Shown here: positions 1 to 64,000 of the stretch, one piece after another | Position numbering within the stretch: position 1 is the stretch's first letter | Layout of the letters: each line of letters starts with the position of its first letter | Origin: an uncultured bacterium | GTDB taxonomy: Bacteria > Cyanobacteriota > Vampirovibrionia > Gastranaerophilales > Gastranaerophilaceae | Assembly: GCA_949298805.1 (NCBI GenBank) | Contig: CASFXY010000008.1 | Span: 1-64,000, forward strand | DNA: 64,000 bases | Reading direction: 5' to 3' | Translations under genes and position numbers: made by a program | The notes under the pieces: generated by a model | What the model was told of the DNA's origin: nothing | Seen by the model: only the letters and a program-made list of their open reading frames with translations | The model's database searches: none

Positions 1-450
1 TGTATCAGGTACTGGAGTTGTATCAGGTTCTGTATCCGGAATTGGTGTTGTATCAGGTTCAGTATCAGGTACTGGGGTTGTATCAGGTTCTGTATCCGGT
101 TCCGTATCAGGTACTGGTATTGTATCAGGTTCAGTATCCGGAATTGGTGTTGTATCAGGTTCTGTATCCGGAATTGGTGTTGTATCCGGTTCCGTATCCG
201 GAATTGGTGTTGTATCAGGTTCTGTATCCGGAATTGGTGTTGTATCAGGTTCTGTATCCGGAATTGGTGTTGTATCAGGTTCTGTATCAGGTACTGGAGT
301 TGTATCAGGTTCAGTATCAGGTACTGGGGTTGTATCAGGTTCTGTATCCGGAATTGGTGTTGTATCAGGTTCTGTATCAGGTACTGGAGTTGTATCCGGT
401 TCTGTATCGGGTACTGGGGTTGTATCAGGTTCAGTATCCGGAATTTCAGG
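1..450 (-). repeat. 30-bp tandem coding repeat (PDTEPDTTPV/I)
   Basis: About 14 units of 30 bp plus a partial unit at the left edge, in frame with the minus-strand gene. Units differ at a few positions: the gaattggtgt-type end encodes TPI and the gtactggggt-type end encodes TPV. One unit (79-120) is 42 bp. There are no unique spacers between units, so this is a coding repeat. The near identity of units suggests expansion by slippage or recombination. Confidence 0.95.
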
Positions 451-2325
451 CGTATAACTTGGTCTTGAAGGTGACTCATTATATACGGCTGTCTTTTTGG
501 GCGAAGTTATGTTGTATGCGGCATCACCAAGTTTTAAATTACTTACTACAGGTTCGCCGTCATCATTTAACAAGTTAAGCTGCAATGCTTCTTGTACTGT
601 TAAATCTTTGCCTTCTACTTCTTTGCCGTTTACTTCAAATGTAGAATTTTTGAAGAAATCATTATTAGATATTATATTTTGTACTGCAGCAGCTATTAAG
701 GCTTGTGTTTCCGGATCGTCCGGATCTTCATTATACCTGTCCAAAAGTGTCTTTCCGTTTTGCTCGGCTTCATCACTCGGATCTGCATAAAATGCCATTA
801 AATCCAGTACGCTGTCATATTTATAGTTGCCTTCTTCATCAACCTCTGTCATATCAACTTCATCTAAAGTAGAGTGCAAATATGAAAATTCAGTATCAGT
901 ACCATTTGCAAAGGCTAATTTTGCGGTTTCTTCGTCGCAGCCTACTGCTATTCTTTGTATTTCGCTTGGTTGCAAGTTTAATTCTGTAACTTCTGAAATA
1001 TTATTTAGTGCATCTATTGCATCTTGTCCGCTTAGTCCCTCAACGATTGATGCATTTGCCGCATTATCTTTTAATCCGTCCATAATTACGGCATAAGCAT
1101 CCGAGTCTTTTTGTACTGATTTCTTTGCTGATATAATCTCGCCTGTTTCGCTGTCTCTTATTATTATTACACCGTCGCCGTAATCTTCTTGAATTTTTGA
1201 ATCATCTAATTCGGTAGTTGTTTTTGGCTCGCCAAGCTTGTCAATATCTTCGCCACTTAAGTCAGTTTTATAGTTATCAAGTACAGCATCTTCTACTGAT
1301 TTGTAAATGGTTTTGCCGTCGACAGTATCGCCGTTTTCGCCGTCAAAGTCCGGATCTATTACTACATTGGATATGTCTGCAGTATACAATTCGCTGTCGA
1401 CATACCTTGCTGAAGTTAAATCTTTGTCTGCCTCAAAGTCTTCATAGCGACTTTTAACTAATTTTAATTCATTGTTTGCATCTTCTTCGTCGCTGTAAAT
1501 GTTTGTATTTAATAACACATCACTTGGAATGTCGGCTACATCTTCATAATTATTTCCCGTGCTGCTGTTAATACGCTCAAGTATAAAATCAGAATTTGCT
1601 TTTGCCTGATCCAGCGCAATTGCATATTTTAACTGTTCGTCAGCATCTTCATCAAAGTGTTCGCTAATTACTCCAGACAGTGTTGATATACCGTCTTCAC
1701 CTGTTGAGAGTTCGGCGGTTTTAGAATTTGGCTCATATACCATCTCTTGTGTTCCATGGGGAGTTGCAATAACTGTTCCCACATGGACATGTTCCGGATT
1801 ATCGGAATTATTGCTCTCCGCTGCATTTTTAATTTTAACGCTATCTTCCGTTATTGCGCTGCTTAATGTCGGAATTTTAATTTTGTCACCAGCGTAAATT
1901 ACTGAATACATTCTTTCTGTTCTGTTTATATATCCGTTTCTCAGACTAACTCTTTTGCCGTCTGTAACATATTGGTCAGAAACGCTATTTACCGCAGTAC
2001 CGTAAATTTCAGGGTTTGCATCCATAACCAAATCTAGGAGTTGATTTTGTTCCTCATTGCTCATATCACTCCAGTTTTCATAAGTATTTTGAAGAATTGC
2101 ATACAGTGAATTGTTCTTAGTTGTGTCAACTTCGACATACATGCCATATTCCGTTTCTTCGACATTATCGGAATTTATGACTATTTTGTCGCCGATACCA
2201 TCATTGTTCAAATCTTCACCGAACAAACTAAGCTGTTTGTTCTCTTTTTCTGTTGTTGTGTCATTCTGTGGATTATCCTTTTTAATAATCCTTTCTGTTT
2301 TGCTTACGCCATCTAATAATCCCAT
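1..2325 (-). CDS. Large LysM-like repeat protein, 3' end outside window
   Basis: An uninterrupted minus-strand frame of 775 codons runs from ATG 2325 off the left edge. An AAAGGAG ribosome site at 2333-2339 fixes this start; the upstream ATG in another frame closes quickly. Residues 38-46 (DLNNDGIGD) resemble a calcium-binding Asp loop. Residues about 71-152 look like a LysM domain with an insertion: NNSLYAILQNTY, then LLDLVMDANPEI, then SVIYAGDKIKIP. The middle is acidic, rich in D, E and N, and not recognised. From about residue 625 the chain becomes a tandem 10-residue repeat PDTEPDTTP(V/I) that continues past the window. No signal peptide is visible at the N terminus. LysM domains bind peptidoglycan or chitin and the proline-threonine repeat looks like a wall- or envelope-spanning stalk, so a surface role is inferred. 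The enzymatic function, if any, is unknown. Confidence 0.85.
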   Translation of the reverse strand, partial: MGLLDGVSKTERIIKKDNPQNDTTTEKENKQLSLFGEDLNNDGIGDKIVINSDNVEETEYGMYVEVDTTKNNSLYAILQNTYENWSDMSNEEQNQLLDLVMDANPEIYGTAVNSVSDQYVTDGKRVSLRNGYINRTERMYSVIYAGDKIKIPTLSSAITEDSVKIKNAAESNNSDNPEHVHVGTVIATPHGTQEMVYEPNSKTAELSTGEDGISTLSGVISEHFDEDADEQLKYAIALDQAKANSDFILERINSSTGNNYEDVADIPSDVLLNTNIYSDEEDANNELKLVKSRYEDFEADKDLTSARYVDSELYTADISNVVIDPDFDGENGDTVDGKTIYKSVEDAVLDNYKTDLSGEDIDKLGEPKTTTELDDSKIQEDYGDGVIIIRDSETGEIISAKKSVQKDSDAYAVIMDGLKDNAANASIVEGLSGQDAIDALNNISEVTELNLQPSEIQRIAVGCDEETAKLAFANGTDTEFSYLHSTLDEVDMTEVDEEGNYKYDSVLDLMAFYADPSDEAEQNGKTLLDRYNEDPDDPETQALIAAAVQNIISNNDFFKNSTFEVNGKEVEGKDLTVQEALQLNLLNDDGEPVVSNLKLGDAAYNITSPKKTAVYNESPSRPSYTPEIPDTEPDTTPVPDTEPDTTPVPDTEPDTTPIPDTEPDTTPVPDTEPDTTPVPDTEPDTTPIPDTEPDTTPIPDTEPDTTPIPDTEPDTTPIPDTEPDTTPIPDTEPDTIPVPDTEPDTEPDTTPVPDTEPDTTPIPDTEPDTTPVPDT

Positions 2326-2364
2326 TTGGCATCTCCTTTATATTACCTTATTTTTGCACACCAA

Positions 2365-2380
2365 AATTTGTATACAAATT
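2365..2380. promoter_or_regulatory. 16-bp perfect palindrome upstream of LysM-like gene
   Basis: AATTTGTATACAAATT is a perfect palindrome 40 bases upstream of the ATG at 2325. Its place in the leader or promoter region fits a dimeric repressor site, but no regulator can be assigned and chance is possible in AT-rich DNA. Confidence 0.35.
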
Positions 2381-2434
2381 CGTCTGTCGACACTATTTGT
2401 ATAAAAATTTAGAGTGGACAATAAAAAATTTACA

Positions 2435-3709
2435 TTATTTAATAATTAAATTTTTAAAAATATCTTTTCCTACAGCTTCGCCCATTGACATGCAACTGCT
2501 CTGTACTCTGAGTGCTGCTTGTGACTTAAAGTCACAGCCCAAGATTTTGCCTACAATATAAAGATTTTTATAATTCTTAGACATTAACGATTCAATTGGC
2601 AGTGTATAATCTTGTACGTGCATAAGCACAGATTTATCCTTTTGATTTGAATGTATGTCGACTGGATAATTAGAATGCAATGCTGGATTATTAAAACTTT
2701 TTTTTGAAATAATATCTTTAATTGTGTAATCGTATTTACATTTTACTCTGCTGGTTTCTCTTTGTCCTATTTTTGATGCAATATTTGATATATATGATTT
2801 TTTAAACCCAGGAATGTAACAAACAAGAAAATTGTGCAATCTGTATATGGCTTCTCTTGCTTCAATTAAGGCATTTGAATAGTCATAAGGGTCATTAGGA
2901 TTATAATCGCGCAATCTTGGGCAATTTAATGCAACTGTTGAGTGCATGCCTGCAACAGTGAACAATTGAAAATAAGCTAAATCTTCTTCTTGCAAAACTT
3001 TATCAGCTACTGCGCGTGTAAAATAAGGTAATAATGCCCAGTTTTTAGATTTGTCCCATGTGAATGCAGTGCTAAGATGAATTATACCATCGACACGATT
3101 GGTAGTGGTAACATTTTTATCGTTGTCTATGCTTTCTAAAAAATCTGCAAATAAATCTAAATTTACACCTGATACTAAAAACCTGATACTTGCTGGTTGC
3201 CGTTTATTATTATCATTCCAAAATTCGCATTTTAAAAGTTTAGCAAGTGATGCATCGCCGGTTGCATCAACATAATAATTCGATACGATTGGTAGTGATA
3301 ATGTATTTGTGTTAACATACGCACTCTTGATAATATTTTCGTCAGTTATTACATCGCTTATTTTGCTTTCTAAAAGTATGTCGCAGTGAACATTTTTTAG
3401 CATTCTTTCGAATATGATTTTTAGCATTATCGGATTAAACCATCCCTCATTATTATCTGAATAAGTAAATTGTGAATTATATTTTTTTGCATAGTCTACA
3501 AGAGTGCGGTAAAAGTCAGTATTTAAGTTTTTTGTTTCAGTTTTCATAACAGGTATCACAAGTCCGCCCGTAACATCTCCGCCAAGGAAACTTTCTTTTT
3601 CAACCAGTAATGTTTTTAAATTCGAGCTTGAGCACGTATACGCGCAAGAAATCCCTGCGATACCCCCACCTGAAACAACAACATCATATTTAGTTACTTT
3701 TGAGTTCAA
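2435..3709 (-). CDS. FAD-dependent oxidoreductase (FAD_oxidored type)
   Basis: 424 residues. The N terminus has a Rossmann dinucleotide motif (GGGIAG, residues 14-19) followed about 20 residues later by an acidic strand end (LLVEKE). A second FAD-contact motif near the C terminus (VGKILGCDF, then ALRVQSSCMSMG) is typical of the FAD-dependent oxidoreductase family that also includes glucose-inhibited-division-type and thiazole-like flavoproteins. VDATGDASLAK in the middle is the conserved ATG segment of this fold. The substrate is unknown. The start codon is TTG at 3709, preceded by ACGGGG; no ATG lies nearby. It is a single gene, on the opposite strand to the next gene. Confidence 0.8.
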   Translation of the reverse strand: MNSKVTKYDVVVSGGGIAGISCAYTCSSSNLKTLLVEKESFLGGDVTGGLVIPVMKTETKNLNTDFYRTLVDYAKKYNSQFTYSDNNEGWFNPIMLKIIFERMLKNVHCDILLESKISDVITDENIIKSAYVNTNTLSLPIVSNYYVDATGDASLAKLLKCEFWNDNNKRQPASIRFLVSGVNLDLFADFLESIDNDKNVTTTNRVDGIIHLSTAFTWDKSKNWALLPYFTRAVADKVLQEEDLAYFQLFTVAGMHSTVALNCPRLRDYNPNDPYDYSNALIEAREAIYRLHNFLVCYIPGFKKSYISNIASKIGQRETSRVKCKYDYTIKDIISKKSFNNPALHSNYPVDIHSNQKDKSVLMHVQDYTLPIESLMSKNYKNLYIVGKILGCDFKSQAALRVQSSCMSMGEAVGKDIFKNLIIK

Positions 3710-4034
3710 AATGTACCCCGTAAATTCTTATTTAAAACATATCATATTATAACATATTTATGTGATTATAAGAAATTCGATTTTGTAGGGCATTAAAGCC
3801 AATATGCATGCTAAACGATAGGTAGCTATAATATATATTATGTAAGAACATACTTTTAATGCAGACGACGATATTTTTTTTGCGCAAATTATTTTAGGTG
3901 CATTCAATATGGCATTCAGTTTTATTCTTTTTAAAATTTATATACGAATTAAAACAATCGAGTTTAACAAAACAATGATGATGTTTAAAAGGTATTTTGC
4001 CAATATAATCACTAAAAAATATTAAGGAGTGAGT
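3710..4034. other. Intergenic region, no gene seen
   Basis: About 325 bases of AT-rich sequence between two divergent genes. No ORF, tRNA or convincing structured RNA is visible. It must hold the promoters of the divergent genes at 3709 (minus) and 4035 (plus), but no clean -35/-10 pair stands out. Confidence 0.5.
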
Positions 4035-4718
4035 ATGCAAATGCAAGATACAAATAATAAAAAAATAAGAGTTGCACTAATTGAGGACCATAAATTGATG
4101 CGTGTCGGTTTAAAGTCACTTTTTGAAAAATTTGACGACATTGTAGTGATTACTGAAGCCGAAAGCGGAAAAGAAGGTGTTGAAAAAGTAAAAGCACACA
4201 ATCCTGATGTTGTAATAGTTGATATCGGCCTAGGTGATATTTCGGGCATCGAGGTCGTCAAAAGAGTTATCACATATAATTCGGCAATTAAAGTTATGAT
4301 TTTAACTTCTCACTTAAGCTCTGAAAGTGTCATAGAATCTTTTAAAGCCGGTGTTTATGCCTATGTATTGAAGGATATAAATTCTGACATGCTTGCTATG
4401 GTCTTAAGAAGTGTTAACGATGGTGCAATTTGGATTGACCCCAAAGCTGTACCTTTAATAAGAGAGAGTGGCAGCACAATTGTGCCTGCTAAAATAAAAA
4501 ATCGAGCTGATTTTAAAGCAACACATGCTAATTTGACCGAGAGAGAGTACGAAGTACTCAAGCTTGTTGTTGATGGAAAATCAAATTACGAAATAGCACA
4601 GATATTAAAAATAAGCGAGCACACCTCTAAGGCACATGTTTGCAATATTATTCAAAAACTGGTTGTTGATGACAGAACACAAGCAGCAGTAAAAGCTCTT
4701 AAGGAAGGCTTAGTGTAA
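4035..4718 (+). CDS. NarL/FixJ-family response regulator
   Basis: 227 residues. The receiver domain (about 11-130) has the acidic pair E17/D18, phospho-acceptor D63 (VIVDIGLG), T91 (ILTSH) and K113 (YVLKD), so it looks phosphorylatable. The C-terminal LuxR-type helix-turn-helix (about 160-227) is clear: LTEREYEVLKLVVDGKSN, then EIAQILKISEHTSKAHV. The AAGGAG at 4024-4029 is spaced 5 bases from ATG 4035; an in-frame GTG at 4029 overlaps that site and is less likely. No histidine kinase is adjacent, so this is an orphan regulator whose partner lies elsewhere. Its target genes cannot be told from the window. Confidence 0.9.
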   Translation: MQMQDTNNKKIRVALIEDHKLMRVGLKSLFEKFDDIVVITEAESGKEGVEKVKAHNPDVVIVDIGLGDISGIEVVKRVITYNSAIKVMILTSHLSSESVIESFKAGVYAYVLKDINSDMLAMVLRSVNDGAIWIDPKAVPLIRESGSTIVPAKIKNRADFKATHANLTEREYEVLKLVVDGKSNYEIAQILKISEHTSKAHVCNIIQKLVVDDRTQAAVKALKEGLV

Positions 4719-4720
4719 CA

Positions 4721-4755
4721 TTATCAATATCAATCGATACGAGTGATATTGATAA
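4721..4755 (+). terminator. 12-bp inverted repeat after response regulator
   Basis: TTATCAATATCA (4721-4732) and TGATATTGATAA (4744-4755) are exact reverse complements around an 11-base loop, starting two bases after the stop codon. It lacks a U-run, so it may be an mRNA-stabilising 3' hairpin, a weak terminator or a protein site. Confidence 0.45.
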
Positions 4756-4761
4756 AATAAA

Positions 4762-4781
4762 CGCAAGCATTATTGCTTGCG
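4762..4781. terminator. 8-bp hairpin, second in tandem
   Basis: CGCAAGCA / TGCTTGCG with a TTAT loop. It follows the previous inverted repeat by 6 bases. No strong T-run follows on the plus strand; the A/T-rich upstream flank could act as a weak U-tract on the minus strand. Confidence 0.4.
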
Positions 4782-4896
4782 AAAATAAGCACAAAAATAA
4801 AAACTTTTTTAAAAACCTTCCTTGTATATAAAATAAACGACACTATTTCACAAAACTTTAACTTTTCATAAATTAATTAACATTTATTTACATAAT

Positions 4897-4928
4897 AAAT
4901 AAAGCCTCGCTACTGCAAGGCTTTATTT
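4897..4928 (-). terminator. Terminator of the 4944-5492 gene
   Basis: AAATAAAGCCT (4897-4907) pairs with AGGCTTTATTT (4918-4928) around a 10-base loop, directly downstream of the minus-strand gene ending at 4944. Stem ends are A/T tracts on both sides, so it could work in both directions. Confidence 0.6.
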
Positions 4929-4943
4929 TATATATATAAAATA

Positions 4944-5492
4944 CTATTTAATAGAATACATTTTATCTGATAAAATTGCGGCTCTTGAAATATGTTGTTC
5001 CGGTGTAATATATTGTTTTATCAAGTCAAGAAATTTTAAGCCATTTTTCTTTGGTACTTTTGTATTTCCAATATTTGTATCAAAAACATCAAGCAAGGCT
5101 TCTACAAACAGCTTTCCACCATTTGACAGCGGCAGTGCTCCCGTATTTGACACATTTGTCCCAAGGCTTTTTGCGGCTTGTGCGCTATCTTCTTTTAATA
5201 ATCTTGAAATTGTACGCCTTCCGGTAATTGGTAAAATTTGTTTTTTTATAAATTGTGCGTTTTTGTCTTCAAAACAAGTGCAGCCGTATTTAAAAAAGTC
5301 TGATATAGCGGGCCATTCTTGACCTTCAGTTAGCATTTTTTTTAAGACATTTCTCTTTGTATAAGGAGTTTGCTTTGCAAAAGCCTTAAATTTGTCGCCA
5401 ATATGCGTTTGAGCCATTTTTCTACCTTTTTGTGTAAGTTTTGCCATTCCAAAGGACGGATGTGCTTGAGTATTAATTGAGTTTACTTTCAT
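4944..5492 (-). CDS. Hypothetical protein with N-terminal PSFG motif
   Basis: 182 residues, no signal peptide, basic. The N terminus MKVNSINTQAHPSFGMAK has a short PSFG motif; I recall similar N-terminal motifs in many Gastranaerophilales hypothetical proteins, but this is memory, not a search. The body has helical, lysine-rich stretches and two cysteines (GCTCF) and no domain I recognise. It is a single gene with its own terminator at 4897-4928 and a GAAAGG-type ribosome site before ATG 5492. Function unknown. Confidence 0.75.
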   Translation of the reverse strand: MKVNSINTQAHPSFGMAKLTQKGRKMAQTHIGDKFKAFAKQTPYTKRNVLKKMLTEGQEWPAISDFFKYGCTCFEDKNAQFIKKQILPITGRRTISRLLKEDSAQAAKSLGTNVSNTGALPLSNGGKLFVEALLDVFDTNIGNTKVPKKNGLKFLDLIKQYITPEQHISRAAILSDKMYSIK

Positions 5493-5648
5493 ATTATGCC
5501 TTTCTTGTTGTTTTGGTAAGTATATAATACTGCTGAAGATTATTTTTTACCTGTTTATTTCATTTATTTACAATACTTAATATTTTTAATTAGATAATGT
5601 TTGATTTAACAGTTGTTCTTTGTTATTTTATAGGTATATGGAGGTTTT

Positions 5649-6635
5649 ATGAAGAAAATAATATTTTTTTTAGTAATTTGTTGCATTTTTTTAGTATCAA
5701 ATGCTGCCCATGCTTATGATTTAACAAAGCGGCATGATATTTTTACTCCCGCCTTTCAACTTATATGGCAGGACTTTAAAGAGCTTATTTCTACTAAAAA
5801 AATCAACTTTAAAGGCATTGATCCTTCTGTTGCTTGGGTGTTAAACAGCAACCGTTTTACCACTGATGATATATCACTAGATTCTTATTACAAAATTGCG
5901 CAACCCATCTCCTTGAGTCTTAAAGCAAAAATTCAGAGAGAAATATTTGAAAAGTTTGGCGAAACAAGTCAAATTTTAGATAATATCGATTGGAATACTA
6001 AGGGCAATAACGACATTTTGCTATACGCGTTGTTTAAAAAAGACGTTAAATTCCCAAAAGAATTTTATATATTAAGCAGTAAACAATTTAACAATTCAAA
6101 AGATGAATATAAGTTTTTTGGGTTTAATAAAGAAAATGCCAAAGAGTTTACCTCTCAGGTTAAGCCGCTTTTTTATGCCTATGATTGGGATTATGCAATT
6201 TCAATTGACACACAATCAGGTGATAGAATTGTTTTATACAGAACAGACTCAAAGCAAAATGTGTATGATTTATACTCTCAAATAGACAAAAAGGCTGTAA
6301 ATAATATTAAGTTGAGCGATAATGACGAGTTGATTATACCCTTTATATCAATCGACAAGCAAATTGAGTATAAAGAACTTCAAAACAGAAAAATTAATAA
6401 TACAAAATTTATTATCGCAAAAACGATTGACGACATTAAATTTAATCTGGACAATAAAGGTGCAAAGCTAAGGAATGAATCAGCATTAGAAGCTGTTGAA
6501 ATGTCTTTAAGATTTCCGGACAAGGTTCGCATTTTTGATTTTTCAAAGCCTTTTGTATTATATATGATTGAAAAGGACAAGTCGTTGCCGTATTTTGCGC
6601 TCAGGATTAATAACACCGACTTTCTTGTTAAGTAA
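5649..6635 (+). CDS. Hypothetical exported protein
   Basis: 328 residues starting with a clear Sec signal peptide (MKKIIFFLVICCIFLVSNAAHA, likely cleavage after AHA at about residue 22). The mature protein is mixed alpha/beta with no motif I recognise. A GGAGG-type site (tggagg) lies 5-6 bases before ATG 5649. A possible promoter TTGATT-17-TATTTT sits just upstream. It is followed by a hairpin at 6651-6676 and then another hypothetical gene on the same strand. An envelope or periplasmic location is inferred from the signal peptide. Confidence 0.75.
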   Translation: MKKIIFFLVICCIFLVSNAAHAYDLTKRHDIFTPAFQLIWQDFKELISTKKINFKGIDPSVAWVLNSNRFTTDDISLDSYYKIAQPISLSLKAKIQREIFEKFGETSQILDNIDWNTKGNNDILLYALFKKDVKFPKEFYILSSKQFNNSKDEYKFFGFNKENAKEFTSQVKPLFYAYDWDYAISIDTQSGDRIVLYRTDSKQNVYDLYSQIDKKAVNNIKLSDNDELIIPFISIDKQIEYKELQNRKINNTKFIIAKTIDDIKFNLDNKGAKLRNESALEAVEMSLRFPDKVRIFDFSKPFVLYMIEKDKSLPYFALRINNTDFLVK

Positions 6636-6650
6636 ATAATTATTAAGGAT

Positions 6651-6676
6651 GGGGCAACATAGTTTATGTTTGCCCC
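6651..6676 (+). terminator. GC-rich hairpin between two genes, abutting the next start
   Basis: GGGGCAACATA (6651-6661) pairs with TATGTTTGCCCC (6665-6676) with one bulged T, only 10 bases before ATG 6687. There is no T-run, only TTAAATATATATG. It may be an attenuator or intercistronic structure and not a true terminator. Confidence 0.5.
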
Positions 6677-6686
6677 TTAAATATAT

Positions 6687-8372
6687 ATGAGAATATCACC
6701 TCTGTACATAAGTGCTTATAAATACAGCCGCACAACAATATCTGATACTATTGCGCAAGGCCCTTATAATTCAAATTTTCAAAATAGGAATACTGTTCCA
6801 TATCTGAATTTACCCACTAATATAAATTTTGGGTATGAATTTGCGCTAAAAAAACCCAAAGGCATCCCCTGCGCTTATTGTGGTAAGCCTATGCTCTCTA
6901 AAGATGATTTACAGCAAATTCCTACATTAAAGGGACAAGATTTAATAGATAAGATTGACAGTTTTGTTAGTCAAAATCCTAGTGTCTTAAGCAAGCAATC
7001 AAATGCAGCATTAATGCTTTTTAAGGCAACAGTTTTATCCAATAGCGATAAAAACGGTCGTGAAATTTTGCCTATTGCCTATACTAGAGCAAGAACAAGA
7101 ATGCTTATTAAGCAGTCGGCAGTTTACTCTAAAGTTCTGGAATGTGCCGAGAAATTAGACTGCAAAGAACTTAAGGATTATATAAATAAAATTAAAGAAC
7201 AAGATAATATAATCAATCCTGACATTCCATTTAATGAACTTGCTGATTTTTTGAAAGATAAAATTCATATCGAGTTTAGAAAAGAAGTGATACTCAATGT
7301 TATGAAACTTGCAGGGAAATATTCAACAGAGTCTAATATTGATATCTGGACAGATGTTATGAAAACGATTTCTAGCCTTCCTTCTTCAAAAAGCGACCCT
7401 GATGCATATCTTGTAAAATATATTTCAAAAGCATTAAGGAAAGATCCAAAACTTGAAAATGATTATATTTCAATTAAAAATGATGAGGCACTGCTCTTTT
7501 ATTCAACAATACTTTTCCCTTATTTATCAAGTGCTGAACATGTTAAGCCGTTTTCTGATAACGGTGAGTCCGATCAATCAAATTATCTTGCTACACATAT
7601 CTGGTGCAATAGTAAAAGACAAGCAACAAAATTTTCCGATTTCGTTCTTGCAAATCCGGATGTGTTGGATAATATCATTAATTATTTAAAATACATTAAT
7701 CTTAATAAATATAGCAGAATTAATCTTAATGCTTATCTTAGGGATATTAGAAAAAAACTTGTGTCAGAACTTTCGGAGGTTGCAGATATACCACTAGTTG
7801 CTGATTTTATAAAACGACTGTACACATTTAATTATTTGTCTGCGGACGTAAAATATACACCCGATGATCCGGCTCAGAAGACGAAAACTGCTAATATGAT
7901 TGAAAATTGTCTGTCAAATTCAAACTCTGACAATTATAATGATGCGCTTAATAAATTATATGCCGATTGTGTTACGACTTACATTAATAATTATCAGAGA
8001 AGAATTACTAATTTAATTAATCATTATGATTCAAAAAAACATAAGACAATTCTTGAGTTTTTTTATAAAATGCTTAATAGCCCCTTTATAACAACATTAT
8101 TTGCGCAAGAAGATAAAATGCTTAATTATACAATTAGCAACAGCTTTCTAAAAAATTACAGAATAAATATCACTAATTCGCTTTATGAAATTTTAAGCGA
8201 AGAACCCGATTCGTACAGCGACGAACAAATAGTTTCGTTTGCACGAAGGTTAACATTTAAAAAAACACCTGAATTGTTCTGTATTAAAATTCTTTTGAAT
8301 TCAAAACAATCTGACGGTACATACGATATTGAAAAAATAAGAGCGCTTATTAAAGCAGGCAAGGTTGAATAA
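6687..8372 (+). CDS. Hypothetical protein with NINFG motif and CxxC
   Basis: 561 residues, no signal peptide. The N terminus (MRISPLYIS, then about residue 50 LPTNINFGYEF) carries the lineage-type INFG motif, followed by a small CAYCGKPM knuckle at about residue 62-69, the only CxxC in the protein and a possible half metal site. The rest is predicted helical, lysine-, asparagine- and serine-rich, with no domain I recognise. No ribosome site lies in the 10 bases before ATG 6687; the nearest AAGGATGGGG is 36-40 bases upstream, before the hairpin at 6651-6676. It follows the secreted protein gene on the same strand by 51 bases. Function unknown. Confidence 0.7.
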   Translation: MRISPLYISAYKYSRTTISDTIAQGPYNSNFQNRNTVPYLNLPTNINFGYEFALKKPKGIPCAYCGKPMLSKDDLQQIPTLKGQDLIDKIDSFVSQNPSVLSKQSNAALMLFKATVLSNSDKNGREILPIAYTRARTRMLIKQSAVYSKVLECAEKLDCKELKDYINKIKEQDNIINPDIPFNELADFLKDKIHIEFRKEVILNVMKLAGKYSTESNIDIWTDVMKTISSLPSSKSDPDAYLVKYISKALRKDPKLENDYISIKNDEALLFYSTILFPYLSSAEHVKPFSDNGESDQSNYLATHIWCNSKRQATKFSDFVLANPDVLDNIINYLKYINLNKYSRINLNAYLRDIRKKLVSELSEVADIPLVADFIKRLYTFNYLSADVKYTPDDPAQKTKTANMIENCLSNSNSDNYNDALNKLYADCVTTYINNYQRRITNLINHYDSKKHKTILEFFYKMLNSPFITTLFAQEDKMLNYTISNSFLKNYRINITNSLYEILSEEPDSYSDEQIVSFARRLTFKKTPELFCIKILLNSKQSDGTYDIEKIRALIKAGKVE

Positions 8373-8373
8373 A

Positions 8374-8919
8374 TTAGTTGAAATATTTATTGAGATGAAA
8401 ACGCAGTCTATCCAGTTCTCTTTCAGTGTGGAAATTTCTCATCACATCATAAGCGCAAAATGTCTCCATTTTTTTCATTCCGCAAAATTGATGCATTTTG
8501 TGCTGACTTATATATATGTCATCTATGTTGCGCAAATCGAAAAACCCGTCTGTTTCAGTAAAATCACTTTCTTTTGATACGGATGTAAGTGAAAACATAT
8601 ACCTTTTATTTGAAAATAGTCCACTTGAGCCATATTTAGAGTTGCTTGTAAAGAAAATATCTTTCTTAAATATTTCATCAAAATATTTTTTTAATATCCA
8701 GGGTACACCAAACCAGTTTATCGGATTTTGATATATTATTACATCTGCCCATTTATATTTCTCAATTTCCTTATCTACTTCATATCCAAGCTCAACAATT
8801 GTTGTTTTTACTTCGTTATTTTTGGATAGTGAATTTACAATTTCTTCAAAAAGAAGTCTGTTAAGTCTGCCTGTAGAGTACCAGTAGTATTTGTGCCCGT
8901 TTATAACCAATATATTCAT
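8374..8919 (-). CDS. mdaB: MdaB-like NAD(P)H:quinone oxidoreductase (flavodoxin fold)
   Basis: 181 residues, slightly shorter than typical MdaB (about 193). The N-terminal strand MNILVINGHK and the motif YQNPINWFGVPWILKKYF are hallmarks of the MdaB/KefF/NQO1-like flavoproteins, which bind FAD or FMN and reduce quinones by two electrons using NAD(P)H. The gene ends one base past the stop of the convergent gene at 8372. Quinone detoxification or oxygen-stress defence in the cytoplasm is the family role; the exact substrate is not known. Start at ATG 8919. Confidence 0.8.
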   Translation of the reverse strand: MNILVINGHKYYWYSTGRLNRLLFEEIVNSLSKNNEVKTTIVELGYEVDKEIEKYKWADVIIYQNPINWFGVPWILKKYFDEIFKKDIFFTSNSKYGSSGLFSNKRYMFSLTSVSKESDFTETDGFFDLRNIDDIYISQHKMHQFCGMKKMETFCAYDVMRNFHTERELDRLRFHLNKYFN

Positions 8920-8980
8920 AGTTACATATTAATGTTGCTGTGAAATACTTACATCGTCCTTAGTGGCAATAAACATTTAA

Positions 8981-9233
8981 TTATATATTTACTTCAATCG
9001 AGTATAAATCTGCGCTTCCAACGCTTTTATAAAGACTAATTATTGAGACATTATATAATCCGGTCTTGACTCTATTATATCGGAAGGAATTTCGCAAGGA
9101 AAATCAGGATTTGGCACAATTGTAGCAGATGTGTTAGGGATAGACTTAATGTTGTCTTCTCCTGTTCAATTACATCATCAATTGATGTCTTTCCGGACTC
9201 AAATTTTATTTGCGATAACCTTAATATTTCATT
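8981..9233 (-). pseudogene. NodT/OprM-type outer membrane efflux protein remnant
   Basis: Three short minus-strand fragments in shifted frames match landmarks of the NodT/TolC-type efflux family in the right order. First NEILRLSQIKFESGKTSIDD (9233 downward), like the L-R-F-E-A-G segment. Then, in another frame, VPNPDFPCEIPSDIIESRP, like the family's LPSDLLERRPDI. Then LYKSVGSADLYSIEVNI with a stop at 8981, like the family's LYKALG C terminus. Most of the second half of the gene is missing. It is divergent from the broken marR-emrA-emrB set and would have completed a tripartite pump. Confidence 0.65.
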
Positions 9234-9254
9234 TTAAGAGTTAATTATTTCATT

Positions 9255-9721
9255 TTGCAAGTCAATCAACTTATCGCATTTAACAATATTATAGTAGGCT
9301 GCAGCAAAATTGCTGCAGGTGTTTATACCAGAATATATTCAAGACAATGTTTTAAAAACAGTGGATTTGATATTACACCTGAACAATTTGTAATAATCGA
9401 AGTACTAATGCATCATGACGGATTGTACCAAAGGCAATTGAGCGAAATTACATTGAAAGACAGACCAAATATTACAAGAATTATAAATATCCTCGTTAAA
9501 AACGGGTATGTAGAAAGACGTAGTGATAAAAATAAAAGGAAGGTTTTTAAAATCTTCTTAACAAAAAAGCTAAAGATTTATTTCCTAAATTCGAGGAGAT
9601 TACAAAAAATTACAGAAAGCTTATGACACAAGGCATTTGTGAAGATGAATTGCGGGTTTGTCTTAATGTCCTAAATAAAGTGCTTGCAAATTTATTAGAT
9701 AAAGTAGATATGTCTTTGTAA
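9255..9721 (+). pseudogene. MarR-family regulator, frameshifted
   Basis: The frame from TTG 9255 gives a MarR winged helix: DITPEQFVIIEVL, LSEITLKDRPNITRIINIL, and the wing GYVERRSDKNKRK. After LTKK it leaves the family pattern and stops at 9626. Adding one A to the run of six at 9563-9568 restores KAKDLFPKFEEITKNYRK through VLANLLDKVDMSL to a stop at 9721, giving about 155 residues, the normal family length. MarR repressors normally control adjacent efflux pumps, and the two genes downstream are pump genes that are also broken. A sequencing error could explain this single lesion but not its neighbours' lesions. Confidence 0.8.
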
Positions 9722-9735
9722 GAATGGAGAATAAT

Positions 9736-10639
9736 ATGGCTGAATATTCATATAATTTCTATAGCACCTAGAGCATCAGATCCTGTGGTTAAACTTCATA
9801 TTAAAGATAACCAAGAAGTAAAAAAAGGTGATATTTTGCTGGAAATTGACCCTAACGATTACATTGTAGCCCTTGAGCAAAAGGAAGCAAAATTATTGGA
9901 GGCAAAAGCCCAATTAAATGCCTCACATAATGATATTCAAGAAAATACAAGTTTATCAAACAAAACAGGCAAGGATATTTCAAGTGTAAAAACAAGGCTG
10001 GATTTTGCAAAAAGGACCTATGGGCGTGACTTAATGTTGAGCAAAGATGGAATTGTATCAAAGGAAGAACTCGATTCATCTAAAACGGCTTATAATTCTT
10101 TAAATGCCAATTATTTAGCTGAGCAAGAAAAGAAAAAAGCCGCAGACATAGCTATTCAATCATCAATCGCAAAAAGGCAAGAAATTGAAGCACTCATAAA
10201 ACGCTTAGAAAGTGAAATTGACGAGGCTAAATTGAATTTATCTTATACCAAAATATACGCACCTCAAGACGGAAAAATCTCGGCAAGAACGGTTGAAGAA
10301 GGCAACTATGTTCAAGTCGCGCAACCTCTTATGTCAATTGTGTCTGATGAGGTCTGGATTGTTGCAAATTATAAAGAAACTCAACTCGGGCAAGTTAGAG
10401 AAGGGCAAGATGTCACAATTAAAATTGATACATATCCAAAAAAACGCTTTAAAGGAAAAGTAGACAGCTTGCAGCGTGCTACTGGTGCAAAATCAAGTTT
10501 ATTTCCTCCTGAAAATGCTGTAGGAAGTTATGTAAAAATTGTACAGAGAATTCCAGTAAAAATTATTTTCTGCGAAGATATCTCAGGATACAATATTGCG
10601 CCCGGGATGTCTGTTGTCCCAAAAATTAAGATAAGATAA
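9736..10639 (+). pseudogene. EmrA-like membrane fusion protein, N-terminal anchor deleted
   Basis: From about 9755 a HlyD/EmrA frame runs ISIAPRASDPVVKLHIKDNQ to a normal end at 10639: lipoyl half-motifs, a coiled-coil hairpin (about 9880-10230), the second lipoyl half AKLNLSYTKIYAPQDGKIS, and the beta barrel VWIVANYKETQLGQVREGQ. The family's N-terminal membrane anchor is missing. The ATG at 9736 (MAEYSYNFYST, after GGAG) enters another frame and hits TAG at 9769, which fits an internal deletion joining the original start to mid-gene. A GTG at 9785 could start a soluble fragment. EmrA bridges the inner membrane pump to the outer membrane channel, so without its anchor it should be non-functional. 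Confidence 0.8.
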
Positions 10640-10642
10640 TAT

Positions 10643-12026
10643 GTGTCAAAATTAAAAAAGAAAAAAATAAACCCTTATTTGGTTGCACTTAGCGTTATAT
10701 TGCCTACCTTTTTTGCAGTTTTAGGTACATCTGCAACAAATGTTGCTATGAAACATATTGCAGGTTTCTTAGGTGCTACTCAATACGAAACTAACACTGT
10801 TATCACTACCTATCTAATCGTTATTGCCATGGTTTTACCGTTATCCTCCCACCGCTCTTGGGCCCGACATTTGGTGGCTGGATTACTGATAATACTTGCT
10901 GGCAGTGGATATTTTTAATAAATATACCTGTTGGCTTTATTTCTCTTGTTTTGGTTTATTTGTTTATTTACGACCCGCCCGAGATATTTCAAAAAAGAAT
11001 CAGGAGTTTTGATATTTTTGGTTTGTTGTCAATAATTCTTGGTTTAGGATGCATGCAGTATGTCCTTGACAAAGGTCAACAATTTAATTTGTTCGATAGT
11101 ACATTAATCTGTGTTCTTGCTGCAGTAAGTTTTTTCTGTCTGGTATTTTTTATATGTTAGGAATGGGACAGAAAAAATGCAATTGCTGATATTTCGGTCT
11201 TTGAGGATGTTAACTTTACTGTAGGTTCAATACTGGGTGCTTTTATTCAAGTTGTACTGTACTCAACTTTGATGTTATTGCCGGCATTTTTGCAGACTTT
11301 GCTTGGATATTCACCAACTGCAAGCGGACTTTCAATATTACCCAGATCTTTTAGCGTTGCGATAATGCTTCTGATAGTCGGGAAAATTGCTGACAAGGTT
11401 GATAATAGAATTCTTACGGTAATCGGACTTATTATTATAGGTACGGGTACTTTTTTGTTTACGAATATTAACTTGACTTCCTCAATTCAAAATGTAATGA
11501 TACCAAATTTAGTGCTTGGTAGCGGAATTGCATTTACTTTTATATCTGTAAGTTAATTTCATTTGCTACATTACCAGGAAATAAAATCCATGATGGTGCA
11601 GGACTGGGTGCGCTAACTCGTTCGGTCGCAGGTGCTTTTGCTACCTCACTAACAGCGACCTGTGTTGAAAGACACTCACAAATGCATCAATTTATGTTGG
11701 TACAAAATTTAACACCACATTCTTTGATTTTTAATGAAAAGTTGACATTGTTAAAAAATGTATTTATGGTACGCTTACCCGAAATTTTGGCACTTAAAAG
11801 AGCTAATGCACAAATATATCAGGAACTTGTTATGCAGTCGCGCTTATTTGCATATTTTGATACCTTTTCAATACTTGCCCTGATATCCTTTATGATTATA
11901 CCCATGTGTCTGCTATTTAGAATAAACAAAAAAGGTAGAGGATACCTTAATAAGCAAATTTTATGGTTTTTTCGCTCACTTAGACATTATCAACGCATGA
12001 ACAGAATTAAAAGAATTACTCGTTAA
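10643..12026 (+). pseudogene. DHA2-family (EmrB-like) multidrug transporter, multiply broken
   Basis: Segments of one 14-helix DHA2 transporter occur in order but in different frames. TM1-2 (INPYLVALSVILPTFFAVLG, ending near 10840) are followed by a jump and loss of about three helices, then LGPTFGGWITDNTCWQWIF. An in-frame TAG at 11158 interrupts the next part, which resumes as EWDRKNAIADISVFEDVNF. Another frameshift near 11555 follows FTFISVS, and the C-terminal part runs from about 11560 to 12026. At least a deletion, a stop and a frameshift are present, so this is decay and not sequencing error. The related locus at 35108-36700 shows the expected intact order. Its last bases overlap the convergent gene at 12016. 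Confidence 0.88.
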
Positions 12027-12921
12027 GCTGTTTCTTTACATCTTCTCTAATGCCGGATAATGGTCCGTTATAGGGGTGTCTGAGGTTATCTATATATTTT
12101 TGTATATATGTTATGGGAAACTTGGGTAGCCAGCTGAGTTGAAATAAAATATTAACAGTTTCTGCACCTTGGGAATACATAAGTTCGTCAATTGTTTCTT
12201 CGTACGCAGGCGAAATTGAGGTAAAAATTTTAAGCAAATAATCTGCAGCAGTAAGAGCGCCATAGCCTGAAATTAAGCCGGTGTCGGTTATCATTTTTGT
12301 TATTTTTAATTCGTTACCGTCAACACTTATTTTTTGCGTATTTTCCGGTAGTGCAATTTCTCCTTGAGCTGCGCGTTCTATTTCATACCATTCGCCTTGA
12401 TATTTTATTCTCAAGACATCAGGGCTGGGCATATATATATCATCATATTCATTTTCAAGAATTTCTTTACCTTCAGAGTTGATAATACCGTATTTATAGT
12501 TTTTACATGTAAGAAACATTTGCCCAAAAAGTGGGTCAATTCTGGAATATTGCGGTAAAATGATAATTTCGCCTTTTTCGTTATACAAGCCATAATCTTT
12601 ACTATTGCCAAATTTTGCATATTTGCCTAATATTCTGTCTACATGTCTGTATTTCGGTTCAACAAGATAATTGCCATTTGTGTCTATCAGGCCGAATTTA
12701 TTACCTTTTTGTATTATCCACGAAGAATTGCCAACTCTGATTAATTTTTTATATTGAGCTTCAACAACAATATTTCCAGCTTTATCTTTTAAACCAAATT
12801 TGTTATCTTCGCTGTATACATTCACATCATTTACACTCAAACTTCCTTGTAATGTTTGTGCAAAGGCGAAGCTAGATAAAAGTAAAAGACTTATTAACAC
12901 ACAACAAAATGTTTTTTTCAT
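12016..12921 (-). CDS. Exported WG-repeat protein
   Basis: 301 residues with a Sec signal peptide (MKKTFCCVLISLLLLSSFAFA, about 21 residues). The mature part has four to five WG-type repeats of about 25-40 residues built on KFGLKDKAGNIVVEAQYKK, NKFGLIDTNGNYLVEPKY, DYGLYNEKGEIIILPQY and KYGIINSEGKEILENEYDD, the KWGYID-type WG repeat family of beta-rich units. The C-terminal 120 residues are not recognised. WG repeats are thought to mediate binding in the envelope; a specific role is unknown. The gene is flanked by the convergent efflux pseudogene and the divergent AsmA-like gene. Confidence 0.8.
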   Translation of the reverse strand: MKKTFCCVLISLLLLSSFAFAQTLQGSLSVNDVNVYSEDNKFGLKDKAGNIVVEAQYKKLIRVGNSSWIIQKGNKFGLIDTNGNYLVEPKYRHVDRILGKYAKFGNSKDYGLYNEKGEIIILPQYSRIDPLFGQMFLTCKNYKYGIINSEGKEILENEYDDIYMPSPDVLRIKYQGEWYEIERAAQGEIALPENTQKISVDGNELKITKMITDTGLISGYGALTAADYLLKIFTSISPAYEETIDELMYSQGAETVNILFQLSWLPKFPITYIQKYIDNLRHPYNGPLSGIREDVKKQLNE

Positions 12922-12982
12922 ATTTTAATGATAGCATAAAAATATCCATGCTATAATTTTGTCATATTGTGAGAATTAATTT

Positions 12983-15769
12983 ATGTCTGAAATTATTAAA
13001 AAATATAGAGCTCTGTTTTTTGTAGTTTTAATCGCAGGTTTTTTGGCAGCAGTATATTTTATATATCTTGTATTAATACCTGCTTTAGTTTCAAATACCC
13101 ATTTTATAAATTTTGTCAAGAAGTCTGCGAAAAATTCTCTTGGTGCTGATATAGAACTTGTTAAGCCTGTCCTTAAGACTTCATTTAAACCTCAAGTCGA
13201 AATTCATCTGGAGAAATTTTTAATTGTCAAGGATAACACTATAATTCTAGATATTAAAAATACGGACACAAAAATTTCATTTTCTAAACTGTTAAAAAAG
13301 AGGATTATTATTCATAAACTTGGTGCGGATTATATATTTGCAGATGTAAATAAACTTACCTCGCTTTTCATTTCTGATGATAAAACCGAGCAAAAACCTT
13401 CTGATATTTTCATAGATTTATTTAATGCTCTGTTGTATGTTAAAAAATGCGTTATTGTTTATGATTTCTCAGATACAAATAAAGTAATTTTTACAGGAAA
13501 TAATCTTGAAATCACGTCAACACGCAATCCCAAATTTGTCCATTTTGATGTTAACTTAAATATAATTAACAACGGTAAGTCCATGGCATTAAATATCCAT
13601 GATGATAATAAGGTCTACACAAAGGACAGAAAGTTGATAATCGACAATTGTCCGCTTTACATTGATAAGTCCAAGATATTACTTAATCTGGAATTGGGTG
13701 AAAAACAGCGATATGCATCCGCAAAGTCTGAAAAATTCAATGCCAATACTCTTGTTAGCCTGTTGAAGAATAACTTTATTCTCCCAAACGGAGAAGAAAT
13801 GCTCTCTTATTTCAAAGATATAAGCGGTAATTTTGACTTTAATATAGAGTATACAAACAAAGGACTCAATGGCTTTGTAAAACTTAACAGTTCAAAAGTC
13901 ACATTACTGCCTCTGGCTGATTTAAAATTAACTTTGAATTCAGGCTATATCGATATTAAACCCGATGCTATTACCATTAGTGATATTAAAGGTTTTTACT
14001 GTAATGACAAAAGAAATTCTGTTGAAATTAAAGGCAGCATTAAAGATTATTTAAAATCTTTTGAAACTGATATAATTATCAAGGCCCTTGCAGGCAAAGA
14101 ATTTTCTAGAAATCATTTAAGTAAAATTGTAGGTTATCCGTTTGAAATTACCGGTGTTGCAAATGCAATCATATATTACAAATCAAAGTATAATGATATG
14201 AATATTTGGTCTGCATTCATGCTTAAAAAGGGCAATGACTTGCTTGTCGACGGTGCTTCACTAAGCCCTGTTAACTACGATAGAGTTGCAACAGCCGAAA
14301 TAGATTTTGATGAAGAAAACATAAATATTAAAAAAATAAATTATTACATAGCCTCTACAATTGACAGAAACAGCAAAATTAAACCATTGTTGACCATTTG
14401 GGGCAAGTTGGATTCAAAGACATGTGCAATTAAAAATATCGGATTTATAATTCCTAAACCCCTGCCAAGTGAATTTCTAAATGTTCTTATTGGGCAAAAG
14501 GTATTTAGAAAAGGTAAAATATCAGGACAACTTGAATACATTGCAGGCAAAAAAACTCCTTACATAAAGGCTGATATGAGCATGGATAAGGTTGCCATTC
14601 CTGCACAAAGAATGTTTATAAGAAGCGCAAAATTTAATGCTAACGGTAATAATATTACTTTAAATACGGAAGGTAAATATAAACGTTCAGAATATAAGCT
14701 AAACGGCACAATGCTCAATGAAATTAAATTACCAATTATTATAAAGGATATCAACTTAACCGTAGATAATTTAGATATTGAACGCTTTATAAGTTCGTTA
14801 AATCAACAAAATAAACTTGATAATACAAGTACCCAAAGCGTTGAGCAACTAATGGTAGCAGATGATAATAATCTTGATGAAAATAAAAATGTTGATAGCG
14901 CCCCTGTATTTGATACCGGACTTTTAATTGTAGAAAATTGTATTTTTCAACTTACAAAAGCTAAATATAAAGATATCAAAGTTGACAACCTAAAAGCTTT
15001 ATTGACCCTTGATAAAGAAGGCATGTTAAAAATTAATTCAAACAGATTCAATATAGCTGATGGAATTTCTTCATGCAAAATTGCTTGCGACTTAAAAAAA
15101 CATAAGTACGACCTTTTCCTTGGCGTAAAGGACATAAATTCTGATATTATGGCAGGTTCCATGTTGGGCTTAAATCGTGAAATTTCAGGCAAAGCGAGCG
15201 GAATTATCCATATTCAAACAGATGATACGCTGGCTCTTAACGGACTTATGAAATTTGTAATTAAGGACGGTACTATTGGTAAAATTGGATTAATTGAATA
15301 TGTTCTGAAATTCGCCGCCCTTTTTAGAAACCCTCTTGCCATGATTAGCCCTTCAACATTTTTTGACATTTTGAATATTCCTGAAGGAAATTTCGATAAA
15401 ATTGAGGGTGATTTAGAACTTAAAAATAATGTTATTGAAAAGATTGTTATAAAATCTATGTCATCTCAATTAAGCTCGCTTATAGTAGGCAGATTTGACC
15501 TTATATCGAGAGATGCAACTCTTAGAATTTATACTAAATTTTCAAACCAAAACAAAGGCTTTGGCGGTTTTTTGCGTAATTTTTCGCTTAACAGTTTAGC
15601 AAATAAAGTTCCTTTAAATTCAAGAAATGACAGCAGTTATTATGCAGCCGAGCTCAAATTTTTACCGCCAATTGATGCAGATGAAAAAGATTGTCAGGTA
15701 TTTTTGACCAAAGTTGACGGTGATATTGAAAGAAATAATTTTATTTCTTCATTGAAAAAAATAAAGTAG
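12983..15769 (+). CDS. AsmA-like/DUF3971-type envelope protein
   Basis: 928 residues. An N-terminal membrane anchor (about residues 9-35, ALFFVVLIAGFLAAVYFIYLV) is followed by a long beta-rich periplasmic chain typical of the AsmA/TamB superfamily, which forms lipid-transfer or assembly bridges between inner and outer membranes. The C-terminal region shows the AsmA_2-type pattern: FFDILNIPEGNFDKIEGDLE, then SSLIVGRFDLISRDATLRI. A TATAAT at 12952-12957 could be its -10 element. Its stop overlaps the convergent aldolase gene by 29 bases. AsmA-like proteins act in outer-membrane phospholipid homeostasis; this assignment is by architecture and a few motifs. Confidence 0.75.
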   Translation: MSEIIKKYRALFFVVLIAGFLAAVYFIYLVLIPALVSNTHFINFVKKSAKNSLGADIELVKPVLKTSFKPQVEIHLEKFLIVKDNTIILDIKNTDTKISFSKLLKKRIIIHKLGADYIFADVNKLTSLFISDDKTEQKPSDIFIDLFNALLYVKKCVIVYDFSDTNKVIFTGNNLEITSTRNPKFVHFDVNLNIINNGKSMALNIHDDNKVYTKDRKLIIDNCPLYIDKSKILLNLELGEKQRYASAKSEKFNANTLVSLLKNNFILPNGEEMLSYFKDISGNFDFNIEYTNKGLNGFVKLNSSKVTLLPLADLKLTLNSGYIDIKPDAITISDIKGFYCNDKRNSVEIKGSIKDYLKSFETDIIIKALAGKEFSRNHLSKIVGYPFEITGVANAIIYYKSKYNDMNIWSAFMLKKGNDLLVDGASLSPVNYDRVATAEIDFDEENINIKKINYYIASTIDRNSKIKPLLTIWGKLDSKTCAIKNIGFIIPKPLPSEFLNVLIGQKVFRKGKISGQLEYIAGKKTPYIKADMSMDKVAIPAQRMFIRSAKFNANGNNITLNTEGKYKRSEYKLNGTMLNEIKLPIIIKDINLTVDNLDIERFISSLNQQNKLDNTSTQSVEQLMVADDNNLDENKNVDSAPVFDTGLLIVENCIFQLTKAKYKDIKVDNLKALLTLDKEGMLKINSNRFNIADGISSCKIACDLKKHKYDLFLGVKDINSDIMAGSMLGLNREISGKASGIIHIQTDDTLALNGLMKFVIKDGTIGKIGLIEYVLKFAALFRNPLAMISPSTFFDILNIPEGNFDKIEGDLELKNNVIEKIVIKSMSSQLSSLIVGRFDLISRDATLRIYTKFSNQNKGFGGFLRNFSLNSLANKVPLNSRNDSSYYAAELKFLPPIDADEKDCQVFLTKVDGDIERNNFISSLKKIK

Positions 15770-16745
15770 ATATATATTTCTCATCATAGTTTGTTTTTTT
15801 GTCATCAGAAATTAATTTCAGCATATTGTCAATTTTTTCATAATTTAATTCTTTAATTTCTGACAGGTATTTTGCATAGTTGGGATGACACCCGTTTTTA
15901 GCAGATAGAAAATAGGGTATTGAATAGCCCCAGTGCACTTTGTTGTAAATAGGCAAAATATACTCCTGTGCCATATTTAATATTGGGAAAATAATATATT
16001 TTTTTCCGTTGTATTTATTTAAGTATTCCGTAAATAATTCTGTCGCTAGATTTCCTGCGCCGCGGCCAATTCCCATAATAGTAGTGTCAATTATTAATTC
16101 TCTGTCTGAATTATTATTTACAAGCGCGCATGCATTTGAAAAAGAAAGTTGCATATTATTGTGAAAATGAAAACATAACGTTATATTTTTGTTTAGCAGT
16201 GTGTCACACAATTTGTATAGCTGTAATGTTTGGTCCGTGTTTAGTGAACCTATAGAATCAACTATTGTAAATCCGCAAGGAACAATATCATTAATTTTTG
16301 AAATTAGATGAGAGAATTCATTTTCAGTATATCTATTGCAAAATGTAGGATTTATAAAAACATTATAACCTTTATCAATTAACGATATAGCGTATGACAA
16401 GGCTGAGTCAAGTTGTTGTTTTTTAAAAATTAGTCTAATATTTTTTACCTTAGAATATTCTGCCGGTGGTATATTTGAGCAGGGGAAATTTTCCGGTTTT
16501 ATCATTATGAACAATTTATTAGTATCAATATTGTTGTCAATTACATAATTAAGTTGCCCAATATCATTGAAAACCGACTTTTCTTCGTATATGGGATATT
16601 CAGAGAGAAACCCTATTTCTATGTAATCAATTCCTGCATTAACAAGGTTTGTAATAATGGATTTTGAAGTATTATAATCAAAATCCCAGTTATTTATATA
16701 TCCGCCATCCCTTAGGGTGCAATCTAAAATCTTAATATTACGCAT
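15741..16745 (-). CDS. HMGL-like (DRE-TIM) aldolase-family protein
   Basis: 334 residues. The N terminus ILDCTLRDGGYINNWDFD is the DRE-TIM metallolyase signature (TLRDGG, with D binding the divalent metal) found in 4-hydroxy-2-oxovalerate aldolase, isopropylmalate synthase and HMG-CoA lyase. The barrel continues with IEIGF, VDSIGSL and LCFHFHNNMQLSFSNA, where HxHN supplies metal-binding histidines, and IMGIGRGAGNL. Domain length fits a stand-alone lyase barrel. The substrate is unknown; related proteins often sit in surface-polysaccharide or secondary-metabolite clusters. ATG 16745 lies only 10 bases after the 3' end of tRNA-Ser(CGA), so the two are probably co-transcribed. The 3' end overlaps the AsmA-like gene. 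Confidence 0.82.
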   Translation of the reverse strand: MRNIKILDCTLRDGGYINNWDFDYNTSKSIITNLVNAGIDYIEIGFLSEYPIYEEKSVFNDIGQLNYVIDNNIDTNKLFIMIKPENFPCSNIPPAEYSKVKNIRLIFKKQQLDSALSYAISLIDKGYNVFINPTFCNRYTENEFSHLISKINDIVPCGFTIVDSIGSLNTDQTLQLYKLCDTLLNKNITLCFHFHNNMQLSFSNACALVNNNSDRELIIDTTIMGIGRGAGNLATELFTEYLNKYNGKKYIIFPILNMAQEYILPIYNKVHWGYSIPYFLSAKNGCHPNYAKYLSEIKELNYEKIDNMLKLISDDKKTNYDEKYISTLFFSMKK

Positions 16746-16755
16746 AATATAAATC

Positions 16756-16843
16756 CGGAGAGTGAGGGATTCGAACCCTCGGCAGGTAATTAGCCTGCAC
16801 GGACTTTCGAGATCCGCACCATCAACCGCTCGGACAACTCTCC
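16756..16843 (-). tRNA. tRNA-Ser(CGA)
   Basis: An 88-base minus-strand cloverleaf. The acceptor GGAGAGT pairs with ACTCTCC, with discriminator G at 16756. The D arm is TGTCCGAGCGGTT and the T arm GGTTCGAATCC. A long variable arm (GTGCAGGC/GCCTGC type) is typical of class II tRNAs. The anticodon loop is CTCGAAA, giving anticodon CGA, which reads UCG. CCA is not encoded. Confidence 0.95.
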
Positions 16844-16884
16844 GCCTTTAATTTTACATAGAAAATCAAACTTTTGCAATAAAA

Positions 16885-16914
16885 AAATCAGTGCAACAAT
16901 GGTTGCACTGATTT
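16885..16914 (-). terminator. Rho-independent terminator of hydCBA
   Basis: AAATCAGTGCAAC (16885-16897) and GTTGCACTGATTT (16902-16914) form a perfect 13-bp stem with a 4-base loop, 13 bases past the end of hydA. On the minus strand it is followed by a T-run (opposite the A-tract at 16881-16887). Confidence 0.9.
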
Positions 16915-16927
16915 AAAGATATAGCAT

Positions 16928-18685
16928 TTACACTAAGTCGCGATAAGAATTTTTAAACATGTCTTGATAAGTGGTGTGAAGAAGTTCATGAGCCTTATGT
17001 GAATTAGGCTTTTCGAGAAATTCCTCATAAAGTTTAATAATATCAGGGTTTTGGTGCGATTTTCTTAATGGAAGTTCTTTGTCTTCTTTATACAAACCAT
17101 CAGCACGCAATTCTTTGATTTTTAAATTGTCGCAACTCCTTGGTTGACCGCCACCATTTATACAACCCCCTGGGCAAGCCATTACCTCAAGTAAGTGAAA
17201 ATCAGCTTTACCATTTTTGAGTTCCTGAATGGATTTTTCTGCTTCTCTAAGTGTTGAAACAACCCTGACTTTTACTTTTGTACCCTTGATATCAATTTCG
17301 GCTTCTTTTGTCCTGTGAGATTTGTCAACACCACGCAGTGGCTTGAAATCAATGTTTTCAAGAGTTTCATGTGTTACAAATTCATAGGCAGTTCTCACTG
17401 CAGCCTCAGCAACACCGCCCGAAGCACCAAAAATCGTGCCGGCACCGGTATATTGACCAAATGGCGAATCATTATTTTCAGGTTTTATAGTTGCAAGATC
17501 AATTCCTGCTGATTTTAACATACGTGCTATTTCTTGCGTAGTAAGTACAATATCTGTCTGTGCGCGACCATTATCAAAAAGCTGACCGCGAACAGCTTCT
17601 GCTTTTTTTGCAGTGCAAGGCATTATTGATATTACATGCAAATTTTCCTCTGTGAAACCATCAAAGTATTTTGGTACAAGCTCTTTAATAACAGGGGAAA
17701 GCATTCCCTGAGGGGACTTGCAAGTTGATAAATGTTTAAGCATATCCGGATGCTGTGTTTCTAAGTACCTCACCCATGCAGGACAACAAGAAGTAAATAA
17801 GGGCAGATTTTCCCCTTTGGTTAAGCGCCCAATAAACTCGGTTGCTTCCTCCATGATGGTAAGGTCAGCAGAAAAATTAGTATCAAAGACAAGATTAAAG
17901 CCCAGTTGACGCAGCGCAGCATTTAATTTGCCTATTACATTTTCACCGGGGTTAAGTCCAAATTCTTCACCAAGCGCAACTCTAACTGACGGTGCCATTT
18001 GTACCGCGGTTTTAGCATTGCTATCATTAATTAAATCCCAAACGCGCTCTATATCAGATTTTATAGTAAGTGCACCTGTTGGGCAGACAGCTTGACATTG
18101 TCCGCAAAAAACACAGTCAACAGAGCCCAAAGCTTTTCCTGCCATTGGCTGTACAACAGTTTTGGAACCCCTGTTTGCAAATCCCAGAACACTGTGCCCT
18201 TGAAATTCAGAGCAAGCACGAACACATGCGCCGCAAAGTATACATTTATTTGGATCGCGTACAATAGATGGATTAGAATCATCGATTGGCAAGTATTCCT
18301 GAGGTTTTTTTCTTGCAAATCTAATATCCTTTATTCCATATTCCTGCGCATACTGTTGTAGTTCGCATTTGCCCGACTTGTCACAAGTTGTGCATTCGCG
18401 GTCATGGTTTGCCAAAAGTAACTCAAGTACAATTTTTCTTATTCTTCTTGTTTTTTCAGTATTTGTATGAATTTTTAACCCAGGTTCGGGCGGCATTGTG
18501 CAGGAAGATTGGATACCGCGCCCTTCAATTTCAACGACACACATTCTACAAGCACCATATTGTGTTAAATCAGGTCGGTAACAAAATGTCGGCACATTAA
18601 AACCATTATTCCTAATAACTTCCAATAAATTTTGTTCGTTTGTATATTCGCATTCTTTTCCGTTGATAAATAGTGTATTTGTCAT
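16928..18685 (-). CDS. hydA: [FeFe]-hydrogenase catalytic subunit HydA (group A, trimeric bifurcating type)
   Basis: 585 residues. Order: an N-terminal 2Fe-2S plant-type ferredoxin domain (CYRPDLTQYGACRMC, then C), a His-Cys3 4Fe-4S motif (HDRECTTCDKSGKC, about 94-107), two 4Fe-4S clusters (CILCGACVRAC and CVFCGQCQAVC), then the H-cluster domain: L1 TSCCPAW (about 297), L2 MPCTAKK (about 353) and L3 MACPGGCINGGGQ (about 501). All four H-cluster cysteines and the proton-relay cysteine are present. It makes H2 from electrons received through HydBC. This length and NuoG-like N terminus mark the trimeric NADH/ferredoxin-dependent enzyme. It follows hydB by 12 bases, with an AGAGAGG site before ATG 18685, and ends at a strong terminator. 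The maturases HydEFG are not in the window. Confidence 0.95.
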   Translation of the reverse strand: MTNTLFINGKECEYTNEQNLLEVIRNNGFNVPTFCYRPDLTQYGACRMCVVEIEGRGIQSSCTMPPEPGLKIHTNTEKTRRIRKIVLELLLANHDRECTTCDKSGKCELQQYAQEYGIKDIRFARKKPQEYLPIDDSNPSIVRDPNKCILCGACVRACSEFQGHSVLGFANRGSKTVVQPMAGKALGSVDCVFCGQCQAVCPTGALTIKSDIERVWDLINDSNAKTAVQMAPSVRVALGEEFGLNPGENVIGKLNAALRQLGFNLVFDTNFSADLTIMEEATEFIGRLTKGENLPLFTSCCPAWVRYLETQHPDMLKHLSTCKSPQGMLSPVIKELVPKYFDGFTEENLHVISIMPCTAKKAEAVRGQLFDNGRAQTDIVLTTQEIARMLKSAGIDLATIKPENNDSPFGQYTGAGTIFGASGGVAEAAVRTAYEFVTHETLENIDFKPLRGVDKSHRTKEAEIDIKGTKVKVRVVSTLREAEKSIQELKNGKADFHLLEVMACPGGCINGGGQPRSCDNLKIKELRADGLYKEDKELPLRKSHQNPDIIKLYEEFLEKPNSHKAHELLHTTYQDMFKNSYRDLV

Positions 18686-18697
18686 TTTCTACCTCTC

Positions 18698-20566
18698 TTA
18701 TGCCTGTGAAATTGCCTTAAACGGACATGCGCTTATACAAGCGCCACATTTTATACATTTTTCCTGATTAATTTTATGCGGATTTTTAACCGTACCCTCT
18801 ATGGCACCAACAGGACAATTACGTGCGCATTTTGTACACCCTTTGCAAAGTTCTTCATTAATTTTTATGACTTTAAGTGCAGTACAAACACCTGCAGGAC
18901 ACCTTTTGTCTTTAATGTGTGCAATGTATTCATCTCTAAAGTATTTTAAAGTCGAAAGAACAGGGTTTGGTGCAGTTTTTCCAAGTCCGCATAATGAACC
19001 CTCTTTAACCGCCAATGCAAGTTCTTCCAGTGTATCTAAATCCTTCATTTCCCCTTGACCGCGCACTATTTTCTCTAAAATTTTTAACATGTTTTTTGTG
19101 CCTTCACGACAGGGAACACATTTGCCACAGCTTTCATTTTGGGTAAAATGCATAAAGAAGCGTGCAACCTCAACTATGCAAGTATCTTCATTCATTACAA
19201 CAAGTCCGCCAGAGCCAACCATTGCACCTGCTTTTATAAGATTATCGTAATCCATTGGCAAATCAAGGTGTTCTTCAGTTAAACAGCCGCCTGATGGACC
19301 TCCTATTTGGACAGCCTTGAATTTCTTACCGTTTCTTATACCGCCACCGATATCAAAAACAATTTCTCTTAATGTGGTACCCATAGGCACTTCAATAAGA
19401 CCTGTGTTATTGACTTCGCCGGTTAATGCAAATGTCTTTGTACCTTTTGATGTTTCGGTGCCGAATGAAGAAAACCATTGCGCGCCTGTGTCAATAATTG
19501 CAGGCACATTTGCAAGAGTTTCGACGTTATTAATCAATGTAGGACGTCCAAAAAGACCACAGTTTGCCGGAAATGGGGGTTTTGGTCTTGGCATGCCGCG
19601 TTCACCCTCAATGGAGGCAATAAGTGCGGTTTCTTCGCCGCAAACAAACGCGCCAGCACCTTCTTTGATGTGAATATCAAAGTTAAAACCGCTTCCCATA
19701 ATATTTTTACCTAAAAATCCCTTTTCTTCCGCCTGTTTAATTGCAATTCTAAGACGTTTTATTGCCAAAGGATATTCTGCACGAACATAAATATAAGCTT
19801 CATCCGCGCCTATAGCAAAACCTGCTATTGCCATACCTTCAAGAAGTTTGTGTGGGTCACCTTCCATAACGGATCTATCCATAAAGGCACCCGGATCCCC
19901 TTCATCACCATTGCATACAACGTAAGATTTTCCACCACGGTTTGCTGCGGTAAAACGCCATTTTCTGCCGGTTGGAAAACCGCCGCCACCTCTGCCACGC
20001 AGTCCTGATTTTTCTATTTCTTCAATAACAGCCTCTGGATTATTTTGTTCTAAAACTTTTGCTAAAGCACGATAGCCGCCTACAGCAATAGCTTCATCAA
20101 TGCATTCGGCATTAATTTCGCCACAATTTTTTAGCGAGGTTCTTGTTTGTTTTGCATAAAAATTGATTTCTTCGTTTTTATAAACATGATTACCAGTTTT
20201 TGGATCGGTATACAGCAATCTTTCAACTGCTTTACCGTCCTTTATGTGCGAATTAACAATTTCCTCAACATCATCCGGTTTGACTTTTACATAAGTAATG
20301 TCAAAATCAGGAATTATAACCAAAACACCCTGTTCACAAAAACCATGACAGCCCGTTGGTACGGTAGTCATTTTGTCATGTTCACTTAAAATTGATACAT
20401 CTGCACCAAGCTCTCTGAATTTCTCCATAACCTCATTTGAGCCGTTTGCAATACAACCTGTGCCGTTGCACACCAATACTCTTAAGCCTTGTTTTTTTAT
20501 AAGTTCAACAGCCTTTTGTCGCTCTTGTTCGATATCAATGTCTAATTTTTTTACTTCAGTTTCCAT
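18698..20566 (-). CDS. hydB: Bifurcating hydrogenase subunit HydB (NuoF-like)
   Basis: 622 residues. The N terminus is a thioredoxin-like 2Fe-2S domain (VCNGTGCIANGS, then PTGCHGFCEQG). Next is the NuoF core with the FMN/NADH-binding GLRGRGGGGFPTGRKW (about residue 190) and CNGDEGDPGAF, then the SLBB region, then the NuoF 4Fe-4S motif ESCGKCVPCREGT. A C-terminal pair of 4Fe-4S ferredoxin motifs follows (CKGCTKCARNCPVGAI and CIKCGACISACPFKAI). This is the standard HydB architecture: it oxidises NADH and, with HydA and HydC, couples NADH and reduced ferredoxin oxidation to H2 formation by flavin-based bifurcation or confurcation. It lies between hydC (3 bases upstream) and hydA. Confidence 0.95.
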   Translation of the reverse strand: METEVKKLDIDIEQERQKAVELIKKQGLRVLVCNGTGCIANGSNEVMEKFRELGADVSILSEHDKMTTVPTGCHGFCEQGVLVIIPDFDITYVKVKPDDVEEIVNSHIKDGKAVERLLYTDPKTGNHVYKNEEINFYAKQTRTSLKNCGEINAECIDEAIAVGGYRALAKVLEQNNPEAVIEEIEKSGLRGRGGGGFPTGRKWRFTAANRGGKSYVVCNGDEGDPGAFMDRSVMEGDPHKLLEGMAIAGFAIGADEAYIYVRAEYPLAIKRLRIAIKQAEEKGFLGKNIMGSGFNFDIHIKEGAGAFVCGEETALIASIEGERGMPRPKPPFPANCGLFGRPTLINNVETLANVPAIIDTGAQWFSSFGTETSKGTKTFALTGEVNNTGLIEVPMGTTLREIVFDIGGGIRNGKKFKAVQIGGPSGGCLTEEHLDLPMDYDNLIKAGAMVGSGGLVVMNEDTCIVEVARFFMHFTQNESCGKCVPCREGTKNMLKILEKIVRGQGEMKDLDTLEELALAVKEGSLCGLGKTAPNPVLSTLKYFRDEYIAHIKDKRCPAGVCTALKVIKINEELCKGCTKCARNCPVGAIEGTVKNPHKINQEKCIKCGACISACPFKAISQA

Positions 20567-20569
20567 TCT

Positions 20570-21070
20570 CTAGCCCTCATTTTCCTCAGCAATAATGGTA
20601 TCTATTATTATTTTTATTGCATCTGTCGTCATTTGCGGATAAACTTTGCCATTTATGACTACTACGGGTGCAAGACCGCATGCACCAAGACAACTTACTG
20701 TTTCTACAGAAAACAAGCCGTCATCTGAAGTATACTTGCCTTCTTGTAAATTAAATCTTTGGGTTAAATATGTATAAACCGGCATGGAACCACGCACATG
20801 GCATGCGGTACCATCGCAGCATTTAACCTCATATTTTCCTTTAGGTTCTAACGAAAATTGTGCATAAAAAGTAGCAACCCCGTATACAGTTGCGGGCGAA
20901 AGTTCATCGATTTTAGTACCAATATATGTAATAGCATCTTGTGGTAAGTATCTGAACTCATCTTGCACCTTCTGCAAAATGGCAATAAGATTTGATTTTT
21001 TTGCACCACATGAATTGATGATGTCATCAACTTTTTTAAAGTTAATAACACCTGAAGTTTGAGTGCTCAT
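20570..21070 (-). CDS. hydC: Bifurcating hydrogenase subunit HydC (NuoE-like)
   Basis: 166 residues from ATG 21070, which has an AAGGAG site 7-8 bases upstream; an in-frame start 24 bases further up overlaps that site and is rejected. The fold is the thioredoxin-like 2Fe-2S NuoE family, with cluster ligands in CCDGTACHVRGS and VSCLGACGLAPVV (four cysteines) after a helical N-terminal domain (AILQKVQDEFRYLPQDAI). It passes electrons between the HydB flavin and HydA. It is the first gene of the hydCBA operon, divergent from the hydS operon across about 127 bases. A TTGATT-16-TAATAA pair in that spacer is a weak candidate promoter. Confidence 0.93.
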   Translation of the reverse strand: MSTQTSGVINFKKVDDIINSCGAKKSNLIAILQKVQDEFRYLPQDAITYIGTKIDELSPATVYGVATFYAQFSLEPKGKYEVKCCDGTACHVRGSMPVYTYLTQRFNLQEGKYTSDDGLFSVETVSCLGACGLAPVVVINGKVYPQMTTDAIKIIIDTIIAEENEG

Positions 21071-21197
21071 GAATTTCTCCTTTTTTACTAACAACCCTAT
21101 AACAAATTATTACACGCTGAATTATTAAAATCAAATATTAAATTGCCTAAATACTAGCTTTGGACTATACTTATAATGTGCAGCAGGAATCGAATAA

Positions 21198-21446
21198 ATG
21201 AATAAACAATTAAATATAACGGTTTGTTTAGGCAGCTCTTGTTTTGCAAGAGGAAACGAAGAACATTTAAATTTTATAGAGGATTACGTAGAAGAATATA
21301 ATCTTGATGCAAAAATTGATATTGCAGGCTCAAGATGTGAAGGCAAATGTGCTCAGGGTCCTAATATTACGATTAATGATAAGTTGTATTCTAATGTTAC
21401 AAAAGAAATGTTGAAAGAAATACTTGATAATTACAGGGGCAAATAA
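21198..21446 (+). CDS. Thioredoxin-like 2Fe-2S ferredoxin
   Basis: 82 residues. A small stand-alone NuoE/HydB-N-like domain with four cysteines in the expected pattern: VCLGSSCFARGN, then GSRCEGKCAQGPNITIN. Such proteins carry one [2Fe-2S] cluster and ferry electrons to hydrogenases or oxidoreductases. The stop overlaps the ATG of the group C hydrogenase (TAATG at 21444-21448), so the two are translationally coupled. A TATAAT at 21172-21177 is a possible -10 for this operon. Distinct from the second paralogue at 24337. Confidence 0.88.
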   Translation: MNKQLNITVCLGSSCFARGNEEHLNFIEDYVEEYNLDAKIDIAGSRCEGKCAQGPNITINDKLYSNVTKEMLKEILDNYRGK

Positions 21447-23164
21447 TGGACAAATTATATCCGGTCTACACTCTTAACAATGAATGCCATGACTGCTATA
21501 AATGCGTAAGAGAATGCCATGTTAAAGCAATCAGCATACAGCAGGGACATGCATCGGTTTTGCCCGAAAAATGTATTGCGTGTGGAAATTGTGTTAAAAC
21601 TTGTCCCAATAACGCAAAAAGAGTTAGAAACGACATTGAAAAAGTAAAAAATTTATTTCGTGCACAGCAGGAAGTATATGTTTCACTGGCACCGAGTTGG
21701 AGTGGAATTTTTGAATATTCCCCTTCTAAAATGATAGCTCTCTTGAAAAAATTAGGTTTTAAGCATATAAGCGAAACTGCACTTGGCGCGCAAGAAGTTT
21801 CAATTGAATGTGCAAAATACATGAAAGAAAGAGAAAAAGGACTTTTTATCTCAAGTGCTTGCCCTGTTGTAGTTGATTATATAAGGCTTTATAATCCAAA
21901 ATTTTTGCCTTGTATTACTCCTGTTGCCTCTCCCGCATTAACCCATGCAAAAATGTTGAAAGATATATATGGCGCACATATTCATGTTGTTTTTATTGGG
22001 CCTTGTATTGCCAAAAAGAATGAATCAGACAATAATCCTGATTTAATTGATGCAGCACTTACGTTTGAAGAATTAAAATTCTGGCTGCAAGACGAATTTA
22101 TTTCTGTTGATGATATTGAAGACACTGCTAATGAATCTTTTGTACCAGAATGTGCACACGAAGGGGCACTTTATCCTCTGGAAGGAGGTATGAATGAAAC
22201 AATAAAACAGGGCGCAATGGCAGATGATGTGCAATTTATTAACATAAGCTCAATAGAAAACCTTGAAAAAACTCTTAAGGGGCTTGATATTAACTCAATT
22301 AACAAAAAAATATTTATTGAAGCACTCGCTTGTAACGGAGGATGTCTGGCAGGTCCATGTGCATCTACAAAAAAATCAGAATTATTAAGAGTAAGTGATA
22401 CGCTATCCAAGGCAAAGACTAGGGATATAATCCCCAAAGAGCCTAAGACAGTTGTGAGTATAGAGTATAAACAAAAAACTGTTGAAAAACACAATTATGA
22501 TTATGAAACGGTTAGCGAGGCACTCAAAAAAATTGGAAAATACACCGAAGAAGACGAGCTTAATTGTGGTGGTTGCGGATATAACACTTGCAGAGAATTA
22601 GCATGTGCTTTATTATCCGGCGAGGCTGAACCATCCATGTGTGTTTCTTATATGAGAAAAATTGCAATGCAAAAAGCTGCCGCAATGTTAAGATGCATGC
22701 CTTCGGCAATTGTTATGGTTGATAAAGATTTAAAAATTGTTGAGTCTAACGAAGCTTTTATGAAAATGTTTTGTTCGGATATGTATGACATTTTCTCTGA
22801 AAGACCGGAAGGACTTAATGGGGCATGCATTGACAGGATTGTAGATTTTGCCGACATTTTTAAAGAAACTTTAAAAACCGCAAAAGATATTCACAAAGAG
22901 CATTATCCTGTTAAAAACAGACTTTATGATATAAGTGCGTTTTCTATTGAAAAAAATGAACTTGCGGGCGCAATTATTACTGATGTTACACAAAGTGAAC
23001 TTGGTAGAGAAAAAATTGCACAAAAAGCACATGAAGTTATTAACAAAAATATAGCAATAGTACAAGAAATTGCTTGCCTTTTGGGCGAACACATGGTTGA
23101 AACAGAGCTGTTATTAAGTACAATTGCACAAGACTATGAAACTTCGGACGGAGATAAAAAATAA
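21446..23164 (+). CDS. hydS: Group C sensory [FeFe]-hydrogenase (HydS-like) with PAS domain
   Basis: 572 residues. Two N-terminal 4Fe-4S motifs (CHDCYKCVRECHVKAI and CIACGNCVKTCPNNA) are followed by a reduced H-cluster domain: L1 SSACPVVV (about 134-141), L2 GPCIAKK (about 187), L3 LACNGGCLAGP (about 292). The four H-cluster ligands remain, but the proton-relay cysteine next to the L1 ligand is alanine, as in sensory enzymes. Then comes a 4Fe-4S FeS domain (CGGCGYNTCRELACA, then C, about 372-398) and a PAS domain (about 410-510: MPSAIVMVDKDLKIVESNEA). Family knowledge says group C enzymes sense H2 and signal through an output partner. Here the next gene, a PP2C phosphatase, overlaps by one base and is the likely output. 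Confidence 0.88.
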   Translation: MDKLYPVYTLNNECHDCYKCVRECHVKAISIQQGHASVLPEKCIACGNCVKTCPNNAKRVRNDIEKVKNLFRAQQEVYVSLAPSWSGIFEYSPSKMIALLKKLGFKHISETALGAQEVSIECAKYMKEREKGLFISSACPVVVDYIRLYNPKFLPCITPVASPALTHAKMLKDIYGAHIHVVFIGPCIAKKNESDNNPDLIDAALTFEELKFWLQDEFISVDDIEDTANESFVPECAHEGALYPLEGGMNETIKQGAMADDVQFINISSIENLEKTLKGLDINSINKKIFIEALACNGGCLAGPCASTKKSELLRVSDTLSKAKTRDIIPKEPKTVVSIEYKQKTVEKHNYDYETVSEALKKIGKYTEEDELNCGGCGYNTCRELACALLSGEAEPSMCVSYMRKIAMQKAAAMLRCMPSAIVMVDKDLKIVESNEAFMKMFCSDMYDIFSERPEGLNGACIDRIVDFADIFKETLKTAKDIHKEHYPVKNRLYDISAFSIEKNELAGAIITDVTQSELGREKIAQKAHEVINKNIAIVQEIACLLGEHMVETELLLSTIAQDYETSDGDKK

Positions 23165-24327
23165 TGTTTATCGATGTAGATTGTGCACAGGAGAAAAAAT
23201 ACAATCAAAATACATACGGTGATTATTTTTTATCAAAAAGGTATCCCGACAGCGGTGATTTAATAGCGGTCTTGTCTGACGGACTTGGCAGCGGAATTAA
23301 AGCTAACATACTTGCGACGATGACTGCTACAATGCTTTTAAAATTTGTCGAAGCCGGTGCAGATATTAAAACGGCTTGTGAGGTAATTATGAATTCATTA
23401 CCTGTCTGTCAAGTACGAAAAATAAGTTATTCTACATTTTCAGTTGCACATTGTAATGAGGATGGCGATGTTAGAATTGTTGAGGAAGGCAATCCTAATT
23501 TTATTTATATCAGTGATGGAAAAGTTCAGGAACCTGAGTTTACGGTGATTGACTCTGATACTTTTAAAAACCGCCACATGAGAGTATATAAAATGAAACT
23601 CAACCTTGGTGACAGGTTAATATTCTGCTCGGACGGAGTAACACAGGCAGGATTGGGCAATCCCGAACTTAAGTTAGGTCTGCGAAGAAGCGGGCTTATT
23701 AAATTCCTGTTGGAAAAAATTCGTTCCAATCCTGAGATTTCAAGTAATGAACTCTCGCGCTTTGCTGTGCGTGCCGCTTTAAATACCGAACCTGACAGAA
23801 AAGCTAAGGATGACACTTCCTGTTGTGTTATTTACTATCGCAAACCGCGACGTGCACTTATTTTTACCGGACCTCCATATCATCAGGATAAGGATAATGA
23901 ATATGCAAATGAATTTTTTAAGTCGACAGCCAAAAAAGCTATTTGTGGAGGCACAACTGCTAATTTAATTTCACGTGAGCTTAAAATACCTGTAAGATGT
24001 AATAATGTAAGAAGCGTAGGCAAACTTCCTGCGGTATCTGAAATGGATGGCATCGACCTTGTAACAGAAGGTATTTTAACACTAACAAAAACTGTTGAAT
24101 ACCTTGAAAACGGATTTAATGACAAGGAAAAAAATGCTGCGTATGATTTAATGCAATTTTTATTAAGCAGTGATTGTATTGAATTTATGGTTGGTGCAAA
24201 ATTAAATCAAGCGCACTACGATCCTAATTTACCGATTGAAATTGAAATTCGTAAGAATATTATAAAAAAGATGGCAAAAATTTTAGAAAACAAGTATATT
24301 AAAAAAGTCGTGCTGCGTTATATATAA
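23164..24327 (+). CDS. SpoIIE/PP2C-type serine phosphatase
   Basis: 387 residues. The PP2C core (about 1-230) has DGLGSGIKANILATMT, IFCSDGVTQAG and KDDTSCCVIYY, which provide the metal-binding aspartates of SpoIIE-type phosphatases. The C-terminal 150 residues are a separate domain (GGTTANLISREL, then VSEMDGIDLVTEG) that I recall in phosphatases linked to group C hydrogenases. It overlaps the hydS stop by one base and is followed after 9 bases by a thioredoxin-like ferredoxin. It likely converts the hydrogenase signal into dephosphorylation of a target protein; the target is unknown. Confidence 0.87.
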   Translation: MFIDVDCAQEKKYNQNTYGDYFLSKRYPDSGDLIAVLSDGLGSGIKANILATMTATMLLKFVEAGADIKTACEVIMNSLPVCQVRKISYSTFSVAHCNEDGDVRIVEEGNPNFIYISDGKVQEPEFTVIDSDTFKNRHMRVYKMKLNLGDRLIFCSDGVTQAGLGNPELKLGLRRSGLIKFLLEKIRSNPEISSNELSRFAVRAALNTEPDRKAKDDTSCCVIYYRKPRRALIFTGPPYHQDKDNEYANEFFKSTAKKAICGGTTANLISRELKIPVRCNNVRSVGKLPAVSEMDGIDLVTEGILTLTKTVEYLENGFNDKEKNAAYDLMQFLLSSDCIEFMVGAKLNQAHYDPNLPIEIEIRKNIIKKMAKILENKYIKKVVLRYI

Positions 24328-24336
24328 GGAGATAAA

Positions 24337-24600
24337 ATGAACAAAGTCACACTAAAAATATGTATGGGTACCACATGTTTTGTAATGGGGGCATCGGACT
24401 TGCAAGAGTTAACAGATATTATACCCGAAAAATATGGTGACAAAGTAGAAGTTGTCGCATCAACATGTTTGGATTTTTGTTCATCAAATACCGAATCTCA
24501 AGCACCCTATGTTATGGTAGATTATGATGTAATAAGCAAAGCTACTGTTGAAAAAGTTATTGATGCTATTGATAGAAAGTTGAAAAATGGACAAAAATAA
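24337..24600 (+). CDS. Second thioredoxin-like 2Fe-2S ferredoxin
   Basis: 87 residues, a paralogue of the 82-residue protein at 21198. Cluster ligands are in CMGTTCFVMGAS and ASTCLDFCSSN. An AAGGAG site stands 5 bases before ATG 24337, and its 3' end overlaps the group B hydrogenase start by 14 bases (ATG 24587). It is probably the electron partner of that enzyme, mirroring the arrangement of the first paralogue with hydS. Confidence 0.87.
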   Translation: MNKVTLKICMGTTCFVMGASDLQELTDIIPEKYGDKVEVVASTCLDFCSSNTESQAPYVMVDYDVISKATVEKVIDAIDRKLKNGQK

Positions 24601-26032
24601 TCAAGCTACACATTTAAAAAAAGAAATACTTATCAAAACAATAAAGGCCTTTTTATCTGACGATTTTGGCGAAAATACTAGGCTAATCCCCTTTGAAATG
24701 CGTCCAAAGGGTTCTGAAGTTCCTTATCGCTGCTGCATTTACAAGGAAAGAGAAATTTTGAGAAACAGAATTATTGCAACTCTGGGTTTTCCTATAGAAG
24801 GCTGCGATGAGAGAATTTTGCTTTCAAATTATGCTAAATGGGCGCAAGAACGACAAAAACCTGACGAACACACTCTTACTGTTTTAGAGTCCGCATGTAA
24901 GGGTTGTGTGCCAAACAGAATTTTTGTCACAGATTTATGCCAAGGTTGTGTTGCGCGCCCTTGCATTGAGAACTGCAAATTTGGTGCAATTTCTATTGTA
25001 AATGGTAAATCGCAAATTGACAGTTCAAAATGTAAGAACTGCACAAAATGCATTCAAGTCTGCCCTTATCATGCAATTGTAAAAATTGTAGTCCCATGTG
25101 AAAATGCCTGCCCTGTCGATGCTATATCAAAAGATGAACAAGGACATGCCAGAATTGATTTTGATAAGTGTATAACTTGCGGAAAATGCGTAAGTGCATG
25201 TCCTTTTGGGGCAATACATGAGAAAAGCCAAATTATTGACATATTGACAAAAATAAAAGAACAAAAAAAGGTTGTCGCATTGATTGCACCTTCAATAGCA
25301 GGACAGCTGCCTTGTAATATTTATCAGTTAAAAACAGCTTTATTAAAGTGCGGTTTTTATGATGTTTTAGAAGTTGCACAGGGCGCTGATATTACAGCAA
25401 CAAACGAAGCAAAAGAATTTGCACAAAGAATGAATGAAGGTCAAAAATTTATGACAACATCATGCTGTGCAGGATATAATAACTTAGTTGATAAGCACTT
25501 AAACGAGATTGCGCCATTCAGATCCGAAACAAAAACACCAATGTATTATATTGCTCAAATATGCAAAGAAAAATACCCTGATGCAGTTTCAGTATTTATA
25601 TCACCCTGTGTTGCCAAAAAAAGCGAAGCACTAAATAATCCTAATGTTGATTATGTTATGAACTATGAAGAACTTGGCGCGCTTTTTGTTGCTCACAGAA
25701 TTGAATTGTCCGAACTTGAAGAAACGCAATTTGATGTCGATTCATCACGCGAAGGCAGAAATTTTGGTATAACAGGAGGAGTTGCAAAATCAGTTGTAGC
25801 TGCTGATAAGGGGAATGCTGAAATAAATGCACACCTTGTTAATGGTATAAATAAAGAATCCATAAGGGCATTAAAAGGATTTGCAAAAAAAGGCGAGTGC
25901 GAATTTGGAAATTTAATAGAGGTAATGTGTTGCGAAGGCGGATGTGTTGGAGGTAATGATTGCCTTAATACTGTTAGAACTGCAACAAAAGCAATAACTG
26001 ACTTTACAAAAGATTCTAAACCACTGGAGTAA
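24587..26032 (+). CDS. Group B [FeFe]-hydrogenase
   Basis: 481 residues. An N-terminal domain of about 105 residues (LIPFEMRPKGSEVPYRCCIY) precedes a cysteine-rich region with 4Fe-4S motifs CQGCVARPCIENC, CKNCTKCIQVCPYHAI and CITCGKCVSACPFGAI, plus an extra CENACPVDAI. The H-cluster domain has L1 TTSCCAGY (about 290), L2 SPCVAKK (about 339) and L3 MCCEGGCVGG (about 446). All four ligands and the adjacent L1 cysteine are retained, but proline after them is alanine, a group B mark. Group B enzymes are poorly characterised; a ferredoxin-linked H2-evolving or H2-uptake role is inferred. It ends the hydS operon. Confidence 0.87.
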   Translation: MDKNNQATHLKKEILIKTIKAFLSDDFGENTRLIPFEMRPKGSEVPYRCCIYKEREILRNRIIATLGFPIEGCDERILLSNYAKWAQERQKPDEHTLTVLESACKGCVPNRIFVTDLCQGCVARPCIENCKFGAISIVNGKSQIDSSKCKNCTKCIQVCPYHAIVKIVVPCENACPVDAISKDEQGHARIDFDKCITCGKCVSACPFGAIHEKSQIIDILTKIKEQKKVVALIAPSIAGQLPCNIYQLKTALLKCGFYDVLEVAQGADITATNEAKEFAQRMNEGQKFMTTSCCAGYNNLVDKHLNEIAPFRSETKTPMYYIAQICKEKYPDAVSVFISPCVAKKSEALNNPNVDYVMNYEELGALFVAHRIELSELEETQFDVDSSREGRNFGITGGVAKSVVAADKGNAEINAHLVNGINKESIRALKGFAKKGECEFGNLIEVMCCEGGCVGGNDCLNTVRTATKAITDFTKDSKPLE

Positions 26033-26046
26033 GTTGATTTTACAAT

Positions 26047-26075
26047 TTGCCACATATAAAATAACACGATAAAAT
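26047..26075 (+). promoter_or_regulatory. Sigma70-like promoter for acyl-CoA synthetase
   Basis: TTGCCA (26047-26052), 17-base spacer, TAAAAT (26070-26075), 28 bases before ATG 26104. Confidence 0.55.
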
Positions 26076-26103
26076 AATTGTGTTAGGTGTACTTGAGGCA
26101 AGG

Positions 26104-27792
26104 ATGAAGAAAAAAAATAAATATAAAATAAGAAACTTACTTACATTTCTCGAAAATAAAACAAAAACTTTTGAAAATAAAATTGCTCTTGGAACAAAAG
26201 TACCTTATGGCTGGAAAGAGTTTACATATAAAGGAATAGGTCTGCTTTCCAGAAAAATTGCCAATTGGATGATAAACGACACCAAGCTTCTAAAAGGTGA
26301 TAGAGTTGCTATTTTGTGCGAATCAAAGCCTGAATTTGGTGCTTGTTTTTTTGCTTCTGCACTTTGTGGAACTATTTTTACACCTTTAGACATTAAACTC
26401 ACATTACATGAACTGCGAATAATACTTAACGATTGCAGACCAAAAGTGCTTTTTACAAGTAATCAATATTTTAATGAAGCATCTATTTTAAAAAACGAGC
26501 TAACATTCATCGAACATCTTGTATTGATAGATGAATCTCCAATTCAAACAAATATTACAACAATTTACAATCTTAACAATAACTATGAAGGTAAATTCAG
26601 ACGACCGCATTTGCGCTCTACTGCTATTTTAATTTATACATCCGGTACTACAGGCTCTCCAAAGGGTGTTGAAATTACCTATTTAAACATGCTAACTCAG
26701 TTAGAATCTTTGGAATGGGTACGCGATATCGTTTTTCCTGAATATGGTAAAACAGATATTGCTGTGCTGTCAATCTTGCCAATGAATCATCTTTTTGAAC
26801 TTACTGTCGGCTTTACGTTGTTTATGAATTGGGGTCTTAGTATATATTACACCTCAAGCCTGCGTCCTAACGATATCCTTGATATAATGTGCGAAAAAAA
26901 TATTAAATTTATGATTGTTGTGCCTGCTTTTTTAAAACTTTTAAAGTCAAGCATTGAAAATAAGCTAAATTCAGCCTCATTGTATAAAAGAACATTGTTT
27001 AAATTTGCATACAAAGTTGCAAAATTCATCCCTTTTACTTTTTTAAAGAGAATTATGTTTAGTGAAATTCATAAACGTTTTGGCGGACAATTTAAAGGCT
27101 GCATAACAGGTGGTGCACCTTTAGATATAAATGTGGGAAGATTTTTTGAAAGAATTGGAATACAAATTTATAACGGCTACGGTTTGACTGAAACAAGTCC
27201 TGTCGTTAGTGTAAATTGCCATGACAGAAAAAATTTAGCATCAGTCGGCAGACCTTTAAAATGTTTTGAAGCAAAGATAGACAAACAAACAGGAGAGTTG
27301 CTTTTAAAAGGATTAAGCGTAATGAAGGGCTATTACAACAAGCCCGAGCTGACAAATGGTGTAATAGATTCTTTCGGATGGCTGCATACCGGTGATTTAG
27401 CAAAAATTGATAAAAAAGGTTTCTTGTATATAACAGGCAGAATAAAAAATATGATAGTACTTTCCGGCGGTAAAAAAGTTTTTCCCGAAGAAGTTGAAGC
27501 TATTCTTGAAAATTCGAATAAATTTAAAGAACTTTGTGTATTTGGTTATTCAAAGACTCAAGGGGCAAAAGAAGGTTGCGAAGATGTTGCTGTAGCTATA
27601 TTACCAAATGATAACATCATTGATAGTTGTGATTGCAATAAAATTATTAGAGATGAAGTAAAACTATTGTCACAAAAGCTTGCACCATACAAAAGACCAA
27701 CAAACATTTTTATAGTAAAAGAACCGCTTCCAAGAACAACAACAAGAAAAGTGAAACGAAATAAATTAAAAGAACAGCTTGAAGTTACATAA
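26104..27792 (+). CDS. AMP-forming acyl-CoA synthetase (fatty acid-CoA ligase family)
   Basis: 562 residues from ATG 26104, preceded by GAGG at 26094-26097; an in-frame GTG at 26080 would sit at the transcription start and is rejected. Motifs of the adenylate-forming family are all present: the P-loop YTSGTTGSPKG (about residue 178), NGYGLTETSPVVS, GWLHTGDLAKID and the hinge GRIKNMIVLSGGKKVFPEEV. A C-terminal catalytic lysine lies in TTTRKVKR. It activates a carboxylic acid, probably long-chain fatty acid, to the acyl-CoA via acyl-AMP. The substrate is inferred from overall resemblance to FadD-like enzymes. The 3' end overlaps the convergent amrS gene by 8 bases. Confidence 0.88.
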   Translation: MKKKNKYKIRNLLTFLENKTKTFENKIALGTKVPYGWKEFTYKGIGLLSRKIANWMINDTKLLKGDRVAILCESKPEFGACFFASALCGTIFTPLDIKLTLHELRIILNDCRPKVLFTSNQYFNEASILKNELTFIEHLVLIDESPIQTNITTIYNLNNNYEGKFRRPHLRSTAILIYTSGTTGSPKGVEITYLNMLTQLESLEWVRDIVFPEYGKTDIAVLSILPMNHLFELTVGFTLFMNWGLSIYYTSSLRPNDILDIMCEKNIKFMIVVPAFLKLLKSSIENKLNSASLYKRTLFKFAYKVAKFIPFTFLKRIMFSEIHKRFGGQFKGCITGGAPLDINVGRFFERIGIQIYNGYGLTETSPVVSVNCHDRKNLASVGRPLKCFEAKIDKQTGELLLKGLSVMKGYYNKPELTNGVIDSFGWLHTGDLAKIDKKGFLYITGRIKNMIVLSGGKKVFPEEVEAILENSNKFKELCVFGYSKTQGAKEGCEDVAVAILPNDNIIDSCDCNKIIRDEVKLLSQKLAPYKRPTNIFIVKEPLPRTTTRKVKRNKLKEQLEVT

Positions 27793-28786
27793 ATACTCCA
27801 TCGCATATTGTATTACAGTAATTGCATCGTGAGAATTCATCAATATTGTATTTTGTTACGTTATACATATCTCGCTCTATTAAAAGCGAGCCGCATTTTT
27901 TGCAATAAGTCGACGAATGTCTTATGTCCCTTACATTACCAATATAGACATAATTCAAGCCGATATTTTTTGCAATATTATATGCCTTTAAAAGAGATTG
28001 TAACGAAGTTTTTGCAAGATGTGTCATTTTATATGCAGGATGAAAAGCACTAAAATGAATGGGCACATCCTTCCCTAAATTTTTTATAATCCAGCTACAC
28101 ATCGCCGATATTTCTTCATCACTGTCGTTTATACCCTCGATTAATAAATTTGTAATTTCCAGCCAAGCATTAGTAGAATGTTTGATAAATATTAATGTTT
28201 CTAACACTGTATCAATATTTGCCGCACAGTATTTTTTATAAAAATCTCTTGAAAAAGCTTTTAAATCGATGTTAACTGCATCCATTAGAGGGAAAAGTTC
28301 ATTGCGTACTTTCTTGCTTGCATATCCTGCACTGATTGCAACTGTATGAATGGATTCTTGTTTTGCTATCAATGAAACATCAATTGCATATTCGTAAAAC
28401 ACAATTGGGTCATTATAGGTGAATGCTATACTGTTGCAGTTGTGCATTTTTGCAGCATCAACAATATTTTGTGGAGTCAAATACGGCAAATTAAAAGGAT
28501 TGGCTTTTGTCTTAGTAATAGTATAATTTTGGCAAAACTTACAGCCCATATTACACCCGTAAGTTCCAAACGATAATATATTTGCAGACGGAAAGAAATG
28601 AAATAACGGCTTTTTTTCTATGGGGTCAATAGCAAGACTTGTGATATGTCCGTATGATAAAAAACTGATTTTATTTGATTTGTTTACACGTAAATGACAA
28701 AAGCCGCTTTGTCCTTCCCTTAGTCGGCAGTGCCTTGGGCAAACTTCACAAATTAAAACATTATCGTCAGATTTTGTATAATTCAT
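27785..28786 (-). CDS. amrS: AmmeMemoRadiSam system radical SAM enzyme
   Basis: 333 residues. The radical SAM motif GCNMGCKFCQNY (CxxxCxxC) follows an N-terminal cysteine cluster (CEVCPRHCRLREGQSGFC), and the C terminus has two more CxxC pairs (CKKCG and CNYC), possible extra Fe-S or zinc sites. The arrangement matches the AmrS family, whose genes travel with Memo-like AmrB and AMMECR1-like AmrA; here the partner is a divergent fused gene 52 bases away. The chemistry of the system is not known. ATG 28786. Confidence 0.9.
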   Translation of the reverse strand: MNYTKSDDNVLICEVCPRHCRLREGQSGFCHLRVNKSNKISFLSYGHITSLAIDPIEKKPLFHFFPSANILSFGTYGCNMGCKFCQNYTITKTKANPFNLPYLTPQNIVDAAKMHNCNSIAFTYNDPIVFYEYAIDVSLIAKQESIHTVAISAGYASKKVRNELFPLMDAVNIDLKAFSRDFYKKYCAANIDTVLETLIFIKHSTNAWLEITNLLIEGINDSDEEISAMCSWIIKNLGKDVPIHFSAFHPAYKMTHLAKTSLQSLLKAYNIAKNIGLNYVYIGNVRDIRHSSTYCKKCGSLLIERDMYNVTKYNIDEFSRCNYCNTICDGVFM

Positions 28787-28838
28787 AGAATATATTATAA
28801 TTTATTTTATAATTTTTAAAAATATGCGGGGTGACAAT

Positions 28839-30158
28839 TTGAATATTAAAAAAGCACAAGTTGCAGGTATATTTTACCCAAACAATGAAAATGAAATTCA
28901 AGAACTTATATGCCAATACAATAAGCAAATTCAAAATGATACAATTTATAAATCTCGTCTGGTTATTGCCCCGCATGCCGGATACAGGTTCAGTGGTTTT
29001 GGAACATATTTATCGTTAAAACATCTTAGTGGTAATAATATTTTTATTTTTGCACCTGCACATAAGCACTATGTTGAAGGTATTGCCCTTTGCAATTATG
29101 ATTATTTTGAAACTGTAGCAGGGAAAATACCTGTTGATAAAATTACTAACAATAATTTAATCAACAATTATAAACTTGAATGCAATAATGAAGCATTTGA
29201 AGACGAACATGCAATTGAGGTTATGTTACCGTTTTTAAGTTTAATAAAAGATGACATTAAAATTATTCCCATTCTTGTAGGTAATTGTTCGCCAAATTTA
29301 ATTTATGAAATTATTTCGGATTATTACCACGATGATAACAACTCGTTTATAATCTCAAGCGATTTAAGTCATTTTCTTTCAAATGAAAAAGCAGTTAAGA
29401 CAGACAATCTGACTGCCAATATGATTGAAAATTGCGAATGTAGGAACTTTCAGAGAACGCAGGCATGCAATGCCAGTGCAATTTGTGGTGCTGTTTCTTT
29501 TGCAAAGTCAAATAATTTTTCATTTATCAGACTTGACATGCGAAATTCATCACAAGTTACAAATGATAAAAACAGTGTTGTAGGTTACGGCAGTTGGATT
29601 TTATATGAAGGTGAAAAAAATCATTATATAAAGCTTTATTACGCAGATTATATTAAAAATATTTGTTATAAATCCATAAAACAACAAGGTAAAATGGATA
29701 TTAAATCATGCCCGTCGGTACTCAAACAATGCGGCGCATGTTTTGTAACACTTGAAAAGAATAATGCTCTAAGAGGCTGTATAGGTTCAATTGTGGCATA
29801 TAGGGAACTTATATATGATTTAATTCAAAATGCATACTTAAGCGCGTATAAAGACCCAAGATTTTTGCCGATTAGGGATGATGAAATTAATGAAATTACT
29901 ATAAAAATTTCACTCTTAAGCCCACCTGATGAAATATTTTTTGATAACGAAGAAGATTTGCTTAATAAAATCGTACCTTTTAAAGACGGCATAATTTTAT
30001 CTGATGCAAATAAACGCGCAGTTTATTTACCGAGTGTTTGGGAACAACTCCCTGATAAAAAAATATTCATTAATTCATTAAAACAAAAAGCAGGATTCAA
30101 TGCGGATTATTTTTCAAATAGCCTTAGGGCATACAAGTTTTACAGTGAATATATTTAA
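28839..30158 (+). CDS. Fused AmrB (Memo-like) and AmrA (AMMECR1-like) protein
   Basis: 439 residues. Residues about 1-260 are a Memo domain: AQVAGIFYP, VIAPHAGYRFSG, FIFAPAHKHYVEG, EHAIEVMLPFL and ISSDLSHFL. These carry the histidines and acidic residues of the dioxygenase-like metal pocket. Residues about 275-439 are an AMMECR1 domain (GACFVTLEKNNALRGCIGSI, LSAYKDPRF, then LPSVWEQ). TTG 28839 is preferred as start because GGGGTG at 28828-28833 is well spaced from it and the family begins just before AVAGIFYP; ATG 28824 would overlap that site. Together with amrS it forms the complete AmmeMemoRadiSam set. The stop overlaps the convergent MFS gene by 4 bases. Confidence 0.88.
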   Translation: MNIKKAQVAGIFYPNNENEIQELICQYNKQIQNDTIYKSRLVIAPHAGYRFSGFGTYLSLKHLSGNNIFIFAPAHKHYVEGIALCNYDYFETVAGKIPVDKITNNNLINNYKLECNNEAFEDEHAIEVMLPFLSLIKDDIKIIPILVGNCSPNLIYEIISDYYHDDNNSFIISSDLSHFLSNEKAVKTDNLTANMIENCECRNFQRTQACNASAICGAVSFAKSNNFSFIRLDMRNSSQVTNDKNSVVGYGSWILYEGEKNHYIKLYYADYIKNICYKSIKQQGKMDIKSCPSVLKQCGACFVTLEKNNALRGCIGSIVAYRELIYDLIQNAYLSAYKDPRFLPIRDDEINEITIKISLLSPPDEIFFDNEEDLLNKIVPFKDGIILSDANKRAVYLPSVWEQLPDKKIFINSLKQKAGFNADYFSNSLRAYKFYSEYI

Positions 30159-31513
30159 AAATCTCTTGCCTTGACACCATTTTTCCAATTTTCTTCAATT
30201 TTTTCAAGCGCAATACCTTTTGTCTCTGGAACAAGGAAATAAACGAAGAATAAGCATATAACACATATTATGACAAAAAGCCAAAATGTATGCGCAGCGC
30301 CAATATTTTTCAACATTACAGGAAAACTAAAAGTAATAATGAAATTAAACACAAAATTTGAAACCATGCATATACTCATTCCCACTCCACGCACTTGAAG
30401 CGGGAAAACCTCTGAAATTAGTGTCATTCCAACAGGTCCCAAACTAAATGCAAAACAAACTATATAAAATAACAGGCTTCCTACTGCAAACCATTTTACA
30501 AGCGAGCCCAATTGCGGCGCAAAGGCAAATACGCAACCCATAATTATTAAACTAAACATAACGCCTGTCAAACCGATGTATAAAAGAGGTTTTCTGCCAA
30601 TTTTATCACTGTATGCTATTGCAACAAATGTCATTAAGAAATTAACAATTCCAATTAAACTTGTTGCATAAATAGCAGTTTGATTGCTGTCAAAACCTGC
30701 AAGCTGGAATATTGTAGGCGCATAATATATGATTGTATTCACACCTGTACAAATTTGAGCAAACATTATACCGATACCAACTACAAAAGGCATAATCAGC
30801 CATTTTTTAAATTGAAATTTACCGCCTTTATCAGTGTTAAAAGATTTCTTTATTTCAGATATTTCATAATCGGTATCTATTTCACCCTGAATCTTGATAA
30901 ATGCATTTTTTGCTTCAAAATCGCGCCCCTTTAATACTAGCCATCTTGGTGTATCGTTTAAAAACAACATTCCAACAAATAAGACAGCAGCAGGTGCAAC
31001 ACCTGCAAGCAACATTAAACGCCAAGTGTATTCAAAGTGTGAAAAGAAAGAATTTACTAAATATGAAAAAAGTATTCCGGCGGTTATTGCAAGCTGAAAT
31101 AATGACACAAACATGCCGCGTTTCTCTTTAGGAGAAACTTCTGATAAATACAGAGGTGCAGCAAAATTTACCGCGCCAACTGCAAAACCCGTAAACATTC
31201 TGGCCGCTATAAGTTGTGCAGGGCTTTGCGCGACGGCACAAAAAATTGAACCAATGAAAAACATTACAGCTGTTGCAATAATAATAGTCTTTCGACCAAA
31301 AATATCGGCTAATTTACCATTAGAAGCAGCACCCAACAGTGCACCAATCAAAACAGAGCTGACAAGAAAACCTTGCTGAAAGTCGCTTAAACTCCAAGTT
31401 TGATTTATATATAATAGGGCACCTGAAATAACACCGGTGTCATATCCTGAAAGCAGACCGCCCAAGGCAGCCATAAGAGCTGTAAAAAATAACCAAAAAT
31501 CATTTTTCTTCAT
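30155..31513 (-). CDS. MFS sugar porter
   Basis: 452 residues, about 12 transmembrane helices with a central cytoplasmic loop rich in K, D and E (about 200-240). Sugar-porter family signatures are present: GYDTGVISGALLYI, GKLADIFGRKTIII, YLSEVSPKEKRGMFVSL, WRLMLLAG, DTPRWLV, SDKIGRKPLLYIG and FLVPETKGIALEKIEENW. It takes up a hexose or pentose by proton symport; the sugar cannot be told. It is transcribed alone, divergent from the TolC-like gene. Confidence 0.9.
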   Translation of the reverse strand: MKKNDFWLFFTALMAALGGLLSGYDTGVISGALLYINQTWSLSDFQQGFLVSSVLIGALLGAASNGKLADIFGRKTIIIATAVMFFIGSIFCAVAQSPAQLIAARMFTGFAVGAVNFAAPLYLSEVSPKEKRGMFVSLFQLAITAGILFSYLVNSFFSHFEYTWRLMLLAGVAPAAVLFVGMLFLNDTPRWLVLKGRDFEAKNAFIKIQGEIDTDYEISEIKKSFNTDKGGKFQFKKWLIMPFVVGIGIMFAQICTGVNTIIYYAPTIFQLAGFDSNQTAIYATSLIGIVNFLMTFVAIAYSDKIGRKPLLYIGLTGVMFSLIIMGCVFAFAPQLGSLVKWFAVGSLLFYIVCFAFSLGPVGMTLISEVFPLQVRGVGMSICMVSNFVFNFIITFSFPVMLKNIGAAHTFWLFVIICVICLFFVYFLVPETKGIALEKIEENWKNGVKARDF

Positions 31514-31558
31514 GACATAAGAATAACAGATTTATTAAAAACATGCCATAACTTAATG

Positions 31559-31587
31559 TTGATGATAAGATTAAATTGTAATATAGA
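31559..31587 (+). promoter_or_regulatory. Candidate promoter of the TolC-like gene
   Basis: TTGATG (31559-31564), 17-base spacer, TATAGA (31582-31587), about 15 bases before the GTG start at 31602; predicted leader is very short. Confidence 0.4.
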
Positions 31588-31601
31588 CATACGGGTAAGA
31601 A

Positions 31602-32897
31602 GTGAAGTATAAAATAATAATAATTCTATTATTAATATCTGCTTGTCTAGGCTCGCATGCAATTGAAGATATTAAGCAAATTACACTCGATGAAGCCATT
31701 AATATTGCAATTGAAAACAGTATTGAATTAGATACTCAAAAACTCAATGTTGAAATAGCAAAAAATAATATTAAGTCCGCAAACAGATTGCAAAACCCAA
31801 GTATTGACACATATTGGAATATGGGCTCGGCAGGAATGGGCAATCCGCATTCTGTTGGCATCTCGCAGATGATTGAGTTGTTTAAGCGTAAAAATCGCAA
31901 GAAAAGTGCAATTGCCAGTCATCAAGTAACTGAAGAATCTTCTCGTTACATAAATTTTGACTTAAAAATGGATGTAAGGGAGGCATATATTAATCTTGTA
32001 GCTGCAAAAAGCATAGCTGCATCACTTGAAGTTGAAGAAAAATTACTCAGCGACATTAATGCAATTGTTAAGCAAAGATACAAGAATGGAGATGCAACAG
32101 AAACAGACGTTATACAAGCAAACATATCATTAAACCATGTTAAAACACTGCTAAATACTGCACGTACAAACATATTAGCTTCTCGATTTCAATTTAACAG
32201 TGTTATGGATACTGACCCTATTTATGATACAAATGTTATTACTTTTGATGATGACGAAAATTTCGACATGCTTCTTACTCCTTCACCAAAGTCCGATTTG
32301 CCTTCATTTAGTGATATTCTGGCACTTGCCGAACAACACAGATATGATTTAAAAATTGCGCAAAAAGAAATTGAAGTTGCAAAAAATAACCTTAAAATTG
32401 CTACAAGTCAAAGGGTTCCTGACATTGAAATATCGGCAGGTTACTTATATCAACCAATCGGAATGTCCGGTGAAGGCAAATTTTTGAATGGTGCGTATGC
32501 GGGTGCAAGTTTAGTTAATTTACCAATTTTATATAATTATTCTCCTGAAATTAAAAATGCAAAATTAGAAATTGAAAAAGCGCAATTAAAATATGCTGCA
32601 GCTCAAAACAATGCATTTGCAAATTTAAGCAGTGCTTATGAAAAATTAATCAATGCAAGAGTTAATTTAAACTATTATACTGACAGTTTGATTGAAGATA
32701 CCAAAATGATGATGAGAACATCAAAAAAGAATTATGAAGAAGGAAAAACGGATTTAACATCACTGATTGTAATTGAGCAGTCTTACAGGTCAATTATAGT
32801 AGGTTATGCATACGCACTTTCACAATATTATTCATGTTGGATTAATTTCTTGCGCGAAGTCGATGTTGAAAGCCTGCCCCAAACGGCTGCATTATAA
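31602..32897 (+). CDS. TolC-family outer membrane efflux protein
   Basis: 431 residues with a signal peptide (MKYKIIIILLLISACLGSHA) and the TolC coiled-coil and beta duplicated pattern: ITLDEAINIAIENSIEL, LKMDVREAYINLVAAK, KQRYKNGDATETDVIQANI, then the second half FSDILALAEQHRYDLKIAQKE and NYEEGKTDLTSLIVIEQSYR. It forms a trimeric outer membrane channel used by inner-membrane pumps or export systems. The start is GTG 31602 after GGGTAAG. No intact fusion protein or pump adjoins it. It is the only intact outer membrane channel gene in the window, while both drug-pump loci here are broken. Confidence 0.9.
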   Translation: MKYKIIIILLLISACLGSHAIEDIKQITLDEAINIAIENSIELDTQKLNVEIAKNNIKSANRLQNPSIDTYWNMGSAGMGNPHSVGISQMIELFKRKNRKKSAIASHQVTEESSRYINFDLKMDVREAYINLVAAKSIAASLEVEEKLLSDINAIVKQRYKNGDATETDVIQANISLNHVKTLLNTARTNILASRFQFNSVMDTDPIYDTNVITFDDDENFDMLLTPSPKSDLPSFSDILALAEQHRYDLKIAQKEIEVAKNNLKIATSQRVPDIEISAGYLYQPIGMSGEGKFLNGAYAGASLVNLPILYNYSPEIKNAKLEIEKAQLKYAAAQNNAFANLSSAYEKLINARVNLNYYTDSLIEDTKMMMRTSKKNYEEGKTDLTSLIVIEQSYRSIIVGYAYALSQYYSCWINFLREVDVESLPQTAAL

Positions 32898-33461
32898 TTA
32901 TTTTTTCGATACAGACCCATTATCTTTAATGTAAAATCTCCAAGGAAGTTCAGTTGCCTTTTTTATTCCAATTCTTGTTGTTTGCACAATATCTGTATCG
33001 GGTATATCATAAAATTTTTCAACCCAGACAATTGAGTTTTGCGCGCAAGTATCAATTTCATTGAAGCTTTTTGTAATACCAAGTGCTTTGCATAATTTTG
33101 CAGGACCAGAGCAAAGTCTGAAATCTGATGTAAAAAGAGGCTCTAATGCTCTAATCAAAACAGCACTGCCAATTCCTTCAGGCTCGGTAACAATATTTGC
33201 GCAATAATGCATGCCGTATGTGAAATATACATATAATGTACCCTCTGGCATAAATAAAGTTTTTGAGCGCTTAGTAATGCCGCAATACGCATGGCATGAC
33301 TCCTCATCCTGACGATATGCTTCAGTCTCAACGATTATACCTCTTAATACTCTATTATCAGACAACCTTACACACAGTGCACAACCAAGCAAATTTTTTG
33401 CCACAATAATGGGATGATTAGAATAAAATTCCCTCTTTATTTTTTTACAAGCATTATTCAT
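32898..33461 (-). CDS. mpg: 3-methyladenine DNA glycosylase (AAG/Mpg family)
   Basis: 187 residues, the usual bacterial length. Family blocks: AKNLLGCALCVR, RGIIVETEAYRQDEESCHAY (with the catalytic Glu in ETEAY), LFMPEGTLYVYFTYGMHYCANIV, VLIRALEPL and the C-terminal GPAKLCKALGI. The enzyme flips out and removes alkylated purines such as 3-methyladenine. Convergent with the TolC gene with no gap. Confidence 0.93.
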   Translation of the reverse strand: MNNACKKIKREFYSNHPIIVAKNLLGCALCVRLSDNRVLRGIIVETEAYRQDEESCHAYCGITKRSKTLFMPEGTLYVYFTYGMHYCANIVTEPEGIGSAVLIRALEPLFTSDFRLCSGPAKLCKALGITKSFNEIDTCAQNSIVWVEKFYDIPDTDIVQTTRIGIKKATELPWRFYIKDNGSVSKK

Positions 33462-33512
33462 TTAATATTTATAGCAAAACTGTCACTTACTTTCAAATAA
33501 AACATATAAATA

Positions 33513-33541
33513 TTGACATAAATATTTTTTTATATTATTGT
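33513..33541 (+). promoter_or_regulatory. Promoter of the DtxR-regulator operon
   Basis: TTGACA (33513-33518), 17-base spacer, TATTGT (33536-33541). The -10 element and start point fall inside the operator-like palindrome at 33540-33575, the classic layout for repression. Confidence 0.6.
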
Positions 33542-33575
33542 TAGTTAAGCCTAACAATTGTTAGGTATAACTAAC
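33540..33575. promoter_or_regulatory. Double DtxR-type operator
   Basis: GTTAGTTAAGCCTAACAA followed by TTGTTAGGTATAACTAAC: the halves match as reverse complements at 16 of 18 positions. Each half is itself an imperfect dyad of the TTAG(N6)CTAA type, resembling DtxR/IdeR boxes (TTAGGTTAGCCTAACCTAA). It overlaps the -10 of the operon that encodes a DtxR-family protein, which points to autorepression by two dimers. Confidence 0.7.
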
Positions 33576-33586
33576 AAAGGAATAAT

Positions 33587-34651
33587 ATGAAACTTTCATC
33601 TGTAGGAAAATTCTTAGACCAACCTCTCATCTCAAACACACTTGCAAGAAAAATGCCTTTAATTTTAGGTGCTACAGCGCTGTGTTATGGGATAAAAGAT
33701 ACCTTATCGCAACCGACTGAAAACAGAAGAAATCAAGGAATTAGAAATGCAATAATATTGGGAAGTATAACAATTTCATCAGTCCTAGCTTCTAAATTCA
33801 TAAAAATAAAAGGCGAGAAGCTTATTGAAACCTTACCCAAAAAAGATATTTTATTGGAACAAAAAAATGCAATTACTCGCTTTATAACAAAAAATGAACA
33901 CATTTCAAAAAATACGATTGATATACTTGAGAAAGCTAAAACAAGAATATTGAGCCTAAAGGATACTGACAATCTATTAAACCAATTAAAAGGGAAAAGA
34001 AACTCGCAGGAACTTATTTCCACTCTTTTTGGTAAAAATCATAATATAACAAGCGGTGAAATTCTAAGCGAAATATCAAAACTTTCTATTATGGGATTTG
34101 TACCGGTTATCAGCGGCATATTCGGAGGAATTGCTGCTGATATGTTTAGTTCGCAATGCACAAAGGAGAAAACTCAAAATAAGATTAAAGAAGGTGTGTA
34201 TCAATTTTTTGCAAATATATTTTTATGTAATGTCGGCGCAGGAACATTCTTATTTGCAGCAGAAAAGCTAAATCAAGCAGGTGTTATAAAAAATCTGACA
34301 CCGTTAAAAAAATCAGTTGCAATCTTAGCTGGAATACTTGCAGTAGGCGTTTTGGGCGGTAGTTTTATAGCAAATATTATCGGTGATAAATTAATTAACC
34401 CTTTAATAAACAAATTCTGCGGTAAAAAAACTATGTCCGCTAGGGAAAATAATGAAAGAAAACCTGAGGCGCTCGATATTGCACTTCATACTGATGACAT
34501 TGCAACAGCCGGTGTTTTATCAGGTGTAAAATGGATTTGTCCGCTTTTACCTGTTATGTATCTGGTTTCAGGCTATAGGACGGCAATAGGATATAGAAAC
34601 TGTAAAAATACTCATCAGCTTGACAAACACAAAAATCAACAACATAATTAG
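33587..34651 (+). CDS. Hypothetical multi-pass membrane protein in DtxR operon
   Basis: 354 residues. Predicted membrane segments lie near residues 25-40 (MPLILGATALCYGI), 50-70 (AIILGSITISSVLASKF), 165-190 (IMGFVPVISGIFGGIAADMF), 205-225, 245-270 (SVAILAGILAVGVLGGSFIANII) and 305-325. No transporter family is recognised. An AAGG-type site precedes ATG 33587. It is the first gene after the DtxR operator, and the regulator gene follows 3 bases after its stop, so its product is likely made under metal (iron or manganese) control. An ion-handling role is possible but not shown by sequence. Confidence 0.72.
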   Translation: MKLSSVGKFLDQPLISNTLARKMPLILGATALCYGIKDTLSQPTENRRNQGIRNAIILGSITISSVLASKFIKIKGEKLIETLPKKDILLEQKNAITRFITKNEHISKNTIDILEKAKTRILSLKDTDNLLNQLKGKRNSQELISTLFGKNHNITSGEILSEISKLSIMGFVPVISGIFGGIAADMFSSQCTKEKTQNKIKEGVYQFFANIFLCNVGAGTFLFAAEKLNQAGVIKNLTPLKKSVAILAGILAVGVLGGSFIANIIGDKLINPLINKFCGKKTMSARENNERKPEALDIALHTDDIATAGVLSGVKWICPLLPVMYLVSGYRTAIGYRNCKNTHQLDKHKNQQHN

Positions 34652-34654
34652 TTA

Positions 34655-35071
34655 ATGGATAAAAATCTAACTTCAAGTCTTGAAGATTATCTTGAGTCTG
34701 TTTATTTAATTTACAAAAAATATAACTCTGTAAAGGCTATAGATGTGTCACGTGCCCTCGGTGTAAGCAGGGCATCGACAACGGAAGCCTTAAAAAAACT
34801 GAGCGAAAAAAAACTGATAAATTATGGACGCTATGATGCGATATCTATTACAAAACAGGGTGAAAGCATTGCCAAGGAAATTATAAAAAAACATAATTCT
34901 CTATATAATTTCTTTCGCGAGGTGCTTGGTGCATCAGACACAGAGGCGCAAACAAATGCATGTGCAATAGAACATATTATTTCTCAAGATATTTTAAAAC
35001 GAGTAATTGCCTTTACTGAATATTATCGCAAGAATTACGAAAACGAATTTAAAAATAACTTTTACTCATGA
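34655..35071 (+). CDS. DtxR/MntR-family metal-dependent repressor
   Basis: 138 residues: an N-terminal winged helix (VKAIDVSRALGVSRASTTEA, then KKLINYGRYDAISIT) plus the helical dimerisation/metal domain, without the SH3 domain of long DtxR. Metal ligand positions by family alignment: D11 and E14 (EDYLE, as D8/E11 of MntR), H80, and C103/E106/H107 (NACAIEH). MntR has Glu where this protein has C103, while DtxR has Cys in its ACRWEH segment, so Fe(II) sensing is suggested. It binds DNA as a metal-loaded dimer. The operator at 33540-33575 upstream of its operon is the likely site. Its stop codon lies inside a 20-bp inverted repeat. Confidence 0.88.
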   Translation: MDKNLTSSLEDYLESVYLIYKKYNSVKAIDVSRALGVSRASTTEALKKLSEKKLINYGRYDAISITKQGESIAKEIIKKHNSLYNFFREVLGASDTEAQTNACAIEHIISQDILKRVIAFTEYYRKNYENEFKNNFYS

Positions 35072-35110
35072 TTTTCTTTGTGTTATCATCATAACACAAG
35101 GAAAATCATG
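35067..35110. promoter_or_regulatory. 20-bp inverted repeat spanning dtxR stop and transporter start
   Basis: Left arm 35067-35086 (CATGATTTTCTTTGTGTTAT) and right arm 35091-35110 pair at 19 of 20 positions, with one G-U, around a CATC loop. The left arm contains the TGA stop of the regulator gene and the right arm ends with the ATG of the following DHA2 gene. No T-run follows. It may be an operator (the core TTGTGTTAT-N4-ATAACACAA is MarR-like in style) or a translation-blocking hairpin. Confidence 0.6.
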
Positions 35111-36700
35111 CCAAAGCAAACAACAAAAGAAAAAAAGTTAATCCTTACATAGTTGCAATAACAATACTATTGCCCGCTTTTATGTCAATGGTCGCTTCTT
35201 CTGCAACCAATGTTTGTCAACCACATATAGCAGGTTATTTTGGCGCAACCCCCTATGAGGCAAACAGTATTATTACGGCATATATTATATCAGGTGGAAT
35301 AATGCTGCCAATATTTGGGTGGTGGATGAATACATGTGGTAAAAAAAGCGTTGCATATTGGAGTGTCAGCCTGTTTTGCCTGGGCTGTATTTTGTGTTTA
35401 TTGTCATAAGATTTACACATGTTAATATTATGTCGTGTTGTTGGGTGCTGCAGGCGGGGCACATTTACCGCTTGCGCAAGCAGTTTTACTTGAAACGTTT
35501 CCACCTGAAAAAAAGGGGGTTGCTATGGGATTTTTTGGATTTGCTGCCATGTTCTCTCCGCTTTTCGGACCTTTTGTAGGCGGATATTTAACCGACAATT
35601 ATTCTTGGCAGTGGGTTTTTATTATGAACATTCCGATTTGCATTATAAGTCTTATTTTAATTAAATTTTTTATAAAAGATGAGAAAAAATCAGGCACACC
35701 AAAAAGAAAAATGGACTATGTAGGGCTTTTTTCAATAATTATAGCAATGGGATGTATGCAAATTGTACTGGACAAAGGAGAGCAATTCAACTGGTTTGAT
35801 ACTTATTGGATATACTGGCTCACACTAATATCAATTGTATCTTTTGTCTTTTTTTATGTATGGGAACTCGAAACAAAAAAACCAATTGTCGATGTAAGAG
35901 TTTTTAAAGATAGAAATTTTCTTGTAGGTACTTTTATTAGTTCATTTATTAATATTATGCTGTATGGCACTCTACTTTTAATACCAATGTTTGGGCAAAA
36001 TATTTTAGGGTATTCCCCTTATTTTGCAGGTGTTTCGGTTTTTCCGAGGGCAATCTCCTGTTTTATAGGGCTTTTGTTAATGGGCAGAATTGCAGATAAA
36101 GTAGAAAACAGATTATTAACCGTAATAGGCTTGATAATAATGGCTGTTTCCGTATTTATGTTTTCAAGATTAAATAACACATCGTCAATAGAGAGTATAA
36201 TTTTACCAAATATTATATTAGGAATTGGAATTGCAGTAACATTTGTACCTGTAAGCGCACTTTCATTTATAACTCTTTCCAAAACAAAACTTGCTGATGC
36301 TGCAGGTTTACACGCATTATTTAAAAATATAGTTACTGCAATTTCCACTTCCGCAGTTTCAACATTTGTTACAAGGGTTTCTCAAGTACATCAAAATTAT
36401 CTGGTGGCATTTCTTTCTCCTACAAACTTAAATTTCCAGTATAAAATTGCAATTTAAAAAGTTAAATTCATGACTTATTTCTCACCATATTTGGCAGCAA
36501 AAAAAGCAAACGGCTATTTATATAAACAAATGCTTATGCAATCAAAATTATGCGCATTCTATGATGTCTTTCTCCTGCTTGCACTAATGTGTATTTTGGC
36601 AATTCCATTTATTTTACTCTTTAAGATGCCTAAAAAACGAATAATAATTACAACAATGAGGGCTTACTATCGCATTTTTAAACACAGAGGAATAATATAA
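35108..36700 (+). pseudogene. Second DHA2-family (EmrB-like) transporter, frameshifted
   Basis: ATG 35108 (MPKQTTKEKK) frameshifts in an A-rich stretch and stops at TAG; the family frame resumes as KVNPYIVAITILLPAFMSMV and ends at TAA 35407-35409 after LGCILCLLS. Reading through gives DLHMLILCRVV, then a shift to GAAGGAHLPLAQAVLLETFP, which runs to 36457 (LGPF-type motif FGPFVGGYLTDNYSW, IADKVENRLLTVIG). A third shift leads to the C-terminal YFSPYLAAKKANGYLYKQ at 36470-36700. The long 35435-36457 frame could still make a partial protein, but TM1-4 are severed. It follows the dtxR gene and is a paralogue of the pump at 10643, decayed by different lesions. Confidence 0.87.
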
Positions 36701-36702
36701 AA

Positions 36703-36725
36703 AACACCCCTAAAATAGGGGTGTT
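36703..36725 (-). terminator. Terminator of the EF-hand gene
   Basis: AACACCCCTA (36703-36712) and TAGGGGTGTT (36716-36725) with an AAA loop. On the minus strand the stem is followed by TTTTTT, a strong intrinsic terminator for the gene ending at 36745. Confidence 0.9.
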
Positions 36726-36744
36726 GTAATTGATTTAAAGAAAA

Positions 36745-38589
36745 TTACTGTTCGTCTTCAATTAATTCTTCGACTAGCTCGTCAGAATCAACTTCGTCAG
36801 GAACATCTGTAGCTTCAGGAGTTTCGAGTGTTTCATCGGCAACTTCTGTATCATCAGCCACTTCGGTTTCATCTGCAGCTTGGGCTTCTTCTTCAGCTTG
36901 TTGAGCTTCAAGCGCTTCTTGTTCTTTTGCTGCAAGCTCATCGGAGATTTTTTGACCTTCTACTTTTGCATTTGCTTCAGCAAGGTCGTTATATATTTGC
37001 AATGAATCACCAGTTATACCGAGTTGTGCAAACACGTTATCAATTTCACCACGCAATTGAGGCATAACTTCATCTTGATATTTTCTCAAGAATTCTTCAA
37101 CTTGCGTCATATCGGTACCTTGTACTGCTTGTGCAGCTTCTGCAGCTGATACATCAACACCTTGAGCTTTAAGAGCTTCTAAGTCCATATTGCTGCCGTA
37201 ATTTTCAACAAGCCAGCTTTCATCATCAAGTGTTTGATAACCAATTGTATCAACGCTTTCGTCATCGCTGAAACCTATGTCAAATGTGCCGAGCATTTGG
37301 TTATTTTCATTGTCTGCAAATCCAAAAGGACCTGTAACATTACTGTTTATTTCATCATGTTTTTGAGCAGAGATTTCAAGATCGCCCTTGCCTACCTGTT
37401 CGGTAAATTCTTCAATGCTCATAGCGCGTTGTGATTTAGTACCGTCAGCATCAATTTCGGTAATCATAACATTAACATCTTTATCGGCAAGCTCATCGCC
37501 TGTGATTGTGCCATCGCCATCAGCATCCATTGCAGACATTTCGTCCCATCCGTCACCGCCTGCAGCATCTGACTTAGCACCGACAAAGTCGTCCATTGAA
37601 TTAATTTTGCCGTCACCATCTTCATCGTAGAAGAAGTCAATTTGAATTTGACCGGCATCGCCATCGCCATCGAGGTCAAAGCCAAGACTATCACCAAAGT
37701 TTGCGCCAATAGGGTCACAAGATTTACTTTCTTCTGCTTGTTTTGCAGCCTCTTCAGCGGCTTTTGCTGCTTCGCATTCAGCTTCTTTAGCATCTATTTG
37801 AGAACCCAATTGCTTATCAATTTCAACTTTTTGACTTAATTGACCAAGCAAGTTAGACATTAATGCCATATCATTGTTAGCTGACATTATACTTACAATT
37901 GCTTCACCGAGAGAGGGGTTGAGTGCAGCTAGTGCATTTTGAACATTGGCATTAAACTCGTCTTGGGTCATTTCGCCGTTAGAGTTTTGATATTTTGCTA
38001 ATTCGTTGGCAACAATTTCTTCAGCTTTTTTCTTTTGCTCTTCTTCAATTTCTTCCATTTTAGCAAGAGCATCAGAGATTGAAGTCTCGATTTTACCCTT
38101 TAAATCTTCAATTTGTTCTTGAAGTACTTGCATCGACTGTTGATTTGCTTGACGTTGAACTTCAAGAGCATCAATTTCTTTTTGAATTTGCTCTGAAGTT
38201 TGAGTTGCTGCAGTTGCCTCAGTTTGAGTTACGCCATCAACATCTCCTACTTCATCAACAGTTGGCACATCTTGTGCAACTTCACCGGTTAGTTGAACTT
38301 GAGTTGCAGAAGCAGCAACTGTTTCATCCGGAGTAGAATTTACATTGCCATTCATAAGTGCTTCATATTCCGCATCAGAGAGATAACCTTGCAAGCTTTG
38401 TGCGCTGATAGTATAATTATCGCCGCTTGAATCTTTTAATACTAAACTGTCTGCTTTGTTAGTTCCTCCTGAAATAAAAAGCACTTCTAGAGTTTCTCCT
38501 TGTTTAAAATTTTCACCGGCAGAAGAGAGAAATCCGGTGTCGGACGCAATTTTTTTAAGTACGTCACTAAGGTTTACATTTGATCCCAT
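36745..38589 (-). CDS. Acidic EF-hand protein, putative calcium binding
   Basis: 614 residues from ATG 38589, which has AAGGATG 7 bases upstream; an in-frame ATG at 38664 lacks a site. The N-terminal 55 residues resemble an adhesive or LysM-like leader (MGSNVNLSDVLKKIAS). Next is a Q/T/E-rich coiled-coil stretch (about 135-250). Then come three Asp-rich EF-hand loops: DLDGDGDAGQIQ, DEDGDGKINSMD and DADGDGTITGDE (about residues 310-370), the last two canonical. Another long helical segment and an E/D-rich tail (VADETEVADDTEVADE) follow. No signal peptide. EF-hand loops bind Ca2+; the function is unknown. It shares the Asp loops and acidity of the LysM-like gene at 1-2325. Confidence 0.8.
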   Translation of the reverse strand: MGSNVNLSDVLKKIASDTGFLSSAGENFKQGETLEVLFISGGTNKADSLVLKDSSGDNYTISAQSLQGYLSDAEYEALMNGNVNSTPDETVAASATQVQLTGEVAQDVPTVDEVGDVDGVTQTEATAATQTSEQIQKEIDALEVQRQANQQSMQVLQEQIEDLKGKIETSISDALAKMEEIEEEQKKKAEEIVANELAKYQNSNGEMTQDEFNANVQNALAALNPSLGEAIVSIMSANNDMALMSNLLGQLSQKVEIDKQLGSQIDAKEAECEAAKAAEEAAKQAEESKSCDPIGANFGDSLGFDLDGDGDAGQIQIDFFYDEDGDGKINSMDDFVGAKSDAAGGDGWDEMSAMDADGDGTITGDELADKDVNVMITEIDADGTKSQRAMSIEEFTEQVGKGDLEISAQKHDEINSNVTGPFGFADNENNQMLGTFDIGFSDDESVDTIGYQTLDDESWLVENYGSNMDLEALKAQGVDVSAAEAAQAVQGTDMTQVEEFLRKYQDEVMPQLRGEIDNVFAQLGITGDSLQIYNDLAEANAKVEGQKISDELAAKEQEALEAQQAEEEAQAADETEVADDTEVADETLETPEATDVPDEVDSDELVEELIEDEQ

Positions 38590-38691
38590 AAAGCCATCCT
38601 TTACTAGTAATACTTGTGCTACCAAATGATTATCGGCAATGGAAAAAATAACTTTAGATTGCAATAAAAAAATATTAATATTTCGTTACAA

Positions 38692-39183
38692 TTATTTGGT
38701 ATGTAGCACTACCTTAGCAGACTTAAGTGTGGATTTTACGTCTATTACACGCTGGTTTGGACTACCCACCCAACATAAATTATTATCAAGGTTCTCTAAC
38801 TCAAATTGACCGTCGGCAATAACATCAACGTACTTTATTTCATCAATATCTTTAATGTCCTCCCATAAAAATCCTGTATAAAGCCAGATTGATTTTTCCG
38901 GAAAGAGGGTACGTGTCTTTTTTATCAGACGACAAACTTCAGAACGATTTAGCGGGTGCATAGGATCACCACCACTGAAAGTAACACCTGAAATGTGAGG
39001 TCTTGCAAGCTTTTCAAACAACTCGGACTCGGCTGCATCATCAAAATACAACCCGCCTGAAACATCCCATGTAATTGGATTTTGGCAACCTCTACAGTGA
39101 TGAGTGCAACCTGATACCCACAAAACAACTCTTAGACCGTCACCATTTAACATATCATCCGTTGTAATATCATGATAATTCAT
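38692..39183 (-). CDS. nrdG: Anaerobic ribonucleotide reductase activase NrdG
   Basis: 163 residues, normal family length. The radical SAM cluster motif CTHHCRGCQNP (CxxxCxxC) and GVTFSGGDPMHP are diagnostic. It generates the glycyl radical on NrdD at the expense of S-adenosylmethionine. The gene overlaps nrdD by one base (ATGA-type junction at 39183) and shares its riboswitch-controlled transcript. Confidence 0.95.
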   Translation of the reverse strand: MNYHDITTDDMLNGDGLRVVLWVSGCTHHCRGCQNPITWDVSGGLYFDDAAESELFEKLARPHISGVTFSGGDPMHPLNRSEVCRLIKKTRTLFPEKSIWLYTGFLWEDIKDIDEIKYVDVIADGQFELENLDNNLCWVGSPNQRVIDVKSTLKSAKVVLHTK

Positions 39184-41441
39184 TACATACTTACCCTGTC
39201 TTGTATTTCTTCCATTTTTGCATTATTTAACCTTGTATCACCGTTTACGCGGGAATAAGATAAATAGCCGTTCATTCTATCAATTTTTGTCAAATTAGAA
39301 CTTCCGCATTTAGGACAAACATCCATAGATAATTCTTTATGACCACACTCATCGCAATAAGCCAGTGAAAGATTAACACCTTCATAAAAACCCATTTCCA
39401 TAGCACGCGAAACAAGTGTGTCAATAGCTTTAGTATTATATGAAACAGGATATTTTACGTATTGAATTTTACCACCGTTAAACAAATTCCAAAACTTGTT
39501 TTCAATGTCTTGTTTTTCTATAGGAGTAAGTTTTTCAGAAACATGGCAATGAAAACTGTTAGAAACATAACCTTTGTCAGAAACTTTATCAATAATTCCA
39601 TATTTCTTTCTAAATTGCTCGACTTGCAGTCCGCAGAGATTTTCTGCAGGTGTACCGTAAATGGCATAAAGGTGTCCGTCTTGTTCTTTAAATTGTAGAA
39701 CTTTTTTATTAATATACTCCATCACTTCAAGCGCAAATGCACTATCCTCAACCAATGTTTTACCATTATAGAGCACTTGCAACTCGTTTAATGCGGTTAT
39801 TCCAAATGATGCAGTGGCAGCCTTTAAAAGCGGTTTGATTTTATCAGACGGTTTTAAATTACCTCCGTAAAATCCGCCTTCACAAAACGCAAGAGGGTTA
39901 ATCGAGGCTCTCATTTCTCCAAGATAGTCATAAGTCCTTATGTGAATTTTTCTGATAAGTTCTAAATAATAATCTAAGACTTCGTAAAAATCTTTACTCT
40001 CTAATCTTGATTTGGCAAGTATCATAGGCAAGTGCAGACTAATTGCACCCACATTAAATCTACCGACAAAAATTGGTGTATCATTTTCATCGGCAGGATT
40101 CATACCGCCTCTTTCAAACCAAGGAGATAAAAAGGCTCTGCAACCCATGGGCGAAATAACTTTTTTGTATTTTTTATAAATTGAAGCCACATAACCGTCT
40201 CCGGTTAGTGACAACCAGTCAGGATACATTGCTTTTTTACAACACTCAATTCCTGCAAGATATAAATCATGCAATTCAGCACCTTTGGTGTGCAAATTTT
40301 TATCAAACAGAAATACTAATTTCGGAAATAAAACAGGTTTTTTACAAGAATGTTTTCCTTGCCCATTTTCTCTGGTCTTAAGCATAATTAATGATGCAAG
40401 TTTTTCAAATTTGCCTTTACCTAATCCGAATGTCATTGTAATAAAAGGGTAATCTCCGCGAGAAGAAGCTACAGAGTTAAATTTATACTCCCAACCCTGA
40501 AAACCTTGTTCAAAATCTTTTTTTACATCATTTAATGCCTCTTGTGCAGCTTTTTCAAAACTCAAACCCATGCAAACATATCTGTCAAACTTTAAATCAT
40601 AAGTTTTTTGTGCGTAGGGGGACAATATTTTGTCAACTTCAGGAACGGTAAAACCACCGTATTGTTGACTTGCTGCAGCCATTATAATATCACCTATTAC
40701 ATCAAAAGCTACATCAAGACTTTTTGGCTCATTATACCAAAGATTGCCCATTTCAAAGCCGCCCTTAAGGACATTTGAAACATCAAAAAGACAACAATTC
40801 ATGGTATCTCTGCGCGCAGACATATCGTGAATATAAATATAACCGTCACGCACAGCCTGTAAATCATCAACTGTAAGAAAAAATTTTTTATATAACTCTT
40901 TGTTCAGCTGATTAAAAATTAAAGAGCGTTTTGTAGATACTAATGCAGAATCAGCATTAGAATTCTCTTTATCTCCAATGTACATTATTTTTTGGCTTTC
41001 TTGAAAAACCTTATCGAGCACGTGTACAAAATCTGTCTTGTAATTTCTGTAATTTCTGTAACTTTGGGCAACCTTAGGATTAATACTATCTAAAGCATTC
41101 TCAACAATATTATGTATTTGCGCTATGCCTACTTCAGGTTTATTAATTAAACTAACGCTGCTGTTAACATAGTTGCAAATTTCCTCAATTTGCGAATTGC
41201 TAAACTCAATAAGAACCCTTGCTGCCGACTTTCTTATGGCGCATACAACCTTATCAATATTATACTTTTCTTTTGTGCCGTCCTTTTTCACAATTAGCAC
41301 GTTGGTGAGTACAGCACAGTCAACACCAATGAAATCATTTTTAAATTCCAAACTTTTTTCTCTTGCGAATTTGACAGTTTCACCAAGAGCAAGCGGTTTA
41401 AATGGAACCACCTTCTCATCACAATTGGATGCATTTTGCAT
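39183..41441 (-). CDS. nrdD: Anaerobic (class III) ribonucleoside-triphosphate reductase NrdD
   Basis: 752 residues. The N-terminal ATP-cone (about 45-135) is followed by the catalytic barrel and a C-terminal zinc ribbon (CDECGHKELSMDVCPKCG). The glycyl radical site is G725 in RMNGYLS. It reduces ribonucleotides to deoxyribonucleotides without oxygen or cobalamin; formate, which PflB in this window would produce, is the usual reductant for this class. An AGGAG at 41447-41452 precedes ATG 41441. A cobalamin riboswitch lies immediately upstream, so it is expected to be made when B12 is scarce. Confidence 0.95.
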   Translation of the reverse strand: MQNASNCDEKVVPFKPLALGETVKFAREKSLEFKNDFIGVDCAVLTNVLIVKKDGTKEKYNIDKVVCAIRKSAARVLIEFSNSQIEEICNYVNSSVSLINKPEVGIAQIHNIVENALDSINPKVAQSYRNYRNYKTDFVHVLDKVFQESQKIMYIGDKENSNADSALVSTKRSLIFNQLNKELYKKFFLTVDDLQAVRDGYIYIHDMSARRDTMNCCLFDVSNVLKGGFEMGNLWYNEPKSLDVAFDVIGDIIMAAASQQYGGFTVPEVDKILSPYAQKTYDLKFDRYVCMGLSFEKAAQEALNDVKKDFEQGFQGWEYKFNSVASSRGDYPFITMTFGLGKGKFEKLASLIMLKTRENGQGKHSCKKPVLFPKLVFLFDKNLHTKGAELHDLYLAGIECCKKAMYPDWLSLTGDGYVASIYKKYKKVISPMGCRAFLSPWFERGGMNPADENDTPIFVGRFNVGAISLHLPMILAKSRLESKDFYEVLDYYLELIRKIHIRTYDYLGEMRASINPLAFCEGGFYGGNLKPSDKIKPLLKAATASFGITALNELQVLYNGKTLVEDSAFALEVMEYINKKVLQFKEQDGHLYAIYGTPAENLCGLQVEQFRKKYGIIDKVSDKGYVSNSFHCHVSEKLTPIEKQDIENKFWNLFNGGKIQYVKYPVSYNTKAIDTLVSRAMEMGFYEGVNLSLAYCDECGHKELSMDVCPKCGSSNLTKIDRMNGYLSYSRVNGDTRLNNAKMEEIQDRVSM

Positions 41442-41446
41442 AAAAA

Positions 41447-41555
41447 ACTCCTATTAGTCTCGTAATAATCAATGTAGATTAAGCATTCCGACTTTAACGG
41501 CTGCGGACCAGTGAGGGAATTACACCCTACTTTCCTTAAAATACTTTCTTATGAT
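41447..41555 (-). promoter_or_regulatory. Cobalamin riboswitch upstream of nrdDG
   Basis: Read on the minus strand, the leader holds the cobalamin riboswitch core in order: AAGGAAAGTAGGGTGTAATT (as consensus GGGAA..GGUGaAAaUCC), then CCCTCACTGGTCCGCAGCCG (as CUG.CCCGCAaCcGU), then AAAGTCGGAATGC (the B12-box end). A 9-bp helix closes the core: AAGTATTTT (41538-41546) with GGAATGCTT (41481-41489). The L5 loop GUAAU can pair with AUUAC at 41462-41466, consistent with the L5-L13 kissing loop. That hairpin's 3' side runs into the AGGAG ribosome site, so B12 binding would block translation of nrdD. Confidence 0.82.
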
Positions 41556-41776
41556 AATACAAAATTTAAACATGTAAACACGTATGAAAAAAAATAATTC
41601 AAACAAAGTAATGGCAAGCAAAAATATGACTTTACATAACTTAACATTTTAAAATCTTTACAATTTGACAATAAAATTAGTTATGGCTAAAATTTTATTG
41701 ACGGTTTCACCAAATTTTTACTAATTTGCCGACAGCACACATTAACAACAATAGATATAATTTAAAGGAGAAAATA
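41556..41776 (+). other. Intergenic spacer between nrdD leader and pflB
   Basis: AT-rich divergent region of 221 bases. It carries the pflB promoter (41665-41693) and must carry the nrdD promoter. Nothing else is seen: no ORF with a ribosome site and no further RNA motif. Confidence 0.5.
41665..41693 (+). promoter_or_regulatory. Strong promoter of pflB
   Basis: Perfect -35 TTGACA (41665-41670), 17-base spacer, -10 TAAAAT (41688-41693). The leader to ATG 41777 is about 77 bases. Confidence 0.7.
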
Positions 41777-44029
41777 ATGGATTGTACTCTTAGTATGACT
41801 ATGCCTTGCTGGCAAGGTTTTAATAACGGCACTTGGCAAAATACCATAGATGTCGTAGATTTTATACAAAATAATTACACACCCTATGACGGCGATGACA
41901 GCTTTCTTATGCCTGCAACGTCAAGAACATTGAACATCTGGGATAAAGTAAGAGAATTAATGAAAAAGGAACTTGAAAATAACGGACTTTTAGATGCCGA
42001 TGTTTCAACACCCTCCGAAATCGATGCATATAATGCCGGCTATATCGATAAAGACAACGAGATTATTGTCGGCTTGCAAACTGATGCCCCCCTTAAACGA
42101 GCTATTATGCCATGTGGAGGACATAGAATGGTAGAAGCATCTTGCAAGGCATACGGACTTAAAGAGGACGAAAAAGTCAAAGAAATTTTCACTAAATACA
42201 GAAAAACTCATAATGAAGGAGTCTTTCAAGCATATACGCCTGAAATTCGTGCATGTAGAAAAAGCGGAATTATAACCGGATTACCCGATGCGTACGGACG
42301 CGGGCGTATTATAGGCGACTACAGGCGCGTTGCACTTTATGGAATTGACAGGTTAATAGAAGAAAAAATTTCCGAAAAGGCTACTTCGGACAATTTAAAT
42401 ATGACTTCTGACATAATCCGCGAAAGAGAAGAATTGTCAGAACAAATTCTTGCCTTGGAAGCCATGAAACGAATGGCGCAAACTTACGGATATGACATCT
42501 CAAAACCTGCAAATAACTTCCGTGAAGCTGTTCAATGGACCTATTTTGCTTATCTGGCTGCAATAAAAGACCAAAATGGGGCAGCAATGTCGCTGGGCAG
42601 AGTCTCAACATTTTTAGATATATATTCCGAAAGAGATATTAAAAGAGGCTTGCTAACAGAAGAACAAGCGCAAGAAATAATGGATGACTTTGTAATTAAA
42701 TTAAGAATGGTCCGTTTCTTAAGAACACCGGAATACAACGAACTTTTTAGCGGCGATCCTGTATGGGTGACAGAATCAATAGGTGGCATGAGCGATGATG
42801 GCAGAACACTTGTTACAAAAAACTCCTACAGAATGCTGCACACGCTTACTAACTTGGGTCCTGCACCCGAGCCAAATATGACCGTTCTGTGGTCTGTCAA
42901 TTTACCTGAGAATTTTAAAAAATTCTGTTCAAAATTGTCGATTAACACATCGTCAATTCAATACGAAAACGATGATTTAATGCGCCCCATGTTTGGGGAC
43001 GATTATGGTATTGCCTGCTGCGTTTCACCTATGATTATAGGAAAAGAAATGCAATTTTTCGGCGCAAGGGCAAATCTGGCAAAAGCATTGTTATATGCAA
43101 TAAATGGCGGCGTTGATGAAAAATCTTTTGCAAAAGTTGTAAGCGGGTTTGAACCAATCACATCTGAATATTTAAACTATGATGAAGTTATGGAAAAATT
43201 CGATGCAATGATGGAATGGCTGGCAACTACTTATGTTAATGCGCTGAATATTATTCATTTTATGCACGACAAATACTATTATGAAAAGGCACAGCTTGCA
43301 CTTATGGAACAGAATGTCGTAAGGAAACTGGGTTGCGGAATAGCCGGTTTTTCAGTTACGGTTGACTCGCTTAGTGCCATAAAATACGCAAAAGTGAAAC
43401 CCATAAGAAATGAGCAGGGAATAGCAATTGATTTTGAAATAGAAGGTGATTTTCCAAAGTTTGGCAACAATGATGACAGGGTTGATGAAATTGCAACAAA
43501 ATTAGTTGAAAAATTTATGCAAAAAATTGAAAAATTGCCGACTTACAGAAATGCTATTCCTACACAATCAATTTTAACAATTACGTCAAACGTAGTCTAC
43601 GGCAAAAAAACAGGCAATACACCTGATGGAAGAAAATCAAACGTACCTTTTGCACCTGGTGCAAATCCTTTACATGGGCGCGATGAATGTGGCGCACTGG
43701 CTTCACTTTGTTCTGTTGCAAAATTACCTTTCAAATATGCAAAAGACGGCATATCAAATACATTTTCAATTATTCCAAGCTCTTTGGGCAAAACAGAGCA
43801 AGACAGAATAAATAATTTAAAAGGGATGCTTGACGGGTATATGACCAACATGGGACAGCATATAAATGTAAATGTTTTAGATAGAGAAACACTAAAAGAT
43901 GCAATGGAGCATCCTGATAAATACCCGCAACTTACTATCAGGGTTTCAGGCTATGCAGTAAACTTTATTAAATTAACAAGAGCGCAACAGGAGGATGTTA
44001 TTTCAAGGACATTCCATGACAAATTCTGA
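41777..44029 (+). CDS. pflB: Pyruvate formate-lyase (formate C-acetyltransferase)
   Basis: 750 residues from ATG 41777, which has AAAGGAG 6 bases upstream; in-frame codons above it overlap the leader and lack a site. The catalytic cysteine pair is in GIACCVSPM and the C-terminal glycyl radical is G725 in RVSGYAVNF, with GNTPDGRK and HINVNVLD typical of true PFL. It splits pyruvate with CoA into acetyl-CoA and formate in the cytoplasm under anoxia. It overlaps pflA by 14 bases. Its formate can serve NrdD, encoded divergently. Confidence 0.96.
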
Positions 44030-44819
44030 TTATAAATTAAGCGCAGGTTATCCCCCTGCGCTTTTTGATAAAAAGATAAATAATAAAATAGGTTACATTC
44101 ACTCAATATTAACAGGTGGAACACTGGATGGACCAGGGATAAGGTATGTTATATTTTTTCAAATGTGCCCGTTTCGCTGTAAATATTGTCACAACCCCGA
44201 CACTTGGTCTATAAATACTCTAGGTATTAAAACTGTTGATAGTATATATAAGGACATTGTAAAATATATTAATTTTTTCAAATTTAGTGGCGGCGGAGTT
44301 ACTGTGTCAGGCGGTGAACCCCTTTTGCAAGCTGAATTTCTGTACGAATTATTTAAAAAATTAAGCGCTGATGATATAAATATTGCAATAGATACTTGCG
44401 GTTATATTGACTTAACACAAACCGTAAAAGAAGTTCTAAGCCTTAGCAACCTAATATTACTAGATATAAAACATCTGGATTCAAAAATTCATAATGAACT
44501 TACGGGAAAAGACAATGCCAAAGTTTTAAATTTTTTAAAATATTTAAAATCAATTAACAAAAAAGTCTGGATAAGGCAAGTCCTTGTGCCTACATATACA
44601 ACTAGTGAAGAATATATAAATAATTTAATCTTGTTTTTAAATGCATACAAAAATATTATCGATAAAATTGAATTGCTGCCATACCACAAAATGGGTAAAG
44701 AAAAATGGGAAAAGCTCGGGCTAAAATATTCGCTTAACGTAGAACCGCCTGACAAAAAAATTGTTGATAAAATAAAAAAACAGTTCGAGAATAACGGTTA
44801 CGAAGTGCTAGTTTCCTGA
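44016..44819 (+). CDS. pflA: Pyruvate formate-lyase activating enzyme
   Basis: 267 residues from ATG 44016 (AAGGA 6 bases before it). The ATG at 43995 directly abuts GGAGG and is unlikely. The radical SAM motif [14 protein letters not shown] and the GGE motif [11 protein letters not shown] are diagnostic of PFL activases. It installs the glycyl radical on PflB using SAM and a 4Fe-4S cluster. The family's usual start is a little before [16 protein letters not shown]. The first 20 residues here ([10 protein letters not shown]) are an extra N-terminal tail. The 3' end overlaps the convergent glycosyltransferase by 12 bases. Confidence 0.95.
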
Positions 44820-45980
44820 CAAGCAATTAAGAACAATATCGGTATATTCATGAGCAAATTTATTCATAGCAGAGCGCATTTTAGCTTTGGCAATTTTTTC
44901 AAGTTCAAAATCGGGGCCACCTGACATATTTTGCCAATTTTTTCTCAGAATTTCTGCCAGTTCATTACTGTTATAAGGATTGAAATATATCGCTTCGGGT
45001 GGGGATTGTTCATAATGAACGTCAATTGAAGATAAAATTAAATTTTTACCGAGGCTCTTGGCTTCCTCAACTGTTGTAGACCAGCCTTCAAACAGTGATG
45101 GGTTAATAATCGAAACACAATTTCTCATTAAAAAATAAAGCGTAATATTATCAACAAGACCTAACATTTTGATATTATCGCACAGTTTATTATCATATAT
45201 GTATTTTTTTAAATCTGATACATAATCAGGATTACGATAATCATATTCAAAACCAGAGCAGACAACATTAATTTCAATACCTTGATTTTTTAATATACGA
45301 ACAGCTTCAAATAGCATTCTGTGATTTTTATGTTTCCAAAACTGGTTTGGCACATAAAAATATTTATCAGGCAAAGAATATTTCTTGCAAATAGTTTGTT
45401 TTAAATTGTCACACTTTGTATAAATATCAGGAGAGATATATGCAACAAAGTGCAAAACTCGTGCTTTGTGAATAAAATCAGGTGCGAATTTCTTATAGTC
45501 AGACAATGCAGAATTACTACTGAGTATTACTAAATTTGATTTATTGATTAAATCATTAAAATCACTGTTGCGTCTTGCAATTTCTTCATTACTAAACATT
45601 TGATGTAAATGCAAATGTTGAAAATCAGGTATCCAGCTAATGTGGGGCAAAAAAGTGACAGATTTGCCATGCGAAGTTATATGTATTGATTTTTTTTTAC
45701 AAAAATAATCGGACTTAAATACCTTTTTGCCAAAAATTAAAGAAAAAAACTTAATTAAATAATAGCCAAATGTATTTTTATCAATGATATTGGAATAAGG
45801 GTAAAGACACTTTGCACAACTGCTTCTTTGAGAAAAAATAAAAGGCTGAATACGAGGATTATCGCACATGCTAAGGGCGCAAAAAAGATTTTTAAAATAA
45901 TTTATTCCGCCAAACCAATCATTAGAATGCTGAAATAAAAATGCAACATTAATTTTTTCTGTTTTGGTACCATTTAACAT
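44808..45980 (-). CDS. GT4-family glycosyltransferase
   Basis: 390 residues in the GT-B fold pattern of group 1 glycosyltransferases. The N-terminal domain (INVAFLFQHSNDWFGG, with a GG loop) is followed by a C-terminal domain with FYVPNQFWKHKNHRMLFEA, the E-containing donor motif INPSLFEGWSTTVEEAKSLG, and a tail AEILRKNW. It transfers a nucleotide sugar to a glycan; donor and acceptor are unknown. The start ATG 45980 lies inside the 3' end of the epimerase gene (32-base overlap), so the genes are coupled. It is the last gene of the glycan operon that starts at 50205. Confidence 0.85.
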   Translation of the reverse strand: MLNGTKTEKINVAFLFQHSNDWFGGINYFKNLFCALSMCDNPRIQPFIFSQRSSCAKCLYPYSNIIDKNTFGYYLIKFFSLIFGKKVFKSDYFCKKKSIHITSHGKSVTFLPHISWIPDFQHLHLHQMFSNEEIARRNSDFNDLINKSNLVILSSNSALSDYKKFAPDFIHKARVLHFVAYISPDIYTKCDNLKQTICKKYSLPDKYFYVPNQFWKHKNHRMLFEAVRILKNQGIEINVVCSGFEYDYRNPDYVSDLKKYIYDNKLCDNIKMLGLVDNITLYFLMRNCVSIINPSLFEGWSTTVEEAKSLGKNLILSSIDVHYEQSPPEAIYFNPYNSNELAEILRKNWQNMSGGPDFELEKIAKAKMRSAMNKFAHEYTDIVLNCLSGN

Positions 45981-46869
45981 AATCAGCTATTCCATCTTCC
46001 ACTAAAACTTTTGGCTCAAATCCTAATGTCTTAAGCAAAGCTATATTGGCAGTAAGATTAACAGGGTCATATTTCCTTGTTACATTATCATACACCAATT
46101 CAAAATCATATCCAAATTCTCTTTTTATAATATTAAAAATATCATCCATTTTTACGGCATTACCGGTTGCGCAATTAATTGTTAATGAACTAAATTCACA
46201 GTGCAAAAGCAAATAAAAAATTTGTAATACATCTGCAATGTTTATAAAATCGCGCGTTTCATTGCCCGTACCTGAACAAATAAAATTTTTAATATTACTT
46301 AAACTACTTATTTTATTGCAGAAGTCCCATACAACCTGTTTTTTTAAACCGGCACCATACACAGAAAAAAGCCGCATTATGCAAAAATTAACACTGTATT
46401 TATTAAAATAATCTTTAATTATAGATTCACATTCCAATTTTAGTTTACCATATAGCGAAAGTGGTCGGCATTCATCAATTTCAGCAATATTGCCAATGTG
46501 CTTGGAACCGTAAACCGCAGCAGATGAAGCAAATATAATTTTAGCATCATGATTGTATTTAAGGACATAATTCAACAATTCCTTTATACTTTCAATGTCA
46601 TTACTATATGCGACTTTAGGACACATTTGCGCTGCGATAACCGTAGGAGAACCCGCGAAGTGAAAGATATAATCAAATTTTGTATCAAATAAGCTTAAAT
46701 TGGACTCTGTGACAGGACCTGAAATGCAATTTTTCGGGTTGGATTTATTTACATCCAACCCATATACGTTATATCCAAGCCGAGATAAATATTTATAGCA
46801 ATTTGAGCCTATAAATCCTGCCACACCGGTAATTAACACATTTTTCATTGAATTAATACAACTGTCCAT
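45949..46869 (-). CDS. NAD-dependent sugar epimerase/dehydratase (SDR)
   Basis: 306 residues. Rossmann GxxGxxG motif GVAGFIGSN (residues 15-23), then IFASSAAVYGSK and the catalytic YGKLKLE (YxxxK), all typical of extended SDRs such as GalE/RmlB/GMD relatives. RDFINIADVLQIF and the C-terminal domain bind the nucleotide sugar. The start may be ATG 46869 or, more typical of the family, ATG 46848 (MKNVLITG); neither has a clear ribosome site. It makes a nucleotide-sugar donor for the neighbouring glycosyltransferases. Confidence 0.85.
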   Translation of the reverse strand: MDSCINSMKNVLITGVAGFIGSNCYKYLSRLGYNVYGLDVNKSNPKNCISGPVTESNLSLFDTKFDYIFHFAGSPTVIAAQMCPKVAYSNDIESIKELLNYVLKYNHDAKIIFASSAAVYGSKHIGNIAEIDECRPLSLYGKLKLECESIIKDYFNKYSVNFCIMRLFSVYGAGLKKQVVWDFCNKISSLSNIKNFICSGTGNETRDFINIADVLQIFYLLLHCEFSSLTINCATGNAVKMDDIFNIIKREFGYDFELVYDNVTRKYDPVNLTANIALLKTLGFEPKVLVEDGIADYVKWYQNRKN

Positions 46870-46919
46870 AAAGATATATTAATATATTGCCAATGAAATA
46901 TGCAAATTATTGAATTATG

Positions 46920-47225
46920 CTAAATCTTGATTAAGAAAAATTTAGAATCCTTTAGTGCAAGAACTTTATGTTGCTCATCTTTTTTAAACATTAAAATGTC
47001 ATTCTCATCCAACAGAAATTTTTGTGCATCAAAATGCATTTCAATTTCACCGTCAATAACATATACTGCGGCATCACTTGCAGAGGTATGCGTATCAATA
47101 ATCTCGTCTTTTTTTAATACAACAACATTTAAACTGCAACCATTATTTTCAAGCAATGTTTTTCTTTGAAATTTTGCACCGTCTAATTGAACAATATCAC
47201 TTGCATTTAATACATTATAAAACAT
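46920..47225 (-). CDS. Small cupin-domain protein
   Basis: 101 residues, a single cupin barrel: VVVLKKDEIIDTHTSASDAA, then VYVIDGEIEMHFDAQ, with DENDILMFKKDEQHKVLAL. These are the cupin 1 (G(X)5HXH-like) and cupin 2 (GX5PXGX2H-like) strands, though the canonical histidines are only partly kept. GGAG precedes ATG 47225. It may bind a small ligand or metal, or isomerise a sugar; function not assigned. Part of the glycan operon, between the STELLO-like gene and the epimerase. Confidence 0.75.
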   Translation of the reverse strand: MFYNVLNASDIVQLDGAKFQRKTLLENNGCSLNVVVLKKDEIIDTHTSASDAAVYVIDGEIEMHFDAQKFLLDENDILMFKKDEQHKVLALKDSKFFLIKI

Positions 47226-47287
47226 AAATAATCTCCTTACTTTAATAATTATTTATGCTCAAAGCATTAAATACATCAGACAAATGT

Positions 47288-48277
47288 CTAAGAAATATCC
47301 TCAAGCCAAGCTTGCAATATATTTAATTCTTCTTTTTTTACTATATTTTCTACCAATAATGATTCATAAACGCTAAACATATTATCTTTTAAACTATTTG
47401 CCGGTTTTATTGAATTTATAGCAATATTGACAACACGTTGCGCCAACAAATAGCAAGGTATTTCGGACTCAAAATCTTTAAGATAATTATGCACATTTCT
47501 CTCTTGTATGGCGGTTGCCTTTGTAAAACAAAGATGAAAACCCTCATTCCACATTAAAGGTTGAGCAATCAACCCTCTTAAAATATCGGTAAAACGAAAT
47601 GTAACAGTAGAAGGCAAATAAAGCAGAGGAAAAAGCTCGCGCCTTGTAAATGTATTTTGAGAATTAAAGGGGCAAATAGTGCCTTTTGATAATGCCAATG
47701 AAGGTTTATTATCAAAAACACATTTATTGTTTTTTAATAAACGATAAATTGCATCCACATCAGGCTCATTATCAACAAGCCCTTGATAAATACCAATTTT
47801 TAAATCTGAAATTTGCAGCTCATTTTCATTTATAACACTTTTTTCATCATTAATAAGCTCAAGCGGGAAACCTCTTGGCCAGATATCACTATCCGAAAAG
47901 TACTTATATATATTTACAAATCCTCTATCCTGCGCAACAAATTTTTCCGCGGAGGCAAAGTCAGGCATGTACCAATTATCTTTTGGGTAATTGTCGTCAT
48001 CTGTTTCATAAATCACGTTTGCGCCATTATTGGCAGCAAAAATATAACCCAGCATTTTTCTTGAATAATGATTAAAAGGCAAAACTTTTTCTAATTTAGA
48101 ACCAATTGAGCAGTCATGCTTAATTAAATCAACCTTTGCTGCGGCATTTTTAATACTCCAGTTTTCAGGTGTTTTTCTGTCTCCAGCAACAATAATATAA
48201 TTATCACAATTACTCGCAAGCCTTAAAATGGCATCTGTCGGTTGAAAAATAGTAGTCAAAACAACAAAATTAGTCAA
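47288..48277 (-). CDS. STELLO-like (DUF288) glycosyltransferase-family protein
   Basis: 329 residues from TTG 48277, which is preceded by GGAGAT at 48284-48289 and whose TTGACTAA overlaps the stop of the upstream gene. A longer frame from ATG 48343 would overlap that gene by 74 bases. Motifs: FVVLTTIFQPTDAILRLA at the N terminus, VAGDRKTP, MLGYIFAANNGANVIYETDD, the metal-site-like DDDNYP. This matches the STELLO family first known from plant Golgi proteins and also found in bacteria. A GT-A fold nucleotide-sugar-dependent role in the glycan cluster is inferred. Confidence 0.75.
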   Translation of the reverse strand: MTNFVVLTTIFQPTDAILRLASNCDNYIIVAGDRKTPENWSIKNAAAKVDLIKHDCSIGSKLEKVLPFNHYSRKMLGYIFAANNGANVIYETDDDNYPKDNWYMPDFASAEKFVAQDRGFVNIYKYFSDSDIWPRGFPLELINDEKSVINENELQISDLKIGIYQGLVDNEPDVDAIYRLLKNNKCVFDNKPSLALSKGTICPFNSQNTFTRRELFPLLYLPSTVTFRFTDILRGLIAQPLMWNEGFHLCFTKATAIQERNVHNYLKDFESEIPCYLLAQRVVNIAINSIKPANSLKDNMFSVYESLLVENIVKKEELNILQAWLEDIS

Positions 48278-49241
48278 TGTCCATCTCCCACATAGAATAC
48301 TTAACAGGGTGTAATAAAAGATTTTTATCATCCCAATCGGCAAGTAGCTTTTTTACCGAATGATTATACTTATCCGGCAATTCATTCCTTCTGGCATCAG
48401 TTGCAGGATAATTAACGGTTGCATATTTAATATCCTTTGGCATAGAAAGTTTATCAAGGCAAATTGCCAGTGCAGTTGGTATAGCTACCTCTGCAAAAAT
48501 TCTTTTTGCAGCCATTGCGCCTGAAATATAAGCAAATTTCTTAAAATATTTAGCAGGGATTGCAAAGAAGTCCGAAAAACCACATGCAAAAGGAAAAACA
48601 TAATTGAGCGCCGAATTTGTTTCGACATAATTTTTTAGTAATTTAACACAATCAATAAGGGATGTTCTTAAATCATATTTATAAAAGAAACTGTTTTTAC
48701 GGTTTACGGGCACAAAATCTTGCAAGTACCTCAATTTATTTTCACTTATCAAAGAAGGTGTCATGCCTAAGGACTTATACTTATCAAGCATTGTATCAAC
48801 ATCGGGTAAAATACCATCAAGTTCATGTTTGTCTTCATCATAAATATATGACAATAGTGTCGGGAAAAGCCAGATTTTAGAAATAAGATGTGACTCGTTC
48901 ATAACAAAAATATTTCTTGCAATATATCCTGTATTTTCATCCATTTTCAGCATATCAAGCATTGTGTCTTTAGAAAAATCAGGACGCATTAAAACATCAT
49001 CGCCCATAAAAACATAGTGAGAAAACTCATCATGATAAATACTCGAAAATGCTTGTGCTATATATCCCTGAAATTGATAAGAATTTTCATAAACAGGAAT
49101 TATATCAACATTATTACCTCTGTAATAAGGCATGATATGATAAATCTTGTCAAATCTGTTTCCATATAACTTATTGATTTTATCAACATTTTTTACAAAA
49201 GGGTGATTATATATAACAACAAGACAAACTTTTTCCTGCAT
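48270..49241 (-). CDS. Putative glycosyltransferase-like protein (paralogue 2)
   Basis: 323 residues. An N-terminal half with VCLVVIYNHPFVKNVDKIN and YRGNNVDIIPVYENSYQFQGY leads to FSHYVFMGDDVLMRPDF. The GDD is placed where GT-A enzymes carry the DxD metal motif. The C-terminal half (FACGFSDFFAIPAKYF) is shared with its neighbour at 49243. AAAGGAGG precedes ATG 49241. I do not recognise a named family; a glycan-modifying role is inferred from the neighbours, STELLO-like and GT4 genes downstream. Confidence 0.6.
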   Translation of the reverse strand: MQEKVCLVVIYNHPFVKNVDKINKLYGNRFDKIYHIMPYYRGNNVDIIPVYENSYQFQGYIAQAFSSIYHDEFSHYVFMGDDVLMRPDFSKDTMLDMLKMDENTGYIARNIFVMNESHLISKIWLFPTLLSYIYDEDKHELDGILPDVDTMLDKYKSLGMTPSLISENKLRYLQDFVPVNRKNSFFYKYDLRTSLIDCVKLLKNYVETNSALNYVFPFACGFSDFFAIPAKYFKKFAYISGAMAAKRIFAEVAIPTALAICLDKLSMPKDIKYATVNYPATDARRNELPDKYNHSVKKLLADWDDKNLLLHPVKYSMWEMDID

Positions 49242-49242
49242 A

Positions 49243-50205
49243 TCAGACCTCCTTTACATCCCATTTGTCTAACATTATTGGATGTGCAAGCAAGTGTTTG
49301 CTATCTGATAAAAATGAATTTAAATTATGCGAGAATTGACTCCAAAGCGCGCTTTCATCTTTAATTATATCAATTAGATTTTCTTGCAGAATATCCTTTT
49401 TCATAACAATTTTTTCACATGAGAAAACAAGACTATTGGCAAAGCCGATATTATGGTGCATTCGAGCAGAAGCAAATAATCCGCAATAATGTGCAAACTT
49501 AGGAATTGCAGCTTTTGGCAGAATAAAAAAGTTAGAGTCAGAAGCAACAAAAGGATAAATTGTAACCAACTTTTCTTTTTCAACCTTTGAGCTAAAGCCA
49601 TCGGTCAAAGTTTTTATATTCATGTTCCCATATTCAAGATTTAACTTAAAAGAATGAGTGTGAATTCTACCGTGAATAAGATTTTCAACAAGATAAGAAA
49701 AATAATCCGTATATATATAAGGTGCTTTAACACCAAATTTTGAATAAATAGCTCGGGCATCTACCTTTAAAGGAATAAATTCTCTTATTTCAGCACCGTT
49801 TTTTCTGTATGTATAATTATACACACTGACAAAAGCCCAATCGGTACTGTGCATTGTATCAATCGAAACAGGGAAAATATCATCGGCAATAAATGCAGAA
49901 TCATCATCAATTTTGAATTTATCTTTATAATTAAAAGAATTAATTTCCGGATTTAATATGCAATCCTGTGTCATAAAGATATAGTGCGTAAAATCATCAA
50001 AAGGTAGCCTGCACAATGCCTGAGGAATATATCCGCACATTTGATATTTATTCTCAAAAACTGCAGCAACATTTTCTCTGCCGCCATCGTAAAGTGGCAT
50101 AATGTGTAAAATATAATCAAAATTATTCTTATATAAAATCTCGAATTTATCAATTAAAGAACAGTTGTAATTTTTATACAAAATTGCAAGACAAACTTTT
50201 GACAT
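49243..50205 (-). CDS. Putative glycosyltransferase-like protein (paralogue 1)
   Basis: 320 residues from ATG 50205, set by TTGGAG 7 bases upstream; the frame stays open through the tRNA upstream but that is accidental. It is collinear with the paralogue at 48270: VCLAILYKNYN, LHIMPLYDGGRENVAAVFEN, FTHYIFMTQDCILNPE and the C-terminal FVASDSNFFILPKAAI. The metal-site GDD of the paralogue is TQD here. The first gene of the glycan operon, 23 bases after tRNA-Ser(GGA), with only 1 base to the next gene. Function inferred from context only. Confidence 0.6.
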   Translation of the reverse strand: MSKVCLAILYKNYNCSLIDKFEILYKNNFDYILHIMPLYDGGRENVAAVFENKYQMCGYIPQALCRLPFDDFTHYIFMTQDCILNPEINSFNYKDKFKIDDDSAFIADDIFPVSIDTMHSTDWAFVSVYNYTYRKNGAEIREFIPLKVDARAIYSKFGVKAPYIYTDYFSYLVENLIHGRIHTHSFKLNLEYGNMNIKTLTDGFSSKVEKEKLVTIYPFVASDSNFFILPKAAIPKFAHYCGLFASARMHHNIGFANSLVFSCEKIVMKKDILQENLIDIIKDESALWSQFSHNLNSFLSDSKHLLAHPIMLDKWDVKEV

Positions 50206-50228
50206 TATAACTCCAATAACAGTTAAAA

Positions 50229-50315
50229 CGGAGAGGGGGGGATTCGAACCCCCGGTGGAGTTTCCCCCACACAAACGTTCCAGGTTTGCACCTTAAACCA
50301 CTCGGACACCTCTCC
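50229..50315 (-). tRNA. tRNA-Ser(GGA)
   Basis: An 87-base class II tRNA on the minus strand. Acceptor GGAGAGG/CCTCTCC, D arm TGTCCGAGTGGTT, T arm GGTTCGAATCC, and a long variable arm (TGTGGGGGAAACTCCACC). Anticodon loop CTGGAAC, anticodon GGA, reading UCC/UCU. CCA is not encoded. Confidence 0.95.
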
Positions 50316-50373
50316 ATGGCTTAACATAACTATATTAACCAAAATTAAAAAAGAAGTAAATAATGCATTTAAA

Positions 50374-51084
50374 TCAGAATTTAAACTCATACATCCTGTT
50401 TTGCAATTTTAATATTGCTTGCAGTTTATTTTTTACTCCAAGTTTTTTATATATACTTGTCAAATGCATTTTCACCGTATGCCTTGAAATACATAGCACT
50501 CTGCCAATATCTTCGTAGTCATCACATCTGGCAGCAACAGAGATAACCTCCAGTTCTCTTTCTGTAAGGTTAATTTGTTCTTCAATCGGCTTGTCGATTG
50601 GCAATTGATTCATTTGATTCATGTGCGATATTAATCTATAAATAAAATTGCTCATACTGCTGTCATAATAAGCACCACCTTGTGAAACTAAATCAATGGC
50701 TCTGATTAATTCATCTGCTTCGCAATTTTGAGAACAATAGCCTTTTACGCCTGCGACTACGGTAGAACAAAACTCGGCTTCATCAACATTCTTGGATAGT
50801 ACAACCTTTTTAATAAGAGGTTGCTCGAAATGAACTTTTTTTACTGTATCATATTGAAATTCGGCACCGGAAAATGAAGAAAAAACAACAATATTTGGTT
50901 TTAGTTCATAAATTGAATCAGAACAATTGTCACAATATGACGACTCACCGACAACACAAATTTTTTTTGACGAGATAAATTGTCCGCGTAATTTTGAGCG
51001 AATAATTTTATCACTTTCGATAATAAAAACAGCACTTTTATTACGATTTTCAATCGCTTCTTGGGGAGAAGATGCGCAATACAT
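50374..51084 (-). CDS. LuxR-type regulator with degenerate, cysteine-rich receiver domain
   Basis: 236 residues. The C-terminal LuxR helix-turn-helix (about 171-230: INLTERELEVISVAARCDD, IGRVLCISRHTVKMHLTSI) is intact. The N-terminal domain aligns with a receiver (AVFIIESDKIIRSKL, IVVFSSFSG, KVVLSKN, VKGYCSQN), but the phospho-acceptor position is S69 and the conserved lysine position in GYxxK is lost, so it should not be phosphorylated normally. Cysteines 3, 43, 51, 54, 106, 117 and 121 include a CxxC (51-54) and a CxxxC (117-121). The signal input may be redox or metal; this is inference. A single gene between the glycan operon's tRNA and clpC. Confidence 0.82.
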   Translation of the reverse strand: MYCASSPQEAIENRNKSAVFIIESDKIIRSKLRGQFISSKKICVVGESSYCDNCSDSIYELKPNIVVFSSFSGAEFQYDTVKKVHFEQPLIKKVVLSKNVDEAEFCSTVVAGVKGYCSQNCEADELIRAIDLVSQGGAYYDSSMSNFIYRLISHMNQMNQLPIDKPIEEQINLTERELEVISVAARCDDYEDIGRVLCISRHTVKMHLTSIYKKLGVKNKLQAILKLQNRMYEFKF

Positions 51085-51181
51085 GTAAAAACTTTCTATT
51101 ATAAAAACAATTTACATTAATATAAAATTGATAAATAAAATTATTTGACACATTTGAAAAAAAATTTTAATAATGAAAAAC

Positions 51182-51217
51182 GCAAATTCCCAAAAGCTTT
51201 GTTAGACGGGCATTTGC
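51182..51217 (-). terminator. Terminator of clpC
   Basis: GCAAATTCCC (51182-51191) and GGGCATTTGC (51208-51217) pair with one mismatch; on the minus strand GTTTTTC follows the stem. It lies 31 bases past the clpC stop. Confidence 0.7.
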
Positions 51218-51247
51218 ATTTTAAAGTTTTACAAAAATTAACAATTA

Positions 51248-53698
51248 TCAGTCATTTTTCTTTTCGATAACAATCTGCTCATCGCGCATATCCATAATAA
51301 GCTTGTCGTTCGGCTGATAATTTCCGGTCAATATTTCTTCGGCAAGAACATCTTCAACTTTTTTCTGAATAACCCTGCGCAATGGACGCGCACCGTAGGT
51401 TTCCGAATACCCTTCTTTAGCCAGATAATCCTTTGCGGCATCCGTAACCTCGATAGAAAGCTCGCGCTCGCCCAAACGTTTGAATAAATCATTAAGCATT
51501 AAGTCAACAATCTCGCGAATTTCTTCTTTATTCAAGTGCGCAAATACAATAATATCATCTATCCTGTTAAGAAATTCGGGGCGAAAAGCTTTTTTAAGTT
51601 CTTCCATAACAGTGTCCTTAAGTTTTTCGTATTTATCTTTTTTCTCATCATTTGAAACAGAAAAACCAAGTTTAGAAGTATTTTGTATCATGTGAGCACC
51701 GACATTTGATGTCATTATTATAATTGTATTTTTAAAACTTACATGTCTGCCTTTTGAATCCGTAAGCCTACCATCATCTAATATTTGCAGCATGATATTA
51801 AAAACATCAGGGTGCGCTTTTTCAATCTCATCAAATAGCACAACCGAATAAGGTTTTTTTCTGATAATTTCGGTCATGTGTCCGCCATCATCATAACCCA
51901 CATACCCCGGAGGAGAACCTATAAGCTTCGCCGTTGTATGTTTTTCCATAAATTCGGACATATCAATTCTAACCATATTATCTTCAGAACCAAAAACTGC
52001 CTCAGCTAAAGCTTTTGCAAGTTCTGTTTTACCGACACCCGTGGGTCCTGAAAAAATAAAGCTGCCAATGGGTCTGTTAGGACTTTTTAGCCCGACACGA
52101 GCACGCCTGATAGCCTTTGAGATAGAAACTACTGCCTCATGCTGACCGATAACACGCGCATGTAAGGTATCTTCCAACTTAAGAAGTCTTTGTGATTCGC
52201 CCTCGGTAATTTTAGTCACGGGAATACCAGTTATTGTCGAAATTACTTGTGCAACTTCCTCTACTCCGACAGTTGGCTTATTTTCGTCTTGTTCATTTCT
52301 CCACTTTTCTTGGATTTCACGAATTTTATCTTTTAGATTTGCCTCATCATCACGCAAATCGGAAGCTTTTTCAAATTCCTGATTGCGAATTGCTTCTTCT
52401 TTCTCTTTAATTATTTCTTTTAATTGCTTTTCCAATTCACGACCTTCAGGCGGTAGCGCAGAAACATTTAACCTGACTTTTGAGCTTGCTTCGTCAATAA
52501 TGTCAATGGCTTTGTCAGGTAAAAATCTCTCTGTAATAAACTTACTGGAAAGCTCAGTTGCAGCAACGATTGCCTCATCGGAAATAATTAATTTATGATG
52601 TTCTTCATACTTAGGCTTCAAACCGCGAATAATTTCAATTGTTTCTTCAACAGAGGGCTGATCGACAATTACAGGCTGAAAACGTCTTTCCAGTGCGGAA
52701 TCCTTTTCAATATGCTTTCTGTATTCATCTAAGGTTGTTGCACCAATTACTTGTATTTCACCCCTGGAAAGAGCCGGTTTTAAAATATTAGCAGCATCAA
52801 TTGCACCCTCTGCGGCACCTGCACCAATAAGTGTATGCATTTCATCAATAACCAGAATAACATTACCTGCCTGACGAATTTCATCCATGATTTTTTTAAG
52901 TCTTTCTTCAAATTCTCCGCGATACTTTGTACCGGCAACAAGAAGACCCATATCAAGTTGAATTATTTTTTTATTTTCAAGTATATCAGGAACTTCACAG
53001 TCAACGATTTTTTGTGCAAGCCCCTGTGCTATAGCCGTCTTACCGACACCAGGTTCGCCTATTAAAATCGGATTGTTCTTTGTTCTTCGTGCAAGGATTT
53101 GAATAACTCTTTCAATTTCTTTTTCGCGTCCCACAACAGGATCCAGTCGGAGTTCTTGTGCAGCAAGTGTTAAATCTGTACCAAATTCATCTAAACTTGG
53201 AGTTTTAACCTTACTTTGAGAAGCACCGGGGGTAGCTGTCTGTTGTCCAGACGATGTTGTTTTTGTTTCACCAAGAAGCTTGATAACATTACTGCGACAC
53301 TTATTTAAATCTACACCAAGGTTTTCCAAAACTTTTGCAGCAACACCTTCGCCTTCGCGAATCAAGCCCAAAAGCAAATGTTCCGTGCCAATGTAATTAT
53401 GGCCCAACTGTCTTGCTTCATCCCATGACAACTCAAGAACTTTTTTTGCACGAGGAGTAAAGGGTATTTCTACTGCCACAAAACCGCTGCCACGTCCTAT
53501 AATTTTTTCAACCTGAGCACGGGCATCTTTAATTGTAACCCCCATGGATTTCAAGGTTTTTGCGGCAATTCCCGTGCCTTCACCTATCAAGCCAAGCAAC
53601 ACCTGCTCAGTTCCTACAAAATTATGTCCAAGTCGTCTTGCTTCCTCTTGAGCAAGCATAATTACACGTATTGCCTTTTCGGTAAATCTTTCAAACAT
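51248..53698 (-). CDS. clpC: ClpC-type AAA+ chaperone/protease ATPase
   Basis: 816 residues, usual ClpC length. Two Clp-N repeats (about 1-145: [30 protein letters not shown]). First AAA domain with Walker [10 protein letters not shown] and Walker [16 protein letters not shown]-like middle region (about 420-455: [19 protein letters not shown]). Second AAA domain with Walker [15 protein letters not shown] and the C-terminal ClpB D2-small domain. An LGF segment (SKLGFS) in D2 is the ClpP-binding loop type. It unfolds proteins for ClpP degradation. [20 protein letters not shown] is the cyanobacterial/Firmicute ClpC N terminus. Confidence 0.96.
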
Positions 53699-53775
53699 TA
53701 CTGTGAACTTCCTAATTAATAACTAATTCTATAGTTTATATTACATCAAAAAAAATGAGTTTCAATTAAAAATTA

Positions 53776-54210
53776 CTACTCAATCATATCAATTCTGCGT
53801 TTATGTCTGCCGCCTTCAAAGCCTGTTTTTAACCACACATCAACAATATCAAGAGCAAGGTTTTGACCTATTACACGCTCGCCCAAACATAAAATATTTG
53901 CATTGTTATGTGCACGAGAAACTCTTGCCGAGTAGGTGTTTTCTAAACAAACCGCACGTACTCCCTTTGTTTTGTTAGCAGTAATTGACATACCGATACC
54001 AGTACCGCAAACAAGAATTCCGCGCTCAAAATTACCTGCAGCAACTTGCTGAGCGACTTCTTTTGCAACTACAGGGTAATCGCTTTGTTCAAGCGAATAT
54101 ATTCCAAAATCTTTATATTCAATATTATGAACACTTAAGTATTCAAGAATTTTTTCTTTCAAATGAAATCCGCCATGGTCACAACCGATTGCAATTTTAA
54201 GATTTTCCAT
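53776..54210 (-). CDS. rpiB: Ribose-5-phosphate isomerase B
   Basis: 144 residues, normal RpiB/LacAB length. Family motifs: GCDHGGFHLKE at the N terminus, GILVCGTGIGMSITANK with the catalytic cysteine, and VRAVCLENTYSARVSRAHN. It interconverts ribose 5-phosphate and ribulose 5-phosphate in the cytoplasm, pentose phosphate pathway. It is divergent from the fba gene. Length and HGG/CGTGIG motifs distinguish it from RpiA. Confidence 0.93.
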   Translation of the reverse strand: MENLKIAIGCDHGGFHLKEKILEYLSVHNIEYKDFGIYSLEQSDYPVVAKEVAQQVAAGNFERGILVCGTGIGMSITANKTKGVRAVCLENTYSARVSRAHNNANILCLGERVIGQNLALDIVDVWLKTGFEGGRHKRRIDMIE

Positions 54211-54356
54211 ACAATAAAACTCCCATTAAACTGTTAATATAAATTATACAGTTTTTTTGGGAGTGTGTAAACAAGTTAAAATTATATGGAATGTAAAAAA
54301 TAAATTATGTCAGTCAGTTAAAAAAATTAGAGAACTTGTATTTAAAAGAATTTTGT

Positions 54357-54362
54357 TATAAT
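54357..54362 (+). promoter_or_regulatory. -10 element upstream of fba
   Basis: TATAAT, 38 bases before ATG 54401. The -35 region (CTTGTA at 54335-54340) is a weak match. A ribosome site GAGGATAA stands before the ATG. Confidence 0.45.
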
Positions 54363-54400
54363 ATTAAACCCGTATACGGTACATTAATGAGGATAATCTT

Positions 54401-55360
54401 ATGACAGAAAGAAAACTTGTCGGAACAGGCGAAATGTTTAAAAAAGCCCTTGCAGGAAAATATGCAATAGGTGCTTACAATGTAAACAATATGGAAATAT
54501 TACAAGGTATAGCAGAAGCTGCTGAAGAAACCCGTTCTCCAATCATCTTGCAAGTTTCAGCAGGTGCAAGAAAATATGCCAATCAAACATATTTAATTAA
54601 GCTTGTTGAAGCGGCACTTGCAACAACAACGGTTCCTATCGCACTACATTTAGACCATGGTGCTGACTTTGATATTTGCAAATCTTGCATTGATGGCGGT
54701 TTTTCTTCTGTAATGATTGATGGAAGCAGATTCCCACTTGAAGAAAATATAGCTCTCACAAAACAAGTTGTTGAATATGCGCATGCAAGGGGCGTTTCGG
54801 TTGAAGCTGAGCTTGGAAAATTAGCCGGCGTTGAAGATGATGTTAAAGTACATGCAAAAGACTCCACATACACTGATCCTGAAGAAGCAGCAAGGTTTGT
54901 CAAAGAAACAGGTTGCGATTCACTTGCAGTTGCAATTGGCACATCTCATGGTGCATACAAATTCAAAGGCGAAGCAAAGCTTGATTTTGAAAGACTTGCA
55001 GAAATAAAAAAAGCGGTTAATGATGTTGTAGGTTTTGATTATCCGCTTGTACTCCATGGTTCATCTTCAGTTCCAAAAGCATTTGTTGATAAATGCAATA
55101 AATATGGAGGAAAGTTACCCGATGCACAAGGCGTACCAGAAGATATGTTGGCTTATGCTTCAAAACACGGTGTTGCAAAAATTAATATTGACACTGACCT
55201 CAGACTTGCAATGACTTCTACAATTCGTGAGTTCTTTGTAGAACATCCCGAAAAATTTGACCCTAGGGAATATATGGGTCCAGGAAGAACTGCAGTCAAG
55301 GAAATGGTAATCCACAAAATGAAAGACGTATTAGGTACTGCCGGACACGCTGACGACTAG
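54401..55360 (+). CDS. fba: Class II fructose-1,6-bisphosphate aldolase
   Basis: 319 residues. Class II zinc aldolase motifs: GAYNVNNMEIL, IALHLDHGADFD (catalytic Asp and zinc His), AVAIGTSHGAYKF (zinc His) and LVLHGSSSVP (zinc His and substrate binding), then INIDTDLRLAM (phosphate binding). It splits fructose 1,6-bisphosphate to glyceraldehyde 3-phosphate and dihydroxyacetone phosphate, in glycolysis and gluconeogenesis. Followed by a strong terminator at 55380-55407. Confidence 0.95.
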   Translation: MTERKLVGTGEMFKKALAGKYAIGAYNVNNMEILQGIAEAAEETRSPIILQVSAGARKYANQTYLIKLVEAALATTTVPIALHLDHGADFDICKSCIDGGFSSVMIDGSRFPLEENIALTKQVVEYAHARGVSVEAELGKLAGVEDDVKVHAKDSTYTDPEEAARFVKETGCDSLAVAIGTSHGAYKFKGEAKLDFERLAEIKKAVNDVVGFDYPLVLHGSSSVPKAFVDKCNKYGGKLPDAQGVPEDMLAYASKHGVAKINIDTDLRLAMTSTIREFFVEHPEKFDPREYMGPGRTAVKEMVIHKMKDVLGTAGHADD

Positions 55361-55379
55361 TAATAAAATTAATTCATAC

Positions 55380-55407
55380 AATGAGCCTTGTTGTTACAAG
55401 GCTCATT
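55380..55407 (+). terminator. Intrinsic terminator of fba
   Basis: AATGAGCCTTG (55380-55390) pairs with CAAGGCTCATT (55397-55407), a perfect 11-bp stem with a TTGTTA loop, followed by TTTT. Confidence 0.92.
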
Positions 55408-55551
55408 TTTTATTGTCAAGTCCTTTTCTGACAATTTTTAAATATTTAAAAAAAAATTTACTTTATGAAATATTTGCTGATTTTTAAGGGCAATATGTGT
55501 TATAAAGAATAAGAACGGAAACATAATCACACATAAAGAGGAACAGTTTAA

Positions 55552-56058
55552 ATGAGTGAATACTTGAGCAAAGAAGAAATTAAACAATGGAGAAGTTCTC
55601 TGGAAAAAATAACTTTAGAAGAATATGCAAAACGCTTAGGTAAGACATTAAAAGAAGAAAAGCAAACCAGAGATATAGTTGATATAGTATTAAAAAATGA
55701 AAAATTCTCTGCATCGGTTTCTGAAGTAAAAAATGAAAAACCAAAAGAACAAATTTTAAAAATTGCGAAAAAATCTGTGCAGATGCAAAACGAAACACTT
55801 AAAAATGATGATAAAACAAAAGATTTAACATCATCACTTAAAATAACTTTTAAAAAATCATTAACACAGCGCGAACAAGCAGTATTGGAACATTTTGTAA
55901 AAAATAAAAACGAAATTGTCTATGCAAAAGATTTGGCAAGTGTACTGGATTTGCCTACTGACTACGTTTACAAATATATTAAAAATTTGAGAACAAAAAT
56001 AAATGAAGACATTCTTCAAAACGCAACTAAAGGCGGATATAGATTAAATGTACAATAA
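55552..56058 (+). CDS. Winged-helix DNA-binding protein without receiver
   Basis: 168 residues. The C-terminal half (about 100-168: KSLTQREQAVLEHFVKNKNE, VYAKDLASVLDL, YVYKYIKNLRTKINED and the wing ATKGGYRLNV) is an OmpR/PhoB-type winged helix. The N-terminal half is charged and helical (EYAKRLGKTLKEEKQTRDIV), with no receiver fold, so there is no phosphorylation site. An AGAGGA site lies 10 bases before ATG 55552. The histidine kinase and a stand-alone receiver follow at once, so it may be the DNA-binding output of a split two-component system. Confidence 0.78.
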   Translation: MSEYLSKEEIKQWRSSLEKITLEEYAKRLGKTLKEEKQTRDIVDIVLKNEKFSASVSEVKNEKPKEQILKIAKKSVQMQNETLKNDDKTKDLTSSLKITFKKSLTQREQAVLEHFVKNKNEIVYAKDLASVLDLPTDYVYKYIKNLRTKINEDILQNATKGGYRLNVQ

Positions 56059-56069
56059 ATGTTAAAAAT

Positions 56070-56098
56070 TTGCCCGAAATTTAAAAAAGTCGTATAAT
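56070..56098 (+). promoter_or_regulatory. Promoter of histidine kinase gene, predicting a leaderless mRNA
   Basis: TTGCCC (56070-56075), 17-base spacer, TATAAT (56093-56098). The ATG at 56105 lies where transcription would start (about 7 bases past the -10), and no ribosome site precedes it. Confidence 0.65.
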
Positions 56099-56104
56099 CA
56101 GGCA

Positions 56105-57316
56105 ATGAATAATAAATTAATAAAGTCACTAACCCTTATAAGTTCTCTTATCAATAATAACGAGGTTAACAAAAATGATTTTTATCAAAAGATACTCGAG
56201 GAGATAAGTTCTGTTATTGAGGCAAGCTACCTTGGTATTTACTTTATAAACTCGGATAAAATTGAACCAAAAGGGTTTTATTCTGAAAAAAATATAAATC
56301 CAGAAGTTAATAACGAATTTATAGAAAAAGTAATAAAAAATGAAAACAACACTTTTTTAATTAAAAATAAAAATTGTATGTTGTGCTCAAAACTCCTCAT
56401 TAGAAATTCGCTTTTTGGCTTTATAATCGCAGCAAGAGCCGAAGATTTCAACGAAGAAGATAGCAAATACTTCGAAACAATTGCGAGCATAGTTGCATAC
56501 CTTATTAAAGATTATGAACTGAACAATGTCTTTAAAATGCAATTAAAAGCCCTTCAAGACAGTATTGTTGAAAAAAATAATGCTTATGAGGTTATAGAAA
56601 AGCAACATAAGAAACTAATTGAGCTGGATAAAACAAAAAATTCATTTCTTGCCAATATATCACATGAATTAAGAACTCCACTAAACGCAATTATTGGTTT
56701 TTCACAAGCTCTCGGGTGTAAAATTTTCGGGGAACTTAACCAAAAACAAGAAGAATACATCAAAGATATTCAAATATCTAGCTTGCACCTTTTGGGTATG
56801 ATAAACGAAATTCTGGACCTTTCCAAAATTGAGTCAAAGGCTATGAAAATTACATTGTGCGAACTGTCATCGCAAAATGTTATACAAGAAGCCATTAATA
56901 TCCTGACACCTTTATTTGAGCAAAAATCAATTGAGGTCAAATTTATAAATAATTGCAAACAAAATATAATGGCAGACTATCAAAAATTACAACAAATCCT
57001 CTACAATCTTTTAAGTAATGCTATAAAATTCACACCGGAAAAAGGAAAAGTAAAAATAAAAACTTCAATACAGGATAAAGATTTTATATTGGAAGTGCAA
57101 GACAATGGTATTGGTATAGACAAAAAATATCACAATAAAATCTTTACAAAATTTGTGCACCTAAATAACATCTATACAAAGGGGCAAAGCTCAACCGGTC
57201 TTGGTCTTACAATTACCAAAGAGCTTGTAAAACTTCATAAAGGAAAAATTACGCTTGAAAGTGTACCAAATAAAGGAACTACATTTAAAGTGCAACTTAA
57301 AGGTGCGGTAGTATGA
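56105..57316 (+). CDS. Sensor histidine kinase (GAF-like input)
   Basis: 403 residues, soluble, with no membrane segment. Residues about 1-150 look like a GAF-type sensor (EISSVIEASYLGIYFI, LFGFIIAARAEDFNEEDSK). A coiled coil (150-180) leads to HisKA with FLANISHELRTPLNAIIGFS (phospho-His) and a HATPase domain: NLLSNAIKFTPEKG, DNGIGIDKK, STGLGLTITKELV. It autophosphorylates on the H-box histidine and passes the phosphate to a receiver. The next gene starts 4 bases before its stop (ATGA-type overlap at 57313), so the stand-alone receiver is the likely partner. The sensed signal is unknown. Confidence 0.9.
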   Translation: MNNKLIKSLTLISSLINNNEVNKNDFYQKILEEISSVIEASYLGIYFINSDKIEPKGFYSEKNINPEVNNEFIEKVIKNENNTFLIKNKNCMLCSKLLIRNSLFGFIIAARAEDFNEEDSKYFETIASIVAYLIKDYELNNVFKMQLKALQDSIVEKNNAYEVIEKQHKKLIELDKTKNSFLANISHELRTPLNAIIGFSQALGCKIFGELNQKQEEYIKDIQISSLHLLGMINEILDLSKIESKAMKITLCELSSQNVIQEAINILTPLFEQKSIEVKFINNCKQNIMADYQKLQQILYNLLSNAIKFTPEKGKVKIKTSIQDKDFILEVQDNGIGIDKKYHNKIFTKFVHLNNIYTKGQSSTGLGLTITKELVKLHKGKITLESVPNKGTTFKVQLKGAVV

Positions 57317-57672
57317 ACAAGATTCTAATTGTTGAAGACAACCTCACAAATATGAAACTTTTTGCCGATATTCTTGAGGCAAAAGGATACGAAGTTACAA
57401 AAACGTTTGACGGTCTTGAAGCATACAATAAAATTAAAGATAATAAATACAATTTGATGATTTTAGACATACAATTACCGATATTAGACGGGTTCTCACT
57501 GCTTAAAAAATTAAAGGAAGAAAGTATAGTATGCCCAAAAACACTTATAGTTTCTGCGTTTGCAATGGATAAAGACAAACAGACAGCAAAAGCTCTTGGC
57601 TGCGACAATTATATTACAAAACCCATTGATATATTAAACTTTCTTTCAATGGTAGAAAAACTCACTAAATAA
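57313..57672 (+). CDS. Stand-alone response regulator receiver (DivK-like)
   Basis: 119 residues, a single receiver domain: the acidic pair VEDN, phospho-acceptor in LMILDIQLPILDGFSLL, LIVSAFAMDKD and YITKPIDI (conserved Lys). It has no output domain, so it may act by protein-protein binding, for instance to the winged-helix protein encoded at 55552, or as a phosphate shuttle. It overlaps the kinase gene by 4 bases and is convergent with the radical SAM gene (8-base overlap). Confidence 0.9.
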   Translation: MNKILIVEDNLTNMKLFADILEAKGYEVTKTFDGLEAYNKIKDNKYNLMILDIQLPILDGFSLLKKLKEESIVCPKTLIVSAFAMDKDKQTAKALGCDNYITKPIDILNFLSMVEKLTK

Positions 57673-59446
57673 TACGTTTGTCATATATTTTATGAGTATT
57701 AAGGTTTTTGCAAACACCGCAATTTGAGCATTTGACCTCGCAGGGAATAGTATTCTGAGCCAGTTTTGCCTTGTTATACTCATTTATAAGCCACTTTTTA
57801 TCTAAGCCTGTATCAATTATATCCCAAGGCATTGCAGACATAGGGTCATAAGTTTTAGAAGCCTGAGCAACAAAATCGATATCCAGCTTTTTTGCAATAG
57901 CTTCATAAAGTTCGAAGTCAATGTTTTCTTCCCAAGAATCAAGGTATGAACCATTTTTATACAACTCATAGATAAATTTTCCTATGCACTTATCTCCACG
58001 TGTAAAAAATGCCTCAAGACGAGATATTTTCGCAGAGTGAAAATTTAGTTTAGCATTTTTAATTTCAGGTTTACATGCCAGTAAAAGCTGCTTTTTACGC
58101 TCAATTTCTTCAACTGTATTTTGAGCATGCCATGCAAAAGGTGTATGTGGCTTTGGGACAAAAACTGAAATAGAACAAGTTATCTGCGGAACCTTGAGTC
58201 CTTCATTTCTGCAGCTAATGTTAATAGCCTTTATTAAATCTGCAATTGCAAGCACATCTTCATCCGTTTCAAAAGGCAAGCCTATTATGAAATAAAATTT
58301 AATCTTATCCCATCCGCACTTAACGCAAGATAAAACAGCATTTAAAATTTGTTCTTGAGTTAAATTCTTATTGATAACATCTCGCATTCTTTGACTACCT
58401 GCCTCAGGTGCGATAGTAACTGTTGATTTCTTTTCCTGTTGCATTAATCCGGCTAATTTAACCGAAAATTTATCAGCGCGTTGGCTTGGCAAAGAAACAT
58501 TAACCCCGCTACCTTTGAAGCGTTCATTCAAAATTTCAATAATAGGCTCAATATTAGTGTGGTCATTAGAAGATAATGAAAGCAGCGAATATTCATCATA
58601 GCCTGTATTTTTAACATAATCACATGCAAGCGAAATAATATCATCACTTTTTCGTTCTCTGACAGGCAAATTTGTGTGTGCACTTTGGCAAAATCTGCAA
58701 AGCCTGCCGCAACCTCGACGTATTTCTACAGTTGCCCTGTCATGTACACTTACAAAATGTGATATAGGGGATTTTGTAGGATGAGATGCCTTATCGGGAA
58801 TAAAAATTCGTTTAATAGTCTTTTTTGGAAAAAATGGACAATAGACACCCTTAATTTGTGATAACTCATTTAAAACCTGCATTCTGGGTAAATTTTTAAT
58901 TTTATTATATTTATCAAGTATTTCAACAATAACCTCCTCGCCATCACCTATTAAAAATAAATCGATGAAATCGCTCATTGGCGCAGGATTGTAAGCACAA
59001 GGACCGCCTGCAAAAATTATTGGGTTGGCATTAGTTCTGTCCTTGCTGAAAATTGGTACATTTGACACCTCCAGCATTTTTAAAATCGTAGTATAAGACA
59101 TTTCATACTGAAGGGCAAAACCAAGAAAATCAAATAATTGCAGCGATTTCTTGGACTCAAGCGCATAAAGAGTTTTTTTAGTTTTTTTTAACAATTCCAA
59201 AAAATCTTTATCCGGCGCATAGGCTCTATCGGCCATATACAACGGGTTAGAATTAACAATGTGATACAGAATTTTATGCCCAAAATTACTTATACCAATT
59301 TCATATTTATCAGGAAAAAGGAAAGCAACCCTTGCAAGCGCATTATCAAAATTTTTATTGGCACTGAGAAATTCATTGCCAATATAGCGCGAAGGTTTTT
59401 CACAAGATGATAAAATTAAGGAATATTCATCTAAAAAGCTGCTCAT
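57665..59446 (-). CDS. B12-binding-type radical SAM protein (TIGR03960-like)
   Basis: 593 residues. The N-terminal half (about 30-200) resembles the B12-binding-like domain of this family (VAFLFPDKYEIGISNFGHKI, IIFAGGPCAYNPAPM). The radical SAM core begins with EIRRGCGRLCRFCQSAHTNL (CxxxCxxC), then VTIAPEAGSQRMRDVINK and FYFIIGLPFETDED. The C-terminal tail has a CxxC pair (CEVKCSNCGVC). Proteins of this type often sit next to or are fused to DUF2344; no such gene is near here. Substrate unknown. The start overlaps the small upstream gene by 4 bases. Confidence 0.85.
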   Translation of the reverse strand: MSSFLDEYSLILSSCEKPSRYIGNEFLSANKNFDNALARVAFLFPDKYEIGISNFGHKILYHIVNSNPLYMADRAYAPDKDFLELLKKTKKTLYALESKKSLQLFDFLGFALQYEMSYTTILKMLEVSNVPIFSKDRTNANPIIFAGGPCAYNPAPMSDFIDLFLIGDGEEVIVEILDKYNKIKNLPRMQVLNELSQIKGVYCPFFPKKTIKRIFIPDKASHPTKSPISHFVSVHDRATVEIRRGCGRLCRFCQSAHTNLPVRERKSDDIISLACDYVKNTGYDEYSLLSLSSNDHTNIEPIIEILNERFKGSGVNVSLPSQRADKFSVKLAGLMQQEKKSTVTIAPEAGSQRMRDVINKNLTQEQILNAVLSCVKCGWDKIKFYFIIGLPFETDEDVLAIADLIKAINISCRNEGLKVPQITCSISVFVPKPHTPFAWHAQNTVEEIERKKQLLLACKPEIKNAKLNFHSAKISRLEAFFTRGDKCIGKFIYELYKNGSYLDSWEENIDFELYEAIAKKLDIDFVAQASKTYDPMSAMPWDIIDTGLDKKWLINEYNKAKLAQNTIPCEVKCSNCGVCKNLNTHKIYDKRII

Positions 59447-59760
59447 GCGAGATTTTCCGGTTTTAATTTGTCAATATCAATAATGTCGCCTTCAATTTTA
59501 CCATTAAAATAAGCATCAAAAAATAAGTTTAATTTAGTACCCTCTACAAAAAAGTTATACACAAATGTACAATTTTCAACCTTTCTTGCAACTGAAATAT
59601 TATACCTGTTCTTTTTGGAATATTCGAATAAATGATCCATATTAAATTCAAGACCGTTTATATCCTTCTTTAGCTTAATATACTCAAAGCCAAGATAAGA
59701 CTTCAGCTGGGTAATTTTTTTATTAGAATTCTTTGCGCCAATTTTTGTAACTTTACTCAT
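59443..59760 (-). CDS. Small hypothetical protein coupled to radical SAM gene
   Basis: 105 residues, basic N terminus (MSKVTKIGAKNSNKKITQLK), then a mostly beta-strand core (YNISVARKVENCTFVYNFF, LNLFFDAYFNGKIEGDII). No family recognised. The stop overlaps the radical SAM ATG (59446) by 4 bases, so the two are translationally coupled and probably functionally linked, for instance as substrate or partner; this is inference. Confidence 0.65.
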   Translation of the reverse strand: MSKVTKIGAKNSNKKITQLKSYLGFEYIKLKKDINGLEFNMDHLFEYSKKNRYNISVARKVENCTFVYNFFVEGTKLNLFFDAYFNGKIEGDIIDIDKLKPENLA

Positions 59761-59820
59761 ACTTTAATTTAATAATAATTATCAATATAATTCAAAAAAT
59801 TAATATATATTAATAAAAAA

Positions 59821-59850
59821 ATCCGTATTAAAAAACTTATTAATACGGAT
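59821..59850 (-). terminator. Terminator between HEAT-like gene and hypothetical gene
   Basis: ATCCGTATTAA (59821-59831) and TTAATACGGAT (59840-59850), an 11-bp stem with an 8-base loop, flanked by A-run and T-run so active in both directions. On the minus strand it terminates the gene ending at 59902. Confidence 0.85.
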
Positions 59851-59901
59851 TTTATATTTGCTATAGTTTAATTATTTTATTCTGTGCTTATTTTAAATAA
59901 A

Positions 59902-60960
59902 CTATGCTGTTACTGCTTCATTTTTCTGTTCCGGTTGTTCACTGGGCTGCTGAGCATTTTCCTGTACGGGTTCTGCTGAAAGTTTAGCTAATGCTTCTTG
60001 AGCAGTTTGTTTTACCATAGGATCCGAATCATTTAAGGCAGGTTGTAGAATTTGTTCTACTTCAGATTTTTCTTCAGGTCTGGCAATGTATTGCAAGGCT
60101 TGAATTGCAGCGGCTTTTAGCTGACCGTTGTTATCGTTTTGGATTGTGTTTACAATCTCGTTATATCCGATTAAGTCTTTCAAACCAATCTTTGGTCCAT
60201 TTTGAGCGCCTTGTTCTGCTTGGAATTGAGCATATTGCGCTTCGTTATCTCTGGATAATTTTTGAACCATTGCCAAAGTAAACAATGCTAAAACTCTATT
60301 TTTGTCTGCAGTGAGTCTTGGGGAAGATTTATCAAGAATTGCTTGTTCTTCTGCTGTAATTGTTTCACCTTTATCTTTTTTAGCGGAAATAGCTTTTTGT
60401 TCGTCAGTTAAGTCGGGTAATTGTGTTGTATCTGTCTTAATTATATCTACCAGTGATTGCTTAATTGGATCGGTTACTACTTGAAGGGCAATATCGGGGG
60501 TTGATTGACTAAAATTTGCAATTGAAGTTATTGCCTCTTTTTGAATATCATAGTCGGGACTTTTTAAATCAGCAATTAGAACATCGGTATTGACCTTTGG
60601 TGCAGCCTCTGCTTGCTCAACTTCAGGCATTGGAGTTTGTTGAGTTTGTTGAGCTTGTTGTGATTCAATAGCGGTCTGCGGCATAGGCTGCGGTGCAACC
60701 GGAATAGTATTTACAGCTTGAACATCATTTATTTGAGGTTGATACTGAGGAATTGCATATTGTTGGTACGGAGATTGTACGAAATTCATGGGTTGTTGCG
60801 CCCAAGCCGAAGCCTGCGGCATGCCATAAAGTTGATTAGTATATGAATAAGGGGATTGTTGTGCAGGTGCAGAACCATAACTTTTAGGTTCATAAATATT
60901 TATACTGACTGCAGAGGGAGCCTGCGGATATTGTTGCTGAAAATACTGCGGTTGTATCAT
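59902..60960 (-). CDS. HEAT-like repeat protein with Q/P-rich N terminus
   Basis: 352 residues. The N-terminal 120 residues are low-complexity, rich in Q, P, Y and A (MIQPQYFQQQYPQAPSAVSI), with the motif AVSINIYEP at about 17-25. Residues about 125-330 are helical with HEAT/Armadillo-like pairs (LIADLKSPDYDIQKEAITSI, AAAIQALQYIARPEE, LNDSDPMVKQTAQEALAKL). The C-terminal tail is Q/E/P-rich. No signal peptide. A scaffold or binding role is inferred from HEAT repeats. It shares the AVSINI motif with the protein at 61524; the 61078 gene lies between them on the same strand. Confidence 0.75.
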   Translation of the reverse strand: MIQPQYFQQQYPQAPSAVSINIYEPKSYGSAPAQQSPYSYTNQLYGMPQASAWAQQPMNFVQSPYQQYAIPQYQPQINDVQAVNTIPVAPQPMPQTAIESQQAQQTQQTPMPEVEQAEAAPKVNTDVLIADLKSPDYDIQKEAITSIANFSQSTPDIALQVVTDPIKQSLVDIIKTDTTQLPDLTDEQKAISAKKDKGETITAEEQAILDKSSPRLTADKNRVLALFTLAMVQKLSRDNEAQYAQFQAEQGAQNGPKIGLKDLIGYNEIVNTIQNDNNGQLKAAAIQALQYIARPEEKSEVEQILQPALNDSDPMVKQTAQEALAKLSAEPVQENAQQPSEQPEQKNEAVTA

Positions 60961-61077
60961 TGTAATAATCTCCTTTTAATTGATATTCTTTTAACAGTTG
61001 TAATAAATCTTGTGATAAAAATTAATTGCTATATTTAATTAAAATGTAAAGTTATGTAAATAGCAATGTTAGTTTGA

Positions 61078-61524
61078 CTATTTTCTTCTCAGGTAATCTG
61101 TCCTTTCAAAAAGATTGGTACTATTCTTAATGAAATCCCAAGCAACAGAAAGACCAAGCCCGATTACACCTGCTTTTTTCCATCCGTCTTTTTTGGCAAA
61201 AAATGCGAGTGCTGAAAAACCTAATGTAGCAGCATTATGAACAATGCCTTTGAGGGCACCGGATACATAGCCCGATACAGTATTCCAAACTTCAGAAATT
61301 TGTAACGGATAGCTAAAACTCATAATCCAATCTTTCATATTACTATGTTTCTTGCTCGGATAATTCAATTTTGAAGCACCGATATTTTGAGCAATGAAAT
61401 CATCTGCATAATTGCTTTCACGTTTAATATTTGCCTCACGCACACCCAAAGTATGTATATCATACAAAGATGTGCCGCTTGCAAGTAATGCTGCCGTTTT
61501 TGATGCAATATTTAAAAGACCCAT
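61078..61524 (-). CDS. Hypothetical protein with C-terminal membrane segments
   Basis: 148 residues. The N terminus is helical (MGLLNIASKTAALLASGTSL); residues 85-130 carry hydrophobic stretches (VSGYVSGALKGIVHNAATLG, FSALAFFAKK, GVIGLGLSVAWDFI), possibly two membrane helices or amphipathic packing. The ATG at 61524 overlaps the stop of the upstream HEAT-like gene by 1 base (TAATG type), with GGAGGC before it. Not recognised; associated with the HEAT-like pair by position. Confidence 0.65.
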   Translation of the reverse strand: MGLLNIASKTAALLASGTSLYDIHTLGVREANIKRESNYADDFIAQNIGASKLNYPSKKHSNMKDWIMSFSYPLQISEVWNTVSGYVSGALKGIVHNAATLGFSALAFFAKKDGWKKAGVIGLGLSVAWDFIKNSTNLFERTDYLRRK

Positions 61525-62288
61525 TATGCTGCCTCCTTAGTCTGATTATCGTTTGTTTGGCTATCTTTAGGCTGCTCTTGAGTATCTGTAGGTGTAAATT
61601 TCACCTTGTCTCCGGCACTCAACCTCAGTAAAATTTGCGAAGCCAGTAAAGAATCTTCGCCGTACTGTTGTTCACCATTTGCCTGAATGCCTTTTAAAAG
61701 TTCAATGGTTTGTTCATTGCCGATAGCATAACCTGCTTGCAAGGTTGTTAAACCCAAAAATCTGACAGCAGAATTAGGATCCTGAAGAATTTTGTTTAAT
61801 AATGCAGTAAGAGCGGCATCATTTTTTCGGTTCGAATCTTCTTTAAATCTTTCCAGCACATCTTTTGCACCCATTAATCTGATTTTAGAATCTTGCGAAT
61901 TCAAATAATTTTCGAGAGTTTTTATATAATCATCGGTTAAAGGAATTTTTTCCTTTGTAACATCTTTTTTCTCATCTGTTTTATTATCTTTCTCACTATT
62001 GTCCGATGCAACGGGTGCAGGAGGAACAGGTGTGTTGTTATCAGGAACAGAATTTAATGTATTGGTATTTACATTGTTATTATAATTCATGGGGTATTGC
62101 ATTTGTGTGGGCTGATTACCATAGTAACTTGACACAGGATACTGATATACACCATTTTGATAAGGTTGGCACATGGGATTAGTCATGCCGACGGTCGGAT
62201 TCATGATATTAATAGAAACTGCACCACATGAGGCAGTAGGAACTGCTTGAGGTACATATTGTTGTTGATTATACAAAGGATAACTCAT
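61524..62288 (-). CDS. Second HEAT-like protein with AVSINI motif
   Basis: 254 residues from ATG 62288, set by GTGGAG about 9 bases upstream; a longer frame from ATG 62330 has no site. The N-terminal 90 residues are Q/Y/N/P-rich with CGAVSINIMNP at about 21-31. A K/D/E-rich linker follows, then helical repeats (YLNSQDSKIRLMGAKDVLER, ILQDPNSAVRFLGLTTLQAG). It is a paralogue in layout of the 59902 protein and the two probably act together. Function unknown. Confidence 0.72.
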   Translation of the reverse strand: MSYPLYNQQQYVPQAVPTASCGAVSINIMNPTVGMTNPMCQPYQNGVYQYPVSSYYGNQPTQMQYPMNYNNNVNTNTLNSVPDNNTPVPPAPVASDNSEKDNKTDEKKDVTKEKIPLTDDYIKTLENYLNSQDSKIRLMGAKDVLERFKEDSNRKNDAALTALLNKILQDPNSAVRFLGLTTLQAGYAIGNEQTIELLKGIQANGEQQYGEDSLLASQILLRLSAGDKVKFTPTDTQEQPKDSQTNDNQTKEAA

Positions 62289-62432
62289 AATTATACTCCA
62301 CTTCCATATATAAATAAACTCAACAAGCACAAATAATGTGCTCTTTTGGAAAGAAAATATTAAGAATTATTAACTTTTTTATAATTAATTTTATGATATA
62401 TTTTAGTTAACAACTTGAAGCAAGGAGAGAAC

Positions 62433-63884
62433 ATGTCGCTCGAGGATATGAAAAAAAAATACGAAATGGTTATAGGGCTTGAAGTTCATGCCCAATTAAA
62501 AACAAATACTAAAATATTTGCACCTGACGGCGCACAGTTTGGTAAAGAACCAAATACTCAAACATCCGCTATCACTCTTGGCATGCCCGGGGTTTTACCC
62601 GTATTAAACAAAGAAGCTGTAAGAATGGGTATTTTAACAGGTCTTGCACTAAATTCACAAATACCCAAAAGATGTAAATTTGACAGAAAACAGTATTTCT
62701 ACCCTGACTTACCCAAAGGATATCAAATTTCACAATTTGATGAGCCTATATGCCTTGGGGGATGGGTGCAAATTTCAAATAAAAAAATCGGCATCACTCG
62801 TGCACATTTAGAAGAAGATGCGGGTAAACTTGTCCATGCTGGCGCTGCAGGACTTTATGGCTCATCATATTCACTTGTTGATTTAAACCGTGCAGGAACA
62901 CCTCTGCTTGAAATTGTTTCAGAGCCGGACATGCGCTCATCCGACGAAGCAAGAGAGTATGTAGAGCAACTCAGAAATATTTTAAGATACATAGGCGTTT
63001 GCGACGGAAACCTTGAAGAAGGTTCAATGCGCGCCGATGCCAACATTTCTGTAAGACCGAGAGGGCAGAAAGAATTTGGTACAAGAGCCGAAATTAAAAA
63101 CGTAAACAGCTTTAGAGCACTTGTAAGGGCAATAGAATACGAGTTTGAAAGGCAAACCGAAATTATAGAAGAAGGCGGAGAGGTTATACAAGAAACTCGT
63201 CTTTGGGATGACAACAGCGGTACAACATCCTCTATGAGAGGTAAAGAAGATGCCCATGATTACCGTTATTTTCCGGAACCCGATTTAATGCCGCTTGAGA
63301 TAAGCAGAGAGTGGATTGAAGAAATTCAAAAGTCCATGCCTGAGTTGCCACTACAAAAAATTAAAAGATATATGGAATTGGGTTTAAGTGAATACGATGC
63401 AAATGTTATTGTAAATCAAATGGATATTGCACTGTTTTATGATGAAGTAATTGAAAAAGGCGCAAATCCTAAAACAGCATCTAACTTCCTTATGGGGGAA
63501 GTTGCCGCGTATTTAAAAGAAGAAAAGCTTGCAATTAATCAAACAAAATTAAGCGCGGATAATTTTGTAAAATTACTTATGCTGCTTGACAAAGGGACAA
63601 TTTCAAATAATATTGCAAAGCAGCTTGTAGTTGAAATTCTAAAATCGGGAGAAGATGCACAACAACTTGTTGAGAAAAAAGGTTTAAGTGTACTTTCCGA
63701 TTCAAAACTGCTTGAAGAACTTGCAAAAAAAGTTGTACAAGCTAATCCTGAACAAGTTGCTGCATATAAAGGAGGCAGAGATAAGTTGTTCGGTTTCTTT
63801 GTGGGGCAAATAATGAAGGAAACCAAGGGTCGTGCCAATCCGCAAATGTTAAATGAAATTCTAAAAAAAGAACTGGAAAAATAA
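62433..63884 (+). CDS. gatB: Aspartyl/glutamyl-tRNA amidotransferase subunit B
   Basis: 483 residues from ATG 62433 (AAGGAG 7 bases upstream). GatB signatures: YEMVIGLEVHAQLKTNTKIF, FDRKQYFYPDLPKGYQISQ, LEEDAGKLVHAG, DLNRAGTPLLEIVSEPDM, EGSMRADANISVRP and the YqeY-like tail (GRANPQMLNEILKKE). With GatA and GatC it amidates Glu-tRNA(Gln) and Asp-tRNA(Asn). gatA and gatC are not in the window. Confidence 0.97.
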   Translation: MSLEDMKKKYEMVIGLEVHAQLKTNTKIFAPDGAQFGKEPNTQTSAITLGMPGVLPVLNKEAVRMGILTGLALNSQIPKRCKFDRKQYFYPDLPKGYQISQFDEPICLGGWVQISNKKIGITRAHLEEDAGKLVHAGAAGLYGSSYSLVDLNRAGTPLLEIVSEPDMRSSDEAREYVEQLRNILRYIGVCDGNLEEGSMRADANISVRPRGQKEFGTRAEIKNVNSFRALVRAIEYEFERQTEIIEEGGEVIQETRLWDDNSGTTSSMRGKEDAHDYRYFPEPDLMPLEISREWIEEIQKSMPELPLQKIKRYMELGLSEYDANVIVNQMDIALFYDEVIEKGANPKTASNFLMGEVAAYLKEEKLAINQTKLSADNFVKLLMLLDKGTISNNIAKQLVVEILKSGEDAQQLVEKKGLSVLSDSKLLEELAKKVVQANPEQVAAYKGGRDKLFGFFVGQIMKETKGRANPQMLNEILKKELEK

Positions 63885-64000
63885 TCTTTTTTTGGTATTA
63901 TTTTTATATGCCTGTGGCAAATTGACAATTTAATAAACTGATTTATACCTGCCGGTGTGATGACAAAACATGCGTAGCATGTTTTAAAACAATTCATACC
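63885..64000. other. Spacer after gatB with a 9-bp hairpin
   Basis: Right-edge sequence with no gene. It contains AAAACATGC-GTA-GCATGTTTT at 63965-63985, a perfect 9-bp stem with a 3-base loop. This may be part of a repeat or a regulatory site of a gene outside the window. Confidence 0.4.

Follow-up and report, generated by a model that had tools for sequence, protein, structure and literature searches.

The nrdDG operon for the B12-independent class III ribonucleotide reductase of this Gastranaerophilales genome is preceded by a class II cobalamin riboswitch, which very likely represses translation of the reductase when coenzyme B12 is plentiful. The B12-dependent class II reductase NrdJ is encoded elsewhere in the same genome, and among relatives the switch on nrdD co-occurs with NrdJ.

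In an Rfam covariance-model scan of the window, the 64-kb stretch of DNA that was analyzed, RF01689 (AdoCbl-II) was the sole riboswitch family reported. The match lies 31 nt upstream of nrdD, extends over the full model (1–81 of 81) and has an E-value of 4.6e-9 against all of Rfam (Table 1). The window gave no match to the class I cobalamin family RF00174 at the gathering threshold, and the aptamer comprises just 80 nt. A preliminary description of the sequence had proposed a cobalamin riboswitch at this locus, to be checked against both families; its presence is confirmed by RF01689, which scores above threshold. The core and the closing helix pointed out there are also real, although the helix, given as 9 bp, consists of 8 pairs around a 2x2 mismatch (GUA-UU-UUAAG with CUUAA-UC-UAC). 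When 33 nrdD leaders were aligned, the conserved RF01689 core (GGAAA, CCGCAGCCGU and AGUCGGAAUGCU) was invariant and double-sided changes were observed at 7 pairs. Two-sided changes with pairing kept, many of them compensatory, were found in the closing helix, one pair of which is C-G in 13, A-U in 10 and U-A in 1 of the nrdD leaders of relatives.

Table 1. Features of the nrdDG leader and operon, in window coordinates.
Feature	Position	Strand	Evidence or remark
Sigma-70-like promoter, TTTACA-16-TATCAT	41551..41578	-	Consensus scan, 10/12 matches
AdoCbl-II (class II cobalamin) riboswitch aptamer	41473..41552	-	RF01689, 49.7 bits (gathering score 36.5 bits)
Closing helix, 5' strand, GUAUUUUAAG	41535..41544	-	Pairs with 41474-41483, with compensation in relatives
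L5 (GUCCG), in hairpin P5 CUG/CAG	41504..41508	-	Pairs with L13, leaving one base bulged
Closing helix, 3' strand, CUUAAUCUAC	41474..41483	-	Pairs with 41535-41544; compensatory changes
P13, 5' strand (UUAUUA)	41463..41468	-	Pairs with 41451-41456; sequence varies in relatives, pairing kept
L13 (CGAGAC), kissing-loop partner of L5	41457..41462	-	Compensatory changes, co-variation with L5
P13, 3' strand (UAAUAG)	41451..41456	-	Includes the first two Shine-Dalgarno bases
Shine-Dalgarno sequence AGGAG of nrdD	41448..41452	-	6 bases upstream of the start codon (ATG, 41441)
nrdD, class III anaerobic ribonucleotide reductase, 752 aa	39183..41441	-	TIGR02487, 549.1 bits (cut-off 326.35)
nrdG, NrdD-activating radical SAM enzyme	38692..39183	-	TIGR02491, 174.3 bits (cut-off 126.1)

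That the ligand is a cobalamin is supported by a relative (G038) in which the same RNA class is located upstream of btuB-btuC-btuD-btuF; in another (G178) the switch lies upstream of a TonB receptor gene followed by BtuC. Within class II, env8HyCbl shows selectivity for OHCbl. Class II cobalamin riboswitches have been divided into Cbl-IIa and Cbl-IIb (PMC11124144), and as the class includes the OHCbl-binding env8HyCbl (named in PMC10653944), the RNA studied here might bind a cobalamin other than AdoCbl (MeCbl or OHCbl) and report total or light-exposed corrinoid instead of the coenzyme of NrdJ. This is considered rather unlikely, because the alternative enzyme NrdJ needs AdoCbl and the genome encodes two adenosyltransferases of the CobA/BtuR type, with which it can make this coenzyme. 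An adenosyltransferase of the PduO type was ruled out as absent from the genome.

The aptamer is linked to the expression platform by a kissing loop between L5 and L13, as is characteristic for RF01689. In the window copy the two loops form the pairs G-C, U-A, C-G, C-G and G-C, with a bulged A between the third and the fourth. Compensatory L5/L13 combinations were identified in the leaders of two gene families (GUCCG/CGnGAC, GACCG/CGGaaAUC, CUGCCG/CGuGCAG, CAGCCG/CGuGCUG, CUGGCG/CGCaCAG and GAUCG/CGAaaUC); one of the surveys behind them located the hairpin by geometry only, while another chose it partly by its match to L5. In a shuffle test in which L13 was located by hairpin geometry only, 93 leaders showed a mean of 4.5 L5-L13 pairs compared with 3.6 after shuffling, and none of 2000 shuffles was as high. 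When the test was repeated on 48 distinct leader types, again 0/2000 shuffles reached the observed pairing. The loop pairing named in the preliminary description, GUAAU with AUUAC at 41462-41466, was a different one and turned out to be wrong: GUAAU is the loop of P4 and not L5, and AUUAC (41466-41462) combines bases from the P13 5' strand with a single L13 base. This pairing could be formed in 16/40 nrdD leaders, against 13.3 expected on shuffling (p = 0.18), which is chance level.

The promoter-like sequence identified upstream of nrdD ends at 41551, which would place the start of the transcript immediately ahead of the closing helix; the T that closes its -10 hexamer is nearly invariant in nrdD leaders. 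Downstream of the aptamer, the platform hairpin P13 indeed runs into the AGGAG of nrdD, as had been described. P13 is formed by many different sequences (UUAUUA/UAAUAG, CUUUA/UGGAG, CCU/AGG, CUU/AAG and CCA/UGG), and in nearly all nrdD leaders it abuts or overlaps the Shine-Dalgarno sequence. No intrinsic terminator or terminator-like hairpin was found in the leader when 41380-41800 was scanned. Judged by this anatomy, with P13 overlapping the Shine-Dalgarno sequence and a terminator absent, the leader is most likely a Shine-Dalgarno-sequestering riboswitch. Assignment of the switch to the divergent pfl operon was ruled out by the strand and by the overlap with the Shine-Dalgarno sequence of nrdD. 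In two relatives (L129 and L133) the start codon is found ∼90–120 nt past the aptamer and more than 60 nt from P13, and simple masking of the Shine-Dalgarno sequence may not apply there.

In E. coli btuB and env8HyCbl the kissing loop stabilizes P13 and hence the hairpin at the ribosome binding site, and the kissing loop of env8HyCbl includes one bulge and one mismatch (PMC10653944). In the nrdDG leader, binding of cobalamin would likewise favor the L5-L13 kissing loop and stabilize P13. P13 and the docked loop would then cover the Shine-Dalgarno sequence, so that ribosomes could not initiate at nrdD; expression of nrdG, whose start overlaps the nrdD stop, would fall along with it. While B12 is plentiful, deoxynucleotides would be supplied by the AdoCbl-dependent NrdJ, which is not under the switch; once B12 is exhausted, P13 would open and NrdDG would take over. 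Since P13 reaches into the Shine-Dalgarno sequence, a block of translation is the most likely effect of the switch, and from this anatomy cobalamin is expected to turn nrdD off. Cobalamin might also favor early termination or Rho-dependent arrest instead of excluding ribosomes; the cobalamin switch of P. megaterium metE works by termination (PMC10653944), and transcription of P. acnes nrdAB appears in large part to end ahead of the first gene (PMC3848588). Such transcriptional control is improbable here, as a terminator-like hairpin is lacking in 41380-41800, P13 overlaps the Shine-Dalgarno sequence near the start codon, and its sequences vary while pairing beside the Shine-Dalgarno sequence is kept. 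Translational control thus appears to be the better reading of the leader.

The controlled gene encodes a B12-independent enzyme: besides its match to TIGR02487, NrdD has an ATP cone, the glycyl radical motif RMNGYL and CxxC pairs, and NrdG matches TIGR02491. The B12-dependent counterpart that had been predicted for this genome was found on a different contig (C15), where NrdJ scores 739.7 bits with TIGR02504 (cut-off 399.95) and is also above the cut-off of NF006417, a model named 'vitamin B12-dependent'. Profile searches of the genome identified neither a second PF02867 protein besides NrdJ nor a class I NrdB, and a class I reductase as the substitution partner could thus be ruled out. The nrdJ locus (L003) carries no riboswitch according to an Rfam scan in permissive mode. 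A search for B12 uptake genes, which had also been suggested, revealed no FecCD/BtuC permease in this genome, and CbiC, a marker for de novo synthesis, is absent from it as well.

For the comparison with relatives 117 genomes of the family were used, nearly all of them at least 95% complete. All 117 encode NrdD and/or NrdJ: NrdD was found in 86, NrdJ over the cut-off in 82 and both in 51. The DNA upstream of 93 further nrdD genes was subjected to a pattern search, and leaders that did not match were scanned with Rfam in permissive mode. The switch was identified on nrdD in 43 of the 51 genomes with NrdD and NrdJ, compared with 1 of the 35 that have NrdD only (Fisher p = 4e-15, not corrected for relatedness); counted by nrdD gene, the numbers are 45/53 and 1/41. 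Three genomes (G006, G099 and G119) in which the switch adjoins nrdD on the opposite strand were not counted for nrdD. In genomes that lack NrdJ, 40 nrdD loci have no switch, and a permissive scan of these with all Rfam models did not reveal any riboswitch. The exceptions are eight genomes with both enzymes and a switch-less nrdD, and a single genome (G072) with the switch on nrdD in which no NrdJ was found; the NrdD of G072 is almost the same as in G098, which has NrdJ. The switch is therefore, as a rule, present where the counterpart is encoded and absent where it is not, as in isozyme substitution, and the proposal that NrdJ takes over when B12 is available is supported. This cross-genome pattern is stronger support for substitution than the presence of NrdJ in one genome, though not proof of it. 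Because the switch occurs almost only where the B12-dependent version is also encoded, it very probably serves to shut off the spare B12-free enzyme when B12 is available.

The same association could reflect shared ancestry, if the switch arose once together with nrdDG in a clade that kept NrdJ, without any functional substitution. On the NrdD tree the two traits occur in clusters, with 8 and 7 changes, and phylogenetically independent pairs, 2–3 of 5 of which were concordant and none reversed, are too few for significance. However, the tree is divided into two clades with a very long branch between them and the rule holds in both, all informative pairs agree in direction, and other, unrelated phyla are known to follow the rule (PMC545781, PMC3848588), which makes ancestry as the whole explanation highly improbable and leaves substitution as the preferred reading. 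A chance or decayed match in place of a functional riboswitch is a negligible prospect: the minimum-free-energy fold of the lone leader is not significant against shuffled sequence (z = -1.3), so that the support is comparative and not energetic, but the covariance score is well over the curated threshold and the invariant core of the 33 aligned leaders is accompanied by compensating helices.

An arrangement of this kind is not new. For Desulfovibrio vulgaris and Desulfuromonas, which also have NrdJ, B12 elements upstream of nrdDG have been described and the same logic was proposed (Rodionov et al., 2004, PMC545781). These bacteria belong to another phylum; the element is given there as a general B12 element, not specified as class II, and the occurrence of the switch was not compared with that of NrdJ across genomes. 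Later, cobalamin riboswitches were found on nrdAB and nrdDG, with none on nrdRJ, in Propionibacterium acnes (PMC3848588), and on nrdD in Ca. Chlorobium antarcticum (PMC8620254). In both a B12-independent reductase is under a cobalamin riboswitch, and nrdJ of P. acnes is switch-free as it is here; the lineages are different, however, and P. acnes has the class I nrdAB that the window genome lacks. In Streptomyces, a riboswitch for coenzyme B12 is present on nrdABS (Borovok et al., 2006, as cited in PMC8620254). According to that citation, the reductase that NrdJ makes dispensable is B12-repressed there too, but it is a class I enzyme and control is transcriptional.

The first listing of the AdoCbl-variant family concerned marine sequences (Weinberg et al., 2010, PMC2864571). 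The RNA described here shares the compact aptamer, the bulged kissing loop and, as predicted, control at the ribosome binding site with known RF01689 switches including env8HyCbl. It differs from them in its setting, which is a gut lineage where switches are found upstream of genes for class III reductases, upstream of an orphan operon and, in a small number of genomes, upstream of btuB-btuC genes. The preliminary description cited no such switch on a class III operon in this lineage. Indeed, no report of B12 riboswitches in Gastranaerophilales or Melainabacteria was found in the literature searched, which was without most subscription journals, but such operons under a switch are known elsewhere, as cited above. 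What is new here is the class II aptamer, the Gastranaerophilales lineage and the cross-genome test.

Among the sampled copies in this family, the nrdDG switch is not the most frequent one. RF01689 is present in 268/288 of its genomes, and in 25 of the 30 best loci an orphan operon of two genes, A and B, is located downstream of the switch; in a second sample 21 of 31 pattern matches were upstream of this operon. Virtually all of these bacteria have the operon with the switch in front of it. Of the remaining switches some are found before nrdD and a few before btuB-btuC genes (G038 and G178). The orphan operon is present in the window genome too, on contig C1, with a sub-threshold switch of 33.8 bits. 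When 80 gene A loci were picked by protein sequence alone, the switch was identified at all 79 with enough upstream sequence (66 by pattern and 13 by eye), the remaining one having lost its upstream sequence to a contig end. Gene B adjoins or follows gene A in 79/80 loci.

Gene A encodes a protein of ∼230 aa with an invariant CPHG...CPxC...C motif. The product of gene B has ∼500 aa, is all-helical in its model and is probably a membrane protein. Neither has a Pfam family, and the structure models of both are of low confidence (pLDDT 58 for A and 63 for B). Gene A was rejected as a cobalamin adenosyltransferase, as its Pfam matches (E = 0.023–0.32) are below the cut-off and concern a generic helical stretch, and a fold search with the gene B model gave no match below E = 0.07, all matches being long-helix artefacts. 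FecCD/BtuC permeases are found in 5 of the 117 genomes and absent from 112. With the switch upstream, few FecCD permeases in the family and no CbiC in the window genome, which nevertheless encodes NrdJ and adenosyltransferases, the orphan operon is a candidate for B12 acquisition or handling. Tentatively, this operon could be the main member of a B12 regulon in Gastranaerophilales to which the nrdDG switch also belongs as one arm, and it may form or serve an undescribed corrinoid acquisition or handling system.

For riboswitch-controlled isozyme substitution the family provides a clean comparative test, as the switch on nrdD tracks the B12-dependent partner across 117 genomes. Both the compact cobalamin aptamer of class II and a non-photosynthetic sister group of cyanobacteria from animal guts are added to the known cases of nrdDG control by B12. 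The chief member of the B12 regulon would be an uncharacterized operon in bacteria that mostly do not have a BtuC-type importer. The operon makes the acquisition of B12 by gut Gastranaerophilales a concrete and testable question.

A FecCD/BtuC-type permease was identified in only 5 of the 117 genomes of the family. A search of the genome to which the window belongs returned neither this permease nor CbiC; nevertheless, NrdJ, the B12-dependent class II ribonucleotide reductase, and two CobA/BtuR adenosyltransferases are encoded there. In the relative G038, a btuB-btuC-btuD-btuF cluster lies downstream of a riboswitch of the same class (AdoCbl-II) as that of nrdDG, and in another relative (G178, locus L148) this class precedes a btuB-like gene, after which comes one resembling btuC. 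The NrdJ open frame of the window's genome comprises 812 aa, compared with the shorter, mostly 660-700 aa, frames of relatives. The catalytic domain of this NrdJ is separated from its zinc ribbon, at the C terminus, by a tandem repeat whose TTQATAGAIGASDELDPS units are in part read as N.

Coordinates of features in the window (bare positions) and in fetched loci (L)
Feature	Position	Strand	Remark
btuB-btuC-btuD-btuF, G038	L181:3769-8254	-	AdoCbl-II riboswitch upstream
nrdJ, window's genome	L003:895-3309	-	
Orphan two-gene operon, window's genome	L134:6409-8790, contig C1	-	
Pyruvate formate-lyase and activase	41726-44819	+	TIGR01255, TIGR02493
Promoter-like site TTGACA-17-TAAAAT	41665-41693	+	nrdDG/pyruvate formate-lyase intergenic region
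Acidic protein, 639 aa	36745-38664	-	immediately after nrdG

nrdDG and the pyruvate formate-lyase/activase genes diverge from a common intergenic region. For the acidic protein encoded after nrdG no family was found, and its EF-hand matches were weak and under the cut-off. Elsewhere in the window, translations suggest a [FeFe]-hydrogenase-like and NuoE/NuoF-like gene cluster with ferredoxin domains (16928-26032), and a low-complexity open frame with repeated YQVLYPELVL-like units lies at the window start (18-578, forward strand).

The orphan operon consists of genes for a CPHG/CPxC protein and a helical protein of ∼500 aa (L134, L185-L264), neither of which matched a Pfam family. The NrdD tree separated two very distant lineages within the family, both present in some genomes. 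In one genus (L055/G099, L060/G006 and L080/G119), nrdD lacks a switch of its own and is adjoined by an opposite-strand riboswitch, which in related genomes is that of the orphan operon. An AdoCbl-II riboswitch heads this operon in essentially all Gastranaerophilales loci with sufficient upstream sequence.
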